Assembly: GCF_902506165.1 (NCBI RefSeq)
Contig: NZ_LR733817.1
Span: forward strand, 2,573,408-2,637,407
DNA: 64,000 nt
Source of the DNA: Bosea sp. 29B
Lineage (GTDB): Bacteria; Pseudomonadota; Alphaproteobacteria; Rhizobiales; Beijerinckiaceae
Direction of reading: 5' to 3'
Below, one piece after another: positions 1 to 64,000 of the stretch. The notes beneath the pieces are model-generated. The model did not search any database. It was not told the origin of the DNA and saw only the letters and a list, made by a program, of their open reading frames with translations. The translations under genes and the position numbers were made by a program. Within the stretch, counting starts at the first letter, position 1. Each line of letters begins with the position of its first letter.

Positions 1-1
1 C

Positions 2-847
2 CTGCTGATCACCATTGCCGCCCCGGCAATCCTCCAGCGGGTCGCCAGCCCCGCCCAGCGCGATATCGTCATGGCGCTGTGGAGCTGCTTCATGCCGACC
101 GGCATCGCGCTCGCCATGCTCGCGGGCCTCTGGCTCAGCGACTGGCGCATGATCTGGCAGGTCACCGGTGCGCTCGCGGTCGTCGCGATCGTCCTGACCG
201 TGCTGACGGTGCCGAACACCAGCGGCGGTACGCGGCCATCCTGGGCGGCTCTTGCCGGCGATGCCTGCGCGGTCCTGAGCGCGCGCGGGCCAGTGCTGCT
301 GGGCTTTACCTTCGCGCTCTACGCGCTGATGTTCTTCGCCCTGTTCAATTTCCTGCCGGTGCTGCTGATGCAGCGCATGGAGGTCTCGCTCGCGACGGCC
401 GGCCTGCTCGGCGCCCTCGCCAGTGCGGTGAACATCATCGGCAATCTCACTGCGGGCCTGTTGCTCGCGCGCGGCGCCTCGCGCGTCGGCCTGATCGTGT
501 CCGCGAGCCTCGTCATGGGGCTGTCGGCCATCGGCATCTTCCTCGGCCTCTTGCCGGATTCCGCCACCTTCCTGCTTTGCGTCCTGTTTTCGATGGTCGG
601 CGGGATCATTCCTGCGACCCTGCTGTCGTCTGCGCCGGTGCTGGCGCCGGCGGCCGGGTTGACGCCTGTCGTCATCGGCCTGCTGATGCAGGGGAGCAAT
701 CTTGGCCAGGTTGTCGGGCCCGTCGCCATCGGTAGCGTCATCGAAGCGTTCGGTTGGCCTTCGGCGGCCGGGCTCGTCGGCGGTGCGGCCGTGATCGCCA
801 TCCTGACCGCGCTCGGCCTGCGCGGTGCGCCTGGGCGGAAGGTCTAA
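2..847 (+). CDS. MFS transporter, C-terminal part (cut by window edge)
   Basis: The reading frame is open from the first bases of the window, so the gene starts upstream. About 281 residues are visible. They contain repeated hydrophobic stretches separated by short loops with basic residues, as in the second half of a 12-helix major facilitator transporter. The substrate cannot be told from this part. The final codons overlap the stop end of bluB on the other strand by 4 bp, a tail-to-tail arrangement. Family membership is judged from helix pattern and glycine/alanine-rich composition, not from a diagnostic motif. Confidence 0.75.
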   Translation: MLITIAAPAILQRVASPAQRDIVMALWSCFMPTGIALAMLAGLWLSDWRMIWQVTGALAVVAIVLTVLTVPNTSGGTRPSWAALAGDACAVLSARGPVLLGFTFALYALMFFALFNFLPVLLMQRMEVSLATAGLLGALASAVNIIGNLTAGLLLARGASRVGLIVSASLVMGLSAIGIFLGLLPDSATFLLCVLFSMVGGIIPATLLSSAPVLAPAAGLTPVVIGLLMQGSNLGQVVGPVAIGSVIEAFGWPSAAGLVGGAAVIAILTALGLRGAPGRKV

Positions 848-1476
848 TCGCGTTCCGTGAGTCGCTGGTCGCGTTCCCAGCCGGCGCGGACGAGCTCCGG
901 CACGTCGTTCTCCTCCTCGGGGTAACCGAGGCAGAGATAGCCGATCAGTTTCCACTCCGGCGGGGCGCCGGTGATGGCGGTGATCTCGGCGGGAGCGAGG
1001 ATCGAGACCCAGCCGAGGCCGAGCCCATGGGCGCGGGCGGCGAGCCAGAACTGCGTGATCGCCGCTACAACCGAATAATCCAGCATCTCCGGCATGGTCC
1101 GGCGGCCGAGGCCATGACCCTGCGCGGTGCCATGGTCGCAGAATACCGCGAACTGCACCGGCGCCTCGCGCAGGCCTTCGAGCTTGAGGCGGGCATAGAG
1201 CGCTGCGCGCTCGCCCTCATACTCGGCCAGCGCATCGGCATTGCAGCGGGAAAAGCTCGCCTGGACCGCGGCGCGCTGCTCGGGATCGTCCACCCGCAGC
1301 CAGCGCCAGGGCTGCGAATGGCCGACTGAGGGCGCGAGCTGCATCAGATCGAGCAGCTTCGCCAGCAGCTCCTCCGACACCGGCTCGCGCCGGAAGCGCC
1401 TGATATCGCGGCGCCAGGCGATGAGCTCGCCGAGCTTGTCGCGGAAGTCGTCATCGAAGACGGGCGGCGAACTCAC
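844..1476 (-). CDS. bluB: 5,6-dimethylbenzimidazole synthase BluB
   Basis: BluB is a flavin-destroying, oxygen-dependent nitroreductase-like enzyme that converts FMNH2 into 5,6-dimethylbenzimidazole, the lower ligand of cobalamin. The 210-residue protein has the family landmarks: an N-terminal WRRDIRRFR segment for FMN phosphate contact, LAPSVGHSQPWRW in the first third, and a C-terminal GLGWVSI...LIGYLCLGYP block. Its length is usual for the family. The ATG overlaps the cobB stop by 4 bp, making it the last gene of the cobL-cobE-cobM-cobB-bluB run. This fits its role in completing the nucleotide loop. Confidence 0.95.
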   Translation of the reverse strand: MSSPPVFDDDFRDKLGELIAWRRDIRRFRREPVSEELLAKLLDLMQLAPSVGHSQPWRWLRVDDPEQRAAVQASFSRCNADALAEYEGERAALYARLKLEGLREAPVQFAVFCDHGTAQGHGLGRRTMPEMLDYSVVAAITQFWLAARAHGLGLGWVSILAPAEITAITGAPPEWKLIGYLCLGYPEEENDVPELVRAGWERDQRLTERD

Positions 1477-2798
1477 GCCCCCTCCCGCACCGCGATGGCG
1501 TGGAAGAAGGAGCCCGAGACGAGGCCGCGACGGCTGCCGGCGGGTGCTGGCGGCGAGCCATGTGGGTCGGTGACCACCGCGAAGGCCGGGTCCTCGCCTT
1601 GCGAGATCACGGTCGCATAGTGGAATTCGTGGCCGCTGAGGCGATCGCCGGCGCGGCCGAGCGGCCCGTTAGTGGCGAGCACCGCATTGCGATAGCCGAG
1701 ATTCATCTTGCGCCTGGCGAAGCTGGTCTCGACCGAGAGCAGACCGGCCATGGCGTGGCTGACCCCATCGGCGTCGATCAGGCTCTTGCCCAGCACCATG
1801 TAGCCGCCGCACTCGCCATGGACCGGGCGGGTGCGGGCGAAATCGCGTAAGCCGTCGAGAAAGCGCGAGGCGCCAGCGAGCCGGCCGGCATGCAGCTCGG
1901 GATAGCCGCCCGGCAGCCAGCAGGCGTCGCAACCTTCCGGTGGCGGCTCGTTCGCGAGCGGTGAGAAGGGAATGAGCTCGGTTCCTTGCGAGCGCCAGCC
2001 GGCCTCGACATGCGGGTAGACGAAGCTGAAGGCGGGGTCGCGGGCGATGGCGAGGCGCTTGGCCGGTGCCGGCAATGGCGCGGTATGACGCGTGGAAGCC
2101 GGCAAAGCGGTCGCGCCGGCAACAGCGATGACTGCGTCGAGATCGACAGCTGCCGCGACGGCCTCGGCGAGCGCATCGAGCCGCTGGCGCAGGTCCTCGG
2201 TCTCACCGGCCTGGACGAGGCCGAGATGGCGCTCGGGCAGGATCAGGCTCGCCTCGCGCGGCAGCGCGCCGAACACAGGCAGGCCGATCTTCTCCATGCC
2301 GGCAGCGGCAAGCCGCCGATGGCGCTCGCTCGCGACCTTGTTGAGGATCACGCCGGCGACCCGGATGCGCTTGTCGTAGAGCATGCAGCCGAGCGCGACC
2401 GCTCCCGCCGATTGCGCCTGGCCGGAGACGTCGATGACCAGCACCACCGGCCAGCCGAGCAACGCTGCGATGTCGGCGCCCGTGCCGGTATGGCCATCGG
2501 GGCCGGGCACGCCGTCGAACAGCCCCATCGAGCCTTCGGCGACAATAATGTCTGCCGCTCCGGCCGCCTCATTGGCGATCTGGCCGAGCAGCGCATTCGG
2601 CATCGCATAGCTGTCGAGATTGGCGCTGGGAGCGCCGGTCGCGGCGGCGTGGAAGGCGGGATCGATATAATCCGGCCCGCATTTCAGCCCACGCACCTTG
2701 AGGCCGCGCTGGGACAGTGCCCGCTGCAGGCCGAGCGTGATCGTGGTCTTGCCGGAGCCGGAACGTGGCGCGGCGATGAGCAGGCCCTTGGCCGTCAT
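1473..2798 (-). CDS. cobB: Hydrogenobyrinic acid a,c-diamide synthase CobB
   Basis: CobB is an ATP- and glutamine-dependent amidotransferase that amidates the a and c side chains of the corrin ring. The 441-residue protein begins with a P-loop-like dethiobiotin-synthetase fold (PRSGSGKTT at about residues 11-19). It ends in a class I glutaminase-like domain with the nucleophile in [11 protein letters not shown], near residue 330. An acidic DYIDP motif follows the N-terminal strand. Its start overlaps the cobM stop by 4 bp and its stop overlaps bluB by 4 bp, so it is translationally coupled on both sides. Confidence 0.95.
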
Positions 2799-3562
2799 TC
2801 CTGGCCTCCACGCGGCCGGAAGCGGCGATCATAGCCGGTGGAATAGAGCGCGCTCTCGGAAAAATCCTCGGCCGCCAGCGCCGGGCCGACCAGGATCAGC
2901 GCGGTGCGCTCGAGTTCCGCCGCCCTGACCTGACCAGCGATATCGGCAAGCCGCCCGCGCAGGATGCGTTCCTCGGGCCAGGAGGCGCGGAAGACGATCG
3001 CGACCGGGCAGTCCGCGCCATAGAAGGGCGTCAGCTCGTCCACCACCTGCTCGATCACGTGGATCGAGAGATGGATGGCGAGCGTCGCACCTGATGCCGC
3101 GAAAGTCGCGAGCTTCTCGGTGTCCGGCATGGCCGAGGCGCGGCCGGAGGTCCGCGTCAGCACCAGCGACTGTGCGACGCCGGGCAGGGTCAGTTCCCGC
3201 TTGAGCGCGGCGGCAGCAGCGGCGAAGGCCGGCACGCCTGGTGTGATCTCGTAGGGGATGCCGAGTGCTTCGAGCCGGCGCATCTGCTCGCCGGTCGCGC
3301 TCCAGATCGAGATGTCGCCGGAATGCAGCCGGGCAATGTCCTTGCCCTCGGCATGGGCCGCCTCGATTTCCGCAATGATCGCGTCGAGGTCGAGCGGAGC
3401 GGTGTCGACGATGCGCGCGCCGGGCGGGCACCAGCCGAGCATCGCCCTGGGGATCAGCGAGCCCGCATAGAGGCAGACCGGGCAGGCGCCGATCAAGTTG
3501 CGTCCGCGCAAGGTGATGAGATCGACCGCGCCGGGCCCGGCACCGATGAAATGGACGGTCAC
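2795..3562 (-). CDS. cobM: Precorrin-4 C(11)-methyltransferase CobM
   Basis: CobM is an SAM-dependent methyltransferase that methylates C-11 in the aerobic corrin pathway. The chosen start is GTG at 3562, giving 255 residues and beginning directly at the first strand ([13 protein letters not shown]). The frame is open further upstream but would run through cobE. Family motifs are the N-terminal GAGPG loop and [11 protein letters not shown] near residue 80. The GTG overlaps the cobE stop by 4 bp (GTGA), the same coupling used throughout this operon. Confidence 0.93.
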
Positions 3563-3945
3563 GCGGCGCTCCTGGCGAGCGCGCAGGTGACGCGGGCGGT
3601 GGCGATGCGCGGCTGGATCAGGATGGCGCCGGGGCCGGCTGCGGCCAGCGCGGCGGCCTCCGCCACCGAGCCAACGCCGTAGAGCCCGGAAATCCGGGTC
3701 GAGCGCGTGGCGCAAGCGGCTTCGAAGCCGGCGAGCGCTTCGTCCGGGATGGCGATGAGCGTGAGGTTGTGCGCCTGCGCGACGGCGGTTAGCCCCGGCT
3801 CGTCGTGGCGCGAGGCAAGGGTGGCGAGGCGCTTGATCGCATCCACTGGCAGGTTGGCTGCGGCCAGCGTCTGCGTCAGGCAGGCCTCGATATCAGCCTC
3901 CGATGTTCCGGGGCGCAGGCCAATGCCGGCGGTGATGCCGCTCAC
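3559..3945 (-). CDS. cobE: Cobalamin biosynthesis protein CobE (CbiG C-terminal type)
   Basis: This small protein (128 residues from GTG 3945; 134 from ATG 3963) matches the CbiG C-terminal/CobE family. It has an opening GIGLRPGTS motif, a central [13 protein letters not shown] segment, and the [19 protein letters not shown] block near the C-terminus. Its exact role in the aerobic route is not settled; family work suggests corrin binding or handling. The GTG start overlaps the cobL stop by 4 bp, matching the cobM junction, so I prefer it over the upstream ATG. It sits between cobL and cobM. Confidence 0.85.
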
Positions 3946-5192
3946 GGCTTCACCACGCGCCATTGCGTCACCGCCATCGCGGCGCGCCAGCCATGCATCG
4001 TCCCGATCGGGTCGAGATGCGAAACGCCGATGCGGCGCAGATTCCCACCATGGACCGAGAACAGCGCGGCGAGCCTGGCTTCGCCTTCGATCGTCACCGC
4101 GTTCGCCACCAGCCGCCCGCGCGGCTTCAGCGCCGCGAAGGCGGCTTCGAAGACGCCGGGATCGGTCAGCCCACCGCCGATGAAGACGGCGTCCGGCGAG
4201 GCTTTTCCGGCGAAGCTCTCGGGCGCCTTGCCCTCGACCACCTCGAGCGGCGGCGCGCCGAGGGCGAGCCGGTTGCGGGCGATGCGGGCGGCGCGCTCCG
4301 GCCGCTCCTCGAAGGCGATGGCGCGGTTGTGGCGGTGGCGCAGGCTCCATTCGATGCCGATCGAGCCCGAGCCGGCGCCGATATCCCAGAGCAATTCGCC
4401 GGCGCGCGGTGCCAGCGCCGACAGCGTGATCGCCCGGATATCGGCCTTGGTGAGCTGGCCGTCATGCTCGAACCAGTCGTCCGAGAGCCCCGTCGCCAGC
4501 GGCAATATGCGGGCGTCACGGCTGGCGACCACCTCGATCGCCAGCAAATTGAGCGGCACGATGCCGTCGAGCGCGAAGCTGTCGGCGCGGGTCTCACGGA
4601 TACGCTCGTTCGGGCCGCCGATCGTTTCCAGTACGGTGATCGTGCTTTCGCCGAAGCCGCGGGCGCTCATCAATTGGGCCACGGCGAGCGGCGTCGAATC
4701 GTCCCAGGACAGCGCCAGAACCCGCGCGCCCGGCTGGAGAAAAGGGATGATCCTCTGAAGGGCACGGCCATGCAGCGAGACCAGCCCGCATTCCTCCTGC
4801 GGCCAGCGCATGCGCGTGCAGGCCATCGAGAAGGAGGAGAGCTGCGGAATGACGCGCATCTCCGCCGCCGGCACCGCCTTGGTCAGCCCGGCGCCGATGC
4901 CGTAATGGAACGGATCGCTGGTCGCGAGCACGCAGACATTGCGGCCCTTTTCGGCCAGAATCGCCGGCAGCGCATTGCGGAAAGGCTGCGGCCAGGGCCT
5001 GGCTTCACCGGGCACGTCGCCGATCAATTTGAGATGTCGCTCGCCGCCGAAGACGATCTCGGCGCTCTCCAGCGCAGCCAGCGCCTCGGCGCAGAGGCCG
5101 GCGCGGCCATCCTCGCCGAGCCCGACCAGCGAAAGCCAGGGGCCGGGCGGCGTGCTCGACAGCGTGGCGGTTTCAGGCGAAAACTGTTCCAT
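3942..5192 (-). CDS. cobL: Precorrin-6Y C(5,15)-methyltransferase (decarboxylating) CobL
   Basis: CobL is a bifunctional enzyme of about 416 residues. The N-terminal half is a CbiE-type tetrapyrrole methylase (GLGEDG near residue 20, SDPFHYGIGAGL near residue 95). The C-terminal half is a CbiT-type Rossmann methyltransferase/decarboxylase (DIGAGSGSIGIEW near residue 270). It methylates C-5 and C-15 and decarboxylates the acetate on C-12. I chose ATG 5192, whose bases overlap the divergent cobK ATG at 5191. Upstream in-frame ATGs (to 5216) would run further into cobK. It opens the cobL-E-M-B-bluB run. Confidence 0.93.
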   Translation of the reverse strand: MEQFSPETATLSSTPPGPWLSLVGLGEDGRAGLCAEALAALESAEIVFGGERHLKLIGDVPGEARPWPQPFRNALPAILAEKGRNVCVLATSDPFHYGIGAGLTKAVPAAEMRVIPQLSSFSMACTRMRWPQEECGLVSLHGRALQRIIPFLQPGARVLALSWDDSTPLAVAQLMSARGFGESTITVLETIGGPNERIRETRADSFALDGIVPLNLLAIEVVASRDARILPLATGLSDDWFEHDGQLTKADIRAITLSALAPRAGELLWDIGAGSGSIGIEWSLRHRHNRAIAFEERPERAARIARNRLALGAPPLEVVEGKAPESFAGKASPDAVFIGGGLTDPGVFEAAFAALKPRGRLVANAVTIEGEARLAALFSVHGGNLRRIGVSHLDPIGTMHGWRAAMAVTQWRVVKP

Positions 5193-5952
5193 GACGGTCC
5201 TCATCCTCGGCGGCACCAGCGAAGCGGCTGCGCTCGATCAGCTCCTGGCTGAACAGGCACCCGAAATTCGCGCCGTGATCTCGCTCGCAGGCCATACCTC
5301 CGACCCGCGCCCTCTGTCCTTGCCAACCCGCACCGGCGGTTTCGGTGGCATTGCCGGCCTCCGGCAATATCTCCTCGACGAGGGCGTCGTCGCCGTCATC
5401 GACGCGACCCACCCCTTCGCCGCGATCATGCCCTATCATGCGCAAGCTGCCTGCAAGGCGGAAGGCGTGCCACTGCTGGCGATCCGGCGTGAAAGCTGGA
5501 AGCCGCAGGACGGCGATCGCTGGAAGTGCGTGCCCGACATCGATGCTGCCGTCGAGGCGCTCGGCGACGAGCCGCGCCGGGTCTTCCTGACCATCGGCCG
5601 GCTCGAATTGCCGCATGTCTTCGCCGCCCCGCAGCACCATTACCTGATCCGCGTGATCGAGCCCGTCAGCGACCTGCCGTTGCCGCACGCCAAGGTGCTG
5701 CAGCAGCGCGGGCCCTTCGAGGCGGAGGCCGAGGAGAGACTGATGCGGGAAGAGGGCATCGAGATCCTCGTCAGCAAGAATGCTGGCGGGCCGATGACCC
5801 TCGGCAAGCTTGTCGCGGCGCGACGGCTCGGACTTCCGGTGGTGATGGTCGAGCGGCCGCCCAAGCCCGATGTCGAGACCGTCGAGCATATCGATCAGGT
5901 CCTGCCCTGGCTGGTGACGCAAGGGCTCTTCGTCACCGAGCGCGGCGTATAG
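5191..5952 (+). CDS. cobK: Precorrin-6A reductase CobK
   Basis: CobK is an NADPH-dependent reductase that converts precorrin-6A to precorrin-6B. The 253-residue protein starts with the typical ILGGTSEA nucleotide-binding turn. It also carries the family blocks VIDATHPFAA (about residue 68), FLTIGRLEL (about 132), and SKNAGG with a downstream VMVERPP near the C-terminus. It is the only plus-strand gene inside the minus-strand cobalamin run. Its ATG overlaps the divergent cobL ATG (shared CATG), and its last 58 bp overlap the end of cobJ. No intergenic promoter is possible on its 5' side. Confidence 0.93.
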   Translation: MTVLILGGTSEAAALDQLLAEQAPEIRAVISLAGHTSDPRPLSLPTRTGGFGGIAGLRQYLLDEGVVAVIDATHPFAAIMPYHAQAACKAEGVPLLAIRRESWKPQDGDRWKCVPDIDAAVEALGDEPRRVFLTIGRLELPHVFAAPQHHYLIRVIEPVSDLPLPHAKVLQQRGPFEAEAEERLMREEGIEILVSKNAGGPMTLGKLVAARRLGLPVVMVERPPKPDVETVEHIDQVLPWLVTQGLFVTERGV

Positions 5953-6686
5953 ACGATCGGGCTCTCGCCTTCGCGGGCGATCAGCCGCGTCGCGCTGGCG
6001 CCGATCATCACCAAGGTCGCCATGTCCGCGGTCTCTGCTGCCGCAATGGCCCCTGCCAGCGTCAGGATGCGCAAGCTCTCGTCTGGCCGCCCGACAGCCC
6101 GGGCGAAGATCACCGGCGTCTCGGCCGCGCGGATCGTCGCCGCCAGCTCCAGCGCCTTGCCGAGCTGCCAGGGCCGCGCCTTCGAGATCGGATTGTAGAG
6201 GCAGATCACGAAATCAGCCGATAGCGCCGCGGTGAGCCGCGCCGTGACGACGTCCCAGGGCTTGAGGTTGTCGGAGAGCGAGATCGCGCAGAAATCGCCG
6301 CCGAGCGGTGCACCGGCCTTGGCCGCTGCGGCAAGCATGGCGGTGATTCCCGGCTCGACATTGATCTGAAGTTTGCGCCAGTCCGGCTCGCCCGCTTCCA
6401 GAGCCTCGAACACCGCCGCGGCCATGGCGAAGACGCCGGGATCGCCGCCGGAGACGACCGCGACGGCCTTGCCCTCGGCGGCCAGCATCAGCGCGTGCCG
6501 GGCGCGCTCGACCTCGACGCGATTGTCCGAGGCGTGCTTGGTCTGGCCGGCGTGAGCCGGCACACGGTCGAGATAGGGGCCGTAGCCGACGAGATCGCTG
6601 GCAGCCTCGAGCGCGGCCAGCGCCGACGGCGTGAGATAGCGCGCCTCGCCCGGGCCAAGGCCGATGATGGCGAGCGAACCGCTCAC
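5895..6686 (-). CDS. cobJ: Precorrin-3B C(17)-methyltransferase CobJ
   Basis: CobJ is an SAM-dependent methyltransferase that carries out C-17 methylation and ring contraction in the aerobic pathway. The 263-residue protein shows GLGPGEARYLTPSA at the N-terminus, VVSGGDPGVFAMA near residue 80, and a central VEPGITAM segment. A LYNPISKARPWQL block lies near residue 165. All are characteristic of CobJ/CbiH. The start overlaps the cobI stop by 4 bp. The last 58 bp overlap cobK tail-to-tail, so the C-terminal 18 or so residues are coded opposite the cobK C-terminus. Confidence 0.93.
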   Translation of the reverse strand: MSGSLAIIGLGPGEARYLTPSALAALEAASDLVGYGPYLDRVPAHAGQTKHASDNRVEVERARHALMLAAEGKAVAVVSGGDPGVFAMAAAVFEALEAGEPDWRKLQINVEPGITAMLAAAAKAGAPLGGDFCAISLSDNLKPWDVVTARLTAALSADFVICLYNPISKARPWQLGKALELAATIRAAETPVIFARAVGRPDESLRILTLAGAIAAAETADMATLVMIGASATRLIAREGESPIVYTPRSVTKSPCVTSQGRT

Positions 6687-7435
6687 AGCCGCCGCCCCTC
6701 GCCGGGAACGAGGATCATCGAGAAATAGGGCGCCTCGTCGTCAGGCTTCTCGGTGAGCCGCGTCACCACCTGCCCGGCCATGGTGGCGCGCTCGACATAG
6801 ATGGCGCGGTTGATCAGCCCGGCTGCCTGGAGTGCGCGGCGCACCTTGGGCAGGTTGCGGCCGAGCTTCATGATCACGGCCGCGTCGGTGTCGGCGAGGC
6901 GGCGCGTCAGTTCGCCCTCGGCGAGCGTGCCCGGCACCACCGTCATCACATCGTCGCCCCAGCTGATCGGGGCGTCGGCGCGAGCCCAGGCCCCGGCCAT
7001 GCCGGTGACGCCCGGCACGACCTCGGTCGGGAAGCGCTGGGCGAGGCGGCGCCACAGATGCATGAAGGAGCCGTAGAAGAACGGGTCGCCATCGCAGAGC
7101 ACGGCGATGCTGCGGCCTTCAGCCATCTCGCCGGCAAGCTGCTCGGCCGCCTCGTCATAGAAGGCGGCGATCGGGCCGATATAACCCTCGTCCTCGACCG
7201 GCACCTCGATCGTCACCGGGAAGGCGAGCTCGATCTCGCGGGCCGGATCCGGTGCGATGATGGCATCGGCGGTGATGCGGGCATTGCCGCGCCGGCCGCG
7301 CTTGCAGAAGTGCACGAGCCGGTCGGCCTTCAGGATGATGTCGCGGGCGCGCACCGTCATGTAGTCGGGGTCGCCGGGGCCGAGGCCGACGCCGTAGAGC
7401 AGAGTGCGGGGTGCCTCAACGCTCACGCCGCTCAT
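6683..7435 (-). CDS. cobI: Precorrin-2 C(20)-methyltransferase CobI
   Basis: CobI uses SAM to methylate precorrin-2 at C-20. From ATG 7435 it has 250 residues. It opens with LLYGVGLGPGDPDYMTVRA, then LCDGDPFFYGSFMHLW near residue 105 and EVVPGVTGMAGAWARA near residue 130, the classical CobI/CbiL pattern. The open frame extends upstream into cobH. ATG 7435 overlaps the cobH stop by 4 bp (ATGA), which fixes the start. Its stop overlaps cobJ by 4 bp. Confidence 0.93.
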   Translation of the reverse strand: MSGVSVEAPRTLLYGVGLGPGDPDYMTVRARDIILKADRLVHFCKRGRRGNARITADAIIAPDPAREIELAFPVTIEVPVEDEGYIGPIAAFYDEAAEQLAGEMAEGRSIAVLCDGDPFFYGSFMHLWRRLAQRFPTEVVPGVTGMAGAWARADAPISWGDDVMTVVPGTLAEGELTRRLADTDAAVIMKLGRNLPKVRRALQAAGLINRAIYVERATMAGQVVTRLTEKPDDEAPYFSMILVPGEGRRL

Positions 7436-8070
7436 TCCTTCACCTGCGCCAGCGCGTTGACGGCCGCCGCCGCCATGGCCGAGCCGCCACGCCGGCCGTG
7501 CACGACGAGGAAGGGGACGCGCCCGTCCTGCGCCAGCGCTTCCTTCGATTCCGCCGCGCCGACGAAGCCGACGGGGATGCCGATCACCGCCGCCGGCATC
7601 GGTGCGCCTTCGTCGAGCATGTCGAGCAGGCGGAACAGCGAGGTCGGCGCGTTGCCGATGACGACGACGGAGCCTTCGAGATGCGGACGCCACAGCTCCA
7701 TCGCCGCGGCCGAGCGCGTCGTGCCCATCTCCTCAGCGAGCTTCGGCACGGAAGCGTCAGGCAGCGTGCAGATCACTTCGTTCTTCGCGGGCAGGCGCGC
7801 ACGGGTGACGCCGTCGGCGACCATGCGGGCGTCGCAGAGGATCGGCGCGCCCTTCGCCAACGCCGTCTCGGCGGCCTCGGCGAAATCAGGCGACATCGCC
7901 ACGTCTTTGGGCAGGTCGGTCATGCCGCAGGCATGGATCATGCGGACGACAACGCGCTCGGCCGTGCCGGAAAAGCGCGACAGGTCGGATTCGACCCGGA
8001 TGATGGCGAAGGAGCGCTCGTAGATCGCGGCCCCGTCGCGGATATAGGCGTGACGCGTGCTCAAACTCAA
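7432..8070 (-). CDS. cobH: Precorrin-8X methylmutase CobH
   Basis: CobH moves the methyl group from C-11 to C-12 to give hydrogenobyrinic acid. The 212-residue length is typical. The motif MIHACGMTD near residue 45 contains the histidine known to be catalytic in CobH/CbiC. Further family blocks are ILCDARMVADGV near residue 75, VVIGNAPTSLFRLL near residue 138, and PVGFVGAAESKEAL near residue 165. The 4-bp overlaps with cobG upstream and cobI downstream indicate one transcript with coupled translation. Confidence 0.95.
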   Translation of the reverse strand: MSLSTRHAYIRDGAAIYERSFAIIRVESDLSRFSGTAERVVVRMIHACGMTDLPKDVAMSPDFAEAAETALAKGAPILCDARMVADGVTRARLPAKNEVICTLPDASVPKLAEEMGTTRSAAAMELWRPHLEGSVVVIGNAPTSLFRLLDMLDEGAPMPAAVIGIPVGFVGAAESKEALAQDGRVPFLVVHGRRGGSAMAAAAVNALAQVKE

Positions 8071-9365
8071 AAGACCTGTTTCTGATGGCGCACCGTTTCC
8101 AGGCGCGCGCGGATGTCCTGACCCGGTTCGAGCCGGCGCACAAGTTCCGTCAGCGAAAGATGGGCGATGGCGGTGTCGCTGGTGCCGCCATCGATGATCA
8201 CGTCATAGCGCCCGTCGCGGCCGACCAGAGTGAGATCGGCGCGACCGGGGTGGGCACAGGACTTGGCGCAGCCGGAGACGTGGAGGCTGAGGCCATCGGC
8301 AAGAAGTGGGGAAAGCGTGCTTGCTAGCAACATAGCATCGGCCAGCGTCGGCACTTCGCCGCGCGCGCAAGCAGGGGCCCCGGTGCAGGCCGAGACCGCA
8401 AGGCGCGGATCGTCCGCTTCGATGATAAGGCCTTCGTTCCGAAGCGCTCCGGTTAGGGAGTTCGCTCCATCAGCCGAGAGGCCGCAGAAGGCGAAACCAC
8501 GCCAAGGCGACACTCTGATTTCATGAATGCCGGCATCACCGGCGAGTTTGCTCAGATGGCGCAAGCCAGCGGCACCCGTTCGGCCGAAGGGCAATCCCGC
8601 GAGTATGGCGACCCTATTGTCCCGCTCGGCGACGAGGCCGGCGCATGCTGGCCTCGGTCGGGAGGCCGGGGCAGGCATCGATCCGAGCCCGGACGATGTC
8701 GCCAGCAGTGTCAGGTCATCAGACGAAAGATCGCGCATGCGGCGGACCTTTCCGAAGCTCGCCCTGCTCGCGGCAACGAAGCCGTCGAGCAAGTGAACCG
8801 CCAACGCCGCCGCTTCATGCGGCGCAACCGGGCCGAACCAGAGCTCACCCGGCAGACCCAGCGTGACCACGCCTCCCGAGATCGCAAGCAGCCTGAGATC
8901 GGCGGCAAAACCATCGAGTGCCAGCGCACCGCCGCCATCCACGACGATCGAGAATTTCGCCGTCAGGCCGACGATGCCGCGCCCGGCACGCTCGACCGCC
9001 TCCGCCAGCGCGGCCGCGTCGAGCAGTTCGCCAGCCGCCCGGCCGGCGAGCGGCGAGGTCAGCACCAGCCGGCTCGGGCCATCGCCCTCGGCTTCGTCGA
9101 CGAGGCCCGCTGTCAGCAGGTCGTCGACCAGCGCCGGATGCGCCTCCTCGCGAATGCCGCGTAGCTGCAGATTGCCACGCCCGGAAATCTCGATCTGGCC
9201 ATTGCCGTGCCGGCTCGCCAACTCGGCGACATAAGCGAGCTGGTCCGGCGTCAGGACATTGCGCGGCGGATGCAGGCGTACCAGCAAGCCATCGCCGGTC
9301 AGCATCGGCCGCAAGGTGCCGGGGCACCAGCCGCGCCGCATCGTCTCGCGGGCGGGGGCGCTCAT
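8067..9365 (-). CDS. cobG: Precorrin-3B synthase CobG
   Basis: CobG is the oxygen-dependent iron-sulfur monooxygenase that hydroxylates C-20 and forms the gamma-lactone. It marks this as the aerobic B12 route. The 432-residue protein has a sulfite/nitrite reductase-like architecture. It has an N-terminal half-domain with IEISGRGNLQLRG (about residue 57) and C-terminal [4Fe-4S] ligands in ACTGAPACARGE (about residue 345) and HVSGCAKSCAHPG (about residue 380). It lies between cobN and cobH with 4-bp overlaps on both sides. Confidence 0.93.
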   Translation of the reverse strand: MSAPARETMRRGWCPGTLRPMLTGDGLLVRLHPPRNVLTPDQLAYVAELASRHGNGQIEISGRGNLQLRGIREEAHPALVDDLLTAGLVDEAEGDGPSRLVLTSPLAGRAAGELLDAAALAEAVERAGRGIVGLTAKFSIVVDGGGALALDGFAADLRLLAISGGVVTLGLPGELWFGPVAPHEAAALAVHLLDGFVAASRASFGKVRRMRDLSSDDLTLLATSSGLGSMPAPASRPRPACAGLVAERDNRVAILAGLPFGRTGAAGLRHLSKLAGDAGIHEIRVSPWRGFAFCGLSADGANSLTGALRNEGLIIEADDPRLAVSACTGAPACARGEVPTLADAMLLASTLSPLLADGLSLHVSGCAKSCAHPGRADLTLVGRDGRYDVIIDGGTSDTAIAHLSLTELVRRLEPGQDIRARLETVRHQKQVF

Positions 9366-12300
9366 TCCGCCGCCTCCCGGCCTGAGAGCATCGCCGCCGA
9401 GTTCGATCGGCTTGTCCAGAGCCCACGCTCCTGCGCCTCGGCGAGGCGCGCGCGGATCGAGGCCGCGGCCGGCGCATTCGCCCGCTCCAGCGCCTGCCAG
9501 ATGGCGGGATCGCCGCAGTAGGCCTGGAACACCGCATCGAACAGGCCGTCCGAGACGGCATCTGTCGCAGCCGCATAGACGAAGAGCGCATCGACGGCTT
9601 CCGCGAGCTCGGCCGCACCGCGCCAGCCATGGGCGAGATGGCTCGCGATCCAGCGGGGATGGCAGAGGCGGCCATGAACGATGCGCGAGACGTCCTCGGC
9701 CAGCGTTCTCGCCTTGGGCTTGTCAGGATCGGAGGTGTCGAGGCTGTAAAGCGCGGCCTTGCCGCCTTGCGCCTGCATCGCGGCGACGAAGCCGCCGATC
9801 ACGTCGGCGGCGCTGGTCGCTTCCAGGATGTCGCGCCCGGCCGTGTCGCTGACATGGACGAAGGCCTGCGCCTCGGCGACCCGGTTCGCGAAGCCGGCAT
9901 CGGCCGCAGCGGCGCCGTCCGGCCCGCCATAGGCATGGCTGGTGGCAGCAAGATAGGCCTCGCCGAGCTCGCCCCGCGCCTGCCAGTCGCCGTCGAGCGC
10001 CCGGTCGGCCATGGCGGCCCCATAGCGACCGGGCGCGGCGCCGAAGATGCGCGCGCCTGCCTTGCCGCGGCGGTGGGCGGCCGCGGGCTCGTTCCACTCA
10101 TCCGGCTCGTCGAGCGCGGCGACGGCACGCGCTGCCGCGTCGAGCAACGCGATCTGCGCCGGAAAGGTGTCGCGGAAGGCGCCGGAGATGCGAATGGTGA
10201 CATCGGCACGGGGCGCGGCGAACTTGGCTTGCGGGATGATCGAGAAGCCGGTGACGCGGGTCGAGCCATGGTCCCAGAGCGGTTCGACCCCCATCAGGTG
10301 CAAGGCATGGGCGATGTCCTCGCCGCCTGAGCGCAAGGTCGGCGAGGCCCAGAGGTCCATGACGATCCGGCGCGGATAGTCGCCTTCGTCCTGGAGATGC
10401 CTAGCGATGACGGCCTCGGCCGCTCTGGCGCCGAGCCTGGCGGCCGAGCGGGTCGGCAGGGCGCGCGGGTCGAGTGTCGAGAGGTTGCGCCCGCTCGGCA
10501 GCACGTCGGGCCGGCCGCGATGCGGCGCGCCGGCCGGGCCGGGCGGCACGAAGCCGGCATCGAGCGCCTTCAGCAGGTTGCGGCGCTCGTTGCCGGCGGA
10601 GGCTGGATCGGCGTCCGAAGAACCGAAGACATGCAGGCCGTCGCGGAAGGCAGTCTCGGCGAGATCGCAGAGATGGGCGTCGAGCGCCGCGAGCGCGCTC
10701 GGCATGTCCTGATCGGGCGTTACGCCGCTCGCCGCGGCGAGGCCGGAGTGCTTGGCCCGGTCGAGGATCTCGCGCGCGACCAGCTCGGCCCGGCGCGGAT
10801 CGAGCACCTGCGCCTGCGAATACTCCTCGACGAGATCGCGCAGCAGTGCCGCTTCGCCGGCCGTGTCGTGCGCTGCCAGAGGCGGTGGCAGATGGCCGAG
10901 CGTCAGTGCCGACAGCCGGCGCTTGGCCGGCGCCGCCTCGCCGGGATCGTCGACGACATAGGGGTAGATCACCGGCAGGGCGCCGACCGCGAGCCGCGGC
11001 CAGCAGGCGGCCGACAGCGCCACGGCCTTGCCGGGCAGCCACTCGGTCGTGCCATGGGTGCCGAGATGGATCAGCGCGTCGGTGCCGAGGATCTCGCGCA
11101 GGCCGAGATAGAAAGCGAGATAGGCGTGGCCCGGCGGCGCATCGGGGTCGTGATAGCGCACCTTGCGGTCGGGCGAGGCGTCGCGCGGGGGCTGCAAGGC
11201 GATGGCGAGCTTACCGAAGCGGACGAGCCGGAAGCGGAAGGACGCGCCGTCGCAGGCTGGGTTGGTTTCTGGCGAGCCGTGGCTGGCGAGCAGGGTTTCG
11301 CGCGCGGCGGCCGGGATGGTCGCGACCCAAGAGCGATAGGCGGCGAGCGGGACGGCGAAGTCGACTGGGCCCTCAGTGAGGGCCTGCATGAGGTCCGCGC
11401 CGCCCGTGTCGGACGGAGCTGGCCCGACCTCATATCCGGCCTCATTCAGCAACTCCCGGATCGCCAGCGCACTCGCCGGCGTATCCAGTCCGACAGCGAA
11501 GCCGGCGCGGCCGCCGCGGGCGGGATAGTCCGACATCACCAGCGCGACTTGCCGTTCGCTACGCGGCTTGCGGCCGAGAGCGACCCAGTTCGCCGCGAGG
11601 TCGGCGAGGTCGGCGATGCCGTCGGCATCTGGTGTGAGCCGCCGCAATGTCAGGCCGGTCGCCGGGTCGTTGATCTCCTGCTTGAAGGCGACGGGCATGG
11701 CACCGAGTCGTCCGTCGAACTCCGGCAGCGCCGCCTGCATCGCGAGGTCGGCGGCGGAGAGCCCGCGTGGCGAGGCCTCCCAGGCTTCGCGGGCGCTGCC
11801 GACCGGCACGGCCTGCAGGATCGGGCAATCGGCGGCGTCGAGTACGAAGCCTTCGCCGTCGCGGGCGGAGAAGGCGGTGGTGGTGACGATCAGCGCCGGC
11901 TTGCGGGTAGCGATCAGCGCGGCAAGTTCGCTGGTGACGCTCGCGTCCTTGAGGCTGGTCAGGGCAAGTGGGAGCGCCGCGAGGCCGCGCCCGGCGAGAG
12001 CCGCCGCAATCGCCTCGACCATCGCCGTATCGCCGGCGGCGACGCCGGAGCGGTAGACGAGAATGGGAATGAGCGGGGCGTTCGCCGGCAGGATCGCTAG
12101 GGCTTCGCGCCAGGGGAGGGGAGCCGCGTTCGGGCCGAGACCGAAGAGCGTGGGAAGCGGGATAGGGGCAAGGTCGCGCCGGCCCTCATCCCCCTGCCGG
12201 GACCTTCTCCCCCGAGGGGAGAAGGAAGCTGCCAGGGTTGTCGCGCTTTTCGTTAGCTGACCCTTCTCCCCTCGGGGGAGAAGGTGGCCCGGCGAAGCCG

Positions 12301-12799
12301 GGTCGGATGAGGGCAGCGCAGCGAGATAGTCATCGATGCGCGCCAGCAACCGCCGCATGTTCTCGGCACCGCCACCTGCATGGAAATAGCCCAGCAGCTC
12401 CGCCGCGAACTCCGGCGGCACCGTGCCGTATCCGGCGAGCCGCTCATCCTCACGGTCATCGCCCGGCAAAACCGCCAGAGCGATGCCATTCTGCCGGCAG
12501 GCGGCGGCGATCTGCTCGACGCCGTAGCGGAGATAGTCGAGCCCGCCGAGGCAGCGCAGCAGGACGAAGCGTGAGCCGGCGAGCGTCTTCTCGATCAGCA
12601 GGTCGATCGAGAGCGGATGCTTGAAGCGCCGGAGTGGGACCAAACGCAGGTCAAGCCCGCTATCGGGCGCGGCAGCCGCCAGCGCCGACAGGTCACTGTC
12701 GCTGAAGGAGAGGACGACGAGGTCTCCCGGCGGCAGAGCAAGGTCGACGGCGTCTTCGCCGTCGTCGAGCCTCACCTCGCTGGTCGAGAGAAGATGCAT
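9362..12799 (-). CDS. cobN: Aerobic cobaltochelatase subunit CobN
   Basis: CobN is the large tetrapyrrole-binding subunit of the ATP-dependent cobaltochelatase that inserts Co2+ into hydrogenobyrinic acid a,c-diamide, working with CobS and CobT (not in this window). The 1145-residue protein has the CobN/ChlH signatures, including IHLGTHGTTEWLPGKAVALS, YPYVVDDPGEAA and DVTIRISGAFRD. Residues about 162-205 are encoded by an inserted palindromic repeat at 12183-12313 and read LLPRGEKG...SFSPRGRR. They fall in a linker after the N-terminal domain and stay in frame. It lies 4 bp downstream of cobW and overlaps cobG by 4 bp. Confidence 0.95.
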   Translation of the reverse strand: MHLLSTSEVRLDDGEDAVDLALPPGDLVVLSFSDSDLSALAAAAPDSGLDLRLVPLRRFKHPLSIDLLIEKTLAGSRFVLLRCLGGLDYLRYGVEQIAAACRQNGIALAVLPGDDREDERLAGYGTVPPEFAAELLGYFHAGGGAENMRRLLARIDDYLAALPSSDPASPGHLLPRGEKGQLTKSATTLAASFSPRGRRSRQGDEGRRDLAPIPLPTLFGLGPNAAPLPWREALAILPANAPLIPILVYRSGVAAGDTAMVEAIAAALAGRGLAALPLALTSLKDASVTSELAALIATRKPALIVTTTAFSARDGEGFVLDAADCPILQAVPVGSAREAWEASPRGLSAADLAMQAALPEFDGRLGAMPVAFKQEINDPATGLTLRRLTPDADGIADLADLAANWVALGRKPRSERQVALVMSDYPARGGRAGFAVGLDTPASALAIRELLNEAGYEVGPAPSDTGGADLMQALTEGPVDFAVPLAAYRSWVATIPAAARETLLASHGSPETNPACDGASFRFRLVRFGKLAIALQPPRDASPDRKVRYHDPDAPPGHAYLAFYLGLREILGTDALIHLGTHGTTEWLPGKAVALSAACWPRLAVGALPVIYPYVVDDPGEAAPAKRRLSALTLGHLPPPLAAHDTAGEAALLRDLVEEYSQAQVLDPRRAELVAREILDRAKHSGLAAASGVTPDQDMPSALAALDAHLCDLAETAFRDGLHVFGSSDADPASAGNERRNLLKALDAGFVPPGPAGAPHRGRPDVLPSGRNLSTLDPRALPTRSAARLGARAAEAVIARHLQDEGDYPRRIVMDLWASPTLRSGGEDIAHALHLMGVEPLWDHGSTRVTGFSIIPQAKFAAPRADVTIRISGAFRDTFPAQIALLDAAARAVAALDEPDEWNEPAAAHRRGKAGARIFGAAPGRYGAAMADRALDGDWQARGELGEAYLAATSHAYGGPDGAAAADAGFANRVAEAQAFVHVSDTAGRDILEATSAADVIGGFVAAMQAQGGKAALYSLDTSDPDKPKARTLAEDVSRIVHGRLCHPRWIASHLAHGWRGAAELAEAVDALFVYAAATDAVSDGLFDAVFQAYCGDPAIWQALERANAPAAASIRARLAEAQERGLWTSRSNSAAMLSGREAAE
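12183..12313. repeat. Palindromic repeat element inserted in frame inside cobN
   Basis: About 131 bp form a composite palindrome. The outer ends read CCCTCATCC and GGATGAGGG. Inside lie two mirror-image hairpin modules, CCTTCTCCCCCGAGGGGAGAAGG on one side and its near reverse complement on the other, separated by about 35 bp. A small GGCCCGGCGAAGCCGGGTC hairpin sits at the right end. This layout matches the dispersed extragenic palindromes common in Hyphomicrobiales genomes, but here it lies within a coding region and keeps the frame. Confidence 0.85.
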
Positions 12800-12803
12800 C
12801 GCA

Positions 12804-13853
12804 TCAGCCGGCGAGCGCTGCTTCCACAGCGGCGCGGTCGAAGCCCTTGAGACCGATCACCACGAGCCGGCCGTCGCGAGCCTCATCCGCCCCCCAGGCC
12901 CGGTCGTAATGGTGGCCGACGCGCCGGCCGACGCCCTGCACGACGAGCCGCATCGGCTTACCGGGGATGCCGGCAAAGCCCTTGAGGCGCAGCACGCCCT
13001 CGGCCTCGGCCGCCCTGGCGACGCGGGCGACGAGCTCTTCCGGTGAGCCGGCCTGCGGCAATGGCAGCGCAACGCTGTCGAAGTCGTCATGGTCATGATC
13101 CTCGCCCTCGCCATGATGCGAGGGACGGGCGGCGAGGTCGGTCTCGGCGGCGGCACCGAGCCCGATGATCAGGGCCGGCTCGACCTTGCCATGGGCGGTC
13201 TCGACCACCTTGATCGCCTTGGGCAGATGCTGGGCGATCTCGGCCTTGACCCGTTCGCGCCCGGCGGCATCGAGGATATCGCTCTTGTTGAGCAGGATCA
13301 GGTCGGCGCAGAGGATCTGATCCTCGAACACCTCCTCCAGCGGGTTGTCGTGGTCGACAGCCTGGTCCTGTGCGGCCTGCGCCTTCAGAGCCTCGGGATC
13401 GTCGGCGAACTGGCCTTCGGCCACCGCCGGCCCGTCGACCACGGCGATGACGCCGTCGACGGTGACGCGCGAACGGATCGCCGGCCAGTTAAAGGCCTTG
13501 ACCAGCGGCTTCGGCAGAGCCAGGCCCGAGGTCTCGATCAGGATGTGCTGCGGCGGGGTTTCCCGGTTCAGCAGCTTTTCCAGCGCCGGCACGAAATCGT
13601 CGGCGACCGTGCAGCAGATGCAGCCATTCGGCAGTTCGACGATGTCGTCCTGCGTGCAGCCCTCGATCCCGCAGCCGGCGATGAAGGAGCCGTCGAAGCC
13701 GAGATCGCCGAATTCGTTGACGAGAACGGCGAGGCGCTTGCCGCCGGCATTCTCAAGCAGATGGCGGACGAGGGTGGTCTTACCGGCGCCGAGGAAGCCG
13801 GTGATGATCGTGCACGGCACCTTGCCGAGCACGGGGTTCTGCGGAGCGTTCAT
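12804..13853 (-). CDS. cobW: CobW-family GTPase / metallochaperone
   Basis: This is a G3E-family GTPase thought to deliver or sort cobalt for cobaltochelatase. The 349-residue protein has Walker A GAGKTTL near residue 20 and the family metal-binding GCICC motif near residue 77. It also has a VIAVVDGP switch region, NKSD for guanine recognition near residue 182, and a histidine/aspartate-rich loop (HHGEGEDHDHDD) near residue 245. It lies between the DUF1636 gene (4-bp overlap) and cobN (4-bp gap). It is therefore part of the riboswitch-led transcript. Confidence 0.95.
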   Translation of the reverse strand: MNAPQNPVLGKVPCTIITGFLGAGKTTLVRHLLENAGGKRLAVLVNEFGDLGFDGSFIAGCGIEGCTQDDIVELPNGCICCTVADDFVPALEKLLNRETPPQHILIETSGLALPKPLVKAFNWPAIRSRVTVDGVIAVVDGPAVAEGQFADDPEALKAQAAQDQAVDHDNPLEEVFEDQILCADLILLNKSDILDAAGRERVKAEIAQHLPKAIKVVETAHGKVEPALIIGLGAAAETDLAARPSHHGEGEDHDHDDFDSVALPLPQAGSPEELVARVARAAEAEGVLRLKGFAGIPGKPMRLVVQGVGRRVGHHYDRAWGADEARDGRLVVIGLKGFDRAAVEAALAG

Positions 13854-14275
13854 TGATCAGATCCTTGCTGGCGCGGCAGAGGGGGCACGCGCGCGACCAC
13901 GCCCTTGCGGAACGAGGCGGGTCTTTCCTTCCAGGGAACGATGCCGTTGGCGCTGGCGGCGAATTTTTCCGCCCCGCTGACGATCTCGTCGAGATGAAGA
14001 CCGGCGTCGAGATCGCCGATCAGATAGGTCCACTTGCCCTCGGCCGCGAGCGCGATCGTGCAGGGCCGCTTGCAGACGGAAAGGCATTCGACCGGGATGA
14101 CGGCGATGCCGCTGCCGGCCATGCGTTCGGAAAGCGCCGCCGCGAGGCCAATGCCGGGCTGGTCATAGCCCTCCGGCAGGTCTTCGCGCTGGCGCCGGCA
14201 GACGGTGCAAACATGGATGGTGCAGCCCAGCTCCAGCCGGGCTTCCGTCGCGAGGGCGAGATCGCCTCCGAGCAT
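13850..14275 (-). CDS. DUF1636 protein, ferredoxin-like cysteine protein
   Basis: The 141-residue protein has the cysteine layout of the DUF1636 family: CTVCRR near residue 23 and CLSVCKRPC near residue 65. This resembles the thioredoxin-like [2Fe-2S] ferredoxins. The function is not established; the recurring neighbourhood with cobW suggests metal or redox support for cobalt insertion, which is inference. A GGAGGCG Shine-Dalgarno sequence sits 6-7 bp before ATG 14275. Its stop overlaps cobW by 4 bp, and cbtA lies 48 bp upstream. Confidence 0.85.
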   Translation of the reverse strand: MLGGDLALATEARLELGCTIHVCTVCRRQREDLPEGYDQPGIGLAAALSERMAGSGIAVIPVECLSVCKRPCTIALAAEGKWTYLIGDLDAGLHLDEIVSGAEKFAASANGIVPWKERPASFRKGVVARVPPLPRQQGSDQ

Positions 14276-14323
14276 CGAAACGCCTCCTTGGATTGGCGTG
14301 GCCGTCGCCGGCCGCGCGAGGCG

Positions 14324-15079
14324 TCAGGCGACCGCGGTCACGGCGCTGCGGCGCGCGAGCCAGGGCCAGAGCACGCCGACGGCGAAGCCGGTGACGAGCC
14401 AGAGCGCGGCCTGGATGGCGAGCGAAAGCGCGGCGAAATGCGCGGCGATCTCGGCCGGCACCTTGCTTTCCGGCGCGGCCGGATGCGGCGCACCGATCAG
14501 ATGCGGCAGCAGCAAGGCGAGTACGGCGAGTGCCCGAGCCCAGGAAGCCTCGACGCGCAGGAAGACGAAGAGCGCGCCGGCGGTGACCACGGCCGTCAGC
14601 AGCCACCAGAGCTGTCGCTGCTGCAGCTCGGCCGCCGCGGAGCCCGGCAATTCCGGCGCCAGCCCCATGGCTGGAGCAAGGCCGAAGGCAAGGAAGCCGC
14701 AGACGGCCCAGGCGAGCGCCCGGCGCTGGTCGATCTGTTCGTTCGCGGCGATCATCCCGCCGAGCAACAATGCGGCGAAGCCGATCGCGGTGCCGATCGT
14801 CACCAGGCTGGTGAAGGCGGTGCGCTGCAAGCCGTCCTGCGGCTTCCATTCATGCTCGCCGGTGTGCTCGGCGCCGGCTTTCGGGTCGTTATGGGCGAGA
14901 ACGATGCGGGCACCGTCAGAGAAGGCGGCTTGCATCGGTGCGCCCTGCGCGCGCAACGCCGCCTCATAAGTCTCGGCCTTGAGGATCAGCGGGGTGGTGG
15001 TGACGTGCTGGAGCGCCGAGATCAGCAGCCCAGCCAAAAGCCCGGCCAGGATGCTGACCGTGAGAACACGCGTGACCAT
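14324..15079 (-). CDS. cbtA: CbtA-family cobalt transporter subunit (predicted)
   Basis: The 251-residue integral membrane protein has about five to six predicted helices. It opens with TVSILAGLLAGLLISALQ, followed by a periplasmic-looking segment rich in His and acidic residues (HTGEHEW near residue 73). The CbtA family pairs with CbtB and is found under B12 riboswitches as a predicted cobalt uptake system. That functional label rests on comparative genomics more than on biochemistry. It is 10 bp downstream of cbtB and 48 bp before the DUF1636 gene. Confidence 0.88.
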   Translation of the reverse strand: MVTRVLTVSILAGLLAGLLISALQHVTTTPLILKAETYEAALRAQGAPMQAAFSDGARIVLAHNDPKAGAEHTGEHEWKPQDGLQRTAFTSLVTIGTAIGFAALLLGGMIAANEQIDQRRALAWAVCGFLAFGLAPAMGLAPELPGSAAAELQQRQLWWLLTAVVTAGALFVFLRVEASWARALAVLALLLPHLIGAPHPAAPESKVPAEIAAHFAALSLAIQAALWLVTGFAVGVLWPWLARRSAVTAVA

Positions 15080-15089
15080 GTGCTTCCCC

Positions 15090-15263
15090 TCAATGACAGG
15101 GAAAAGCGAGGCCGTGACGGGTGTCGTGCGCCGCGTTGTGGACAGTGGACGAGGCGGCGAAGCCGACGGTGTAGATCAGCACGAAGCCGAGGATCAGCGC
15201 GGCGGCGACGGCTTTCGCCCGTTCCGAAACGCTGGCCTGGCTGGTGACGGTAGCCGTATTCAT
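15090..15263 (-). CDS. cbtB: CbtB, small cobalt transporter subunit (predicted)
   Basis: This 57-residue protein has one membrane helix (about residues 16-36). Its C-terminal tail carries closely spaced histidines and a cysteine (VHNAAHDTRHGLAFPCH), the conserved metal-binding signature of CbtB. ATG 15263 is preceded by AAGGAGA at good spacing. A longer open frame extends upstream but runs into the riboswitch, so it is not coding. It is the first gene after the riboswitch. Confidence 0.9.
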   Translation of the reverse strand: MNTATVTSQASVSERAKAVAAALILGFVLIYTVGFAASSTVHNAAHDTRHGLAFPCH

Positions 15264-15309
15264 CTGGTTCTCCTTGGCCACCCCACCGGCAGCCTGCTGG
15301 ACGACATCG

Positions 15310-15463
15310 AAAGACGGCAGGTCTCCTGGCTCACGGCTTGGTGTCCTGCTCCGCCTTCCCGGGAAACCCAGTGGCCGATGGCGCAGGACGCGCCGCTTAC
15401 AGTTGCGGGGGCAGCCGCGGTCCTTCACCGCGTTCCCTTTTCACCTCGTCGTCGAGGCACCGT
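15310..15463 (-). promoter_or_regulatory. Cobalamin (B12) riboswitch
   Basis: Read on the minus strand, the segment begins GGTGCCTCGACGACGAGG and continues with AAAAGGGAACGCGGTGAAGG. It then has the highly conserved GCTGCCCCCGCAACTGTAAG core, GCCACTGG, GGGAAGGCG and finally the B12-box AGCCAGGAGACCTGCC. These are the conserved blocks of the cobalamin riboswitch in the right order and spacing. It ends about 45 bp before cbtB. It should turn down cbtBA-DUF1636-cobW-cobNGHIJ when adenosylcobalamin is plentiful. Confidence 0.97.
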
Positions 15464-15525
15464 CACGGATGATCATTAGCCACAGGCGCGGTGCTGTGCA
15501 ATGCACGACGTATCCTTGGAAACGA

Positions 15526-16050
15526 ATGCCAGATATGACCCTTCCTCCGCTCACCCTCGTCCTTGGCGGCGCCCGCTCCGGCAAGAGCCGTCACGCCGAG
15601 GCGCTGATCGAGGCGCTGCCGGCGCCTTGGACCTATATTGCGACTGCCCAGGCCTATGACGACGAGATGCGCGCCCGCATCGCCGAGCATCGCGCCAGGC
15701 GCTCGCGCGATTGGCAGACGGTCGATGCGCCGGTGGCTCTGCCCGAGGCGATTCGCAACGCCAGGCCCGGGCAACCGATCCTCGTCGACTGCCTGACGCT
15801 CTGGTTGACCAATCTGCTGCTCGCCGAGCGCGACATCGCGATCGCCACCGGTGAGCTCGTGGCAGCTTGCCGCGAGGCGAGCGCGCCGGTGGTGCTGGTC
15901 TCGAACGAGGTCGGCCTCGGCATCGTGCCGGACAATGCGCTCGCCCGCCGCTTCCGCGACGAGGCCGGCCGCCTGCATCAGCGGCTTGCGGCGCAGGCCG
16001 GGCGCGTGGTCTTCATGGTCGCCGGATTGCCGATGCAGGTGAAGTCGTAG
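15526..16050 (+). CDS. cobP: Adenosylcobinamide kinase / guanylyltransferase CobP
   Basis: CobP (CobU in enteric bacteria) phosphorylates adenosylcobinamide and then transfers GMP to give AdoCbi-GDP. From ATG 15526 it has 174 residues. The P-loop GGARSGKSRHAE is at about residue 15, the family block TYIATAQAYDDEM near residue 37, and LVDCLTLWLTNLL near residue 90. SNEVGLGIVP lies near residue 128. An alternative ATG lies 9 bp downstream. It is divergent from cbtB across the riboswitch and followed closely by cobO. Confidence 0.93.
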   Translation: MPDMTLPPLTLVLGGARSGKSRHAEALIEALPAPWTYIATAQAYDDEMRARIAEHRARRSRDWQTVDAPVALPEAIRNARPGQPILVDCLTLWLTNLLLAERDIAIATGELVAACREASAPVVLVSNEVGLGIVPDNALARRFRDEAGRLHQRLAAQAGRVVFMVAGLPMQVKS

Positions 16051-16064
16051 AGCGAAGTGACGAG

Positions 16065-16676
16065 ATGACGAACGAGGTCGAGGACGCTGCCCGCCATAAG
16101 GCGAAGATGGAAAAGCGCAAGGCGGTGCAGGACGCCGAGGTCGCTGGCAAGACGCTGGAGAAGGGCCTGCTGATCGTCAATACCGGCCCGGGCAAGGGCA
16201 AGTCGACTGCCGCTTTCGGCCTGATCCTGCGCGCGCTCGGCCATGGCTGGCGCATCGGCGTCGTCCAGTTCATCAAGGGCGCCTGGTCGACCGGCGAGCG
16301 CAAGGCGCTGGAGGCTTTCGGCGACCAGGTCTCCTGGCATTCGATGGGCGAGGGCTTCACCTGGGAGACGCAGGACAAGGCCCGCGACATCGCTGCCGCG
16401 ACGCGCGCCTTCGAGAAAGCCAGGGAGTTGATGGCCGACGAAGGCATCCGGCTGCTGGTGCTCGACGAGCTCAATATCGCCCTGCGCTACGACTACCTGC
16501 CGCTCCCCGAGGTCGTGGCGGTGCTGCAGGCGCGCCGCCCTGATCTCCACGTCGTCGTCACCGGCCGCAATGCCAAGCCGGAGCTGATCGAAGCGGCTGA
16601 CCTCGTGACGGAAATGACGCTGGTGAAGCACCACTTCGCCGCCGGGGTAAAGGCACAGGAGGGGATCGAGTTCTAG
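16065..16676 (+). CDS. cobO: Corrinoid adenosyltransferase CobO
   Basis: CobO (BtuR type) uses ATP to adenosylate Co(I) corrinoids. The 203-residue protein has an N-terminal basic helix and a P-loop NTGPGKGKSTAAFG near residue 42. IGVVQFIKGAW follows near residue 66 and VLDELNIALRYDYL near residue 138, all diagnostic. The start is ATG 16065, 14 bp after cobP. The last 4 bp overlap the stop end of cobD on the other strand. Confidence 0.95.
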   Translation: MTNEVEDAARHKAKMEKRKAVQDAEVAGKTLEKGLLIVNTGPGKGKSTAAFGLILRALGHGWRIGVVQFIKGAWSTGERKALEAFGDQVSWHSMGEGFTWETQDKARDIAAATRAFEKARELMADEGIRLLVLDELNIALRYDYLPLPEVVAVLQARRPDLHVVVTGRNAKPELIEAADLVTEMTLVKHHFAAGVKAQEGIEF

Positions 16677-17653
16677 AGGGCTAGCGCGAACAGAATTCCA
16701 ATTCCCGCCAACCCCCAGAGCAGCAGGCAGGCGCGGCGATAGAGGGCAAGAGCCCGCCGGATATCCGCAGCCGTTGCCTCCGCCCTTCCATCGCCCATCC
16801 AGCCATCCTCGACCCTGACCGCGCCATAGACGCGCGGGCCGGCCAGGCGGAGCCCGAGCGCACCTGCCATTGCAGCCTCCGGCCAGCCGGCATTGGGCGA
16901 GCGGTGGCGGCGGGCATCGCGGCGCACGGCGCGCCAGGCGGCGCCGGCATCGGCCTGCCGGTCGAGCGCCGCGGCGACGGTCAGCAGCAGCGCGGTCAGC
17001 CGCGAAGCCGGCAGGTTGACGAGATCGTCGAGCCGGGCCGCCGCCCAGCCGAAGGCGAGATGGCGTGGCGATTTGTGGCCGATCATCGAATCGGCGGTGT
17101 TGATCGCCTTGTAGAGCACCCCGCCCGGCAGGCCGCCCACACCGAGCCAGAAGGCTGGCGCGACGATGCCATCGGAAAAATTCTCGGAGAGACTCTCGAT
17201 CGCGGCGCGTGCGACACCGGCTTCATCGAGGCTCTCCGGATCGCGACCGACGATCATCGAGACAGCCTTGCGTCCCCCGATGAGCCCGCCCTGCTCCAAC
17301 CCCTCGGCGACGCGGGCGACATGCTCATGCAGGCTGCGCTGTGCCAGCAGGCTCGAGGCCAGCAGCGCTAGCGGCAGCAGAGCGAGCGGCCCGGCAAGAC
17401 GGCAGAGTGCGGCAAGGACAAATGAGACGACGAGCGCCACCCCAAGCAGGATCACGAGCGCAACGACGCCGGCCACTCGCCGCATCGCGAAACTCATGGT
17501 CTCGCGATTGAGGTGGCGATCCAGCCAGCCGATCAGCGCGCCGATCCAGGTGACGGGATGGCCGATCCATGCGAACAGGCGCGCCGGATAGCCGATCGCC
17601 GCCTCGATCAGGAGGGCGGCGAGGAGGAGCGGCAGGCTTGTGGAGAGCGACAT
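16673..17653 (-). CDS. cobD: Adenosylcobinamide-phosphate synthase CobD (CbiB type)
   Basis: This membrane enzyme joins adenosylcobyric acid to (R)-1-amino-2-propanol or its phosphate. The 326-residue protein has an N-terminal helix with IGYPARLFAWIGHPVTWIGALI. It also has the conserved blocks ARAAIESLSENFSDGIVAP near residue 150 and YKAINTADSMIGH near residue 180, diagnostic of CbiB/CobD. ATG 17653 overlaps the divergent cobC ATG 17652 (shared CATG). A clear Shine-Dalgarno is not seen for cobD. It ends tail-to-tail with cobO. Confidence 0.93.
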   Translation of the reverse strand: MSLSTSLPLLLAALLIEAAIGYPARLFAWIGHPVTWIGALIGWLDRHLNRETMSFAMRRVAGVVALVILLGVALVVSFVLAALCRLAGPLALLPLALLASSLLAQRSLHEHVARVAEGLEQGGLIGGRKAVSMIVGRDPESLDEAGVARAAIESLSENFSDGIVAPAFWLGVGGLPGGVLYKAINTADSMIGHKSPRHLAFGWAAARLDDLVNLPASRLTALLLTVAAALDRQADAGAAWRAVRRDARRHRSPNAGWPEAAMAGALGLRLAGPRVYGAVRVEDGWMGDGRAEATAADIRRALALYRRACLLLWGLAGIGILFALAL

Positions 17654-18656
17654 GGCGGCCGGGGAGATGAAGGAGACGATCTGGCATGGCGGCGACCTCG
17701 CCACGGTTAAGGCGCTGTTTCCACAGGTGCCAGAACCCTGGATCGATCTCTCGACCGGTATCAACCCGATCCCCTATCCGCTTCCGGAGCTGCCGTTAAG
17801 CCTGTGGCACCGCCTGCCAGGCAAGGCGGACGAGGCGAGGCTGCTCGCCGCAGCCCGCAAGGCCTACCGCATTCGTCCGCAAAGCGGCCTCGTCGCCGCC
17901 CCCGGCACGCAGATCCTGATCGAATTGCTGCCGCGCCTGGTCCCGGCCGCGACTGTCGCCGTGCTCGGCCCGACCTATGGCGAGCATGCGTCGGCCTGGC
18001 GCAAGGCGGGAGCGACGGTGCGCGAGATCGCCGATCTCGCCGAAGCCGGCGATGCCAATGTCGTCGTGCTGGTCAATCCGAACAATCCGGACGGGCGCGT
18101 CGTCGCCCAGGAGAGGCTGGTCGCGCTGGCCGGATTGCTCGGCGCGCGAGGCGGCCTGCTGGTGGTCGACGAGGCCTTTGCCGACTTTGCACCCGCGATG
18201 AGCCTGTTGCCGATCCTGCCGGAGGGGGCTCTCGTTCTGCGCTCCTTCGGCAAGGCCTACGGGCTTGCCGGTCTGAGACTCGGCTTCGCCGCTGGCGAAG
18301 TGCGCTTCACCGACGCCCTTCAGGCGATGCTCGGCCCCTGGGCGGTGGCCGGGCCGGCGCTGCATGTCGGAGCCGTCGCGCTTGGCGATGCGGAGTGGCT
18401 GTCCGCCGCGGGCGAAGCGCGAGATGCCGACAGCAGGCGGCTCGATGCGCTGCTTGCGCCGCTAGGCCGGGTCGTCGGCGGTACCGTGCTCTATCGCCTG
18501 CTCGAGACGCTGCAGGCGCCGGCCCTGTTCGACCGCCTCGGCCGCGCCGGCATCTATGTCCGCCGCTTCCAGCACAATCCCTCGCGCCTGCGCTTCGGCC
18601 TGCCGGGGGATGAAGCGGGCTGGTCGCGTCTGGCGCAGGCGCTCACGCCGGCTTGA
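17652..18656 (+). CDS. cobC: Threonine-phosphate decarboxylase-like aminotransferase CobC
   Basis: CobC is a class I/II PLP enzyme that supplies the aminopropanol arm of cobalamin. The 334-residue protein has WIDLSTGINPIPYP near residue 30 and VNPNNPDGRV near residue 138. The PLP lysine lies in SFGKAYGLAGLRLG near residue 200. Three starts are possible: GTG 17640, ATG 17652 and ATG 17667. I chose 17652 because GGAGAG lies 4 bp upstream; the third ATG has its purine run too close. Its ATG shares bases with the divergent cobD start. Confidence 0.9.
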   Translation: MAAGEMKETIWHGGDLATVKALFPQVPEPWIDLSTGINPIPYPLPELPLSLWHRLPGKADEARLLAAARKAYRIRPQSGLVAAPGTQILIELLPRLVPAATVAVLGPTYGEHASAWRKAGATVREIADLAEAGDANVVVLVNPNNPDGRVVAQERLVALAGLLGARGGLLVVDEAFADFAPAMSLLPILPEGALVLRSFGKAYGLAGLRLGFAAGEVRFTDALQAMLGPWAVAGPALHVGAVALGDAEWLSAAGEARDADSRRLDALLAPLGRVVGGTVLYRLLETLQAPALFDRLGRAGIYVRRFQHNPSRLRFGLPGDEAGWSRLAQALTPA

Positions 18657-18762
18657 GCCTCGCTGTGCGGTCATCGCAGCCGGCGCATGCGGGTGAGAGT
18701 GGGACGAAGCTGCGCCTCGACGCTATCGTCAGGTGATTCCAGCGATCCGGAGATAATACGCA

Positions 18763-19734
18763 ATGCAGCCTTGGCCGAAGCAGTCCGCCCTCACCATCGG
18801 CTTCGCCCATCCGGCCTATCAGATGCGCGACGAATATCTCGCCCGCAATGGCCAGGCGACGAGCTTCGAGGTCCGCAGCCTCGACGATCTCAGGGCGCGC
18901 GCGCCGGAAGCCGATGTGCTGGTCGTCTCCGGTCTCTGGCGCAACGACATGCTGGAGGGCCTCGGCAAGCTGCGCTTCATCCAGTCGATCAGTGCCGGCA
19001 CCGACCAGTTCGACAAGCCGAAGCTGGCGGCAGCCGGTGTCCGCCTCGCCAGCGCCCAGGGCGGCAATGAGCGAGCCGTCGCCGAGCACGCGATCTCGCT
19101 GATCCTGGCGCTGGCGCGCCAGCTTCATCTTGCCCGCGACAACCAGGCGAAGCAGTTCTGGCGGCCGATGATCGGCGATCGCTCTCGCCGCGAGGACGAG
19201 CTCGGTGGCCGCACGCTGGTGATCGTCGGCCTCGGCCGCATTGGCCTCAGGCTTGCGGCGATCGCCTCGGCTTTCGGCATGCGTATCATCGGCGTGCGCC
19301 GCCGGCCGGGTTCGGAGCCGAATGTCGAGAAAATCGTGCCGCCGGCGGAGCTGCATGCGGCGCTGGTGCAGGCCGACTTCGTCGCGCTGACCTGTCCGCT
19401 GACGCCGGAGACGGAGGGGCTGATTGATGCCGCCGCGCTCGCGGCGATGAAGCCGTCGGCCTATCTGATCAATGTCGCGCGCGGCCGGGTGGTCGAGGAG
19501 CCGGCTTTGATCGCGGCGCTCGAAGCCGGCCGTATCGCCGGCGCCGGCATCGATTGCGTCTATGAGGAGCCTTTGCCGGCGACTTCGCCGCTCTGGGCGA
19601 TGCCGCAGGTGCTGCTGACGCCACACAGCGCCGGCGAGACCCGCGCCTATGAGAGCAACGTCATCGACATCCTGCTCGACAATCTCGGCGCGCTGGAGCG
19701 CGGCGAGGCCACGCTCCAGAACCAGATCGTCTGA
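18763..19734 (+). CDS. D-isomer-specific 2-hydroxyacid dehydrogenase
   Basis: This NAD(P)-dependent oxidoreductase has 323 residues. The nucleotide-binding turn VGLGRIGLRLA is at about residue 153. Active-site elements are NVARGRVVEEP (Arg near 240), YEEPLP (Glu near 268) and LTPHSAGE (His near 287). The substrate is unknown; members act on glyoxylate, hydroxypyruvate, phosphoglycerate and others. GGAGAT lies upstream of ATG 18763. It stands alone, 106 bp after cobC, and converges on the next gene. Confidence 0.9.
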   Translation: MQPWPKQSALTIGFAHPAYQMRDEYLARNGQATSFEVRSLDDLRARAPEADVLVVSGLWRNDMLEGLGKLRFIQSISAGTDQFDKPKLAAAGVRLASAQGGNERAVAEHAISLILALARQLHLARDNQAKQFWRPMIGDRSRREDELGGRTLVIVGLGRIGLRLAAIASAFGMRIIGVRRRPGSEPNVEKIVPPAELHAALVQADFVALTCPLTPETEGLIDAAALAAMKPSAYLINVARGRVVEEPALIAALEAGRIAGAGIDCVYEEPLPATSPLWAMPQVLLTPHSAGETRAYESNVIDILLDNLGALERGEATLQNQIV

Positions 19735-19796
19735 GCAGCGCCAGCACGCGTGCTAAGCGGCTTTGCCTCCGCAGTTGCGCGGAACCAAAAAGACAA

Positions 19797-19832
19797 AGCC
19801 TCCCCGGCGAAGCTGCGCTCGCCTGGGAGGCT
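19797..19832 (-). terminator. Rho-independent terminator after the 19849 gene
   Basis: An 8-bp perfect stem (AGCCTCCC / GGGAGGCT) has a 20-nt loop. On the minus strand it is followed by TTTGTCTTTTTGG, so it terminates the minus-strand gene ending at 19849. It has no T-run on the plus strand. Confidence 0.75.
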
Positions 19833-19848
19833 CTGGTCCGGTCCGAAC

Positions 19849-20802
19849 TCACCAGCGCGGGCGCGGGCCGTAGCTGCCGTCGCAGCCGACGAGCGGGCCA
19901 CCCGGATAGTAGTCGTCGATGACGATGTCCGGCATGGCGCAGCCGCGGTTGGTGCTGCGGCTGATGCGGCGGCGCTGCTGCCCGTAATCATCGGGCTCGA
20001 CCATGACGGTGCGGCCGTCATAGCGCGGCTCCGCCTGCCGGGCGGTCGCCAATTTCGGGGCCGGGCGCGGAGCCTGGGTGCGTTCGGCCGTCTTCTCGGT
20101 GGCCTGCTGGCGCACAGGCGGCAGCGGCGCTGCGGCGACGTCGGTGTCCTTGCCGTCCTTGCCGGCGACCTGCGAGGCCGGAACGACCATGTCCTCGGCG
20201 CTGGCGCGCACCAGCTTCTGGACGCCGGTGTCGAGGACGAGCGTGCGGAAGGGAGCATCGCCGCAGCCGCCGCAACGGGCCGGGTCGAGCGGGACGAGAT
20301 CGACGCGCGCCTTGCCGTCGTCAGTGGCCTGGCCTTCGCCGGTGGCGCGGGCGGCGATCACCACCTTGCCGGCATCCTCGAGCTGCATCTCGATCAGCTG
20401 GGTTCGGAGCGCGCGGGCCCGGCGGTAATTGACGACCTCGTCGCCGCCCGAGACCAGGATGGCGAAGGGCGCGCCCTTGGGGGCATTGCCGCGGAAGATG
20501 TCGCGCAACTGGGTGATGGCGCGGCGCGCATCGGAGGAGACCTCCCAGCTGCCGGGCGCGAAGGCGATCTGGCGCGTCGTCATGATCTCGCGGGCCGACT
20601 GGGCGACGCCGAGCGAGACGGTGCGCGAGGAGAATTCCAGCTTCAGCGACTGTGGCCGCTCGGCGACCTTGGGTGCATCCGGGTTACCACCTTCGGCCTG
20701 CGCGAAACCGGCGCCGGCCGAGACGATGACGGCGAGGGCGGTGACGGCGAGGCGCAGGCGGCTGGTGCGCAGGCGGGCGGTCTGGTCGAGCTGGAAGCCC
20801 AT
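19849..20802 (-). CDS. Secreted protein with OmpA-like middle segment, unknown
   Basis: From ATG 20802 (GAGGAG 7 bp upstream) the protein has 317 residues. An N-terminal signal peptide has a helix TALAVIVSAGAGFAQA and likely cleavage after AQA. The middle (about residues 75-170) has an IAFAPGS...RRAITQLRDIF...YRRARALRTQLIE pattern. This weakly resembles the OmpA C-terminal peptidoglycan-binding fold. The C-terminal third is proline-rich and low in complexity, and it ends in a cysteine-containing NRGC...VGCDGSYGPR tail. I do not recognise a function. It is divergent from the OmpA-domain gene at 21108 and may belong to the envelope cluster. Confidence 0.75.
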   Translation of the reverse strand: MGFQLDQTARLRTSRLRLAVTALAVIVSAGAGFAQAEGGNPDAPKVAERPQSLKLEFSSRTVSLGVAQSAREIMTTRQIAFAPGSWEVSSDARRAITQLRDIFRGNAPKGAPFAILVSGGDEVVNYRRARALRTQLIEMQLEDAGKVVIAARATGEGQATDDGKARVDLVPLDPARCGGCGDAPFRTLVLDTGVQKLVRASAEDMVVPASQVAGKDGKDTDVAAAPLPPVRQQATEKTAERTQAPRPAPKLATARQAEPRYDGRTVMVEPDDYGQQRRRISRSTNRGCAMPDIVIDDYYPGGPLVGCDGSYGPRPRW

Positions 20803-21107
20803 GGCGGGTCTCCTCATGAACGGGTGTGCGCTGGGCACGTTGCCAGACCCTTGGCGATCCCTGAGCCGGTTTCGCGAACGCCGGCGCAAAGGTGAGGCCT
20901 GAATGATGAACGCGCGCGCGTAAGGGCCGCGCCCAAGTGGGCACGTTCATCGGCTGTTCAGGAAAAAATCCAGTTCGCAGCGAAAAAGCGGCAAACAGTG
21001 GCAAAGCTCGGACAACGCCATTGCCGCGTCCCGCCTCGGTCGAGCCGGCCGTCGCATTGTCGAGGCTACAGGACTATGCGAAGAGAGGATAAACAGGGGG
21101 TTTGGCT
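20803..21107. other. Divergent intergenic region (305 bp)
   Basis: No gene is visible. The region must carry promoters for both the minus-strand secreted protein and the plus-strand OmpA-domain gene. The ten-mer TGGGCACGTT occurs twice as a direct repeat (20832-20841 and 20938-20947), 106 bp apart. A purine-rich Shine-Dalgarno (AGGGGG) lies at its right end. Confidence 0.5.
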
Positions 21108-21743
21108 ATGAAGAACGCAGATGAGCGCAAGGACAACGTCGAGCTTCCCCAGATGATGTCCCGCCGTGCGCTCGGTGGATTCGTCCTTTCGCTGCCGCTG
21201 CTGAGCGCTCTTCCTGCGCTGGCACAGACCGACCAGGGTGCGACCAATATCCTGCGCTCGCTGGCGCCGCATGATCGCGTGCCGGGTCGCTCAGGTGGTG
21301 GCGCAAGTGGTGGCGGCAGGGTCGTGGTGCGCCGCGTCGCGCCAGTGCCCCGCCGGGTCCATCCGCGCGGTTACGGTTCGGATGTCGTGATCGATCTGAC
21401 CCGCCGCGTCGAAGTCACCGTCTTCTTCGACAACGACTCGGCGACGCTACGCCGCGGCGCGGAAGCCACGCTGATGCGGCTTGCATTGGCGCTGCGCGAT
21501 CCGATCCTGCTCGATCAGCGCTTCCTGATCGCCGGCCACACCAGCGCCGAAGGCGGCTACGACTACAATGTCGAGCTCTCGCAGGAGCGGGCTGCCGCGG
21601 TCCGCGACTGGCTGGTCTCCTATGGCGAGATCAGCCCTGGCCGCCTCGTCGCCCACGGCTTCGGCCCTGATATGCTGCGCAATCCGCGCAGCCCCTATTC
21701 ACCCGTCAATCGCCGCGTTGAAGTCATCGCCATCACCGGCTGA
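21108..21743 (+). CDS. OmpA-domain protein with Tat-like signal
   Basis: The 211-residue protein starts at ATG 21108 (AGGGGG 7 bp upstream). The N-terminus has MMSRRALGGFVLSLPLLSALPALAQ, which looks like a twin-arginine signal (SRRALGG) with cleavage after ALA. A glycine-rich linker follows. The C-terminal OmpA/MotB domain (about residues 105-211) shows VFFDNDSATLRRGAE, IAGHTSAEG, LSQERAAAVRDWL and PVNRRVEV, the peptidoglycan-binding signature. It probably anchors in the periplasm to cell wall. It is followed 49 bp later by the 21793 gene in the same direction. Confidence 0.85.
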   Translation: MKNADERKDNVELPQMMSRRALGGFVLSLPLLSALPALAQTDQGATNILRSLAPHDRVPGRSGGGASGGGRVVVRRVAPVPRRVHPRGYGSDVVIDLTRRVEVTVFFDNDSATLRRGAEATLMRLALALRDPILLDQRFLIAGHTSAEGGYDYNVELSQERAAAVRDWLVSYGEISPGRLVAHGFGPDMLRNPRSPYSPVNRRVEVIAITG

Positions 21744-21792
21744 GTTTTCTACCGTCTTCCCGAAACAACCATTTGCCTCAGGGGGCATCGTC

Positions 21793-22746
21793 ATGGCTTT
21801 GTTCAAGCGCCTCATGCTCGGTCTCGCGCTGCTGATGTCCTTCAGCGTCGTTGCCAGCGCCCAATCGCCGAATTCCCGCATCAACCTCCTGGTGATGTCG
21901 GACGACGCCGATCCGGACACGGTTCCGCGCAACAACCGCATCTTCAACCGGGTTCAGCTCCAGCTTTCGGAGTATCTCAACACCCGCGGCTTCCAGGTCT
22001 ATGACGAGACCAGCCTGGCGCTGGGCATCACCCAGACCGCCCGGGTCCGCCGCCGTGACGCCGAGCTGATCGAGATCGCCCGTGCCGTCTCGACCCCGGT
22101 CGACGCCATGGTCGTCTACCAGATCTACGCCTCGGCGCGCCGCGCCGTCGCTGCCGACATCCGCTTCCCCGAGATCCGCATCGCCGGCCGTGTGCTCAAT
22201 GTCCGCTCCGGCCAGTTCATCGCGGCCTTCGAGGTCGGCGGCTTCCAGCTGCCGGCCCTGCCGAACCCCTGCAGCGCCGAGTGTCTGCTCGAGACCGTCG
22301 GCACCCAGTCGCGGCTTCTCGCCGCCGATCTCGGCGCCGCGATCGCCCAGAAGCTCGAAGGCTTTGCCCGCCCGAGCGGTGGTGCAGCCGCTGTCGGCAA
22401 GGACGGCATCGTCCTCGGCGGTGGAGCTGCTGGCGGCGGTGCTGCTCCGGTCGCGGCCGGCGGCGACGGCTGCAACAGCCTGCCGACCGACTTCGTGATC
22501 CAGCTGCGCGACTTCACCGCCACGGAAGTCGACCGGGTCGAGAGCGAGTTCGTTCGCTGGGGTTGCTACCGCGCTCACCGCGCCACGCAGATGACCTCGA
22601 CCTCGGCCGACTTCTTCTACTCGACCTCGGCCGACTCGGCCCGCCTGACCCGCAACTTCCGCCTGATGCTGGAACTGGTCGGTCTGAACGGTCAGGTCAC
22701 CTTCTCCGGCAACCGGCTGGTGGTCAGCAAGGTCGCAACCCGCTGA
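21793..22746 (+). CDS. Secreted two-domain protein, unknown (LpoB/TolB-N-like N-domain suspected)
   Basis: The 317-residue protein has a clear signal peptide (MLGLALLMSFSVVASAQ). The N-domain (about 25-195) has an alternating helix/strand pattern: NRVQLQLSEYLNTRGFQVYDE, RRRDAELIEIARAVSTPVDAMVVYQIY and a closing LLAADLGAAIAQKLEGF. It resembles outer-membrane activators such as LpoB or CsgG/TolB-N folds; this is a guess from pattern. A glycine/alanine linker leads to a C-domain of about 90 residues starting at CNSLPTDFVIQLRDF. No database family is certain. It is probably co-transcribed with the OmpA-domain gene and ends at a strong terminator. Confidence 0.75.
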   Translation: MALFKRLMLGLALLMSFSVVASAQSPNSRINLLVMSDDADPDTVPRNNRIFNRVQLQLSEYLNTRGFQVYDETSLALGITQTARVRRRDAELIEIARAVSTPVDAMVVYQIYASARRAVAADIRFPEIRIAGRVLNVRSGQFIAAFEVGGFQLPALPNPCSAECLLETVGTQSRLLAADLGAAIAQKLEGFARPSGGAAAVGKDGIVLGGGAAGGGAAPVAAGGDGCNSLPTDFVIQLRDFTATEVDRVESEFVRWGCYRAHRATQMTSTSADFFYSTSADSARLTRNFRLMLELVGLNGQVTFSGNRLVVSKVATR

Positions 22747-22796
22747 CCGAGAGGGCTTGCGGGTAACCATAAACCTCAGCCCGTTCTTGCAAAAAT

Positions 22797-22824
22797 GCCG
22801 CCCGGTCGACATCGACCGGGCGGC
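22797..22824 (+). terminator. Strong hairpin terminator
   Basis: A perfect 13-bp GC-rich stem (GCCGCCCGGTCGA / TCGACCGGGCGGC) has a 2-nt loop and is followed by TTGTTACTTTAATT. It closes the 21108-22746 pair on the plus strand. Confidence 0.85.
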
Positions 22825-22931
22825 TTGTTACTTTAATTATGGCAGCAATATGTGCCGGCTGGGCGCGAGCGGGGCAGGGAGGGGTTCCGCTCGTCGTGAC
22901 CGAGCCGGTGTACGATGCGGATATTTGACAC

Positions 22932-24488
22932 ATGGATTGGGGTATTGACCCGGCACGGGTCGCGGAGATCAGCACGATCGCGTCTTCGCGGCGGTTTTCC
23001 GCCCGGGACACCGAGAAGTTCGTTCTCGCGATCACGGGCGGCGGTTCGGAGAATGCCGACCTGCCGCTCTGGGACATGCTGCAGGTCTTGTTCTCGCTGG
23101 GAGCGCTGACCGCAAATCCGCGCATGCCGGCCCGTGACGCCGCCATCGGCTGCATGCTCGACGAGAGCGGCATCCTGTTGCGGCCGCTGCGCCAGGACGG
23201 GCCGGTGCGAACGAGCTTCGCCGGGGCGACGATCGAAGCCTCCGCGGCCGAGATCGTGCTCTCCTATGGCGACAAGGGCGAAGCGAAGACCCGCTCCTTC
23301 TCCTGGAGCCGGATCAGGCGCGCCCTCGGCCTCGCCGACTTTCTCTTCGCCGCCGAAGCCGATGAGCGCTCGGAAGGTGGGCTCGTCGCGCTGCGCACCG
23401 CGCTCGACGCCGTCTTCGCGCTGTCCTCTTTCGACGAGGACGGCATGAAGCGTGCGGTGCAGGAGCCGGCCCGTTTCATGCGGGCCTGGCGCCGGCGCCA
23501 TCTGCCGCTGCTCGCCTTCGCCGATCTGATCCGCCAGCGCGAGGCCTTCCTCAACGCCTCCGGCCGGCGTGAGCGCCAGCGCGAATTCGATCCGGACGAT
23601 CTGATCGCGCTCTGGAGCTTCGCTTTGCTGCATGGCGAGACCTGGAGCTTCGCCCGCTTCGCCGAGCGTTTCAGTGCCCTGATGCGCGAGGAGCGTTCCA
23701 GCGTCGGCCGCCGCGACTTCATGGCACCGGCCTCGATGGAGACGCTGATGGCGCGCCAGCCTTCGGAGAATCCCGAGGAGGCGCTGATCGCCTGGCTCGA
23801 CCATCAGGCGATCCTCGGCGAGCTCGAGGTCGACGAACCGGACGAGGATGACGAGCCGGAAGAGGAGGATGAGGACGGCGTCGTGCGCGAGCGCGTCTAC
23901 GCCGCGCTGATGCGCCTGCCGGCCGAGCCGAAATTCCTCAACAAGGAGGAGCGCGAGGCGATCGGCCGGGCGCTCGCCATCCTGCCGCTCGCCCATGAGC
24001 AGCCGCTGACGCTGGCGCGCTCGCGCGCTGTCGCGCCCTGGGAGAATCGGCTGGTCGAGGCCAGCCGCCGCATCGCCGGTTCCAATCGTGGCCAGGTCGA
24101 CCAGAGCCCGGAGCCGTTCGATTATGCCGGCATCGCCGCGAGTCTCGCCGTCCTGGGCAGGCGGCTCGACGAATTGCTGCTGATCGGCACTGCGCTCGAG
24201 GCGATCGAGGGGCCGGAAAGTGAAGCAGCGACGGCCGAGGGGCAGAAGCTTCTGCGGCGCTGGCGCCATGATCGTGCGAGCTTCCGGATCGACGATGCGA
24301 AACTGGCGCTGACCTTCGCAAGGCATGGGGGAGCACTGAGAACGGTCGCAGCAGCCCTGCACCGGATCAACAGGCAACAAAAGCGCTTCGGAGAAACGAC
24401 GGACCTGGTCGCCCAGGCCGCCAGCGACGAGGCGCGGTTCACCGACGTCTTCTCGCAGCGCTATCAAGGGCGATCGAAACGGCCATGA
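22932..24488 (+). CDS. Unknown cytoplasmic protein, 518 residues
   Basis: I do not recognise this protein. It has no signal peptide or membrane helix. The N-terminal 100 residues are mixed helix/strand (WGIDPARVAEISTIAS). The middle is strongly helical and basic (ARFMRAWRRRHLPLLAFADL). A very acidic stretch (DEPDEDDEPEEEDEDG) lies near residues 303-320, and the C-terminal third is helical with many Arg/Ala. It starts a three-gene plus-strand set, overlapping the next gene by 4 bp (ATGA). It converges on the SEDS/PBP/ATPase operon and may be part of that system; this is inferred from position only. Confidence 0.7.
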   Translation: MDWGIDPARVAEISTIASSRRFSARDTEKFVLAITGGGSENADLPLWDMLQVLFSLGALTANPRMPARDAAIGCMLDESGILLRPLRQDGPVRTSFAGATIEASAAEIVLSYGDKGEAKTRSFSWSRIRRALGLADFLFAAEADERSEGGLVALRTALDAVFALSSFDEDGMKRAVQEPARFMRAWRRRHLPLLAFADLIRQREAFLNASGRRERQREFDPDDLIALWSFALLHGETWSFARFAERFSALMREERSSVGRRDFMAPASMETLMARQPSENPEEALIAWLDHQAILGELEVDEPDEDDEPEEEDEDGVVRERVYAALMRLPAEPKFLNKEEREAIGRALAILPLAHEQPLTLARSRAVAPWENRLVEASRRIAGSNRGQVDQSPEPFDYAGIAASLAVLGRRLDELLLIGTALEAIEGPESEAATAEGQKLLRRWRHDRASFRIDDAKLALTFARHGGALRTVAAALHRINRQQKRFGETTDLVAQAASDEARFTDVFSQRYQGRSKRP

Positions 24489-25042
24489 CAGACTTCCTCA
24501 ACCAGGGTCCGCTCGAAGACGACCTCCGCGCCGGCCGCGCCACGGCCAGGCTGGTTCTGGCGGCGCTTGCGAGCACCGAGCCGGAAGAGGTCGTCGCCAC
24601 GAGCATCAGCCGCGCCGATCTTTGGGCGCATGCCCGCCGCGTCCGTGGCGAGCCCGTCAACTTCGCCGCCGAGCGTGCGATCCGCACCGACCCGGAGGCT
24701 GCACGGCTCTACCGTCGCTTGCTTTCCTTCCAGGCGGTGGCGCGTAGCGAACTCGCTGCCGCGGCCTATGACAGCAGCGCGACCCACCGCCGCATCGGCT
24801 CCTTCGAGCTCGACGTGATCGAGGAGGACGATGCGCCGCCGGCCCTGGTCATCCAGTGCCTGTCGGAGACCGACCCCGCCCCGACCATGATCGAGGTCGT
24901 CTCGATCGAGGGCGTGGTTCGTCTGCCGCTGCCGGCGCCGGTCGACAAGCACATCGTCATCGACCTGCCGCGTCAGGACGCCGAGCGCGATCTGCTGCGA
25001 TTGATGCTCGCCAACCCGCTCGCAGGCGTTTATCTGCTGTAA
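24485..25042 (+). CDS. Unknown protein, 185 residues
   Basis: This is a soluble-looking protein of 185 residues with no recognised family. An N-terminal helical part includes DLWAHARRVRGEPVNFAAERAI, and a central conserved-looking block reads LYRRLLSFQAVARSEL. The C-terminal half is beta-rich, with a closing LLRLMLANPLAGVYLL. Its ATG overlaps the stop of the 518-residue gene by 4 bp, so the two are translationally coupled and likely work together. The next gene starts 66 bp downstream. Confidence 0.7.
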   Translation: MTDFLNQGPLEDDLRAGRATARLVLAALASTEPEEVVATSISRADLWAHARRVRGEPVNFAAERAIRTDPEAARLYRRLLSFQAVARSELAAAAYDSSATHRRIGSFELDVIEEDDAPPALVIQCLSETDPAPTMIEVVSIEGVVRLPLPAPVDKHIVIDLPRQDAERDLLRLMLANPLAGVYLL

Positions 25043-25108
25043 CGCCGGAAGCGCTGCCACAAGCAGCGCTTTACTGGCGCAAGGGAACGGCAGGGCCTGC
25101 GAGAGAGG

Positions 25109-26599
25109 ATGATGGCGGCAGATCAGAACGTCAGACGCTCCGGCATCTTCGTCGTCGTGCCGACGACCGACCAGCCGATCATCCTGAAGAAGCTCGCCTG
25201 GTCGGCCCGCGTGCCGGTCTCGCGCGTCGTGCTTGCGACCGAGAGTTCCGAGGTTTGCGAGCCCTGGAGCACGCAGTACAGCAACCTGTTGCGCCCCGGC
25301 GAACCCTTGCGCCAGATACTCGGCCTGCCCGAAGGCGGCAGCTATCGTCTCGCCGCCTCTGGCTCGATCGACCAGGGCAAGAGCTGGATGGTGCCGACGC
25401 TCGCCGCCCATTGCGCGCTCACACATGGCGAGGCGGTGACGCACAAGGCCTCCGAGGCCAAGCTCGTGATCTGGGGCACCGGCGCGATCGACCTCTCGGT
25501 CGCCGATACGGCGGGCGAGGCGCGTGTCACCCAGCAGGAATATCACCTCACCACCAAGATCGACCGCTGCCGCCATCTCTTCGCCGATGCCGAGCATGGC
25601 GCCACCCCGGTGCTGGCGCTGGTGCCGCGTGGGGAGGAGGCCGAGCGCGCCGTCGCGATCCTCGGCAAGATTCTCGGTGGCCAGCCGCATCATATCGTGG
25701 TGGTCTCTTCTCTCGCGGACATCGCTGCGCCGATCGACCTCTTCCTCCGCAGCGGTGCTTTCGAACCGCAGGCCGTGGCGTCCGCGCCGGAACGGCCGGC
25801 AGCACCGGGATCGTCTTCGATGGCCCTGAGACCGTTCGAATCCAGGAGCGCCGAGCAGCCCGCGCAAACGGCAGCAGCGCAGCCGGAGCATACCCTCGTC
25901 CAGCCGCGTCCTGCCGGGGATGAACCCTCGATCGCCGACGTGCTGAAGAGCCCCCAGGCCTCGCGCTCACGTCGCCAGGTCCTGGGTGACAAGCCGGCAT
26001 CGACCTCTTCCTCGTCACGCCTCCCGTTGATCGCGGCTGCGGGCCTGGTGCTCGTCGCCGGTGCGGCGGGAGCGGGCTGGTACCTGACCCGGGGCACCGC
26101 GACCGAGGATCCCTATCAGGCGCCGCCGACGCTGACCCTGTCCGGCCCCGGCCCGACGACGACGCAGCCATCGGCAGGAACCCAGCAGGGCAAGCCCGCA
26201 CCGTCCCTCGAACAGCAGGGCGCTACGCCCCAAAGCGGGGCTGCGGTCGCGTCCGGCTCCGGCCTTGCCCGGCTGGTGCTGTTGTCGGCGCCAGCGGGCA
26301 GCAGCTGCGAGGCGCAGGTCTACGAGGTGCGCCCTCGCTACAGCGAAGCCTCGGTCGATGTCGGCGAGGCGCCGAATGTCCTGATCGATGGCCAGGACAT
26401 CTGCGGAATGGCGCTCGATCCGGTCGCGTCCGCCAAGGTCAAGTTCCAGGGCGGTACCGGGCCTGCAGTCGTCGCCTCGAAATCGACGCCGACCCGCCTG
26501 GTCTTCAATCCGACGGCAACCCGCGGCGGCATCGCCGCCTTCCCGGTGATCCAGTTCGAGGAGCCGAGGGCGCTCTCGGTCGAGATCAAGCGGCGCTGA
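25109..26599 (+). CDS. Unknown single-pass membrane protein, 496 residues
   Basis: The layout is an N-terminal cytoplasmic-type domain (about 1-230, with FVVVPTTDQPIILKKL and VIWGTGAIDLSVAD), then a proline/alanine/serine-rich linker. A single membrane helix follows at about residues 303-328 (LIAAAGLVLVAGAAGAGWYL). A second low-complexity linker leads to a C-terminal extracytoplasmic domain of about 110 residues with two cysteines (SSCEAQVYEV, GQDICGMAL). No family is recognised. The topology would let it connect a cytoplasmic partner to the periplasm. The start could be ATG 25109 or 25112; purines directly precede both. Confidence 0.7.
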   Translation: MMAADQNVRRSGIFVVVPTTDQPIILKKLAWSARVPVSRVVLATESSEVCEPWSTQYSNLLRPGEPLRQILGLPEGGSYRLAASGSIDQGKSWMVPTLAAHCALTHGEAVTHKASEAKLVIWGTGAIDLSVADTAGEARVTQQEYHLTTKIDRCRHLFADAEHGATPVLALVPRGEEAERAVAILGKILGGQPHHIVVVSSLADIAAPIDLFLRSGAFEPQAVASAPERPAAPGSSSMALRPFESRSAEQPAQTAAAQPEHTLVQPRPAGDEPSIADVLKSPQASRSRRQVLGDKPASTSSSSRLPLIAAAGLVLVAGAAGAGWYLTRGTATEDPYQAPPTLTLSGPGPTTTQPSAGTQQGKPAPSLEQQGATPQSGAAVASGSGLARLVLLSAPAGSSCEAQVYEVRPRYSEASVDVGEAPNVLIDGQDICGMALDPVASAKVKFQGGTGPAVVASKSTPTRLVFNPTATRGGIAAFPVIQFEEPRALSVEIKRR

Positions 26600-26677
26600 G
26601 CCGGTTGCAAGCCGTCAGGCTCGGGCTTGACCCGAGCACTCAGGCCGGATGACGCGCCGGTCAGCGCCTTCTCGTCA

Positions 26678-26719
26678 TGTCATTCTCGGCTCTGCGCTTC
26701 GCTCCGGCCGAGAATGACA
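26678..26719. terminator. Convergent hairpin between plus and minus operons
   Basis: Perfect 13-bp arms TGTCATTCTCGGC / GCCGAGAATGACA flank a 16-bp loop between the convergent genes ending at 26599 and 26733. Just to the left (about 26616-26652) is a CGGGCTTGACCCGAG fragment typical of dispersed Hyphomicrobiales palindromes, so this may be a repeat acting as a bidirectional terminator. No strong T-run is seen. Confidence 0.55.
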
Positions 26720-26732
26720 GTGGGCTGATCGT

Positions 26733-29700
26733 TCACAGCCCCCCGCGCGTCAGCCCGCGCCACAGGCCCCAGGGCGGCGGGTCGCTGGTCGGGGAGAGCT
26801 GGCGGATCGCCGCGAGCCGGCCGGCGATCAGGGCGATCGCGATCGAGGGCAGCGCCATCAGCATGTGATGCGAGGTCGCGGCGGCGATGAAGGTCATCGG
26901 CTGGCCCATCACCGGCAAGAGGCCGATCGCATTGCCCCAGGAAATGCTCCAGTGCAGCGAGAAGATCGTCGCGATGCCGACGAGGATGATCGCCGTGCCC
27001 TTGTTGGCGCCTTCCTGGGCCGAGCCCATGGCGCGCTCGCGCAACAGGCTGACCGCGAGGCAAAGCAGGCCGAAGATGGTGATCACCTCGGCGGCGAGCA
27101 GTGCCAGCACGGCCGGTAGGCCGAAGCGCACCGCCAGGAAAGTGGCGATGAAGTCGTTCTGCACCACCGGCAGGCGCACCAGGTCGCTGACGGTGAAGCG
27201 GCTCACCGCATCGTCCGCGACCTCGCTCTTGCGCTCGGCGATCGGCGTCGTCCGCGCCCCCGGCATCATCGCGCAGAGCGAGACCGGGGAGGGCGGCAGC
27301 TCGTCGAGCGCGCGGCGGATCTCGACCGGCGTCTTGTCGAGGCCGAGGTCGAGCCTGGCCAGCGTGCACGGCATCTCGGCGAGAGCGACCTTGGACTGCA
27401 GCAGCTGGAAGCCGAGATCGCGATGGATCACGTCCGGGCCGTGCTCCTGCGCGTTCGCCTGGGCGGTGCGCTTGTTGGCGTGGTCGAGGTCATACCAAGT
27501 GATCAGGCGCTCGGCCGGCTTGTTCAGCGAGCCGGCGCGTGCCTTCTCGAGCACCTCGATCGCCGCGAGCCGGTCCTTGGGCAGGGTCCAGAGGCCGGAG
27601 ATCCCATAGCTGACGAGATGCGGGAAGATGTAGATCAGCGCCGCGTTGATGCCGAGCAGGGTGACGAGGACGAGCGCCAGCACGCCGCCACGCGGCCAGC
27701 CGAGCCGACGAACCTTGCGCTGCGGCGCATCGGCCCGGCGCAAGAAGACGCGCATGATCGCGACCAGGCGCTTCAGCGTGCTCGGCAGCAGGAAGGCGAA
27801 GGCGAGCACCACGGTGGTCGCCATCATGATCAGCACCGGCGAATAGTCGCTCTTCAGGAACGGCACCGCGGTCTGGAACAGGATGAAGACGAAGACGGTC
27901 GCGAGGCTGACGCTCAGCCAGGAGACGTAGTGGCGCTGGTTGTAGAAGTAATCGATCCGCGAGAAGCCGAGGAAGATGTGCGCCAGCACCAGGACGAGCG
28001 CGATCTTGCCGACCTCGACCGGCTGGAAGCCGGCAACGCCGGTCTCGGTGCCGATCACGGCCCAGACGACGAAGCCGGTCAGGATCACGATCGCCGGCAC
28101 GGCACGCAGCAACTGGTCCTTGAAGCCGACGCCCATGAAGAAGGAGCGCGGCAGCGCCGCGATCGCCCGTTGCGGCTGGCAGGCGATCATCACCGCGACG
28201 ACCGGCACGAGGTCGAAGAACAGCAGCTTGTTCTTCTCGGCATGGATGGTGAAGTCGGTCTTCTCCGCATCGACGCCGAGCGCGAGCAGGGTCAGGCTGC
28301 CCAGGCAGCAGAGCATGACGAGGCCGAGCCAGGTCAGCCTGAACGGCGTGGTGAAGCGCGGCCCGATCATGATCGCGACGCAGGCGATCGCATAGCCGAG
28401 GATGGTGGCGTGCAGCGCCGACTCATAGGAGATCGAGGCGCCGCCGAGCCGCGACAGCTCCGGGGACAGCGCCAGCATCGTCGTCGCGCCGATCAGGGCG
28501 GTGGAACCGAGCGCGCCGGCCAGCCTGACCAGAATGGCGCTGCGCCGGAACAAGGTGGCGTGATGCATGGCCGAGAGCACGCCGAAGCCGGCGATGGCCA
28601 GTGTCAGCACCAGCCGCACGGCGCGCTCGGCGCCGTTGAGCGAAGAAAGCGGGTTGCCGATCTCGGCGGCCGACATCGGCTGGCGCGGCGGCGTCACCAC
28701 GGGCCGGACGCTCTCGGTCGTCGCGCTGGCGCGCAGCGCCTCGGCTTCGTCGGGAGCGAAGCGGTGGGTCTTGCTCAGCGGCGTCAGCCGCAGCGGCAGG
28801 CGGCCATTGGATTCGGCGCCGATGTCGACGGCATAGCGCGTGCGGCCGATGATCATGTGGCTCAGCCGCGACGGCCCTTCGGGATCGAGCTCCCAGGCGA
28901 TGTCGGTGAAGTCGGTGATGCGCTGGTTGCCGCGCGCGAACACGACCGGCGGGCGCGGCGCATCGACGGCGTCGCCCGGCGCCAGGAAATAGCTGCCGCC
29001 GCGGGCCATGATGCTGAGCGCCTTGAAGGGCAGAGCGGTTGCCGCGACATGCGCTTCCTCCCTGACCGAGCAGGTCAGGCGGCCGCCGATCGAGACGATG
29101 CGGTCCTCGCCGCGTTCGTCCGCGGCGATCATGCCGGTGACGACCTCGCGCACGCGGTCGGTGGCCTTGCGCGGCTGACAGATCGGTAGCGTGTTGCCGT
29201 CGAGCCTGAGCGTCGAGAGCGGGCCGGCCTGGTCGATGGTGAGCTTGCGAGCGCCCTGCTTGCCGGCTTCTGTCAGGGAGAGCGCGAGCCGCCCAGGCCT
29301 GGCCTCGTCGACCGCGATCGACAGGGCTCCGGCGGCGATGCGGTCGCCGGGCTGGAAGCGCCAGCGCGCCGAGAAGCTGCCGGCGCCGTTGAGATAGTCG
29401 AGCCAGAGCCGGCGGTTATTGGCGACGTTGCGGATGGTGACGCGGCCATCCGGCTGGCGGGTGAAGGTGACATGGCGCGTTTCGGCCGCGTCGAAGCGCT
29501 GCGGCTGCAGGAGCTCGCGCCGGCCGATCGTCACGGTCTCGCCGCGGGCGAGGGCAAGGTCGAGCCGCTCCAGGCTGACCACGGGCCGGGCGCTCTCGAT
29601 CAGATGGGTGGTGTTGTGCCACCAGAAGCCGAGCACGCCGAGGCAGAGCGCCAGCAGGACGAGGCCGGTCACGGCCCCGCCGGCGCCGCCGATGCGGATG

Positions 29701-29771
29701 CGCGGCAGGCGGAACGGCCGCAAGGTCAGCCAGCGCCCCATCAGCTGGCGCAGCGCGGTGGTCTCGTTCAC
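26733..29771 (-). CDS. Enlarged SEDS (FtsW/RodA-type) glycan polymerase with FHA-like N-domain
   Basis: This 1012-residue protein is much longer than the roughly 400 residues usual for FtsW/RodA. A first helix (about 28-48) is followed by about 330 residues of mostly beta structure. Within these, residues about 70-165 read like an FHA domain (GETVTIGRR, TRHVTF, DGRVTIRNVANNRRLWLD, PGDRI). The SEDS membrane core starts near residue 380. It contains FQPVEVGK near 583, KSDYSPVLIM near 640 (the Asp matching the catalytic one) and GLLPVMGQPMTF near 949. A loop of about 160 residues splits the core. GTG 29771 overlaps the PBP stop by 4 bp. Confidence 0.9.
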   Translation of the reverse strand: MNETTALRQLMGRWLTLRPFRLPRIRIGGAGGAVTGLVLLALCLGVLGFWWHNTTHLIESARPVVSLERLDLALARGETVTIGRRELLQPQRFDAAETRHVTFTRQPDGRVTIRNVANNRRLWLDYLNGAGSFSARWRFQPGDRIAAGALSIAVDEARPGRLALSLTEAGKQGARKLTIDQAGPLSTLRLDGNTLPICQPRKATDRVREVVTGMIAADERGEDRIVSIGGRLTCSVREEAHVAATALPFKALSIMARGGSYFLAPGDAVDAPRPPVVFARGNQRITDFTDIAWELDPEGPSRLSHMIIGRTRYAVDIGAESNGRLPLRLTPLSKTHRFAPDEAEALRASATTESVRPVVTPPRQPMSAAEIGNPLSSLNGAERAVRLVLTLAIAGFGVLSAMHHATLFRRSAILVRLAGALGSTALIGATTMLALSPELSRLGGASISYESALHATILGYAIACVAIMIGPRFTTPFRLTWLGLVMLCCLGSLTLLALGVDAEKTDFTIHAEKNKLLFFDLVPVVAVMIACQPQRAIAALPRSFFMGVGFKDQLLRAVPAIVILTGFVVWAVIGTETGVAGFQPVEVGKIALVLVLAHIFLGFSRIDYFYNQRHYVSWLSVSLATVFVFILFQTAVPFLKSDYSPVLIMMATTVVLAFAFLLPSTLKRLVAIMRVFLRRADAPQRKVRRLGWPRGGVLALVLVTLLGINAALIYIFPHLVSYGISGLWTLPKDRLAAIEVLEKARAGSLNKPAERLITWYDLDHANKRTAQANAQEHGPDVIHRDLGFQLLQSKVALAEMPCTLARLDLGLDKTPVEIRRALDELPPSPVSLCAMMPGARTTPIAERKSEVADDAVSRFTVSDLVRLPVVQNDFIATFLAVRFGLPAVLALLAAEVITIFGLLCLAVSLLRERAMGSAQEGANKGTAIILVGIATIFSLHWSISWGNAIGLLPVMGQPMTFIAAATSHHMLMALPSIAIALIAGRLAAIRQLSPTSDPPPWGLWRGLTRGGL

Positions 29772-32425
29772 TTCTTGTCTCCGAGCGCGGCGACCTTGCC
29801 GAGCAGGCCGGCCATCAGCCGGCCACAGGCGCGTCCGCCGGTTTCCCGCGTATGCGAGACCAGGCAGCTGAAGGCGACGCGTTTCCTGCCCGCGACATTG
29901 TCCATCCAGCCGGTGAACCAGGCCGAGTTCATGCCGTCGGTGGTATCGGCCGTGCCGGTCTTGCCGAAGATGCGCTTGCGGATATCCGGCGGCAGCGAGG
30001 CCATCACGCCGGCCGCAGTGCCGCCCGGCGAGTTGACGACGCCGTGGAGACCGCGCTGGGCGCCGTCGAGGAAGGGCTCGGCCTGGCGCGGGTCCATGCC
30101 GGGGATGACCGGCTTGCCCTCGTTCGGCTGCGGCGTCTCGGCGACGTCGGAGACGGGCTTCAGCACGCGCGGGCGGATCACCTTGCGGGCGCCGACCGAG
30201 CCGTAGATCGAAGCCATCGCGATCGGCGTCGCGCGCACACCCTGGCCGTAGGAGTTGGTGGCGAGGTCGATGCGGCGGGCGTTGCGCTTGTCCTCGACCG
30301 CGAGGTCGAGCGCCTCGCCGGTCAGGCGCTGTGCGCCCGGCACGATGCCGCGGGTCAGGTCGACGCCAGGCTGGGCGAGCGCTCCCGGCTGGGTGATCGG
30401 GTAGAGGTGCTCGGTCAGCTCCGCCAGGATCGTGCCGGTGCGGCCGGGCACCGTCGTCGGTTTTCCGCCGACCTTGCGCCCGTCCATGGTCAGCGCCATG
30501 CCGGCGAACCACAGGTTCGACGACTTGATCAACGCCTCGCAGAAGCCGATCTGCGCACCGCGGCCGGCATCGGGGCAGCCGCTCTGTGCCGGAGACAGGA
30601 TGCCGTAGTTGAAGCCGGCACCGCCATAGTTGGCGATGCCGACGCCATCGACATTGAGGCCGCCGCCCCCGCCGATGCCGAAGATCTGCGCTTGGCTGCC
30701 CGGCGGGGTGCGGCCGAGGATCATGTCGGGGAAGCGAGGCTGCTCGCGGATGCCGAGGATGCTGGCGAGGCCCGTCACCAGCTTGAAGGTCGAGCCCGGC
30801 ATGGTGTGGACGTCGCCGGCGCGCCAGCCATGTCCGGCGAGCGGCGAGTCGCTGTCGCGCCCGGTCGAGAGCGCCTGGATGTCCCAGCTGTGCATGCCTG
30901 GCACGAAATCGGGCCAGCTCGCCAAAGCGAGCAGCGAGCCCGGCTCGTCGCCGGCATCCATCAGCAGCACGACGGCGCGGCCGTCGCCCTGGTCCGGCGG
31001 CTCCTGCTCGGGGGTGAGGTTGACCGGCAGCGGACCCGGCTTGCGCGGGCGCTTGCCGCGGCCGAGACGCTCGCCCATATGGCCGTAGACCGCTTCCTGC
31101 ACCAGCTTCTGCAGGCGCGGCTCGATGGTGAGCGTCAGGTTCTCGCGGGTGCGGGCCCGGCCGAGCGCGGCCGAGAGCGAACCGACATCGCCGGCGCCAT
31201 AGCCGATCATCGCGGTCAGGCCGAGCTCGTCGACGATCGGCAAGGGGATGCCGCTGTTGTCGAGCGCCGGCGTGCCGTCGGAGAAGTAGAGTGCGCGCGC
31301 CGCGCCGCTGCGCCGCTGCGTGACCGCGCCGCGCCAGCCGAGTTCGCAGACCAGCTTGGTCTTGGCCCGCTCGCAATCGGCCTCGATATGCGAGGAGCGC
31401 CAGAGCTTGACCTTGCCATCCTCGCTCTGGATGCCGGAGCCGCCGAGGATCTCGCGGGCGCGGGGCGGCACGGCCCGGACCGGCTGGCCTTCGAAGCCGA
31501 TCTCGACATCGCGCCGGCGCGCGCCGGTGATGGTGAAGCGCCAGCCATGCGGCAGGCCCTGCTGCGCTTCTTCGGTGCAGCTGGCGAACTCGTCGCTGTC
31601 GGAACAGACGCGCTCGGCCGCGATGGCGAGGCCGGCGAGGCGCACGGTCTGCTCGTCACGCTTGGGGTCGAGGTTGACCCGCTCATTGCCGACGACGATG
31701 CGCGCCGGCTCGAGGATCATGTCGACGGTGACGCGGCGATTGCCGGCGGGCAGCCGCGTCGAGAGCACGAGCCTGTCCTCCGGCGCGCGCAAGGGGCCGA
31801 ACAGGGCCCAGTCCGAGAGCTGGTTGCCGCGGCGCTTGGCGAAGTCGGCGAAGTCGCGCGGCGGCGGCACCGCATTCGGCATCACGTTGAGCGGCGCGGC
31901 GAGGTCGGTGGTCTGGGCGACGCGCGCGGTCCAGCTCGCCGGGCGGCAGCCGGCCGGCACCACCGGCAGCGTCAGCGGCGTGCCGTCGGCGCAGCGCCGG
32001 TCGGGGGCGCGGTCATCGCGGGCGCCGGCGATCAGGAACGAGTTGTTCCAGGCCAGCATCTCCGAGCGGATCTGCGCGCCGGCTGGCAGGTTGCAGAGCC
32101 GGTCGAGCAGGGTCCGCGAGAACTCCTTGGTGCCCTGCGGCGTCGGCACGGTCAGCGAGGCGTCGTAGAGCGCTTCGCAAGGCTGCGAGCGGATGACCGG
32201 GCCGGCGGCATCGAGCCAGATCAGCCCGGTCGCGACGCCCTGCTCGAACAGCTCCTCGTTCGAACGGCTGGTCTCGGTGAAGTCGGGTTGTTTGATCCAG
32301 GCGCGGCTGGCGGCGAGCTCGCCGATCAGCCCGCCCGAAAGCCAGAGGAAGCCGGCGATGGTGACGGCGCCGACCGTGACGGCGGTGACGCTGCGCTTCA
32401 GGCCGCGGAAGAGCGGATGGCTCAT
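29768..32425 (-). CDS. Enlarged class B penicillin-binding protein (transpeptidase)
   Basis: This 885-residue peptidoglycan transpeptidase has an N-terminal membrane anchor (about residues 13-33) and a long extracytoplasmic region of about 400 residues before the catalytic domain. The active-site motifs are present in order: MPGSTFKLVTG (SxxK serine near 542), KSSNLWFAG (SxN near 634) and FGKTGTAD (KTG near 820). Class B PBPs are usually 550-700 residues, so the N-terminal extension is unusual. It overlaps the SEDS gene (stop/GTG) and the upstream 495-residue gene by 4 bp each. This is the classical SEDS-bPBP pairing. Confidence 0.93.
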   Translation of the reverse strand: MSHPLFRGLKRSVTAVTVGAVTIAGFLWLSGGLIGELAASRAWIKQPDFTETSRSNEELFEQGVATGLIWLDAAGPVIRSQPCEALYDASLTVPTPQGTKEFSRTLLDRLCNLPAGAQIRSEMLAWNNSFLIAGARDDRAPDRRCADGTPLTLPVVPAGCRPASWTARVAQTTDLAAPLNVMPNAVPPPRDFADFAKRRGNQLSDWALFGPLRAPEDRLVLSTRLPAGNRRVTVDMILEPARIVVGNERVNLDPKRDEQTVRLAGLAIAAERVCSDSDEFASCTEEAQQGLPHGWRFTITGARRRDVEIGFEGQPVRAVPPRAREILGGSGIQSEDGKVKLWRSSHIEADCERAKTKLVCELGWRGAVTQRRSGAARALYFSDGTPALDNSGIPLPIVDELGLTAMIGYGAGDVGSLSAALGRARTRENLTLTIEPRLQKLVQEAVYGHMGERLGRGKRPRKPGPLPVNLTPEQEPPDQGDGRAVVLLMDAGDEPGSLLALASWPDFVPGMHSWDIQALSTGRDSDSPLAGHGWRAGDVHTMPGSTFKLVTGLASILGIREQPRFPDMILGRTPPGSQAQIFGIGGGGGLNVDGVGIANYGGAGFNYGILSPAQSGCPDAGRGAQIGFCEALIKSSNLWFAGMALTMDGRKVGGKPTTVPGRTGTILAELTEHLYPITQPGALAQPGVDLTRGIVPGAQRLTGEALDLAVEDKRNARRIDLATNSYGQGVRATPIAMASIYGSVGARKVIRPRVLKPVSDVAETPQPNEGKPVIPGMDPRQAEPFLDGAQRGLHGVVNSPGGTAAGVMASLPPDIRKRIFGKTGTADTTDGMNSAWFTGWMDNVAGRKRVAFSCLVSHTRETGGRACGRLMAGLLGKVAALGDKK

Positions 32426-33909
32426 GGCGTCGCCTCCCGGAGCTCGACCACCAGCGGCCCGAGCACGAAGGGGCCGTTCGGCGGGATGGTGCAGGTTCCG
32501 GCCGCCTGCGGCTTGCGCCCGCCGAGGAGCCAGATGTCGCCGGCCGACTGCACCGCGACACCGCCTTGCGCGGCCGCGATGAAGCCGACTGGGTTGTGAT
32601 CATAGAGATCGTCGAGCCGCTCGACGATGCCTGAGCCGAACTGGATGCGCACGGCTTCGCCGAGCCAATCGAAGGTGCCGTAGCCGCGCGAGGACTGGTC
32701 CGGGCCGAAGGCGATCGCGGTCTGCTCGCGCGGCAGGCCGATATAGCCGAACTCGCCATCCTCCAGCATCAGCAGCGAACGGCGGCGGCCGTCGAAGCTC
32801 ATGCTCTCGGCGCGGAATTCGCCGCCGACCCGGCTGTAGCGCAATTCGCGCCGGTCGTAGCGGCGGGCGTCGCGGCCCTGCACGACGATGCTGTCGCGCT
32901 GGGCCAGCATCGCCGAGGACATCAAACGCCCGCCATAGCTGCGCTCGACCCAATAGCGCGCCATGCGCCGGCCGCCGAAATTCTCGGGGATGGCGAGGCC
33001 GGTGACGGCAAGATGCGGACCCTTGGGTGGCTGCGCCTGCAGGCGGCTGGGCCTGCGGTCGAGCGTGACGTCGACGAGCCCGAGCGATACCCGTCCGACC
33101 TGCGGGCGCACGCCGAGTATCTCGAAGCGGGCATCGACATTGCCGCCGGGCAAAGCCAGCGTCTCGACCTGGATCGCCTGGGCGCGCGCCTCCGGCGTCT
33201 GCGGCAGGGCGGTGAGCAATGGCAGGCCGCCGGCATCGCGGGCGGAGGCGTCGACCGGATAGCGGCCGAGGAAGAAGATCGTGCCGCCCGGCAGATCGGG
33301 ATGCACCGCCGGTGTCAGCATCTCGCTGCGCGAGAAGGAAAAGCGCGCCTGGCCGGAATAGAGCCCGCCCGGCGTGTTGACGCCGATGATCGGCTGGCCG
33401 ATCGCGGTCTGCGCATCCTGCCGGATCACCACCTCGCCATGCGGCAGCCGGTTGTCTGCCGGCGGGGCGTAGACGCCATGACCGAGATAGACCGCGACCG
33501 GTGCGGTCGCATGCAGGCTCTGCTCGACATGGACGGTGACGCCGATATCGGGGTCGATCACGTCGCGATAGCGCTGCTCAATCCGGTCCGCGAGAAAACG
33601 GCCGAGCTCCTGCGCGCCGGGCAATGCCTCGGCGGTCAGCACCACCAGCGAGGTGAAGGGCACGTCGATCGGCTGCGGGCCGCTGCCGCCATCGGTGAGC
33701 GCGATGCTGCGATAGCGGTCGATCAGGTCCTCCAGCGAGGCCTTGCCGTCCTTGGTCGGCTGGCCGCCGGCGGTCAGGCTGAAGACGGGCTTGCGCCAGA
33801 GGTTCTCGATGCCGGGCATGGCCTCGCCCGGCTCGCCGGCGACGGCGCGCAGGCTGGTCAGCCGCCGCGGGTCGTGCATCACCAGGTCCATGAGATCGGG
33901 CAGGGCCAT
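32422..33909 (-). CDS. Unknown 495-residue protein with FHA-like C-terminus
   Basis: This protein has no signal peptide or membrane helix. An N-terminal domain (about 75-200) includes FLADRIEQRYRDVIDPDIGVTVHVEQS. The middle is beta-rich (NVDARFEILGVRPQVGRVSL). The end reads GGVAVQSAGDIWLLGG...IPPNGPFVLGPLVVELRE, which fits the last strands of an FHA fold. The comparison with actinobacterial FhaA proteins, which sit beside rodA and pbpA, is suggestive but not proven by sequence here. Its stop overlaps the PBP ATG by 4 bp, tying it to the SEDS/PBP pair. The ATPase gene lies 125 bp upstream. Confidence 0.75.
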   Translation of the reverse strand: MALPDLMDLVMHDPRRLTSLRAVAGEPGEAMPGIENLWRKPVFSLTAGGQPTKDGKASLEDLIDRYRSIALTDGGSGPQPIDVPFTSLVVLTAEALPGAQELGRFLADRIEQRYRDVIDPDIGVTVHVEQSLHATAPVAVYLGHGVYAPPADNRLPHGEVVIRQDAQTAIGQPIIGVNTPGGLYSGQARFSFSRSEMLTPAVHPDLPGGTIFFLGRYPVDASARDAGGLPLLTALPQTPEARAQAIQVETLALPGGNVDARFEILGVRPQVGRVSLGLVDVTLDRRPSRLQAQPPKGPHLAVTGLAIPENFGGRRMARYWVERSYGGRLMSSAMLAQRDSIVVQGRDARRYDRRELRYSRVGGEFRAESMSFDGRRRSLLMLEDGEFGYIGLPREQTAIAFGPDQSSRGYGTFDWLGEAVRIQFGSGIVERLDDLYDHNPVGFIAAAQGGVAVQSAGDIWLLGGRKPQAAGTCTIPPNGPFVLGPLVVELREATP

Positions 33910-34034
33910 GGCGTCAGCTCACTTGGGCGGAGAAGGCGGGGTGATGGGATTGCGGTCGCGGCGGCGCGGGCCAAGGCCGCCCTTGTGAACGCCAGAGCCG
34001 TTTTCGCGTGCGGGCCATGACGATCCTGCGATCC

Positions 34035-37000
34035 CTAGTAGATGCGCGAGACGCGGTCGTGCTCGATCCGCCAGCAGGCTTCCCAGCCTTCATTGGCGGC
34101 GACGACCGTGACCTTGCGGCTCGTCGGCGACAGCACCTCGCTGATGATCTCGCAGACACCGAAGCCGTCGAGCCCTTCGCGATGGGCCTCGACGATCGAA
34201 TCGCCCTCGAGCAGCACCATCGGATCCTGGCCGTCGAGCAGCGGACGCAGGCGCGCGAGAGACTTGCCCTGCGGGTCGAGGCCCGGGATCGTGCGCACGA
34301 ACTGGAAGCGGCGGCCGAGATTGGCGCGCCCGCCGAGGCTCGGCGCCGCCTCGTCATGCTCGGCATGGACGCGCGCACCCGAGCCGATGTCGTAGCCGAG
34401 ATAATGGATGCGCTCGGCCGCGAACTCGGTGCGCAGGCCGGTGGCGCCGAGATCGCGCATCTGCACCGCCATGGCGGCGATGCCGAGCGGGTTCTTGTGC
34501 TGCACCGCGCTCCCGGCCATGTCGCCTTCGATGCCGAGGATGGCAGCCCCCGCGATCACCGCCTTCTTCATCGCCGCCGGCGAGAACGGACGCTGGAACG
34601 GGAAGGCGGCGCGGCTGGCGTCGGCTTCGGCCGCGATCGCCTCGAAGATCGGCGGCCAGAGCGCGGCGCGCCCGGTCGGAACCATGATCACGGTGGGGCG
34701 CTTGACCGGATTGGGCCCGGCGGCGCGAGCGAGGCGTGGCAGCAGGCCGCCAAGCACAGCACCGATCTCGGCAAGGTGCTGCGAGCCCTCGCCTGCGCCT
34801 TTCTCCAGGGCACCACGCGAGAGCTTCAGCACCAGCCGGCGCGTCCCGGCCTTGTCGGGCCCGTCGACGGCGAGCTGCAGGCCAGGCCGCCGCGTCGTGT
34901 CCGCCAATGCCGGCTCGTTCTGAGCGACATAGAGGCCAGTCGGATCGGCATCCGGCTTCAGCTCGGCAAGGACGATGTCGAAGGTCTCGTCGGCAGCGTC
35001 CGCATCCCAGCGATAGCGCGTGCCGGAACCTTGGGCCTTTTCGCTGAGGCGGGTGGCGAGACCGGCCTTGGCCTGCTTTACCGCGTTGCGCAGCCAGCTG
35101 CGCGCCGCCAGCGCGGCCGCGTCCTCGCGCTGAATGGCGCGGGCGAGCGAGGCTTCGGCGAAGGCCGGCTGCCAATGCGCGTCCTGGCCGTCCATCGCCC
35201 GGTCGACCAGCGTCGCGGCGATGCCGGTCAGCGCCTCGTCGATCAGGTCGCCGCCGACGGGCAGACCGAAGGTGGCGAGCGTCTGATGGTTCAGCCGGTC
35301 GCCGTCGCGCCGCAGCGAGGCGAGCGCGACGTCGCTGGTGCCGCCGCCGATGTCGAGCGTGACCAGCAGGGCCTCGCTCTGATCCGGCACGGCGGCGCGC
35401 ACCTCCGGCAGGCTGGCGACATAGCGCGCCGCGGCGACCGCTTCGGGCACGGTGACGGCTGCATCCGGGAAGCTGGTTGCGCCGGGGAAGAGGCGTTCAA
35501 GACGCTGGGCGAAGAGTTCGAGCGCAGCGCGATAGCGCGAGGCGATCTCGTCGCCGATGCCGCTCGGGCAGGAGACCAGGATGCGCGGCACCACCGGTGG
35601 CGGGGCATGGTCCTCGACGCGCAGTCGGTCCTCGCCGAGCCGCAACACATAGAGATCGACGAGTTCGTCGAGCACGTCGGCGACCAGCGGAGCGATCTCG
35701 ACGGTGTTGGTGGCGACGACGCGGTCGGTGGCGGCGTCGTAGCGATGCACCTGCTCGTTCAGCGTCAGCGATACCGCGCCGGAGGTCAGTGCGTGCTTGA
35801 GCGAGTCGATCCGCCGGCCGCTTTCGGGCAGGCCTGACTGTGGCGGCGGGGCGGGGGCCGAAACATCGTAGCGTCGCGCGAACGCCTTGAGACGGCGCGC
35901 CACGCTGGCGCGGTCGGAGCCGATCAAGGCGAGGTCGGGCAGGCTGTGCGGTGCATGATCGGCGCGCAGATTATTGCTGGAATCGAGGCCGACATGGCTC
36001 GGGATCAGCGGCGCGGCGCCGGCATCCTGCAGGGCTGCCTCGCCATGGCGCGGGTCGACATGGGCGGAAAGCCAGGTGCCGAGCGCCAGCGGCTTGATCT
36101 CGGTCGCCCGGCCGGCGGCGCGTGGTGCGCCAGACCAGATCGAGGTCGCGGACGCCCCGAGGTCGATGCAGATCGGCAGGCGGTGGACGCGGCGGCTATA
36201 GCGCAGCGGCAGGCTCGCCTGCGCAAAGGCCCGGCCGCCCTCGTCGCCGGCCTTGATCGCCAGCGAGATCGTGATCTCGCCGCGCAGCACATTGGCGCCG
36301 CTGGTGCGCACGGCGCGCGACAGCGTCGTCGTCAGGTTCTGCATCGGCACGACGGCGCGGCCGCGCCGGCCGAAATCGCCCTCGCGCACGATTTCGAGCG
36401 GGAACGGCGTCGGCGGCTCGGCGATCTCGCTCTCGCCCATCCTGCTGCTGACTTCGACGGTCAGCGGCGCGGTCCGGGTCAGCGGCCAGCGGCGCAGGTC
36501 GATCACCAGCCCGTCGCAGCGCACGATCGAGGTCTCGTCGTCCGGGTCGACCTCGGCATTGAGCCCGCCCGTGATCTCGAACTGGGCGGTTCCCCCGAGC
36601 GGGCAGGTGAAATGCTGCCCGGCGATGGTCAGCGCGACCTCGCCGCGGTTCTGGCTAAGGATCGGCACCGAGCGGGATTCGAGCGCGCTCGACCAGGGCT
36701 TGGCCGGACCGTCCGGATCATGGCCGGCGCCGTCCTGGCCGACCCAGCCGCCGAGCTTGGCGGTGAGCCTGACCTGCAGCGGCGCCCTTGGATTGGCCTG
36801 GCTGGTCTCGTCGACGAAGTCGAGCACGGCATCGCGCGTCAGCGTCACGTCGAGGCGCACCTCCTGGCCGGCCAGCGCTGGCGCGTCGGCGAGCCAGATC
36901 AGGTGCCGGCTGGTCGATGTGCCGGCGTCCGGGAAGCGCCTGAGCGAGACCGAATGATCCATCGGCGCGGCGACGCCGAGCGAAAGATGCTGCGCCTTGA

Positions 37001-37574
37001 TGCCGAAGCAGCTCGCCTCGATGGTCAGCCCGCGCCGGCCTTCGAGCACGATGTCCCTGGGGATGTCGATCGCGATCTGGCCGATCGCCAGCTGCTTGCC
37101 GGCCTGCAGCGAGTCCAGGTCGATTTCGACCGGCTCGATCCGCCATTCAGGTTGGGACGCGCCGGCGAGCGCGGCGATCTTGAGCAGGCGCCGTGGCGAG
37201 GCACGGGTGCCGCCCGCGGTTTCGACGATGGTGGAGAAGGCGATTTCGAGGCTGGCGTCGCTGTCGACATCGGCCTGGGCGCGATGGTTCGCCACCGCGC
37301 GCATCACCGCTTCGCGCTTGAGTCCCAGCACGAGCCGCTCGCCGGCCCGGACTGCGGCCTTGTCGAGCAGGGCATTGCCCTGCAGCCAGCCGATATCGAT
37401 GCCGCTCGCAAGGCTCGGCGCATGCGAGACCAGCGAGACCGTCACCGCCTTGACCATGTCCTCGGGCGCCTCGAAGGCAAGGAGGTCGATCAGCTCGCCG
37501 CTGCGGTCGAGCGCGATGGTCGCCGCGAAGCTGCCGAGCCGGGTTTCGAGATTGTAGCAGGGCAGAGTGGTCAT
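34035..37574 (-). CDS. Giant Hsp70/actin-fold ATPase (SrfB-like suspected)
   Basis: From ATG 37574 the protein has 1179 residues. About 460 N-terminal residues are beta-rich with no known motif. An ATPase of the Hsp70/actin superfamily follows: phosphate-1 CIDLGASATSIWSG near residue 470, phosphate-2 TLDIGGGTSDVALASL near 742, and an adenosine-type MVPTGRAALWPPIFEAI near 967. No membrane segment is seen. The two-part layout recalls the SrfB family; I cannot confirm that without a profile search. The start overlaps the stop of the 789-residue gene by 4 bp. The much longer open frame upstream is a shadow of that gene. Confidence 0.85.
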   Translation of the reverse strand: MTTLPCYNLETRLGSFAATIALDRSGELIDLLAFEAPEDMVKAVTVSLVSHAPSLASGIDIGWLQGNALLDKAAVRAGERLVLGLKREAVMRAVANHRAQADVDSDASLEIAFSTIVETAGGTRASPRRLLKIAALAGASQPEWRIEPVEIDLDSLQAGKQLAIGQIAIDIPRDIVLEGRRGLTIEASCFGIKAQHLSLGVAAPMDHSVSLRRFPDAGTSTSRHLIWLADAPALAGQEVRLDVTLTRDAVLDFVDETSQANPRAPLQVRLTAKLGGWVGQDGAGHDPDGPAKPWSSALESRSVPILSQNRGEVALTIAGQHFTCPLGGTAQFEITGGLNAEVDPDDETSIVRCDGLVIDLRRWPLTRTAPLTVEVSSRMGESEIAEPPTPFPLEIVREGDFGRRGRAVVPMQNLTTTLSRAVRTSGANVLRGEITISLAIKAGDEGGRAFAQASLPLRYSRRVHRLPICIDLGASATSIWSGAPRAAGRATEIKPLALGTWLSAHVDPRHGEAALQDAGAAPLIPSHVGLDSSNNLRADHAPHSLPDLALIGSDRASVARRLKAFARRYDVSAPAPPPQSGLPESGRRIDSLKHALTSGAVSLTLNEQVHRYDAATDRVVATNTVEIAPLVADVLDELVDLYVLRLGEDRLRVEDHAPPPVVPRILVSCPSGIGDEIASRYRAALELFAQRLERLFPGATSFPDAAVTVPEAVAAARYVASLPEVRAAVPDQSEALLVTLDIGGGTSDVALASLRRDGDRLNHQTLATFGLPVGGDLIDEALTGIAATLVDRAMDGQDAHWQPAFAEASLARAIQREDAAALAARSWLRNAVKQAKAGLATRLSEKAQGSGTRYRWDADAADETFDIVLAELKPDADPTGLYVAQNEPALADTTRRPGLQLAVDGPDKAGTRRLVLKLSRGALEKGAGEGSQHLAEIGAVLGGLLPRLARAAGPNPVKRPTVIMVPTGRAALWPPIFEAIAAEADASRAAFPFQRPFSPAAMKKAVIAGAAILGIEGDMAGSAVQHKNPLGIAAMAVQMRDLGATGLRTEFAAERIHYLGYDIGSGARVHAEHDEAAPSLGGRANLGRRFQFVRTIPGLDPQGKSLARLRPLLDGQDPMVLLEGDSIVEAHREGLDGFGVCEIISEVLSPTSRKVTVVAANEGWEACWRIEHDRVSRIY

Positions 37575-39940
37575 GCGTCCTGCCTCGAAGCGGCGGACCC
37601 GGAGTTGCCGCCAAGCGTGCTTCCCCAGTGATGATCGAGCCCGGTCAGCGCGGCGGCGGCGGCGAGATAGCGCGGCAGCATGTCGCCGCTCCCGGCTCTC
37701 AGCCTGCGATAGGCGGCGCCGAAGCCGGTATCCTGCGGGTCGGCGAGCGCTTTTCCGGCAAAGGGCACGGTGGCGAAGGCGGCATCGGCCTCGTGCCGTA
37801 CCAGCTGCGCCAGCAAAAGGCGTCCATAGCCGTCGAGCGTCTCGCGCAAGGCCTTGTTGCGCGCCGTGCCTTCGCCGGCGGGGCCGAGCAGCCCGTCGAT
37901 CGCGCCCGCGAGTTCGGCCAGGGCCGGGGCGAGGCTTTCGATCCGCGACAGCGAGCCGGCGAAATTGCGGCTGGCTGCCGCGAGCCGCTGCGCACCGCGC
38001 ACGGGATCGCCTGATCGATGTGCACGAGCGGCGAGGCCGGGACAGCCGGCCACCTCTTCCCAGCTGCGGATGAGCTCGGCCGCCGCCGCCGCCTGCTCGA
38101 CCTCGCGTCGCAGGGACGCGAAATGACCGTGCAGCAGGACGATCTCGCCCGGGGTCAATTCGCCGAGCCGCCGCCCGAGTTCGTCCGTGATCGCAGCCGG
38201 CTGGCTCGCCTGCCGGGCGGCCTCGGCGAGCTCGCTGCGCATGCGGGCGATCGCCTCGAGGCCTGGTGTCGGCTGCCGCTGCGGCTGCCGGCGCAATTCC
38301 AGCAGCAGGGCATCGAGCGGGGAGAGCCGGCGCTGCCCACGTTGCGTAGCGGCCGCAGCCATCGCCTGCTCGACCTCGATGGCGAGCCCGGTCTCGATCC
38401 AGCTCTGATGGACGCTGGCGGCGACATCGTGCAGCAGCCGCATGGCGCGCCGATCCTGCCCGGCCAGCGCCATCGCCTCGCGGGCGAGCGCCTGCGGGAG
38501 ATTGGGATCCTCGTACCAGGCGAGCAATTGCTCCAGCCCAGCTTCGTCCTGTGTCGATCCTGGCAAGGGCAGGATGAGGCGCGCGGCACAGGCACGCGCT
38601 GCGAACTGCGGCTGCGTCAATGCACGCTGGAGCATGGCGACCTGCTCGGTAAGCGTGCGCTCGCCGAGTTCTTCGATCCGGTCCGGGTCGATCCCGGTCG
38701 TCGTGACCAGCGCCTCCAGCAGGCTGACCGGGGTCGCGGGAGCCTTGCTGCGCGCATCGAGCAGGGCGAGGGCGCCGCTCGGCGTCCGGGCGAGGCGCAG
38801 CGCGATCTCGCCGAGGATGGTGCCGAGGCGTGCCGGCCTGGCGGCGTTCGTCGCGCGCCACAGCCCTTCGGCCAGTCGTGCTGCCGCGAGGGCGAGGTCG
38901 TCGTGCAAAGGCGCACTGCCTCCCGCGGCCGCGACGACGAGCGCGTTGCCGCCGCCCTGGCCGAGCGTCAGTCCGGTTGCGGCCGAGGCCGCGTAGCGCG
39001 CGCCAGGCGAGAGCACCGCAAAGGCGCCCTCCTGCCAGCGCAGCGTCAACGGGCTGCCGCTGACTGCTTCGCCATCGCCCGCCCAGACGAGCTGGCGCCG
39101 CGGTTCGGCGAAGACGATGATCTCGTCCGCCTCGACCCAGTCGGGGAGCGGGAGCACGCCACCTCCGGCCTCGGCGTGGGGCCGGAGCAGGCGAAAGCCA
39201 CGGCGTAGTGCAGCGACGCGGCCGAGGCCGGTCGCATCAACGTCGCGCTGATCGGCCGGCGAAGCTGCCAGCGTGTCGAGCTCGGCCTCGATGGCGAGCC
39301 GCAGGTCCTGGTCGATTTGCGCCAGGCTCTGCCGCGCCTCGCGCATCGCTGCCGGCAGATGCGCCACCAGCAGCCCTTCTGCCGCGGTTTCGGCCTCGTC
39401 GCCGGCGAAGGCGAGCGTCAAGCCGCCGGTCTCACCGCGGCTTGCTGTAAGCATGGTCGTGGCGGCGCGTTCGTCGTCCGGATGCAGGAAGGGGCCGGCC
39501 AGCAGCCGATAACCCTCGCTGTCCGAGCCGCTGGCCCGGTTGAGCCCGGAGGCCAGCATTGCCGCCAGCGCCGGTGGGACCGAGCCGGCGGGGCCAGTCT
39601 GCTGGGCCAGCCGGCCTTCATCGTCGAGATAGGCCTGCACCAGTGCCAGGCCGGCGGCGCTTCGATCGGCCTCGGCCAAGGACAGCTTGTCGTCGAGCTG
39701 CACCGGGATCGCGGTCAGCCTGCCATCGGGCTCGACAGTCACGGCATGGAGCACATGGCTGCCGGGAGGCAGGGTCGCGAACAGCGGCGCCGTCCCGGCA
39801 TCGGCGGCGGCGATCAGGCTGATACGGCCGCTCGCCTCTTCGGCTGCGAGGAAACGGGCCGGTGCGCTGTCCCGCCAGATCGCGGCGACATGACGTGAGC
39901 CGTCCCAGATGATGGCGACCGGCGCCACGGAAAGAGTCAC
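37571..39940 (-). CDS. Unknown 789-residue protein upstream of the Hsp70-like ATPase
   Basis: I do not recognise this protein. From GTG 39940 (GGAG 9 bp upstream) it has 789 residues; ATG 40021 would add 27. It has no membrane helix. The first 120 residues are beta-rich (SVAPVAIIWDGSRHVAAIW). The middle is alanine/arginine-rich and helical, and the C-terminal 300 residues look like long helices (AIARMRSELAEAARQASQ, HFASLRREVEQAAAAAELI). This suggests a scaffold or regulatory partner. The stop overlaps the ATPase ATG by 4 bp. It probably heads the minus-strand operon. Confidence 0.75.
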   Translation of the reverse strand: MTLSVAPVAIIWDGSRHVAAIWRDSAPARFLAAEEASGRISLIAAADAGTAPLFATLPPGSHVLHAVTVEPDGRLTAIPVQLDDKLSLAEADRSAAGLALVQAYLDDEGRLAQQTGPAGSVPPALAAMLASGLNRASGSDSEGYRLLAGPFLHPDDERAATTMLTASRGETGGLTLAFAGDEAETAAEGLLVAHLPAAMREARQSLAQIDQDLRLAIEAELDTLAASPADQRDVDATGLGRVAALRRGFRLLRPHAEAGGGVLPLPDWVEADEIIVFAEPRRQLVWAGDGEAVSGSPLTLRWQEGAFAVLSPGARYAASAATGLTLGQGGGNALVVAAAGGSAPLHDDLALAAARLAEGLWRATNAARPARLGTILGEIALRLARTPSGALALLDARSKAPATPVSLLEALVTTTGIDPDRIEELGERTLTEQVAMLQRALTQPQFAARACAARLILPLPGSTQDEAGLEQLLAWYEDPNLPQALAREAMALAGQDRRAMRLLHDVAASVHQSWIETGLAIEVEQAMAAAATQRGQRRLSPLDALLLELRRQPQRQPTPGLEAIARMRSELAEAARQASQPAAITDELGRRLGELTPGEIVLLHGHFASLRREVEQAAAAAELIRSWEEVAGCPGLAARAHRSGDPVRGAQRLAAASRNFAGSLSRIESLAPALAELAGAIDGLLGPAGEGTARNKALRETLDGYGRLLLAQLVRHEADAAFATVPFAGKALADPQDTGFGAAYRRLRAGSGDMLPRYLAAAAALTGLDHHWGSTLGGNSGSAASRQDA

Positions 39941-40143
39941 GGAAACAGGCTCCGGGGAAGACGAATTGGGCGGGGCAACGTGAGCGGACCTTGCGCGATG
40001 GCCCGCCGTCTTGCAAGACATGCGCTCGGCTCGACCTTGTCGGTGCGGGCCTGATCTTGCGGCCGGCTGGCTGCACTTGCGGAAACCTGCCGCGCCGGGC
40101 TCTCGGCGCAGGTCGGTCGGGAGCCGAGGCGGAGCGGGATGTG

Positions 40144-40716
40144 ATGACGGCAGAATCGGTTTGCTTCGCCGCCTTGCCCGCCGCGCTGCCGGCTGCGCTC
40201 GCTCAAGCGAGTGCCGGCGAGGACGTCACGCAGCGTCGCCTGGCGCTCTCCGACGCGTCCGGCGTGGACGCGCGCGAGGTCGATGCGAGCTTCCTGGCGC
40301 CGCGCCTGCTGCCGCGCCTGTTCCGCGATCCGGGCCAAGTGGCTTCGCAGGCCCAGGCGACCCTGCTGGATGCCGCGCGGCTGGTCGTCCTCCTGCCGGT
40401 GGGGCGTTATGACGACGGTGTCTGGGCCCCGATCATCGAGCGCATCCTGTCGGGGCTGGAGGCTGCGGCGGCGCGCCCGCGCGAGATCATCCTGGCCTGG
40501 AGCGGGGTTGAGCCTTTCCTGGCGCCGTTCGGTCGCCGGGCGCAGGAGGTCTGGAACGATCCCCGGCTTGTACCGGCCATGCTCGGTGTGCTCGAGCGGT
40601 CCGCGCGCTCGCTCCCGGCGGTGCTCGACAGGGCCGCCAATGTCCGTCGTGGCCTGATCCGGTTTGAGCCGGCGCAGGATGCGGGACCGGCGCGGGCCGC
40701 GCTGGCGCTGGCCTGA
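40144..40716 (+). CDS. Unknown 190-residue protein
   Basis: This is a small, mostly helical protein with no signal peptide and no family I can name. It has a central VVLLPVGRYDDGVWAPIIERIL and a C-terminal VLERSARSLPAVLDRAANVRRG. The chosen ATG 40144 follows GGAG at about 9-bp spacing; GTG 40141 is also in frame. It is divergent from the 789-residue gene (203 bp apart) and ends 16 bp before the convergent 40733 gene. Codon composition agrees with a real gene, but confidence is moderate. Confidence 0.6.
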   Translation: MTAESVCFAALPAALPAALAQASAGEDVTQRRLALSDASGVDAREVDASFLAPRLLPRLFRDPGQVASQAQATLLDAARLVVLLPVGRYDDGVWAPIIERILSGLEAAAARPREIILAWSGVEPFLAPFGRRAQEVWNDPRLVPAMLGVLERSARSLPAVLDRAANVRRGLIRFEPAQDAGPARAALALA

Positions 40717-40732
40717 GCGCATAGGCTGGCGA

Positions 40733-42568
40733 CTACTTCCAGACCAGCGCGTTGGCGAGGTCGCGGCGGCCGCATTCCAGCGACATGGCGTTGACGGCGG
40801 CGCGGTAGCCCTGCAGCGAGTAGATCACATGGGCCGGCCGGCCATCGGTCGCCGTACCCTGGATCTCAAGCGTGGTGCCCCTGTTGTAGCCGGCGACGGC
40901 ATCCATATCGAGGATAGGCTGGCCGTTCGAGCCCTGCTTCGTCGGGCGGATGAAATTGCCCGCGGCGGTCGGCGCCGCGTTGAGCCGGCGCACCATGCCG
41001 CCGCCTTCGCGGATCACGGCCTCGAAGGGCGTATTGGGCTTGTAGTAGCGCTTGTCTTCGATCAGGTGCTGGAGGTCGCCGTTTCCGACGCCGGCGCTGC
41101 TCGCCTGCAGCAGGATGAACGGCGCCTGCTCGCGCCAGTAGCGCGGCCCGGCTTCCTGCGCCGCGGTATAGGCATAGCAGGTGCGCTGTCCGGTGCGCGG
41201 ATCCTCGGAGACGCTGGCATACCAGTCCTGGAAGCGGCGCAGCAGCCGGCCCGGCGCCTCCGGCATCAGCATGTCCTTGGTGTCGACGGCGCGCGCCCGC
41301 AGCTGGAAGTCCTGCGCGACCGGGCCGGCGCTGGCGACGCGGATCGTGTATTCGCCGGGACCGAGCTTGTAGCGCCGCAGGTTCGGCCGGCTCGGATTGA
41401 CGATGTGGATCGTCTTCATCTGGGCGTTGTTGCGGCCAAGCACGTCGACGGGTACGGCCGGGTGCGGGCCGCGGACGCTGGCGGTCGGGATGTCGACCTC
41501 GACATAGGATTCCTGCGCGACCAGGAAGGGATATTGCTGCAGGGCCCGGCCGCCCTCGATCCGCGCATTGATCCGCATCGGCGTCTGGTCGAGCCGGGGC
41601 GTATGGGCCTCCGGACCGAGCGCCGCCCATTGCTGCATCGTCGGCAACTCGTCGAGCGTGACCAGGCCGTCTTCCGAGACCGGTGTCGTGTTCCGGCGGT
41701 TGACGCTGACCGAGATGCGATAGCCGAGCGGGCGCGGATCGACGGTGACCATGCCGTCCCAGCGCTTGTCCTCTGCACTTGCGGGGTCGTGTGCGATGAC
41801 CAGCTGGACATGGCGCTCGGCCCGGATCTTGGTCTCCTTCTCCTCGGCGTTCTGCTTGCTCAGCGCGCGCCGCAGCTTGTCGGAGAAGAATTCCTGCCAG
41901 CCGGGGCTGACCGGCAGCCCACTCAGCATCCTGACCGACAAGGTCATCGGATTGCCGGTGTCGACCGAGGCCGCCCAGACACCGGCGGCGACCTTGTTGA
42001 AGAGCTCGTCGGTCGAGCTGTATTCCTCGCCGATGAAATCCTGGGAGACCGGGAACGGGTCGAGGCTCGGCGAGCAGCTCTCATAGCCGTTCCAGCCATG
42101 CGCCGACAGGTTGAAGCGCGTCGCCGCGCCGGCCTTGTAGCCGGAAGCCCGGACCTCGAGCTGTATCTTGCTGAGCTGTTCCTTGTTGTCGCCGGCCAGC
42201 GGATTGTCGAGGACGCCGGTATCGACGATGCCCTTGATCGGATCGATGTCGAGCCAGGGCGCCATCGTGATGCCGGGGATGTTCGAGAATGCAGCCCGGA
42301 TCTGCTGCATGATGTTGTTGCCCTGGTCGGTCGTGAAAGCATCGCGCGTCGCGGGACGCGAGGCGATACCTATGGTGACCGGCAGCTTGAGCTGCGGGCA
42401 TTGCTGCTGGATGCGCTGCCAGAGGATCTGGGCGGCCGAGCCGAACGGGTTGTACGGATCGAAGCCCGCCATCATCTGCGTCTGCGCCGTAGCCCCCATC
42501 GGCGGTGCCGCCATGAGGCAGGCAACCGTCAGGCAAAGGGCTCGTTTCGTCAGCGCTCGCGCAGTCAT
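40733..42568 (-). CDS. Secreted 611-residue protein with IalB-like C-terminal region
   Basis: A signal peptide is clear (LCLTVACLMAAPPMGATAQ). The first 250 residues (PVTIGIASRPATRDAF, ISVSVNRRNT) look like repeated beta-domains; the cysteines are CPQL, SCSPS, TCYAY and LECGR. The last 200 residues (FQDWYASVSEDPRTGQRTCYAY, then YSLQGYRAAVNAMSLECG) resemble the invasion-associated locus B fold. That fold binds nothing known with certainty but is common in alphaproteobacterial envelopes. I place this at family-resemblance level only. It belongs by position to the envelope cluster. Confidence 0.78.
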   Translation of the reverse strand: MTARALTKRALCLTVACLMAAPPMGATAQTQMMAGFDPYNPFGSAAQILWQRIQQQCPQLKLPVTIGIASRPATRDAFTTDQGNNIMQQIRAAFSNIPGITMAPWLDIDPIKGIVDTGVLDNPLAGDNKEQLSKIQLEVRASGYKAGAATRFNLSAHGWNGYESCSPSLDPFPVSQDFIGEEYSSTDELFNKVAAGVWAASVDTGNPMTLSVRMLSGLPVSPGWQEFFSDKLRRALSKQNAEEKETKIRAERHVQLVIAHDPASAEDKRWDGMVTVDPRPLGYRISVSVNRRNTTPVSEDGLVTLDELPTMQQWAALGPEAHTPRLDQTPMRINARIEGGRALQQYPFLVAQESYVEVDIPTASVRGPHPAVPVDVLGRNNAQMKTIHIVNPSRPNLRRYKLGPGEYTIRVASAGPVAQDFQLRARAVDTKDMLMPEAPGRLLRRFQDWYASVSEDPRTGQRTCYAYTAAQEAGPRYWREQAPFILLQASSAGVGNGDLQHLIEDKRYYKPNTPFEAVIREGGGMVRRLNAAPTAAGNFIRPTKQGSNGQPILDMDAVAGYNRGTTLEIQGTATDGRPAHVIYSLQGYRAAVNAMSLECGRRDLANALVWK

Positions 42569-42635
42569 CTCGGTTCGATACTCATGGGGTCCCCCCTCGC
42601 AAGCGAGGGAGGACCGGTTCTCGTTTCGCCGCGGC

Positions 42636-43091
42636 TCAGATGCCGGACGCTTCGTTCGTCGCCAGATTGACCTCGACCTGGTCGGTGCCGGCGGCCTTGC
42701 CCTCGCGGGTCACGCTGCGCTCGACGACGCGGATGCGCTGGCCCTGGCTGTTGTTGTAGGTGCGCACGGTGCGGGCGCGGACCGTCACGGCCTGGCCGCT
42801 CGAGTTGCGGAAGCTCTGGGTGTTCGAGCCGCCCGAGCGCGCAGCGATATAGGCGGCCTCGCGGGCACGCTCCTTCTCGATCGCGTCGGCGATGACGAGA
42901 CCGGCGACACCGCCGATCAGGGCGCCGATCGCGGCGCCGCGCCAGCCACCGGCCGCGCCGCCGATCAGGGCGCCGGCGCCGGCGCCGAGAGCGCCACCGG
43001 TCGCGACGCGTTCCTGGGATCCCGTGCAGCCGCCGAGCGCGAGCGCGCCCGCGACGAGGATGGTTCCGGCCTTCAAGGTCTTGGCATGCAT
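42636..43091 (-). CDS. Glycine-zipper lipoprotein
   Basis: The 151-residue protein begins with a lipoprotein signal (ILVAGALALGGC, Cys near residue 22). A glycine-zipper segment follows at about 31-70 (GGALGAGAGALIGGAAGGWRGAAIGALIGGVAGL) that would pack in a membrane. The C-terminal region (SGQAVTVRARTVRTYNNSQGQRIRVVERSV) is beta-rich. Such proteins are outer-membrane or inner-membrane lipoproteins of unknown detailed role. The start is ATG 43091. The upstream 43092-43429 region is relatively AT-rich and must carry its promoter. Confidence 0.85.
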   Translation of the reverse strand: MHAKTLKAGTILVAGALALGGCTGSQERVATGGALGAGAGALIGGAAGGWRGAAIGALIGGVAGLVIADAIEKERAREAAYIAARSGGSNTQSFRNSSGQAVTVRARTVRTYNNSQGQRIRVVERSVTREGKAAGTDQVEVNLATNEASGI

Positions 43092-43429
43092 AACGTCACC
43101 CCAGTAAAAAGTTGCTTCCAAAATTGATGGTGCCAGCAATCTGGTAGCCCTTGCCCCCGGCAGAGCCGGTTTCGCAGAACCGGGCAGGACCACACAGCAC
43201 CACACCTGGCATCTGTTCCATATTGGCCTTTTTTGGGCAAGAGCCGCCGGCCTTTGTCACGATTCTGCCAAGTTTTAAATTGTTCGCGACCCAATCATGG
43301 GTCGAAGAGCCAAGAACGACAGGGCTCCGCGGTGCTTCGCGTTGCGGCTGTTGCGCCGCACCGAACACCACCGCCGCGATATCTTTAAAAACATCGGGTT
43401 CATCTTTAACGCTTTTCCGGCGCCTGTGG
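43092..43429. other. Intergenic region (338 bp), no gene
   Basis: No gene is visible. The region is noticeably richer in A and T than its surroundings, with TTTTAAATTG near 43274. The octamer ATCTTTAA is repeated at 43381 and 43402, 21 bp apart, about two helical turns. It lies between the start of the glycine-zipper gene and the end of the P450 gene, both on the minus strand. Confidence 0.5.
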
Positions 43430-44878
43430 TTAATTCGCCGCGGTCGGCTGCGGCGGTTGTTCTGTCTGCCGCATGGTGATGCGCATCGGCATGCCGCGCC
43501 CTGGGCGCAGCGTGATGCGCTGGACCGGCATCGGCGCCTCTTCGCCAGCATAGTCGAAGCGCAGCCGCCGCAGCAGCGAGGCCAGAACGATCACCGCCTC
43601 GACCATGGCGAATTGCTGGCCGATGCAGATTCTCGGGCCGGCCCCGAAAGGCAGATAGGCATAGCGCGAGATGGCTTCGCGGGCGCCGGGCAGGAAGCGC
43701 TCTGGCCGGAACTGCTCCGGTGCCTGCCAGAGCGTCTCGTGTCGGTGCAGCAGATAGGGCGAGATCACCACCAGCGCACCCTTGGGGATAACGCACGCGC
43801 CCGCCATGTCGTCGGCGAGTGCCGTGCGCGACAGTGACGGCACCGGTGGATAGAGCCGCATCGCCTCCTCGATCACGGCGCGGGTGAGCGCCAGGCGCTC
43901 GCCCGACAGGGCGGCAGCGGCGAGATCCTCGCCGGCGGCGTCGATCTCGGCCTCCACTGCATCGCGCACATCCGGCGCGAGCGATGTGAGATAGAGCGAC
44001 CAGGTCAGGGCGTTGGCGGTCGTCTCATGGCCGGCGCCGATGAAGGTGACGATGTTGGCTCCGACTTCTGCGTCGCTGAGGCCCGTCCCGGTCTCGGGAT
44101 CGCGTGCGGCGAGGAGGGCGTCGAGGAGGTCGGGCTTCTCCGGATGCCAGGTCCCGCCGGCATGCAGCGCCTGCCGTTCCGCGATGATCGCCTTGACCTG
44201 CGCCTCGAAGAACGAGATCGCCGGGCGCGCCATCCAGCGGCCGATCCGCGGCAGCCATGAGGGCGCGCCGAGTACGTCGAGCGGGTCGATCCGCCCTTGC
44301 GTCTCGAAATAGCGGGTCAGGGCCTTGCCGAAGGCCTCGGCGCCGCCGGCGATCGCGTTCGAGAACATCGTCTCGGCCAGGATGTCGTAGGTCACGCGGG
44401 TCATGTCGGCCGATATGTCGACGATGCGCCCGCTGCGCCGGCGCGCCATGCGCATGACGGTCCGTTCGGTCGGAGCCGTCATGCGCTCGGCGAGCGCCGC
44501 GACCCTGCGCGGTGTGAACAGCGGCGCCAGCGTCCGCCGCACCCGCTTCCAGGCCTCGCCCTCTGCCGTCAGCAGGCCTTCGCCGAGACCAGGCGCGAGG
44601 ACGGTGCGCTGCAGGTCGTCCTTGCGGTAATTCGCCGCGTTCTCGACCAGGACATGCCGGACGGCATCCGGGTCGGAGACGACGACGCCATAGCCGAAGA
44701 GGCCCTCGCCGGCGACGATAGGCTCGCGGAAATGGCGGGTGCGCCAGATCGTCAGCGGGTTGCGGCGCAGGCGCAGCAGCAATTCGAGCCGGCCGAACTC
44801 GCGTTCTTCCGGCACGGGGGCGGGCGGGCGGCGTCGACGGGTCTGCGCGGCCGGCATGGCCGCATCCGCTGCGCTCAT
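43430..44878 (-). CDS. Cytochrome P450
   Basis: This heme-thiolate monooxygenase has 482 residues. All signature motifs are present: the I-helix oxygen motif GAGHETTAN near residue 282, ExxR in EEAMRLYPP near 340, and the heme-binding FGAGPRICIGQQF near 425 (Cys ligand). The early WxxR-type segment ENAANYRKDDLQ is also typical. No membrane anchor is seen, so it is probably soluble like most bacterial P450s. The substrate is unknown, and no ferredoxin or reductase gene is adjacent. AAGGAGAG precedes ATG 44878. Confidence 0.95.
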   Translation of the reverse strand: MSAADAAMPAAQTRRRRPPAPVPEEREFGRLELLLRLRRNPLTIWRTRHFREPIVAGEGLFGYGVVVSDPDAVRHVLVENAANYRKDDLQRTVLAPGLGEGLLTAEGEAWKRVRRTLAPLFTPRRVAALAERMTAPTERTVMRMARRRSGRIVDISADMTRVTYDILAETMFSNAIAGGAEAFGKALTRYFETQGRIDPLDVLGAPSWLPRIGRWMARPAISFFEAQVKAIIAERQALHAGGTWHPEKPDLLDALLAARDPETGTGLSDAEVGANIVTFIGAGHETTANALTWSLYLTSLAPDVRDAVEAEIDAAGEDLAAAALSGERLALTRAVIEEAMRLYPPVPSLSRTALADDMAGACVIPKGALVVISPYLLHRHETLWQAPEQFRPERFLPGAREAISRYAYLPFGAGPRICIGQQFAMVEAVIVLASLLRRLRFDYAGEEAPMPVQRITLRPGRGMPMRITMRQTEQPPQPTAAN

Positions 44879-44992
44879 GAGATCTCTCCTTATGGAGACG
44901 ATGAGAGCCGGCCGGTCGGAACCGGCTCTGAGGCAGACAATCTCCTGCCGGTTTCAGGCTTTCCAAAGGCGCAAGCCCCGTGCCAGTCCGAT

Positions 44993-45012
44993 CTGCAATT
45001 GTTGCATTGCAG
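44993..45012. promoter_or_regulatory. Inverted repeat, possible operator
   Basis: Perfect 7-bp arms CTGCAAT / ATTGCAG flank a 6-bp centre, in the 202-bp divergent region between the P450 gene (-) and the small gene at 45081 (+). Its position suits an operator for the P450 promoter, or for both genes. No regulator gene is adjacent. Confidence 0.4.
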
Positions 45013-45030
45013 AGAATAATCCAGGCAATC

Positions 45031-45058
45031 TTGTGCAGTGCACAATAAGTGCTATTTT
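45031..45058 (+). promoter_or_regulatory. Promoter with overlapping palindrome for the 45081 gene
   Basis: A perfect 15-bp palindrome, TTGTGCA-G-TGCACAA (45031-45045), contains a -35-like TTGTGC. It is followed 16 bp later by a -10-like TATTTT at 45053-45058. A repressor binding the palindrome would block RNA polymerase. The gene start is 22 bp further on. Confidence 0.5.
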
Positions 45059-45080
45059 AGGCATCCAAGGAGCCATCGAG

Positions 45081-45362
45081 ATGCCCGAATACAAGAATCC
45101 CCCGCCGCGGATCCTGCGCCCGCGCAAAGAGCTGCCGACCCTCGAAGAGGCGGTGACGGCGGCGCAGTGCATGAGCGATTCGCCGGAGCAGCAGGCCGAG
45201 CTCGCCGCCCAGCTGATGGGCGTTACCGTCGCCGAGGTCGTGCCGCTGATCCGCAAGGCCGCGCATCGCACCACGGTGATGACGCCGAACCGGTCCGTCG
45301 TGGTCGTCCGCCGACCGACCCGCACCTTCTCGCCGCGCCTCGCCGAGGCGATGCGGCGCTGA
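45081..45362 (+). CDS. Small conserved-type protein, 93 residues, unknown
   Basis: The 93-residue protein has a proline/arginine-rich N-terminus (KNPPPRILRPRKELPTLEEA). A short helical middle (AELAAQLMGVTVAEVVPLIRKA) reads like a small helix-turn-helix-like bundle. A basic C-terminus follows (VVVVRRPTRTFSPRLAEAMRR). No family is named. AAGGAG sits 8 bp before ATG 45081 and a strong terminator follows, so it is a self-contained unit. The basic charge and short helix pair would allow nucleic-acid binding, which is speculation. Confidence 0.75.
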   Translation: MPEYKNPPPRILRPRKELPTLEEAVTAAQCMSDSPEQQAELAAQLMGVTVAEVVPLIRKAAHRTTVMTPNRSVVVVRRPTRTFSPRLAEAMRR

Positions 45363-45399
45363 ACGGCGCTGCCGACGACACATTCTTTTCGTATCGGCG

Positions 45400-45431
45400 A
45401 ATGCCGGGGGCCTGGAAAGGCCTCCGGCATT
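45400..45431 (+). terminator. Terminator between the 45081 gene and cueR
   Basis: A 14-bp stem, AATGCCGGGGGCCT / AGGCCTCCGGCATT (one G-T type mismatch), has a GGAA loop. It is followed on the plus strand by TTTTGCTTTG. It ends the 45081 gene and may also serve the convergent copA-cueR transcript. Confidence 0.8.
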
Positions 45432-45446
45432 TTGCTTTGCGGCGTC

Positions 45447-45839
45447 TCAGTTCGGCGAGCCGATCTTGTCGAGGATCGGGCAGTCCGGCCGCTTGTCGCC
45501 ATGGCAATGGCTGGCGAGATGGCGCAGCGTAGCCGCCATCGCCTGCAGCGCCGCGGCCTTCTCTTCCAGCTCCGCGACATGCTTCAGCGCCAGCGTCTTG
45601 ACGTCGGCGCTGGCGCGCGAGCGGTCGCGCCAGAGCGCTAGCAGCGCCCCGGTCTCCTCGACCGAGAAGCCGAGGCTGCGGGCGCGGCGCACGAAGCGCA
45701 GCGTATGGATGTTCGGCTCGGCATAGACCCGGTAGCCTGATTGCGAGCGCGCCGGCGGCTCGATCAGTCCGATCTGCTCGTAATAGCGGATCATCTTGGC
45801 GCTGACGCCGGAGGCTTCGGCTGCTTGTCCGATGTTCAT
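45447..45839 (-). CDS. cueR: CueR-type MerR-family copper-responsive regulator
   Basis: This 130-residue activator has an N-terminal winged helix ([26 protein letters not shown]), a dimerisation coiled coil, and a metal-binding loop [12 protein letters not shown] near residue 112. The two cysteines spaced as in CueR/HmrR indicate Cu(I)/Ag(I) sensing. Its ATG overlaps the copA stop by 4 bp, so it is the second gene of a copA-cueR operon. It is expected to act at the promoter upstream of copA, where a matching operator is found. Confidence 0.93.
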
Positions 45840-48367
45840 CCCATCCTCCCGAAGGCCGGGGCCGAGTTCGGCGCCGTGGTGATGTCCTGCCGCGCCGCAA
45901 AGCGGCGCAGCCTTAATGCATTTGCCAGCACGCTGACGCTGGAGAAGGCCATGGCGAAGCTGGCGAAGACCGGCGACATCAATACGCCCCAGAGCGGATA
46001 GAGCGCGCCGGCCGCGACCGGGATCAGCAGCACATTATAGCCGAAGGCCCAGCCGAGGTTCTGGCGGATATTGGTCATCGTCGCCTTGGACAGGCTGATC
46101 GCTTCCGGCACGTGACGCAGATCGCCCGAGATCAGAACGATGTCGGCGCTCTCGATGGCGATGTCGGTGCCGGCGCCCATGGCGATGCCGATATCGGCCT
46201 GGGCCAGGGCCGGCGCGTCGTTGATGCCGTCGCCGACGAAGGCGACCTTGTTGCCGCCGCCTTGAAGCCGCCCAACGATCGCCGCCTTGTCGGTCGGCAG
46301 CACCTCGGCCTCGACCGCGTCGATGCCGAGCCGGGCTGCGATCGCCTCGGCGGTGGCGCGGTTGTCGCCGGTCACCATGACGATGCGCAGGCCGAGCGCC
46401 TTCAGGGCGGCGATCGCGGCCGAACTCCCCGGCTTGACCTGATCGGCCACGGCGACAAGGCCGGCGATGCTGCCGTCGACCGCAACATAAAGCGGGCTTT
46501 CGCCGTCGCGAGCCGAGGCCGCAGCCTTCTCTGCGAAAATCCCTGTGGGGACGCCGCGCTCCGCCATCAGCCGGGCCGAGCCGACCAGGACCTCGTGCCC
46601 CTCGACCCGGGCCGAGATACCGAGACCGGGCTCGGCCGTGAAGTCGACGGCCGGGGCGAGCTTGAGGCCGCGCCGCTTCGCCTCGGCGACGATCGCCTCG
46701 GCGGAGGGGTGCTCGGAGGCGCTTTCCGCCGATGCGGCGAGGCGCAGGGCATCCTCCTCGGCCAAGCCTTCGGCCGCGACGAAGCGCGTCACCTCGGGCC
46801 GGCCCTTGGTCAATGTTCCCGTCTTGTCGAAGGCGATGGTCGAAACCTCGCTCAGACCCTGCAGCGCTGCGCCCTGGCGGAACAGGATGCCGAGCTCGGC
46901 GGCGCGGCCGGTGCCGACCATGATCGAGGTTGGCGTCGCCAGGCCCATGGCGCAGGGGCAGGCGACGATCAGCACTGCGACGGCGTTGACCAGGGCATAG
47001 GTCAAAGCGGGCGAGGGGCCGAAGACGAGCCAGGCCGCGAAGGTCAGCAAGGCGACGGCGATCACCGCCGGCACGAACCAGTTGGTGACGCGGTCGACCA
47101 ACGCCTGGATCGGCAGCTTGGCGCCCTGCGCCTGCTCGACCATGCGCAGGATCTGGGCGAGCAGGGTGTCCGCGCCGACTTTCTCCGCCCGGAAGCGCAG
47201 CGCGCCGTTGCGGTTGATGGTGCCGCCGATCACGCTGGCGCCGACGCTCTTGTGGGCGGGGGCGGGTTCGCCGGTCACCATGGCTTCGTCGACATAGGAC
47301 GCGCCTTCGACGACCTCGCCGTCGACCGGGATCTTCTCGCCAGGTCGCACCAGCACGAGGTCGCCGACCCGGACATGCTCGATCGCGATCTCGCTCTCGA
47401 CGCCGTCGCGCAGCACGCGGGCCGAACGCGCCTGCAATTGCACCAGCCGCTTGATGGCCTCACTGGTCCGGCCCTTGGCGCGGGCCTCGAACCAGCGCCC
47501 GAGCAGGATCAGGGTGACGATCACCGCTCCCGTCTCGAAATAGGTGTAGTCCGTGCCCGCTGGCAGCCAGTCCGGCGTGAAGGTCGCGACGACCGAATAG
47601 GCATAGGCCGCGCCGGCGCCGAGCATGACCAGCGCGTTCATGTCGGGGGCGCCGCGCAGCAGAGCCGGCCAGCCCTTCAGGAAGAAGCGCAGGCCCGGCC
47701 CGAACAGCACGATGGTGGTGAGGCCGAAGGCGATCAGTTTCAGCACGAAGGCGTCGATGCGGGCATAGAGCCAGTGATGGAAGACCTCGCTCAGATGCGG
47801 CCCCATCTCGAGCACCAGTAGCGGCAGCGTCCCCAGTGCCGCGACGACGACGGCGCGGAAGAGGGCGGTCTGCTCGGCCTCGCGGCGGGCGGCGGCATCG
47901 CTCTCGTCGCTGCGTCCCTCGTCGAGGGGCTTGGCCTCGTAGCCCGCGGCCGCGACGGCGGCGACGAGCGCCGGCACAATGCCGGCATCTGCGGCCCGGA
48001 CGGTCGCCCGTTCGGTCGCGAGATTGACCTCGGCGCTCAAGACGCCCGGCACCGTGTGCAAGGCCTTCTCGACCCGGCCGACGCAGGAGGCGCAGGTCAT
48101 GCCGGTGATCGCCAGTGCGATCGTCGTTGCGCCCGGCTCGTAGCCTGCGCCGCGGATCGCATCGGCCACCGCTTCGGCGCTGCCGCCGGCCAGCGTCACC
48201 CGAGCCTTGCCGGTCGCAAGGTTGACCGCGGCTCCGTTCACGCCGGGAACGGCTGAGATCGCCTTTTCCACGCGCCCGACACAGGACGCGCAGGTCATCC
48301 CGTCGACCGGGATATCGATCACGCTATGCCCGGTCTCGGGCCCTTCATGCTTCACATGCATCGTCAT
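45836..48367 (-). CDS. copA: Cu(I)-exporting P1B-type ATPase CopA
   Basis: This 843-residue inner-membrane pump exports monovalent copper. Two N-terminal heavy-metal-associated domains each carry [14 protein letters not shown] (near residues 23 and 88). The membrane copper site is [12 protein letters not shown] near residue 465. The phosphorylation site is [11 protein letters not shown] near 508, and the hinge is [17 protein letters not shown] near 705. The [14 protein letters not shown] leader is His-containing. It is overlapped by cueR at its end and preceded by a CueR-type operator. Confidence 0.96.
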
Positions 48368-48398
48368 GACGCATCACCTTCCTTGTCTCGTTGGAAGA

Positions 48399-48429
48399 TG
48401 GCTACACCTTCCCATCATGGGAAGGTCAA
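48399..48429 (-). promoter_or_regulatory. CueR-type operator and promoter of copA
   Basis: A perfect palindrome with 10-bp arms ACCTTCCCAT / ATGGGAAGGT around a single C lies at 48406-48426. On the minus strand it sits between -35 TTGACC (48429-48424) and -10 TAGCCA (48404-48399). The spacing is 19 bp, the long spacer characteristic of MerR-family activated promoters. It lies about 30 bp upstream of the copA ATG. Confidence 0.92.
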
Positions 48430-48551
48430 GCGGTTGTTTTTTAGGTGCCCGTCCTGGTTCGATCGGCGGCCCGCGAGGCAGAAACCGGGTGTCGCGAGCC
48501 GAGGCTTGCGCGTTCCATCGCCGTCGACAAGGCCAGCGAAGGACGTAGATC

Positions 48552-49292
48552 ATGGCGGCGACGGCGGCTTCGGGCTCGAGAATGCAGACGATGGACGGGC
48601 GCGTGGCGGCGCTCGACTGGCCGCGGATCGGGAGCGAGCTCGACGAGCACGGTGTCGGCCTGACCGGGCCGCTGCTCGACGCCGGCGCCTGCGCTGCGCT
48701 ACGCGCGCTCTATGATGAGCCCAGCCATTTCCGCAGCCGTATCGTCATGGCCCGCCATGGCTTCGGTCGCGGCGAATATCAGTACTTCGCCCACCCGCTT
48801 CCCGATGTGATCGCGGCGCTGCGCCCGTTGATCTATGCCCGCCTCGCACCGATCGCCAATCGCTGGAATGCGGCGCTGGGCATCGCCCAGCGCTATCCGG
48901 ACGCGCTCGACGACTTCCTCGCGCTCTGTCATGCGCAAGGCCAGCAGCGGCCGACGCCGCTGCTGCTGAAATATGGCGCGGGTGACTACAACTGCCTGCA
49001 CCAGGACCTTTATGGCGACCTGTTCTTCCCCTTCCAGATGGTGATCCTGCTCTCCGAGCCGGGGAAGGATTTCGCCGGTGGAGAGTTCACTCTGGTCGAG
49101 CAGCGCCCGCGCATGCAGTCCCGGCCCGAGGTGGTGCCGCTGCGGCAGGGCGAGGCTGCGATCTTTGCCGTGCAGCACCGGCCGGTGCAGGGAACGCGCG
49201 GAACTTATCGCGTCAATCTGCGCCACGGCGTCAGCCGGGTGCGCTCGGGCGAGCGCTATACGACCGGGCTGATCTTCCACGATGCGCGCTGA
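48552..49292 (+). CDS. 2OG-Fe(II) oxygenase family protein
   Basis: The 246-residue protein has an iron ligand HxD in NCLHQDLYGDLFFPFQ near residue 155 and a distal FAVQHRPV...YRVNLRHGVSRVRSG block. The latter supplies the second His and the Arg that binds 2-oxoglutarate. This layout fits the PF09859-type oxygenases annotated as acting on damaged nucleic acid; the substrate is not shown by sequence. GAAGGA precedes ATG 48552; ATG 48576 is an alternative start. It is transcribed away from copA. Confidence 0.85.
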   Translation: MAATAASGSRMQTMDGRVAALDWPRIGSELDEHGVGLTGPLLDAGACAALRALYDEPSHFRSRIVMARHGFGRGEYQYFAHPLPDVIAALRPLIYARLAPIANRWNAALGIAQRYPDALDDFLALCHAQGQQRPTPLLLKYGAGDYNCLHQDLYGDLFFPFQMVILLSEPGKDFAGGEFTLVEQRPRMQSRPEVVPLRQGEAAIFAVQHRPVQGTRGTYRVNLRHGVSRVRSGERYTTGLIFHDAR

Positions 49293-49301
49293 ACCAGGCG
49301 G

Positions 49302-49766
49302 TCAGGGCGCCGTGAATCTCAGATCGCGGAGGATCGCGCCGAGCGCAGGTTCGTCGACGAGATCGGCCGCATCGGCCTGGGTGAACCATTGGCAGCGACG
49401 CTGGTCCTGCTCGGGCCAGGTCGGAAGCTGCTCCTTCACCGCGAGCAGATAAAGCCTGACCTTGCACAATACGAAATCGCGGGTGCGCCGCTTCCAGTAG
49501 GTATAACGGCCGACGGGCTTCTTGCCGACTTCGCCGAGGAGCCCGGCTTCTTCCATGGCTTCGCGCGCGGCGGCTTCATAGCCTTTCAGCCCGCGGATCG
49601 GCCAGCCTTTCGGCACGATCCAGCGCTGCGTCTCGCGCGTCGTCACCAGCATGATCTCGACAGCACCGTCCGGCCGGTGCCGATACGGTATCGCGCCGAT
49701 CTGAACTTTTGGCTCGCCCGCCTTCTTTCCGACGGTCGCCTTCGCTGTCCTTGCCGACTTCCCCAT
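49302..49766 (-). CDS. Nudix hydrolase
   Basis: This Nudix-fold pyrophosphohydrolase has 154 residues. ATG 49766 is preceded by GGAGGG. The Nudix box is PKGWPIRGLKGYEAAAREAMEEAGLLG near residues 60-86; the REAMEEAG metal-binding core is intact. The first box glutamate is replaced by Leu, as in some related bacterial sequences. A basic lysine-rich leader (KSARTAKATVGKKAGEP) precedes the domain. The likely relatives act on diphosphoinositol or dinucleoside polyphosphates; the substrate is undetermined. It converges on the 2OG oxygenase gene, 9 bp apart. Confidence 0.88.
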   Translation of the reverse strand: MGKSARTAKATVGKKAGEPKVQIGAIPYRHRPDGAVEIMLVTTRETQRWIVPKGWPIRGLKGYEAAAREAMEEAGLLGEVGKKPVGRYTYWKRRTRDFVLCKVRLYLLAVKEQLPTWPEQDQRRCQWFTQADAADLVDEPALGAILRDLRFTAP

Positions 49767-49929
49767 GCGCCCTCCGGCGGCACCATATGGTGATTCGGGG
49801 GGCTGCTCGCCAGTCAAATTTGTAGCCGGCAATGCTTTCGAGCATGCCTCGCCGGCAGCGAGCCGGTGCGGAGGCTTCTTCCGGGCCGGCATTTTCCTGT
49901 CCTGGAAGCGGTGATACCGGCGCCATAAC

Positions 49930-49963
49930 GGGCGGCGCCGGCGTCCTTGAGCCGGCACCGCCC
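49930..49963 (-). terminator. GC-rich hairpin after the cytochrome c gene
   Basis: Thirteen-base-pair arms (GGGCGGCGCCGGC / GCCGGCACCGCCC, one mismatch) flank an 8-nt loop, 35 bp past the stop of the minus-strand cytochrome gene. Only a short T-run follows, so termination is likely but not certain. Confidence 0.5.
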
Positions 49964-49997
49964 ATCACAAACCGGAGCGGCGGGCCTTGATGGTCTC

Positions 49998-50387
49998 TCA
50001 GAGCTTCTTGCCGTCCTTGCCGAACTGCTTGAGGAAGGCGGTGAGATCGGCGATTTCCTTGTCGTTCTTGATGCCGGCGAAGATCATCTTGGTGCCGGGG
50101 ATCTTGGCCTTCGGATCCTTGATGTATTCGGCGAAGACCGCCTCGTCCCAGGTGATGTTGGCGCCTTTGTTGGCGGTCGAATAGCTGTAGCCCTCGACCT
50201 CGCCGGTATGGCGCCCGAACAGCCCGTTGAGCTGCGGGCCGACCAGGTTCTTGGCGCCTTCGCCGATCTGGTGGCAGGCCCGGCACTTGTTCCACGAACG
50301 CTCGCCGGCCGAGACGTCCTGCGCCCGGGCGGGGGAGGCAGCCATCGCGGCAAGGGCGAGCAGGGTAGCGCTGGCAATCAGTCTCAT
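49998..50387 (-). CDS. Class I c-type cytochrome (c2/c550-like)
   Basis: The 129-residue periplasmic electron carrier has a signal peptide (ATLLALAAMAASPARAQ). The heme-attachment motif is KCRACHQIG near residue 35, followed by VGPQLNGLFGR. The axial Met lies in PGTKMIFAGIKN near residue 100. The C-terminal helix is ADLTAFLKQFG. All fit mitochondrial-like cytochrome c2. It could shuttle electrons between the bc1 complex and an oxidase. It stands alone, with no oxidase genes adjacent. Confidence 0.93.
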   Translation of the reverse strand: MRLIASATLLALAAMAASPARAQDVSAGERSWNKCRACHQIGEGAKNLVGPQLNGLFGRHTGEVEGYSYSTANKGANITWDEAVFAEYIKDPKAKIPGTKMIFAGIKNDKEIADLTAFLKQFGKDGKKL

Positions 50388-50469
50388 CGGGCGTCTCTCC
50401 TAGCTTAGACTCCTTCTGAGATAGCGCAGCCCGCTCCTTTGGATACAGGGGCAGTTCGTCGCGGTGGCG

Positions 50470-51342
50470 CTACAGCGCCCCGATCCACTCGGCGACGTTG
50501 GCAGTGAAGGCGTCGGGGCGGGAGATCGGGAAGAAGTGTCCGCCGGTATCGAGCAGCGTCTTGCGCGCTCCGGGCATGGCGGCGGCGAGCTCCTCCTGCA
50601 GGAAGGCGGGCACGATCATGTCGTCGCGCGTGCCGAGGATCAGGGTCGGCGGGGCAAGCTCCCCGGCCCAGGCCGAGGCGTCGAAGGCACGCAGCGCGTC
50701 GATGCGTTCGCGCACCACCTGCTTCGCTTCGGGGGTGTCGGGCGCGGTCGCGACGGCGGCCTCATAGACGCTCCAATGCGCCTCGAGCCATGTCGGCGGA
50801 TAGGCCATTAGCGCTGCGGTCGCCGCATAGGCGCGCGGGTGCTGATCGAGGATGGCAAGGCGGGTCTCGAACAGCGCGGTCATGTAGCGGTTCTGCTTCA
50901 GCCAGCTGCCGCTGAGGATCAGCCCGTCGAGCCGCTCCGGCGCCTGATGCGCCAGCGCAAGGCCGATACAGCCACCGGTCGAGTGTCCGAGCACGGTGGC
51001 GCGTTCGACGCCGGCCGCATCGAGCACGGCGAGGCAATCTCTCGCCAGTTGGTCAATCGTGCAGGGCGCGCTGCCGCGATCGCTGGCGCCGATGCCACGC
51101 TGATCGAAGCGCACGACCTGGAAGGAGCGCGCGAGCGTCGCTGCATTGTCGTCCCAGAACGCGGCGCTACCAGCGAGCCCGCTGACCAGCAGTACGGGGC
51201 GGCCCTGGCCCTGCGACAACGCACGCAGCACGGCGCCATCAGGCAGCCTCACCTTGAATTCGCCGCTGACCGCGACTCCATCGGCTGCGTTGGTCGGAGC
51301 CGCATTGGAAGGATCGTTCTGGTGCCGTCGCGCTGGTGTCAT
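50470..51342 (-). CDS. Alpha/beta hydrolase
   Basis: This 290-residue alpha/beta-hydrolase-fold enzyme has an oxyanion region LLVSGLAGSAAFWDD near residue 53 and a nucleophile elbow VLGHSTGGCIGLA near residue 117. A C-terminal GGHFFPISRPDAF supplies the catalytic His. It is similar in layout to 3-oxoadipate enol-lactonases and related esterases; the substrate is unknown. The N-terminal 25 residues are disordered, so the true start could be downstream (MTPARRHQND is chosen as first ATG). It is 83 bp upstream of the cytochrome gene. Confidence 0.85.
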   Translation of the reverse strand: MTPARRHQNDPSNAAPTNAADGVAVSGEFKVRLPDGAVLRALSQGQGRPVLLVSGLAGSAAFWDDNAATLARSFQVVRFDQRGIGASDRGSAPCTIDQLARDCLAVLDAAGVERATVLGHSTGGCIGLALAHQAPERLDGLILSGSWLKQNRYMTALFETRLAILDQHPRAYAATAALMAYPPTWLEAHWSVYEAAVATAPDTPEAKQVVRERIDALRAFDASAWAGELAPPTLILGTRDDMIVPAFLQEELAAAMPGARKTLLDTGGHFFPISRPDAFTANVAEWIGAL

Positions 51343-51676
51343 GGCTATCTGTCCTCTTGCGCGGGAAGGCCGGCTGCCGGAAGGCTGGCTGATTGTCGGG
51401 GGATGAAAGCGGGATCATTCGGCGCGCATGCAAACGGCGCCTTGATCTGGATCATCGATGTCGTCCGCCGCTGCGGCCCGGATACGGTGCCGAACGGGAC
51501 GGTCCTGCTGGCGGCTTGCCCTGCCATGCCGACCTCCCTTGCGTTTCCCCATGCGACTGATCGTGCCGCTGAGGCGGTGTTGTCCAGCCGCCTTTGTTCA
51601 TGGCAGCATTGGCTTAGACGCAGATCGGCCTATTGGAAAAGAGCGTTGTTATGCGCCATGTGCATGGCGGTGCGGG
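51343..51676. other. Intergenic region (334 bp), no gene
   Basis: No gene is supported. The region holds the promoter of the alpha/beta hydrolase. Near its right edge (51654-51669), just past the end of the XRE-cupin gene, is the palindrome CGCCATG-TG-CATGGCG. It shares the core CATGTGCATG with the palindrome on the other side of that gene. Confidence 0.5.
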
Positions 51677-52264
51677 CTACAGGCAGTTGACCCAGAGCAC
51701 GCGGGTGATGCCGTCGTGCTGATTGGCGAAGCGATGCGGCCGCGAGGAGAGGAAGCGGAAGCTGTCGCCCTCGCGCATGACCCAGTTCTCGTTCTCGACA
51801 TTGAGCAGCATGGCGCCGCTGAGCACGAGGCCGGCTTCCTCGCCATGATGGATGTAGTGCTCGTCGCCGGTGCTGGCACCAGGCTCCATCTCGACGATGA
51901 AGAGGTTGAGCTTGGCGCCTTCCGCTTGCGGGGTCAGCAGCTGCTTGCGGATGCCGGAGCGCCAGAGCTGCAATTCGCCGCGGTCCGACTGGCGCACGAT
52001 GGTGGCGGTCGGGTCGACCTGCCGCTGATCGGTCGGGAAGAGCTCGGAGATTGCGGTGCCGAGCGCGTCGGCGACAGCGGCGAGCACGCGCAGCGTCGGC
52101 GAGGACAGGCCGCGCTCGATCTGGCTGAGGAAGCCGATCGACAGTCCGGTGCGGCTCGCAAGCTCTTCCAGCGACAGCCGGCGCGCACGCCGGAGCTGGC
52201 GCAGCCGCGCCCCGATCTCACGATCGACATGCAGATGCGGCAGGTCGGCGGCAGGCAGGCTCAT
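51677..52264 (-). CDS. XRE-family regulator with C-terminal cupin domain
   Basis: From ATG 52264 (AAGGA 7 bp upstream) the protein has 195 residues. An N-terminal helix-turn-helix (about 15-70: RLSLEELASRTGLSIGFLSQIERG) is joined to a cupin sensor (about 115-190: NLFIVEMEPGAST, HHGEEAGLVLSG, WVMREGDSFRF). This is the layout of PuuR and similar regulators of polyamine or amino-acid catabolism. It is divergent from the amino-acid ABC transporter operon. Two related palindromes lie in between, so self-regulation and control of that operon are likely. Confidence 0.92.
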   Translation of the reverse strand: MSLPAADLPHLHVDREIGARLRQLRRARRLSLEELASRTGLSIGFLSQIERGLSSPTLRVLAAVADALGTAISELFPTDQRQVDPTATIVRQSDRGELQLWRSGIRKQLLTPQAEGAKLNLFIVEMEPGASTGDEHYIHHGEEAGLVLSGAMLLNVENENWVMREGDSFRFLSSRPHRFANQHDGITRVLWVNCL

Positions 52265-52284
52265 CGCGATTCCTTCTTGGCCTA

Positions 52285-52349
52285 TTTCATGTGCATGAAA
52301 ATCGCTTGCCGGCAAGATCGTCCTATGCTCGTATCTTCATACTCATGAA
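52285..52349. promoter_or_regulatory. Paired operator-like palindromes between the regulator and the ABC operon
   Basis: TTTCATG-TG-CATGAAA (52285-52300) is a perfect palindrome with a TG centre. A second, imperfect copy, TTCAT-ACTC-ATGAA, lies at 52336-52349. Their centres are about 50 bp apart, near five helical turns. They lie in the 136-bp region between the XRE-cupin gene (-) and the binding-protein gene (+), overlapping the likely promoters. Confidence 0.7.
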
Positions 52350-52400
52350 AATATGAGCCGACGCCTCACCGGGCGTACGGACAAATGAGGGGACATTGCC

Positions 52401-53156
52401 ATGGAACGCCGGACCTTCCTGACCCTGCTGGCCGGAGGCGCCGTCGCTGCGTCCGTATCGCCGGCCGCAGCCCAGTCCGTCCTCAAGGTCGGCTCGACGC
52501 CGACCGGCATGCCGTTCACTTTTCTCGACACCAAGACGAACACGATCGAAGGCGTGATGGTCGACCTGGTCAAGGCGATCGCCGCGGCCTCGGACCTCAA
52601 GGTCGAGGTCGAGGGCATGCAGTTCTCGACGCTGGTCGCCTCGCTCACCGCGAACAAGATCGATCTGATCTCGGCGGCGATGTACATCACCCCGGCCCGC
52701 AAGGAGGTGATCGACTTCTCCGACCCGATCTACACCTATGGCGAGGGCCTGCTGGTCCCCGCCTCCGACAAGAAGGACTATGTCGAGCTCGCCGACATGA
52801 AGGGCTACACGGTCGGCGCTCAGATCGGCACCGCCTATGTCGAGGCGCTGCAGAAGACCGGGCTCTTCCCTGAGGTGAAGCTCTACAAGACCTCGCCGGA
52901 CATCCTTGCAGACGTCAACGCCGGCCGCGTCCAGGCCGCTTTCGCCGACGCGCCGATCATGGCCTACACGTTGAAGCAGGGACAGTTTCCGAACGTCCGG
53001 CTCGTCAAGTCCTACAAGCCGATCATCACCGGGTCGGTCGGCATCGGCGTGCGCAAGAGCGACGGCGAACTGCTGAAGAAGGTCAATGCCGGTCTCGCCA
53101 AGGTCAAGGCCGACGGCACGCTCGACAAGATCCTGGCGAAATGGGGCCTGGAATAA
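52401..53156 (+). CDS. Polar amino-acid ABC transporter, periplasmic binding protein
   Basis: This 251-residue solute-binding protein of the family 3 type has a twin-arginine-like leader (MERRTFLTLLAGGAVAA) and cleavage after AAAQ. Two lobes follow, with GMPFTFLDTK, DLVKAIAAASDLKVEV and the family block DIDLISAAMYITPARKE near residue 90. AQIGTAYVEAL lies near residue 140. It captures an amino acid or related compound; the ligand cannot be read from sequence. It is the first gene of the operon, divergent from the XRE-cupin regulator. Confidence 0.93.
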   Translation: MERRTFLTLLAGGAVAASVSPAAAQSVLKVGSTPTGMPFTFLDTKTNTIEGVMVDLVKAIAAASDLKVEVEGMQFSTLVASLTANKIDLISAAMYITPARKEVIDFSDPIYTYGEGLLVPASDKKDYVELADMKGYTVGAQIGTAYVEALQKTGLFPEVKLYKTSPDILADVNAGRVQAAFADAPIMAYTLKQGQFPNVRLVKSYKPIITGSVGIGVRKSDGELLKKVNAGLAKVKADGTLDKILAKWGLE

Positions 53157-53250
53157 GCGCTCCCGTGGCATTCCGGCTTCGCCTCGCGGTCTGATCGACG
53201 AGGCGAGGCCGGCGGCGCTTCCGCGATCACACCGTCGAAACCGACCTCCG

Positions 53251-53913
53251 ATGCAATCCTTTCTGCGCGATGCCGCCCAGTTCCTGCCGCTGCTGCTGCA
53301 GGGGCTGAAGTTCACCATCCTCGTGACGCTCGGCTCGCTGGCGCTCTCCACCGTGCTCGGCCTGGTCTGGGCGCTGATGCGCGTCTCGGGCGTGGCGCCG
53401 CTGGTGCTGGTCGCCAAGCTCGTCGTCAACACGCTGCGCGGCATCCCGATCCTGGTGCAGCTCTTCTACATCTACTTCGTCTTCCCGGAGTTCGGTCTTG
53501 CGCTGACCGCGCTGCAGGCGGCGATCCTGGGCCTCGGCATCGCCTATTCCGCCTATCAATCCGAGAATTTCCGCGCCGGCATCGAGGCGATCGACCATGG
53601 CCAGGTCGAAGCGGCCCAGTCGATCGGCATGGGCTGGTTCCTGATGATGCGCCGGGTGATCCTGCCGCAGGCGGTCAAGGTCGTGCTGCCGCCCTATGGC
53701 AACATCATGATCATGATGCTGAAGGATTCCTCGCAGGCCTCGACCATCACTGTCGCGGAGCTGACGCTGCAGGGTTCGCTGCTGGCGTCCTCGACCTTCA
53801 AGAACATGACGGTCTACACGCTGGTCGCGCTGCTCTATCTCTCGATGAGCCTGCCGCTGATCGCCTTCGTCGGCTGGCTCGAACGCCGCTTCGGCAAGGG
53901 AGCCAGGCGATGA
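53251..53913 (+). CDS. Amino-acid ABC transporter permease
   Basis: This 220-residue inner-membrane permease of the HisM/GlnP type has about five helices. It carries the conserved cytoplasmic loop [23 protein letters not shown] (the EAA motif) near residue 130, which contacts the ATPase. An early [16 protein letters not shown] follows the first two helices, as is typical. Only one permease gene is present, so it may form a homodimer. ATG 53251 lies 94 bp after the binding-protein gene. Confidence 0.93.
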
Positions 53914-54641
53914 TCGAGCTCTCCAGCGTCACCAAGAGCTTCGGCACCCATCAGGTGCTGAAGGGCATCACCGGTAGCGTCCAGCGTGGCGAGGTCGTCT
54001 GCCTGATCGGCCCCTCCGGCTCGGGCAAGTCGACTATCCTGCGCTGCATCAACGGGCTTGAATCCTATGATGGCGGCTCGATCACGGTCGATGGAGCGAA
54101 GGTCGACCGCGCCGATCGCTCGATCGTCGGCATCCGCACCGCCATGGCGATGGTGTTCCAGCGCTTCAACCTGTTCCCGCACCGGACCGCGCTCGAGAAC
54201 GTCGTCGAGGGGCCGATCCATGTGAAGAAGGAGCCGGCCGCGCAGGCCCTGGAGCGTGGGCGCGACCTGCTCGCCCGCGTCGGCCTCGCGGACAAGTTCG
54301 GTGCCTATCCGGCCCAGCTTTCCGGTGGCCAGATGCAGCGCGTCGCCATCGCCCGCGCGCTCGCCATGCAGCCCAAGGCGATCCTGTTCGACGAGCCGAC
54401 CTCGGCGCTTGATCCCGAGCTGGTCGGCGAGGTGCTCGGCGTGATGAAGAGCCTTGCCGAGGAGGGCATGACCATGCTGGTCGTGACCCATGAGATGGGC
54501 TTCGCGCGCGAGGTCGCCGACCGCGTGCTCTTCCTCGATGGTGGCGTCATCGTCGAGGAAGGCGCAGCCCGCGAGGTGCTGAGCGCGCCACGCAATCCGC
54601 GCACGCAGGACTTCCTGCGTCGCGTGCTCAAGCCGATCTGA
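53910..54641 (+). CDS. Amino-acid ABC transporter ATP-binding protein
   Basis: This 243-residue ATPase has Walker [10 protein letters not shown] near residue 34, the Q-loop in [11 protein letters not shown], and the signature [15 protein letters not shown] near residue 137. Walker B with catalytic Glu is [14 protein letters not shown] near 157, and the switch His is VVTHEM near 195. It is of the GlnQ/HisP polar amino-acid type. Its start overlaps the permease stop by 4 bp. Confidence 0.96.
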
Positions 54642-54652
54642 AGGATATCGAG

Positions 54653-55954
54653 ATGGCAGAGCCTTTCCCGCTGCAGCCCGCGCTCTGGCACGCGACCGCT
54701 CCGGCCGCGCCGCTGACACCGCCGCTCGATGCGGATGCTCGGGCCGATGTCTGCATCGTCGGTGCCGGCTATGCCGGCCTCTCGACCGCGCTGCATCTCG
54801 CCGAGGCCGGCGTCTCGGTCGTCGTGCTGGAAGCGCGCGAACCGGGCTGGGGCGCGTCGGGCCGCAATGGCGGTCAGGTCATCCCCGGCATCAAATATGA
54901 TCCCAGCGAGATCGTCTCCAAATTCGGGGCCGAAGCGGGCGCTGCGCTGGTCTCCTTCGTCGGCTCGACCGCCGATCTCGTCTTCGGGCTGATCGAGAAG
55001 CACGGCATGGACGTGCCGTATCGCCGCGCCGGCTGGATCCAGGGCGCCCATACGCCCGCCATGGTCGAGACGGTCAAGCGCCGGGCCGAGCAGTGGACGA
55101 TGCGCGGCGTCGCGGCCCGCTTCCTCGATGCCGATGACGTCGGCCGCCTCCTCGGCACGGACCGCTATCTCGGTGGCTGGCTCGACCCGCGCGGCGGCGG
55201 CGTCCAGCCGCTCGCCTATGCCCGCGGCATTGCCCGCGCCGCGCAGAAGGCGGGCGCTGTGATCCACGGCCAGAGCCCGGTGACCGGCCTTCGTCGCGAT
55301 GGCGGCAACTGGGTCGTGCGCACCGCCCAGGGGGGCAGCGTCACCGCACCGCGCGTGGTGATCGCGACCAACGGCTATACCGGCGACCTGATCCCGAAGC
55401 TGCGCCAGACGGTGATCCGGCCGAACTCCTTCATCGTCGCGACCGAGCCGCTCTCCGACAATCTCGCCGGCACGATCCTGCCGGAGGGGCAGGTCACCTC
55501 CGACACCCGCCAGTTGTTGCTCTATTTCCGCAAGGACCACACCAATCGCCTGCTGATGGGTGGGCGCGGGCCCTTCCGCGAGCCGCAGGGCGTCGCCGAC
55601 TGGGCCCATCTCGAGCGGGTCGTCGGCAAGATGTACCCGCAGGCGAAGGGGCTGCGCTTCGAGTATCGCTGGTGCGGCCGCGTCGCGCTCACCCGCGATT
55701 TCCTGCCGCATCTGCACGAGCCGGAACCCGGCCTGCTTGTCGACATCGGCTGCATGGGCCGCGGCGTCGGCCTGCAGACCGCGATGGGCAGAGCGATGGC
55801 GCAGTATATCTCGACCGGCGACAGAGCGAGCCTGCCTTTCCCGGTGACGTCGATCACGCCGCTGCCGCTGCACGCGCTGAACGAGCTCTATGTCTCCGCC
55901 ATCATCGCCTGGTACCGCCTGACCGATGGCGGCATGAAGGACCGCGCCGCTTGA
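54653..55954 (+). CDS. FAD-dependent oxidoreductase (DadA/PuuB-like)
   Basis: This 433-residue DAO-family flavoenzyme has a dinucleotide fold VCIVGAGYAGLSTALHLAEAG near residue 32. An ARxxGWGASGRNGGQVIPG segment near residue 65 is typical of PuuB/DadA-like amine or amino-acid oxidases. The C-terminal FAD block is DIGCMGRGVGLQTAMGRAMA near 365. It is likely to oxidise the amine or D-amino acid taken up by the transporter just upstream (11 bp gap); the exact substrate is unknown. An XRE-cupin regulator at the head of the operon strengthens a PuuB-like reading. Confidence 0.92.
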   Translation: MAEPFPLQPALWHATAPAAPLTPPLDADARADVCIVGAGYAGLSTALHLAEAGVSVVVLEAREPGWGASGRNGGQVIPGIKYDPSEIVSKFGAEAGAALVSFVGSTADLVFGLIEKHGMDVPYRRAGWIQGAHTPAMVETVKRRAEQWTMRGVAARFLDADDVGRLLGTDRYLGGWLDPRGGGVQPLAYARGIARAAQKAGAVIHGQSPVTGLRRDGGNWVVRTAQGGSVTAPRVVIATNGYTGDLIPKLRQTVIRPNSFIVATEPLSDNLAGTILPEGQVTSDTRQLLLYFRKDHTNRLLMGGRGPFREPQGVADWAHLERVVGKMYPQAKGLRFEYRWCGRVALTRDFLPHLHEPEPGLLVDIGCMGRGVGLQTAMGRAMAQYISTGDRASLPFPVTSITPLPLHALNELYVSAIIAWYRLTDGGMKDRAA

Positions 55955-55985
55955 CCGGCGCCTGTTCCTGACGCACGGCGAGGGC

Positions 55986-57530
55986 ATGAGCATCGTCCTC
56001 GCCTGCGATCTCGGCGGCACCTCCTTCCGCGCTGCCCTTGTCGATGACACCGGCGCCATCCGCGCCCAGCACGCCATTGCCGGGCCGGTGAGCCGTGACG
56101 ATCGCTTGGGTGCTTCCGAGATCGAGCCGGATGCCTGGTGGACCCTGCTGGTCGAGGCTTGTGCCAGACTGGCAGCCGAGGCACCGGCACTGTTCGATGC
56201 AATCGAGGCCGTCGCGATCTGCGGCGTCACCCGCACGCAAGTTTTCCTCGGCGGGGATGGCCGGTCGCTGCGCCCGACGATGACCTGGAAGGATACGCGT
56301 GCCGACGCGCTCGCGGTGCGTCTGCGCGAGCGGCTCGATCCTGCCCATCCCGAGAACGCCGCGGTGAATGCCTTCCATCCACTCGCCCGCCTCGCCTGGC
56401 TGCGCGAGCAAGAGCAGGAGGCTTTTGGCAAGCTCGCCTGCCTGCTCGAGCCGAAGGACTATCTGAATTTCCGCCTGACTGGCCGACGGGCCAGCGATCC
56501 CGTCTCGATGGCGCGCTTGCTGGCTGCGGCCGCCTCGCATGACGGCCGCGGTCTGCTGGCGGCAGCCGGCATTCCCGCTTCGATCCTGCCGGAGATGCTG
56601 GAGCCTTGGGATGAGGTTGCCCCGGTCGAGTCCGGCCTGCCTGCGCCGCTTGGTCGCCTCGCCGGCAAACCGGTGTTCTGCGCCTCTAACGATACCTGGG
56701 CGGCGGTTGTCGGCCTCGGCGCGATGCGCGAGGGTTTCGCCTACAACATTTCCGGCACCACCGAGGTGCTCGGTGTGGTCGGCCGCGAACCGGCACGGGC
56801 GGAAGGCCTGCTCACCGTCGATTGGCGCGGCCTGTTCCAGCTCGGCGGCCCCAGCCAGACCGGCGCTGACACCGTCTCCTGGCTGCTGGCGCTGCTCGGG
56901 CGCGATGGGGCGGCGGTGGGGCAGGAGATCGATGCCCTGCTTTCGCGGCAACGCGACTCGCAGCCGCTGCTCTTCCTGCCCTATCTCCAGGGCGAGCGCG
57001 TGCCCTATTGGGACCCGTCCTTGCGTGGTGCCCTCATCGGCCTGAACCGTCGGCATGAGCCGACCGATCTCGCCTATGCCGTGCTGGAGGGCGTCGCCTG
57101 CCTCAACCGGATCGTACTGGAGCGGGCCGAAACCGCGCTCGGGCGGGAAGCGAGCGAGATCCGCTTCGGCGGCGGGGCAGCGGCCAATCCGGTCTGGAGC
57201 CAGATCAAGGCCGATCTCTGCGGCCGGCCCGTCGTCGTCGCGGCCTCCCGGGAGCCGGGCCTGCTCGGTGCGGCGATCATTGCCTTCGCGGGGCTCGGCC
57301 GTTTCGCCTCCCTTGCCGACGCGCAGCAGGCGCTCGTCACCGTTGCCCGCCGCTTCGAGCCCGATCCCGCGCGCAAACCGGTCTATGACGTGCTCTTCTC
57401 CTTGTTTCGCCGGGCCGAGGCTGCGCTGGCGCCGATCTCGCGCGATCTCGTCGCTGGCGCTCATGAGAGCGGGGCGCTTGCCGATCTCGCGCGCCATGCG
57501 TCTGCGGCCACGAGCCTGCACGCCGATTGA
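55986..57530 (+). CDS. FGGY-family carbohydrate kinase (xylulokinase-like)
   Basis: This 514-residue sugar kinase has an N-terminal ACDLGGTSFRAALVD phosphate loop and a TMTWKDTRA substrate segment near 100. A mid-domain YNISGTTEVLG lies near 258. The FGGY signature region FLPYLQGERVPYWDPSLRG is near 335, and the C-terminal adenosine loop IRFGGGAAANPVWSQIKAD is near 393. The sugar is not determinable; relatives phosphorylate xylulose, gluconate or glycerol. It follows the FAD oxidoreductase by 31 bp and precedes an SDR and a sugar ABC transporter. Confidence 0.92.
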   Translation: MSIVLACDLGGTSFRAALVDDTGAIRAQHAIAGPVSRDDRLGASEIEPDAWWTLLVEACARLAAEAPALFDAIEAVAICGVTRTQVFLGGDGRSLRPTMTWKDTRADALAVRLRERLDPAHPENAAVNAFHPLARLAWLREQEQEAFGKLACLLEPKDYLNFRLTGRRASDPVSMARLLAAAASHDGRGLLAAAGIPASILPEMLEPWDEVAPVESGLPAPLGRLAGKPVFCASNDTWAAVVGLGAMREGFAYNISGTTEVLGVVGREPARAEGLLTVDWRGLFQLGGPSQTGADTVSWLLALLGRDGAAVGQEIDALLSRQRDSQPLLFLPYLQGERVPYWDPSLRGALIGLNRRHEPTDLAYAVLEGVACLNRIVLERAETALGREASEIRFGGGAAANPVWSQIKADLCGRPVVVAASREPGLLGAAIIAFAGLGRFASLADAQQALVTVARRFEPDPARKPVYDVLFSLFRRAEAALAPISRDLVAGAHESGALADLARHASAATSLHAD

Positions 57531-57651
57531 CGTTGCGGCTGAGGAGCTTGCGCCTTACCCAGATGGAACCAATCTCCAGAGAGAGGTCCATGCCGCGTCC
57601 CTGTCGCGCTGTAGCGTTTCGTTTCTCTCCGGTCGTCGGCAGGGCCGGCTG

Positions 57652-58431
57652 ATGCCGAAGCCCGTCACCCTCATCACCGGTGCTTCCGGCGGCATCGGCG
57701 GCGCGCTCGCGATGACGCTGGCCCCGGCGCATAGGCTCGTTCTCTCCGGGCTGGAGGGAGGCCCGCTGCTCGAACTCGCGGACCGCTTGCAAGCTGATGG
57801 TGCCGATGTCGCCGCCATGACCGGCGATGTCCGCGACCGCGACCTTGCCGGCGCGCTGGTCGAGCTGGCCGTGGAGCGCTTCGGTCGCCTCGACAATCTG
57901 GTCACAGGTGCCGGGGCTTCGCGCCCGGTGCCGATGGTCGAGATGGAGGACGAGGAGTGGGACAAGCTCGTCGACATCAACCTCTCGGCTGTCTTCCGCG
58001 TCTCCAAGGCCGCCGCCAGGCGGATGATCGAGCAAAGCGAGGGCGGCGCCATCGTCCACATTTCCTCGATCGCCCATAGCAATGGCGGGGCGAACCTCGC
58101 CTATGGCTCGGCGAAGGGTGGCGTCGCGACGCTGACCTATGGCATGGCCCAGCAGCTCGGGCGTCATGCCATCCGCGTCAACGCGGTCGCGCCGGGGATC
58201 ATCGACACGCCGATGGTGCGTGGCGGCTTCGCCAGTCAGTTCAACGCGCTGGTCGAGGGCGCCTCGCTGCGCACTCCGCTCGGTCGCCTCGGCCGTCCCG
58301 AGGATGTCGCGGGGGTCATCGCCTTCCTGCTCTCGCCGGCTGCCGCCTTCGTCACCGGCGCGCTGCTCCCGGTCACCGGCGGCATCGAGATCCTCTCGCC
58401 GATCTCGGCGATCGCCAAGGGAACTGCCTGA
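57652..58431 (+). CDS. Short-chain dehydrogenase/reductase
   Basis: This 259-residue SDR has TGASGGIGGALA near residue 9 for the cofactor, a TGAGAS (NAG-type) turn near 84, and catalytic Ser in HISSIAH near 137. The YGSAKGG (YxxxK) motif is near 150 and PGIIDTPMV near 183. It probably oxidises or reduces a sugar or polyol in the pathway served by the flanking kinase and transporter. ATG 57652 follows a 121-bp gap after the kinase and ends 2 bp before the permease gene. Confidence 0.93.
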   Translation: MPKPVTLITGASGGIGGALAMTLAPAHRLVLSGLEGGPLLELADRLQADGADVAAMTGDVRDRDLAGALVELAVERFGRLDNLVTGAGASRPVPMVEMEDEEWDKLVDINLSAVFRVSKAAARRMIEQSEGGAIVHISSIAHSNGGANLAYGSAKGGVATLTYGMAQQLGRHAIRVNAVAPGIIDTPMVRGGFASQFNALVEGASLRTPLGRLGRPEDVAGVIAFLLSPAAAFVTGALLPVTGGIEILSPISAIAKGTA

Positions 58432-58433
58432 CG

Positions 58434-59375
58434 ATGCGCGAGATCATCGGCCGCTACGGCACCGCGCTCGCCGGCCTCGTCCTGATCGCCTTCTTCGTCG
58501 CCTTCGCGCCGAATTTCGCGACGACGATGAACATCGTCAACGTGCTGAAGGATACCAGCTTTCTCGCCATCCTGGCGCTCGGCTTCACGCTCGCCCTGAT
58601 CGTCTCCGAGCTTGACCTCTCGATCGCCGAGGTCGCGAGCCTGTCGGCCGTCGTCACCGGCTGGCTGATCCAGGGCCAGCAGCACCCGGCGCTCGCTGTC
58701 ACTGCAGGGCTGCTGGTCGGCCTCCTCTGCGGCGCGGCCAATGGTTATGGCGTCACGGTGCTGCGCGTGCCTTCGCTGATCATGACGCTCGGCACGGCCG
58801 CGATAGCGCGGGGCTTCGCGTTCATGATCACGCAGGGCGTCGCCTTCGTCGGGCGCTGGCCGGTCTCGTTCACCGGGCTTGCGCGTGGCACGAGCTTCGA
58901 CATCCCCAATCTCGTGCTCTGGCTCACCGCCGTCACGCTCGTGACCTATGGCCTGATCAAATGGACCCGCACCGGCGCCCATATGGTCGCGACCGGCGAG
59001 GCCGACGAGGCGGCTCGGCTCTCCGGCATCGCCACCAGCAGGATGAAGCGCATCGGCCTGTTGCTGACCGGGCTCTGTGCCGGCATCGCCGCCGTGCTGC
59101 TCGCCGCCAACCTGTCCTCGGCAGCGCCGAACATGGCGGGCGACTACCTGCTCTATGCCATCGCTGCCGTGCTGCTGGGGATGACCATGTTCGAGCCCGG
59201 CAAGCCCAATATCCCCGGCACCGTCTTCGCCGCGCTGGTCCTGAAGGTGCTTGGCAACGGCTTGGTGCTGATGGGCGCAGCCTATTACGTTCAGGACATC
59301 GTTCTCGGCGTCATCATCATCGGCTCGGTCGCCTTCTCGGCCAGCGCGTTGAAGAAGGCGGCGTTCAAGGTCTGA
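58434..59375 (+). CDS. Ribose-type ABC transporter permease
   Basis: This 313-residue membrane protein of the RbsC/AraH class has about eight to ten helices. Typical segments are FLAILALGFTLALIVSELDLSIAEVASL near residue 42, GLLCGAANGYGVTVLRVPSLIMTLGTAAIARG near 100, and NIPGTVFAALVLKVLGNGL near 255. It begins 2 bp after the SDR stop and precedes the binding-protein gene by 33 bp, so it is part of one sugar or polyol uptake operon. Confidence 0.93.
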   Translation: MREIIGRYGTALAGLVLIAFFVAFAPNFATTMNIVNVLKDTSFLAILALGFTLALIVSELDLSIAEVASLSAVVTGWLIQGQQHPALAVTAGLLVGLLCGAANGYGVTVLRVPSLIMTLGTAAIARGFAFMITQGVAFVGRWPVSFTGLARGTSFDIPNLVLWLTAVTLVTYGLIKWTRTGAHMVATGEADEAARLSGIATSRMKRIGLLLTGLCAGIAAVLLAANLSSAAPNMAGDYLLYAIAAVLLGMTMFEPGKPNIPGTVFAALVLKVLGNGLVLMGAAYYVQDIVLGVIIIGSVAFSASALKKAAFKV

Positions 59376-59408
59376 CAGTTCACAACGACAACGAGGGGAG
59401 AGGTCGTC

Positions 59409-60350
59409 ATGGTCGGTTTGAGGAAGGTTCTGCTGGCGGCCGCCGCCGTCGTCGCGATGGCTCAGGGGGCGCAGGCCTTCGAGCTCGGCGTCATCGGCTT
59501 CCAGTTCTCGTCAGAGACGCATGCCCGCGTCGCCAACGCCGCCGCCGCGGCGGCCAAGGCCAAAGGCTGGAACGTAACGCTGCTGAACTCGGAAGGGGCG
59601 CTGCCCAAGCATGCCGAGCAGTTCGACGCGCTGATCGCCAAGAAGGTCGATGCGATCATCATCGCCATGGGCAAGCCGGTCGAGGCCGACGCCCAGTTCA
59701 AGGCTGCCAAGGACGCCAAGATCCCGGTGATCACCGTGCAGTCGGGTGCGAGCCCGCACGCGCTCTTCGACATCCAGACCAATGAGTACAAGGTCGGCGC
59801 CGAGGCCGCGCTCTATCTGCTCGGCCAGCTCGGCTATCAGGGCAATATCGTCACCGCCCGCTTCGACCTCAACGTCGCCTCGCGTATCCGCGGCAAGCTG
59901 CTCGACAATGTGCTCTCCGAGAACCAGGCGGTGAAGGAGCTCGGCAAGTTCTCGATGGCCCGCACCCAGAGCTGGCGCGACGATGTCCGCGCCGGCATGC
60001 AGGCGCTGCTGCTGCAGAACCAGGGCAAGATCAACGGCATCTGGGCCTCGTTCGACGGCCAGGCCTACATCATCGACGACCTGCTGCAGGCTCAGGGTGT
60101 GAAGAAGGGTCAGATCCCGCTGGTCTCGGTCGATGGCGGCAAGGAGACCTATGCCCGTATCGCCGACCCGGCCTCGACCTTCACCGCCACCGTCTCGATC
60201 CCGTTCGAGGAGATGGGCAAGCAGGCGGTCGACGCGATCCAGACGATCGTCGTTGACAAGAAGCCGAAGGAGACGATCACCTCCGGTCCCTATCTCTTCA
60301 CCGATGCCGTGCTGGTCGACAAGAATAACGTCCAGCAGTTCCTGAAGTGA
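59409..60350 (+). CDS. Ribose-type ABC transporter binding protein
   Basis: This 313-residue periplasmic protein of the RbsB fold has a signal peptide (LLAAAAVVAMAQGAQA) and ELGVIGFQFSSETH as the first strand. The typical middle is KKVDAIIIAMGKPVEA and AKIPVITVQSGA, with a hinge NGIWASFDGQAYIIDDLL near 215. The ligand is unknown but should be a sugar, polyol or nucleoside-like compound. A nucleoside hydrolase nearby makes ribonucleoside-related transport one option. A palindromic repeat follows the gene. Confidence 0.92.
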   Translation: MVGLRKVLLAAAAVVAMAQGAQAFELGVIGFQFSSETHARVANAAAAAAKAKGWNVTLLNSEGALPKHAEQFDALIAKKVDAIIIAMGKPVEADAQFKAAKDAKIPVITVQSGASPHALFDIQTNEYKVGAEAALYLLGQLGYQGNIVTARFDLNVASRIRGKLLDNVLSENQAVKELGKFSMARTQSWRDDVRAGMQALLLQNQGKINGIWASFDGQAYIIDDLLQAQGVKKGQIPLVSVDGGKETYARIADPASTFTATVSIPFEEMGKQAVDAIQTIVVDKKPKETITSGPYLFTDAVLVDKNNVQQFLK

Positions 60351-60371
60351 GGGGCGAACCGGCCACCGTTG

Positions 60372-60464
60372 CGTCATGGTCGGGCTTGTCCCGACCATCC
60401 ACGTCTTCGTTGGTCGAAGGCCGTGTTCAAGACGTGGATGCTCGCCACAAGGGCGAGCATGACG
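60372..60464. repeat. Dispersed palindromic repeat
   Basis: About 93 bp start with CGTCATG and end with CATGACG; inner arms CATCCACGTCTT and AAGACGTGGATG also pair. A GGTCGGGCTTGTCCCGACC hairpin lies on the left side. This is the common CGTCATGGxCGGGCTTGTCCC repeat of Hyphomicrobiales intergenic regions. It lies between the binding-protein and ATPase genes. Confidence 0.85.
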
Positions 60465-60489
60465 GGCAGTGCTTCCGGAGCCAGCTGCG

Positions 60490-61251
60490 ATGACCGCCAC
60501 ACCCCTCCTGTCGCTCCGCGGCATCGGCAAGGCTTACGGCCCGGTCGTGGCGGTGCGCGAGGTCGATCTCGACATTTATTCCGGCGAAGTCGTCGCCATC
60601 TGTGGTGACAACGGCGCCGGCAAGTCGAGCCTGATCAAGGTGATTTCCGGCGCCGAGGAGGCGACCTCGGGCACGCTTCAGATGCGCGGCAAGGAGGTCA
60701 TCTTCGCCTCGCCGCATGATGCGCTCAGCCATGGCGTCGCGACGATTTACCAGGATCTAGCCCTAGCTCCGCGGCTCTCGATCGCTCAGAACGTCTTCAT
60801 GGGCTCGGAGCTGACGCGACCGTTGCTGCTGCCCTTCCTGCGCGTGCTCGACAAGAAGCGGATGGCGCTGGAGGCGCGCGGCTTCCTCAAGCAGCTCTCG
60901 GTGACGGTCGAGGACATGGACCGGCCGGTCGAGCGGCTCTCGGGTGGCCAGCGCCAGGCGGTGGCGATCTCGCGGGCGCTGCGCTGGAAGGCCGAGATCA
61001 TCATCATGGACGAGCCGACGGCGGCGCTTGGCGTCAAGGAGACCGCTCTCGTGCTCGACCTGATCCGTAAGCTCAAGGCCGACGGCAGGACGGTGCTGCT
61101 GATCAGCCACAATATGCGCGACGTGGTCGCGCTCGCCGATCGCGTCGTCATCATGGGCGCCGGCCGCAAATACGTCGACCAGCCGCTCGGCGATCTCAGC
61201 GCCGACGATCTCAGCCACATGATCATGGCCGGCAACGCCAGGGCGGCCTGA
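60490..61251 (+). CDS. Sugar ABC transporter ATP-binding protein (single domain)
   Basis: This 253-residue ATPase has Walker A GDNGAGKSSLIK near residue 40, a YQDLALAPRLS Q-loop, and the signature RLSGGQRQAVAISRAL near 150. Walker B is IIIMDEPTAALGV near 171, followed by the His switch LLISHNM near 203. It has one nucleotide-binding domain, unlike the double-domain RbsA (about 500 residues), as in FrcA-like systems. ATG 60490 has GGAG at 9-bp spacing; a GTG 21 bp upstream is less likely. Confidence 0.93.
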   Translation: MTATPLLSLRGIGKAYGPVVAVREVDLDIYSGEVVAICGDNGAGKSSLIKVISGAEEATSGTLQMRGKEVIFASPHDALSHGVATIYQDLALAPRLSIAQNVFMGSELTRPLLLPFLRVLDKKRMALEARGFLKQLSVTVEDMDRPVERLSGGQRQAVAISRALRWKAEIIIMDEPTAALGVKETALVLDLIRKLKADGRTVLLISHNMRDVVALADRVVIMGAGRKYVDQPLGDLSADDLSHMIMAGNARAA

Positions 61252-61252
61252 G

Positions 61253-62182
61253 ATGACCAGCGAAACCATCGTCATCGACACCGATCCCGGTCAGGACGAC
61301 GCCGTCGCCCTGCTGCTCGCTTTCGCCAGCCCGGAACTCGACCTCAAGGCGATCACCACGGTTGCCGGCAATGTCCCGCTGGCTCTGACCACTGCCAACG
61401 CGCTGCGCATCCGCGAGCTCGCCGGACGCGAGGACGTGCCCGTCCATGCCGGCGCCGACCGGCCCTTGCTCTTCCCGCTCTCGACCGCCGAATTCGTCTG
61501 CGGGCCCGATGGCCTCGCCGGCGCCGACCTGCCGCCGGCTCGAGGTAAGCCTTCGCTTGCTCACGCGGTCGAGGCACTGATCGTCATGCTGCGTGCTGCG
61601 CCGGACGACAGCGTCACGCTCTGCCCGCTCGGGCCGCTGACCAATCTCGCACTGGCGTTCCGGCTGGCTCCGGACGTGCTGCCGAAAGTGAAACGCATCG
61701 TGCTGATGGGCGGGGCACTGGCGCTCGGCAACATCACGCCTGCGGCCGAGTTCAACGTCCATGTCGATCCGCATGCCGCCGCGATCGTCTTCGGTTGCGG
61801 CCGGCCGATCGTGATGTTCGGGCTCGGCGTCACCCATCAGGCGATCGCCTCGCACGAGCAGGTCGCGCGCCTTCTCACCTTCGGCAATGCGGCAGGCCGG
61901 GCGGTGCATGGCATGCTGACTCGTCCGCGTCCCGGCGGGCTCGGCACCGGCGGTCATCCCATGCACGACCCCTGTGTGATCGCCTTCCTGCTCTGGCCGG
62001 AACTCTTTTCGGGGCGTGACTGTTGTGTCGAGGTCGAGACCGGCGACGGCCCCTTGCGGGGCCGCACCACGATCGACTGGAACGGCCGGCTCAAACGACC
62101 GGCCAATGCCCATGTCGTCGCGAGCGTCGAGGCGGAGGCGCTGTTTCAGCGCCTGTTCGACCGGCTCGCGACGTTGCCTTGA
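61253..62182 (+). CDS. Inosine/uridine-preferring nucleoside hydrolase family protein
   Basis: This 309-residue N-ribohydrolase releases the base from a ribonucleoside. The N-terminal DTDPGQDDAVALLLAF supplies the calcium-binding aspartates. The second block is MGGALALGNITPAAEFNVHVDPHAA near residue 155, and the third is GGHPMHDPCVIAFLLWP near 240. It starts 1 bp after the ATPase stop, so it is very likely co-translated with the transporter. This suggests that the imported compound is a nucleoside or analogue; substrate range is inferred only. Confidence 0.93.
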   Translation: MTSETIVIDTDPGQDDAVALLLAFASPELDLKAITTVAGNVPLALTTANALRIRELAGREDVPVHAGADRPLLFPLSTAEFVCGPDGLAGADLPPARGKPSLAHAVEALIVMLRAAPDDSVTLCPLGPLTNLALAFRLAPDVLPKVKRIVLMGGALALGNITPAAEFNVHVDPHAAAIVFGCGRPIVMFGLGVTHQAIASHEQVARLLTFGNAAGRAVHGMLTRPRPGGLGTGGHPMHDPCVIAFLLWPELFSGRDCCVEVETGDGPLRGRTTIDWNGRLKRPANAHVVASVEAEALFQRLFDRLATLP

Positions 62183-62228
62183 GCGGGATGCGAAAAGTGG
62201 GAACCGGTTTTTCGCAGTAATCCCGCTC
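62181..62228. repeat. Nested palindromic repeat after the nucleoside hydrolase
   Basis: Outer arms GAGCGGGAT / ATCCCGCTC and inner arms GCGAAAA / TTTTCGC form a nested hairpin around AGTGGGAACCGG. This ATGCGAAAAGTGGGAACCGGTTTTTCGC motif is a widespread short repeat in Rhizobiales-type genomes. It could weakly terminate or stabilise the upstream mRNA. Confidence 0.8.
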
Positions 62229-62251
62229 CGAAGAATTTTACGGAGGAAGCG

Positions 62252-62773
62252 ATGGCCCATTTCGTCGAGGAGCTGCAGCTCGAGGCCGAGCGCGCAATTC
62301 TGGCGATGCAGACGGCTGCGCTCGCCGCCCGCCAGCTCCATGCCCGCGCCGAACTGATGCGTCATATGCTGACCACCGCCCGCAAGGTCGCCGGCAAGCC
62401 CAAGGCCGAGGCGGTCGAGACTGTGGTGCGCGAGTGGATGGACGCCTGGAATCTCGGCCGCCAGGACTGGCCGCATATCGCCCGCGAGATGGAGGCTTTT
62501 ACCGCCGCCTTCCATGACTATGCGAACGAGCCCGGCGATGCGAACGACGCGGCGCTCCGCCGCGCCTGTGATGCGCTCGATGCGGTGCTGGCACGCGAGA
62601 GCACGTCGATCAGCGACCAGATGGCCTTCCGCTCGCAATGCGCCCATCGCTGGTGGGAGCTGGTCGTGCCGGTGCCCGCGGACCTGCGCGGCGCCGAGCC
62701 ACGCCCCTCGGTGCCGGCGCTCGATGGGCAGGCGCCGTTCTGGCAGTCCGGCTGCGCCGAATTCTGCCGCTGA
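62252..62773 (+). CDS. Unknown helical protein, 173 residues
   Basis: GGAGGAAGCG precedes ATG 62252, giving a convincing start. The protein is largely helical (EELQLEAERAILAMQTAALAARQLHARAELMRHML), with a tryptophan-rich middle (WMDAWNLGRQDWPH) and a second helical half. I cannot name a family. It lies between the nucleoside hydrolase (70 bp upstream) and the GNAT gene (10 bp downstream), so it may be a partner of either. There is no signal peptide or membrane segment. Confidence 0.7.
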   Translation: MAHFVEELQLEAERAILAMQTAALAARQLHARAELMRHMLTTARKVAGKPKAEAVETVVREWMDAWNLGRQDWPHIAREMEAFTAAFHDYANEPGDANDAALRRACDALDAVLARESTSISDQMAFRSQCAHRWWELVVPVPADLRGAEPRPSVPALDGQAPFWQSGCAEFCR

Positions 62774-62783
62774 GGGCCGGCCG

Positions 62784-63632
62784 ATGCAGCCGCTCCAGCT
62801 GACGCTCCGCCCGGCAGGCCTTTCCGATGCCGATGCTTGCCAAAAGCTCTCGGCCGCGATCGGCTGGCCGCATCGCCGCGAGGATTGGGAGTTCGCGCTG
62901 TCGCTCGGCCAGGGCTTCATTTTGTCGATCGAGGACGAGGTCGTCGCTGTCGGGCTCTGGTGGGGCTTTGGCGCAACCCACGCCACGCTCGGCACCATCA
63001 TCGTTGCGCCGGATCGCCAGGGACAGGGCATCGGCAAGCTGCTGACCGAGCGGCTGATCGCAGCGACGGAAGGGCGCACGCTCGGCCTCGTCGCCACCCC
63101 GCAGGGCGAGCCGCTCTATGCCCGCTATGGCTTCATCGCTATCGACGAGGTTCGCCAGCATCAGGGCGACTGGCCGGAACTGGCAGCGCCTGTTCTCGCG
63201 GCGAACGAGATCATGCGCCCGGCCGCCGCATCAGACCTGCCGCTGCTGGCACAGCTCGATGGGGAGGCGACGGGCCTGCCGCGCGCGTCCGTCCTCGAGG
63301 CTCTGCTGGCGCGCGGCCATGCCATCCTGATCGAGCGCGGCGGCGCTCCGGCCGGCTTTGGCTTCCTGCGCCGGCATGGCCGCGGCTGGCTGATCGGCCC
63401 GATCGCCGCGGTCGATGACGCCGCCGCTTGCAATCTGATCGCGGCGCTGCTGGCCGCGCGCCGTGGCGATTTCGTCCGCATCGACGTGCCGGCTCGGACC
63501 GGCCTCGGTGCCTGGCTGGGCGAATGCGGCCTGCCGCTCGTCGCCTCCGGCGTGGTGATGGAGCGCGGGGCTGCGCCGGTCGCACCCGGGCCGGCGCATC
63601 GTTTTGCGCTGGTCAACCAGGCGATGGGCTGA
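62784..63632 (+). CDS. Tandem-domain GNAT acetyltransferase
   Basis: The 282-residue protein has a first GNAT domain with the acetyl-CoA motif IIVAPDRQGQGIGKLLTERL near residue 73 and LYARYGFIAIDE near 111. A second, more degenerate copy (IMRPAAASDLPLLAQLDGEATG near 145) has the fold but a weak pyrophosphate loop. ATG 62784 is 10 bp after the previous gene. Its last 20 bp overlap the end of the convergent transporter gene. The substrate is unknown. Confidence 0.9.
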   Translation: MQPLQLTLRPAGLSDADACQKLSAAIGWPHRREDWEFALSLGQGFILSIEDEVVAVGLWWGFGATHATLGTIIVAPDRQGQGIGKLLTERLIAATEGRTLGLVATPQGEPLYARYGFIAIDEVRQHQGDWPELAAPVLAANEIMRPAAASDLPLLAQLDGEATGLPRASVLEALLARGHAILIERGGAPAGFGFLRRHGRGWLIGPIAAVDDAAACNLIAALLAARRGDFVRIDVPARTGLGAWLGECGLPLVASGVVMERGAAPVAPGPAHRFALVNQAMG

Positions 63633-64000
63633 CCAGCATTGCCGCGGCATGCGGGCTTATCGCCTGCAGCCCGCTCCAGCCGTGCCAGACCGTGTAGAGC
63701 CCGACGAGGACGATCAGCGCGCCGGAAAAATATGGCACTCGCGCCGCGGCGGTCGAGAACCAGCTCGAACGCTTCTCGGCGGCACGCAGGCTGAGCGAGG
63801 CGGCGACGCCGACCGCGACCAGCGTGATCGCGAGGCCGATCGAGAAGCACAGCACGAGCACGGCGCCGAGTGCGATCTCGCGCAGCTGCATGCAGATCAG
63901 CAGCACGGTGATCGCAGCCGGACAGGGGATCAGCCCACCGGTCAGCCCGAACAGGACGATCTGTCCGGTCGTCACCGGCCGGTCGGCGAAGCGCTTGCGG
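63613..64000 (-). CDS. NicO/RcnA-type nickel/cobalt exporter, C-terminal part (cut by window edge)
   Basis: The frame is open past the window end, so this is the C-terminal segment. It shows RFADRPVTTGQIVLFGLTGGLIPCPAAITVLLICMQL and three further helices, the typical end of the NicO family. The LIPCPAAITVLL motif is a family signature. Whether it moves nickel, cobalt or both is not shown. It ends tail-to-tail with the GNAT gene with a 20-bp overlap. It may relate to cobalt handling elsewhere in the window, but no regulatory link is visible. Confidence 0.85.
   Translation of the reverse strand, partial: RKRFADRPVTTGQIVLFGLTGGLIPCPAAITVLLICMQLREIALGAVLVLCFSIGLAITLVAVGVAASLSLRAAEKRSSWFSTAAARVPYFSGALIVLVGLYTVWHGWSGLQAISPHAAAMLVSPSPG

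Follow-up and report, generated by a model that had tools for sequence, protein, structure and literature searches.

SEDS polymerases paired with class B penicillin-binding proteins (PBPs) are central wall synthases and antibiotic targets, with roles in elongation, division, and sporulation, and the class B partner usually measures about 600 residues. The actinobacterial locus, in which RodA- and PbpA-class partners are encoded with regulators, has the order fhaA-fhaB-pstP-rodA-pbpA-pknA-pknB. SrfB of SrfABC is a large protein of actin/Hsp70 fold. Bosea sp. 29B, which has a genome of 6.33 Mb, belongs to the order Hyphomicrobiales, which we take to be a synonym of the Rhizobiales of the literature cited below. 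Rhizobiales have been reported to lack the Rod complex, i.e. RodA, PBP2, and MreBCD (available portion of PMC8546619). DO-GTPases carry a Walker-B glutamate (available portion of PMC7159879).

Analysis of a window of 64,000 nucleotides from Bosea sp. 29B revealed a gene set that probably encodes an accessory, ATPase-controlled (nucleotide-gated) peptidoglycan synthase machine, a role proposed here from sequence comparisons. The set resembles RodA-PBP2 of the Rod complex in combining a SEDS protein, nearer to RodA than to FtsW in 24/24 members, with a PBP2-type class B transpeptidase, and an actin-superfamily ATPase is encoded beside them. In contrast to RodA, the Bosea SEDS protein belongs to a separate clade and carries ~490 extra amino-terminal residues; the Bosea PBP (885 aa) exceeds the usual ~600 residues; and the ATPase, unlike MreB, is Hsp70-like with an extra 465-residue domain. 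RodA- and PbpA-class partners encoded with regulators are shared with the actinobacterial locus, and the Bosea PBP profile also matches mycobacterial PbpA. However, the 495-residue protein p495 has no FHA match and no kinase or phosphatase was recognized in the Bosea unit; among the distant loci described below, kinase and PP2C genes nearby were seen only at G676. The Bosea ATPase is also very large and of a fold comparable to that of SrfB, but its identification as SrfB was rejected, as none of 19 ATPase members gave a Pfam match to SrfB at E up to 1. The features of the locus are the following.

19849..20802, minus strand: protein with a signal peptide judged by eye, left edge of the co-occurring unit (in 6/41 Bosea genomes, the six with the ATPase)
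21102..21743, plus strand: OmpA-domain protein with putative peptidoglycan binding (PF00691, 2e-16; syntenic in six Bosea genomes)
21793..22746, plus strand: p317, signal peptide judged by eye (syntenic in six Bosea genomes)
22932..24488, plus strand: p518 (in 6/41 Bosea genomes, the six with the ATPase)
24485..25042, plus strand: p185 (syntenic in six Bosea genomes)
25109..26599, plus strand: p496, TM segment near residues 305-323 (9/9 Bosea loci, incomplete in L028 at the stretch edge)
26733..29771, minus strand: predicted SEDS polymerase, 1012 aa, GTG start, from a RodA-like clade of its own (PF01098, 4e-6; TIGR02210, 1.5e-9; hhalign with RodA+FtsW, E 4e-11 over 317 columns)
26850..28292, minus strand: SEDS core, residues ~494-974, with D873 at 27153-27155 (profile-profile alignments)
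28623..29594, minus strand: SEDS amino-terminal domain, residues ~60-383, between TM1 and TM2 (hydropathy of one sequence)
29768..32425, minus strand: predicted class B PBP (PBP2-like), 885 aa, amino-terminal part enlarged and Cys-rich (PF00905, 3e-11; TIGR03423, 6e-16)
32422..33909, minus strand: p495, conserved core protein of no family, no predicted TM segment (homologues occupy the corresponding position in Bosea and distant loci)
34035..37574, minus strand: Hsp70/actin-fold ATPase, 1179 aa (profile against PDB; invariant nucleotide-motif residues)
34527-36170, minus strand: ATPase nucleotide-binding domain, residues ~469-1016, behind a 465-residue domain without recognized family
37571..39940, minus strand: p789, no recognized family, Bosea-type loci only (orthologues 59-91%)
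40264..40716, plus strand: small protein like the second half of the distant-locus P-loop GTPase, without P-loop (hhalign; orthologues 68-99% in 9/9 Bosea loci)
40733..42568, minus strand: p611, no family, signal peptide judged by eye (9/9 Bosea loci)
42636..43205, minus strand: glycine-zipper protein, possible edge of the unit (PF13488, 2e-7; adjoins in 9/9 loci)

The first-pass annotation of this DNA had described a unit of five minus-strand genes, all of which were found at the places and with the lengths it gave (1012, 885, 495, 1179, and 789 aa). Their tight spacing was also borne out, with three 4-bp overlaps and one 125-bp gap, although five genes have four junctions and not the five that had been counted. 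The unit itself proved wider: p518 and the 19849-20802 gene each occur in 6/41 Bosea genomes, identical to the six that carry the ATPase, and the OmpA, p317, and p185 genes lie between or beside them in 6/6 carrier genomes. The dehydrogenase gene next outward (18763-19734) was not within 1.5 kb of the unit in 2/6 carrier genomes. The shared six-genome presence of the flanking genes thus indicates a Bosea unit that spans at least 19849-42568. The Bosea-type loci taken from GTDB contigs (9/9) share one gene order: P450, glycine-zipper protein, p611, small plus-strand gene, p789, ATPase, p495, PBP, SEDS, p496. The dN/dS values of six genes (0.06-0.22 in comparison with Bosea lupini, 0.20-0.43 with L026, which is more distant) suggest that the genes are under constraint by purifying selection.

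The 1012-aa SEDS protein matched PF01098 at its cut-off (26.4 bits) and scored 37.4 bits with the RodA equivalog model TIGR02210, below the curated cut-off of 336.7. A profile built from 25 relatives aligned in hhalign with 25 RodA and 15 FtsW sequences over 317 columns (probability 97%, E 4e-11), with RodA alone over 94 columns (E 6e-9), and with FtsW alone over 96 columns (E 4e-4). The profile-profile alignment paired, in order, QPVE..K with QPSE..K, RLITWYDLD with RVLTFLDPE, FQLLQSKVALA with YHIIQSHITLG, NDFIAT with TDFIFT, and GLLPVMGQP with GLVPVVGVP. The full-length SEDS signature (QPxE..K, PD-type, and GxxPxxGxPxxF motifs) is present in the 1012-aa protein, and the catalytic-type Asp of the TDFIF motif corresponds to D873 of NDFIAT, which is invariant in 6/6 sequences and kept in at least 90% of the 25. 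In scoring and tree building, which covered 24 of the 25 members with one short row (P0096) left out, the RodA HMM outscored the FtsW HMM in 24/24 by a mean of 20 bits, at low scores (below zero with both HMMs for the member from G312), and a quick tree placed the members on long branches in a group apart from RodA and FtsW. Single-sequence Pfam searches with a limit of E 5 found PF01098 in 17/25 members, and comparison of the SEDS profile with PDB returned no SEDS structure below E 2. Mainly by profile match, we interpret the 1012-aa protein as a SEDS polymerase that is complete and belongs to a clade of its own.

According to the hydropathy of one sequence, the extra amino-terminal part of the SEDS protein consists of a TM segment, a domain of ~320 residues, and further TM segments. 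The domain, in which Cys198 and Cys234 are invariant among the aligned sequences, is taken as periplasmic from its presumed orientation. Residues ~77-157 gave the best of 16 hhalign queries against FHA (76 columns, E 0.0013, probability only 18.5%), and Pfam found no FHA match in the 25 SEDS members; an FHA-like character of this stretch is suggestive only. The FHA set used in the profile-profile comparisons comprised 15 of 22 FHA matches. The FHA-like tail that had been assigned to p495 in the first-pass annotation was not upheld, with Pfam FHA matches in 0/28 members (limit E 5, at which the HMMER filters drop most matches above ~0.1) and a profile-profile alignment of 21 columns only (E 0.01). 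Pfam did report a leucine-rich variant repeat in 7/28 members of the p495 family (best E 0.003).

The 885-aa PBP has a transpeptidase domain with SxxK, SxN, and KTG motifs and no GT51 domain, as is characteristic of class B. All three active-site motifs, as originally claimed, are in place (S545-T-F-K548, S635-S-N637, and K822-T-G824) and invariant in 6/6 aligned sequences. Its best family score was with pbp2_mrdA (TIGR03423; 6e-16 but far below the family cut-off), and its profile matched the SpoVD, MrdA, and mycobacterial PbpA structures in PDB; Pfam returned no PBP_dimer (pedestal) match for the window PBP. By these motif and profile comparisons, the protein is classed as an intact PBP2-like class B transpeptidase.

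The assignment of the 1179-aa protein to the Hsp70/actin fold was confirmed by a match of its profile to DnaK in PDB (E 4.7e-5 over profile positions 726-826) and by nucleotide-motif residues invariant in 17 aligned sequences (D471-G473-S475, D741-G743-D748, G774-G775-D779, K836, G968-R969, and G1009-A1010), which we take to be the phosphate-1, phosphate-2, and adenosine motifs of Hsp70. The window ATPase gave no Pfam HSP70 match, and the PDB matches listed fall in the nucleotide-binding part.

The ATPase was found in 6/37 Bosea genomes and in none of 24 genomes that represent 24 further families of the order. In wider surveys, it was scored in 2/385 genomes of the class (the window's own included), in 4/397 of the order (three of them Bosea), and in 7/398 of the phylum, where the whole ATPase was matched in three (the own genome, another Bosea, and G312); these surveys scored two candidates per genome, so that misses are possible. 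G994, G364, G649, and G1129 were rejected as carriers, since their matches cover a generic Hsp70 stretch only; the one match examined in G994 appeared by eye as a pair of DnaK-like genes, and no SEDS gene was recognized in 16 kb. Relatives at 46-51% identity came from metagenome and other sources, one of them named Beijerinckiaceae, and cases such as P0021, P0088, and P0118, each on a contig of 1,466,690 bases, suggest that their ATPase, SEDS, and p495 genes share contigs. Plasmids were searched with the window SEDS, the SEDS of L031, and the ATPase of L030, phages with the window ATPase, and viral contigs with the window SEDS, in each case with no match.

The host genome contains one other gene of the FTSW/RODA family; its score with the RodA model, 238 bits, falls short of the cut-off, and we take the gene to be FtsW. 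The transpeptidase family likewise has one other class B member, with PBP_dimer, ~8 kb from the other SEDS gene and taken as FtsI, besides four class A PBPs and one carboxypeptidase. No RodA above the family cut-off and no further class B PBP were found in the genome. The MreB model identified no MreB: its two above-cut-off matches are DnaK and FtsA by Pfam, and a third match (L019) is below cut-off and Hsp70-like by eye. RodA scored above cut-off in 36/41 sampled genomes of the class, with Bosea sp. 29B among those without it. Since neither RodA, MreB, nor a further class B PBP was found, the pair that had been called the third of this genome is the second; the presence of another SEDS gene and another class B PBP agrees with its description as an additional pair. 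By these family searches, the gene set is predicted to add a rod-type pair to a genome in which no standard rod-type pair was found.

Genes for the ATPase, p495, PBP, and SEDS occur in a fixed order in 9/9 Bosea-type loci and, at 19-31% identity, in five distant loci of alphaproteobacteria; in a sixth distant genome, a Neomegalonema MAG, these parts lie on separate contigs. The enlarged SEDS/class B PBP pair is thus tied genetically to the Hsp70-like ATPase and the 495-aa protein, which accompany it in 9/9 Bosea-type loci and 6/6 distant genomes (one split). Of the coupling to an ATPase and FHA-type regulation proposed earlier, the genetic tie to the ATPase therefore stands, whereas FHA on p495 does not. 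The order kept in five other loci, together with the dN/dS values, argues that the gene set is more than a chance assembly.

In L029, L030, L031 (Rhizobium sp. SG_E_25_P2), G312, and G676, the order is ATPase, a ~240-410-aa protein, p495, PBP, SEDS, and a ~725-795-aa membrane protein (truncated in L029, where the stretch ends); lengths are approximate, as gene limits come from a codon-score caller. Pieces of the ~240-410-aa protein from 4/5 loci contain a TM segment and the G676 piece as called has none, and p495 of G676 was recognized by the Bosea HMM (E 4e-13) in an open frame that the caller had missed. Also present, upstream in 3/5 loci and downstream in G312 and G676, are a P-loop GTPase, a ~270-610-aa protein, and a ~760-920-aa protein on the other strand. 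Homology of p789 to the ~900-aa protein of the distant loci was rejected, as the comparison gave no support.

The distant-locus GTPases have GxxxxGK[S/T] and DxxG motifs in 6/6 cases and DxxGE in 5/6, and gave weak, generic matches only against PDB. Pfam DO-GTPase2 matches were below cut-off (E 0.07 and 0.06). The region after the P-loop and DxxG motifs aligned with the Bosea 40264-40716 protein at an hhalign score of 32.4 (probability only 34%), against maxima of 21.2 in 60 column shuffles and 19.9 with nine other Bosea proteins. The Bosea protein seems to be a P-loop-less remnant of the distant-locus GTPase, and because it resembles the GTPase and has no P-loop, the Bosea unit has the look of a variant in which the GTPase switch was lost. 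The P-loop GTPases of the distant loci, with DxxGE in 5/6 sequences and without counterpart of this kind in the Bosea unit, recall DO-GTPase/GAP1 systems, and Hsp70 genes occur in part of both (available portion of PMC7159879). In contrast to those systems, GAP1 was not detected in two ~600-aa proteins scanned; the available portion of PMC7159879 gives no peptidoglycan-synthase output, with 0 occurrences of 'penicillin' and 'FtsW' in its text.

In the machine that we favor, SEDS and PBP would form one inner-membrane synthase that polymerizes lipid II and cross-links the product. The ATPase would lie with p495 on the cytoplasmic side, in a contact with the synthase that gene order suggests, and its ATP-driven conformational or assembly cycle would set where or when the synthase works, in a role much like that of MreB toward RodA-PBP2. 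The enlarged outer parts, with the co-inherited OmpA and probably secreted proteins, may link the synthase to the wall and outer membrane. The GTPase of the distant form would provide a further switch that depends on nucleotide; Bosea seems to have lost this switch or replaced it. As the set is rare and patchy, its use is probably conditional (envelope repair, stress, or conflict) rather than in housekeeping growth. A more specific version, which we put forward tentatively and with some doubt, is a nucleotide-gated wall machine that is neither elongasome nor divisome, in which an Hsp70-type ATPase drives a dedicated PBP and a SEDS protein of a separate clade that has an FHA-like periplasmic domain, with a DO-GTPase-like switch in the distant form; such a machine would be the output when the cell responds to envelope conflict or repairs its envelope.

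Conflict takes the leading part in a reading that we consider rather unlikely, a GTPase-centered defense system in which the GTPase and Hsp70-like ATPase sense or transmit envelope attack and the SEDS/PBP output walls off or repairs the damage. The rare, patchy distribution is consistent with it, as are the glutamate after DxxG in 5/6 P-loop GTPases, which recalls the Walker-B glutamate of DO-GTPases (available portion of PMC7159879), and the sub-threshold DO-GTPase2 matches. The genomic surroundings also fit in part, since the G676 locus adjoins vWA, PP2C, kinase, and CHAT-domain genes and one distant locus is near an integrase. However, the two ~600-aa proteins scanned gave no GAP1 match at E up to 1, the Bosea GTPase-like gene has no P-loop, and the searches made of plasmid, phage, and viral collections gave no match to SEDS or ATPase. 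No convincing PADLOC match was obtained among ten Bosea proteins; the very weak ones, of p495 to DpdC and of the ATPase to PDC-M61B (E 0.005 in each case, ~50 residues), point toward defense.

Scores of RodA/PBP2 type, a host without detected canonical RodA or MreB, and the reported lack of the Rod complex in Rhizobiales (available portion of PMC8546619) would all suit an alternative elongation system that replaces MreB-RodA-PBP2 where these were lost. The ATPase is present in only 6/37 Bosea genomes, so growth is independent of it, and canonical RodA was found in G082, a genome from the family to which the carrier G312 belongs. Such a replacement is quite unlikely, as most Bosea genomes searched lack the unit. 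Co-inheritance of the OmpA-domain and probably secreted genes, together with the adjoining glycine-zipper gene, could instead mean that the peptidoglycan from SEDS/PBP serves locally to assemble a larger secretion or adhesion machine of the envelope, whose parts are encoded by the OmpA-domain, probably secreted, and uncharacterized genes. This is improbable, given that no secretion or adhesin family was matched among the proteins scanned and that the OmpA and secreted-type genes have no significant match in the distant loci.

If the more specific, nucleotide-gated version proposed above is true, an actin-superfamily ATPase other than MreB or FtsA would be wired to a SEDS synthase. A literature search gave no description of the system in the titles and abstract openings among the matches listed. 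As 31/37 Bosea genomes lack the ATPase, its deletion is likely tolerated, and the control of a SEDS synthase by an actin-fold ATPase could thus be studied apart from essential machinery. Bosea would have a separate, non-housekeeping SEDS/PBP pair with its own ATPase, in an order reported without the Rod complex (available portion of PMC8546619).

The first-pass annotation had also included p789 in the machine; p789 was seen only in Bosea-type loci, with no relative detected in the distant loci, and its place in the conserved core was not upheld. The plus-strand Bosea genes have no significant match in the distant loci either, and p317 gave weak, generic matches only against PDB, with no convincing relative. 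As a separate observation on protein starts, several of the p789 and ~900-aa distant proteins begin with a WDG-like motif.

Compared with L020, SEDS is less conserved than the proteins encoded beside it: the window protein (gene at 26733-29771) shares 88.7% identity with its counterpart in the comparison sequence L020, with the lowest identity at residues 700-800, compared to 95-97% for the PBP, p495 and the ATPase. Another relative, P0074, is 97% identical to the window SEDS. In one Bosea genome (G028:C1:3744017-3747554; stretches L007 and L009), the ATPase gene is disrupted close to its 3' end. Genes adjoining the unit in Bosea and neighbouring two of the distant-form loci were as follows.

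Window 43430-44815, cytochrome P450 gene, retained next to the unit, of which it may be part, in all nine Bosea loci
L056:1189-7875, genes for vWA, PP2C, protein kinase and CHAT-domain proteins, next to the SEDS operon of the G676 locus
L049:7384-7935, gene encoding an integrase of phage type, on the upstream side of the Rhizobium sp. SG_E_25_P2 locus

The G676 vWA/PP2C/kinase/CHAT gene group resembles a signalling triad. By eye, the tail of its kinase appears FHA-like, and an IS3-type transposase, also recognised by eye, lies in between at this locus, where these genes neighbour the SEDS operon. The Rhizobium sp. SG_E_25_P2 locus, with its upstream integrase, is possibly a genomic island.
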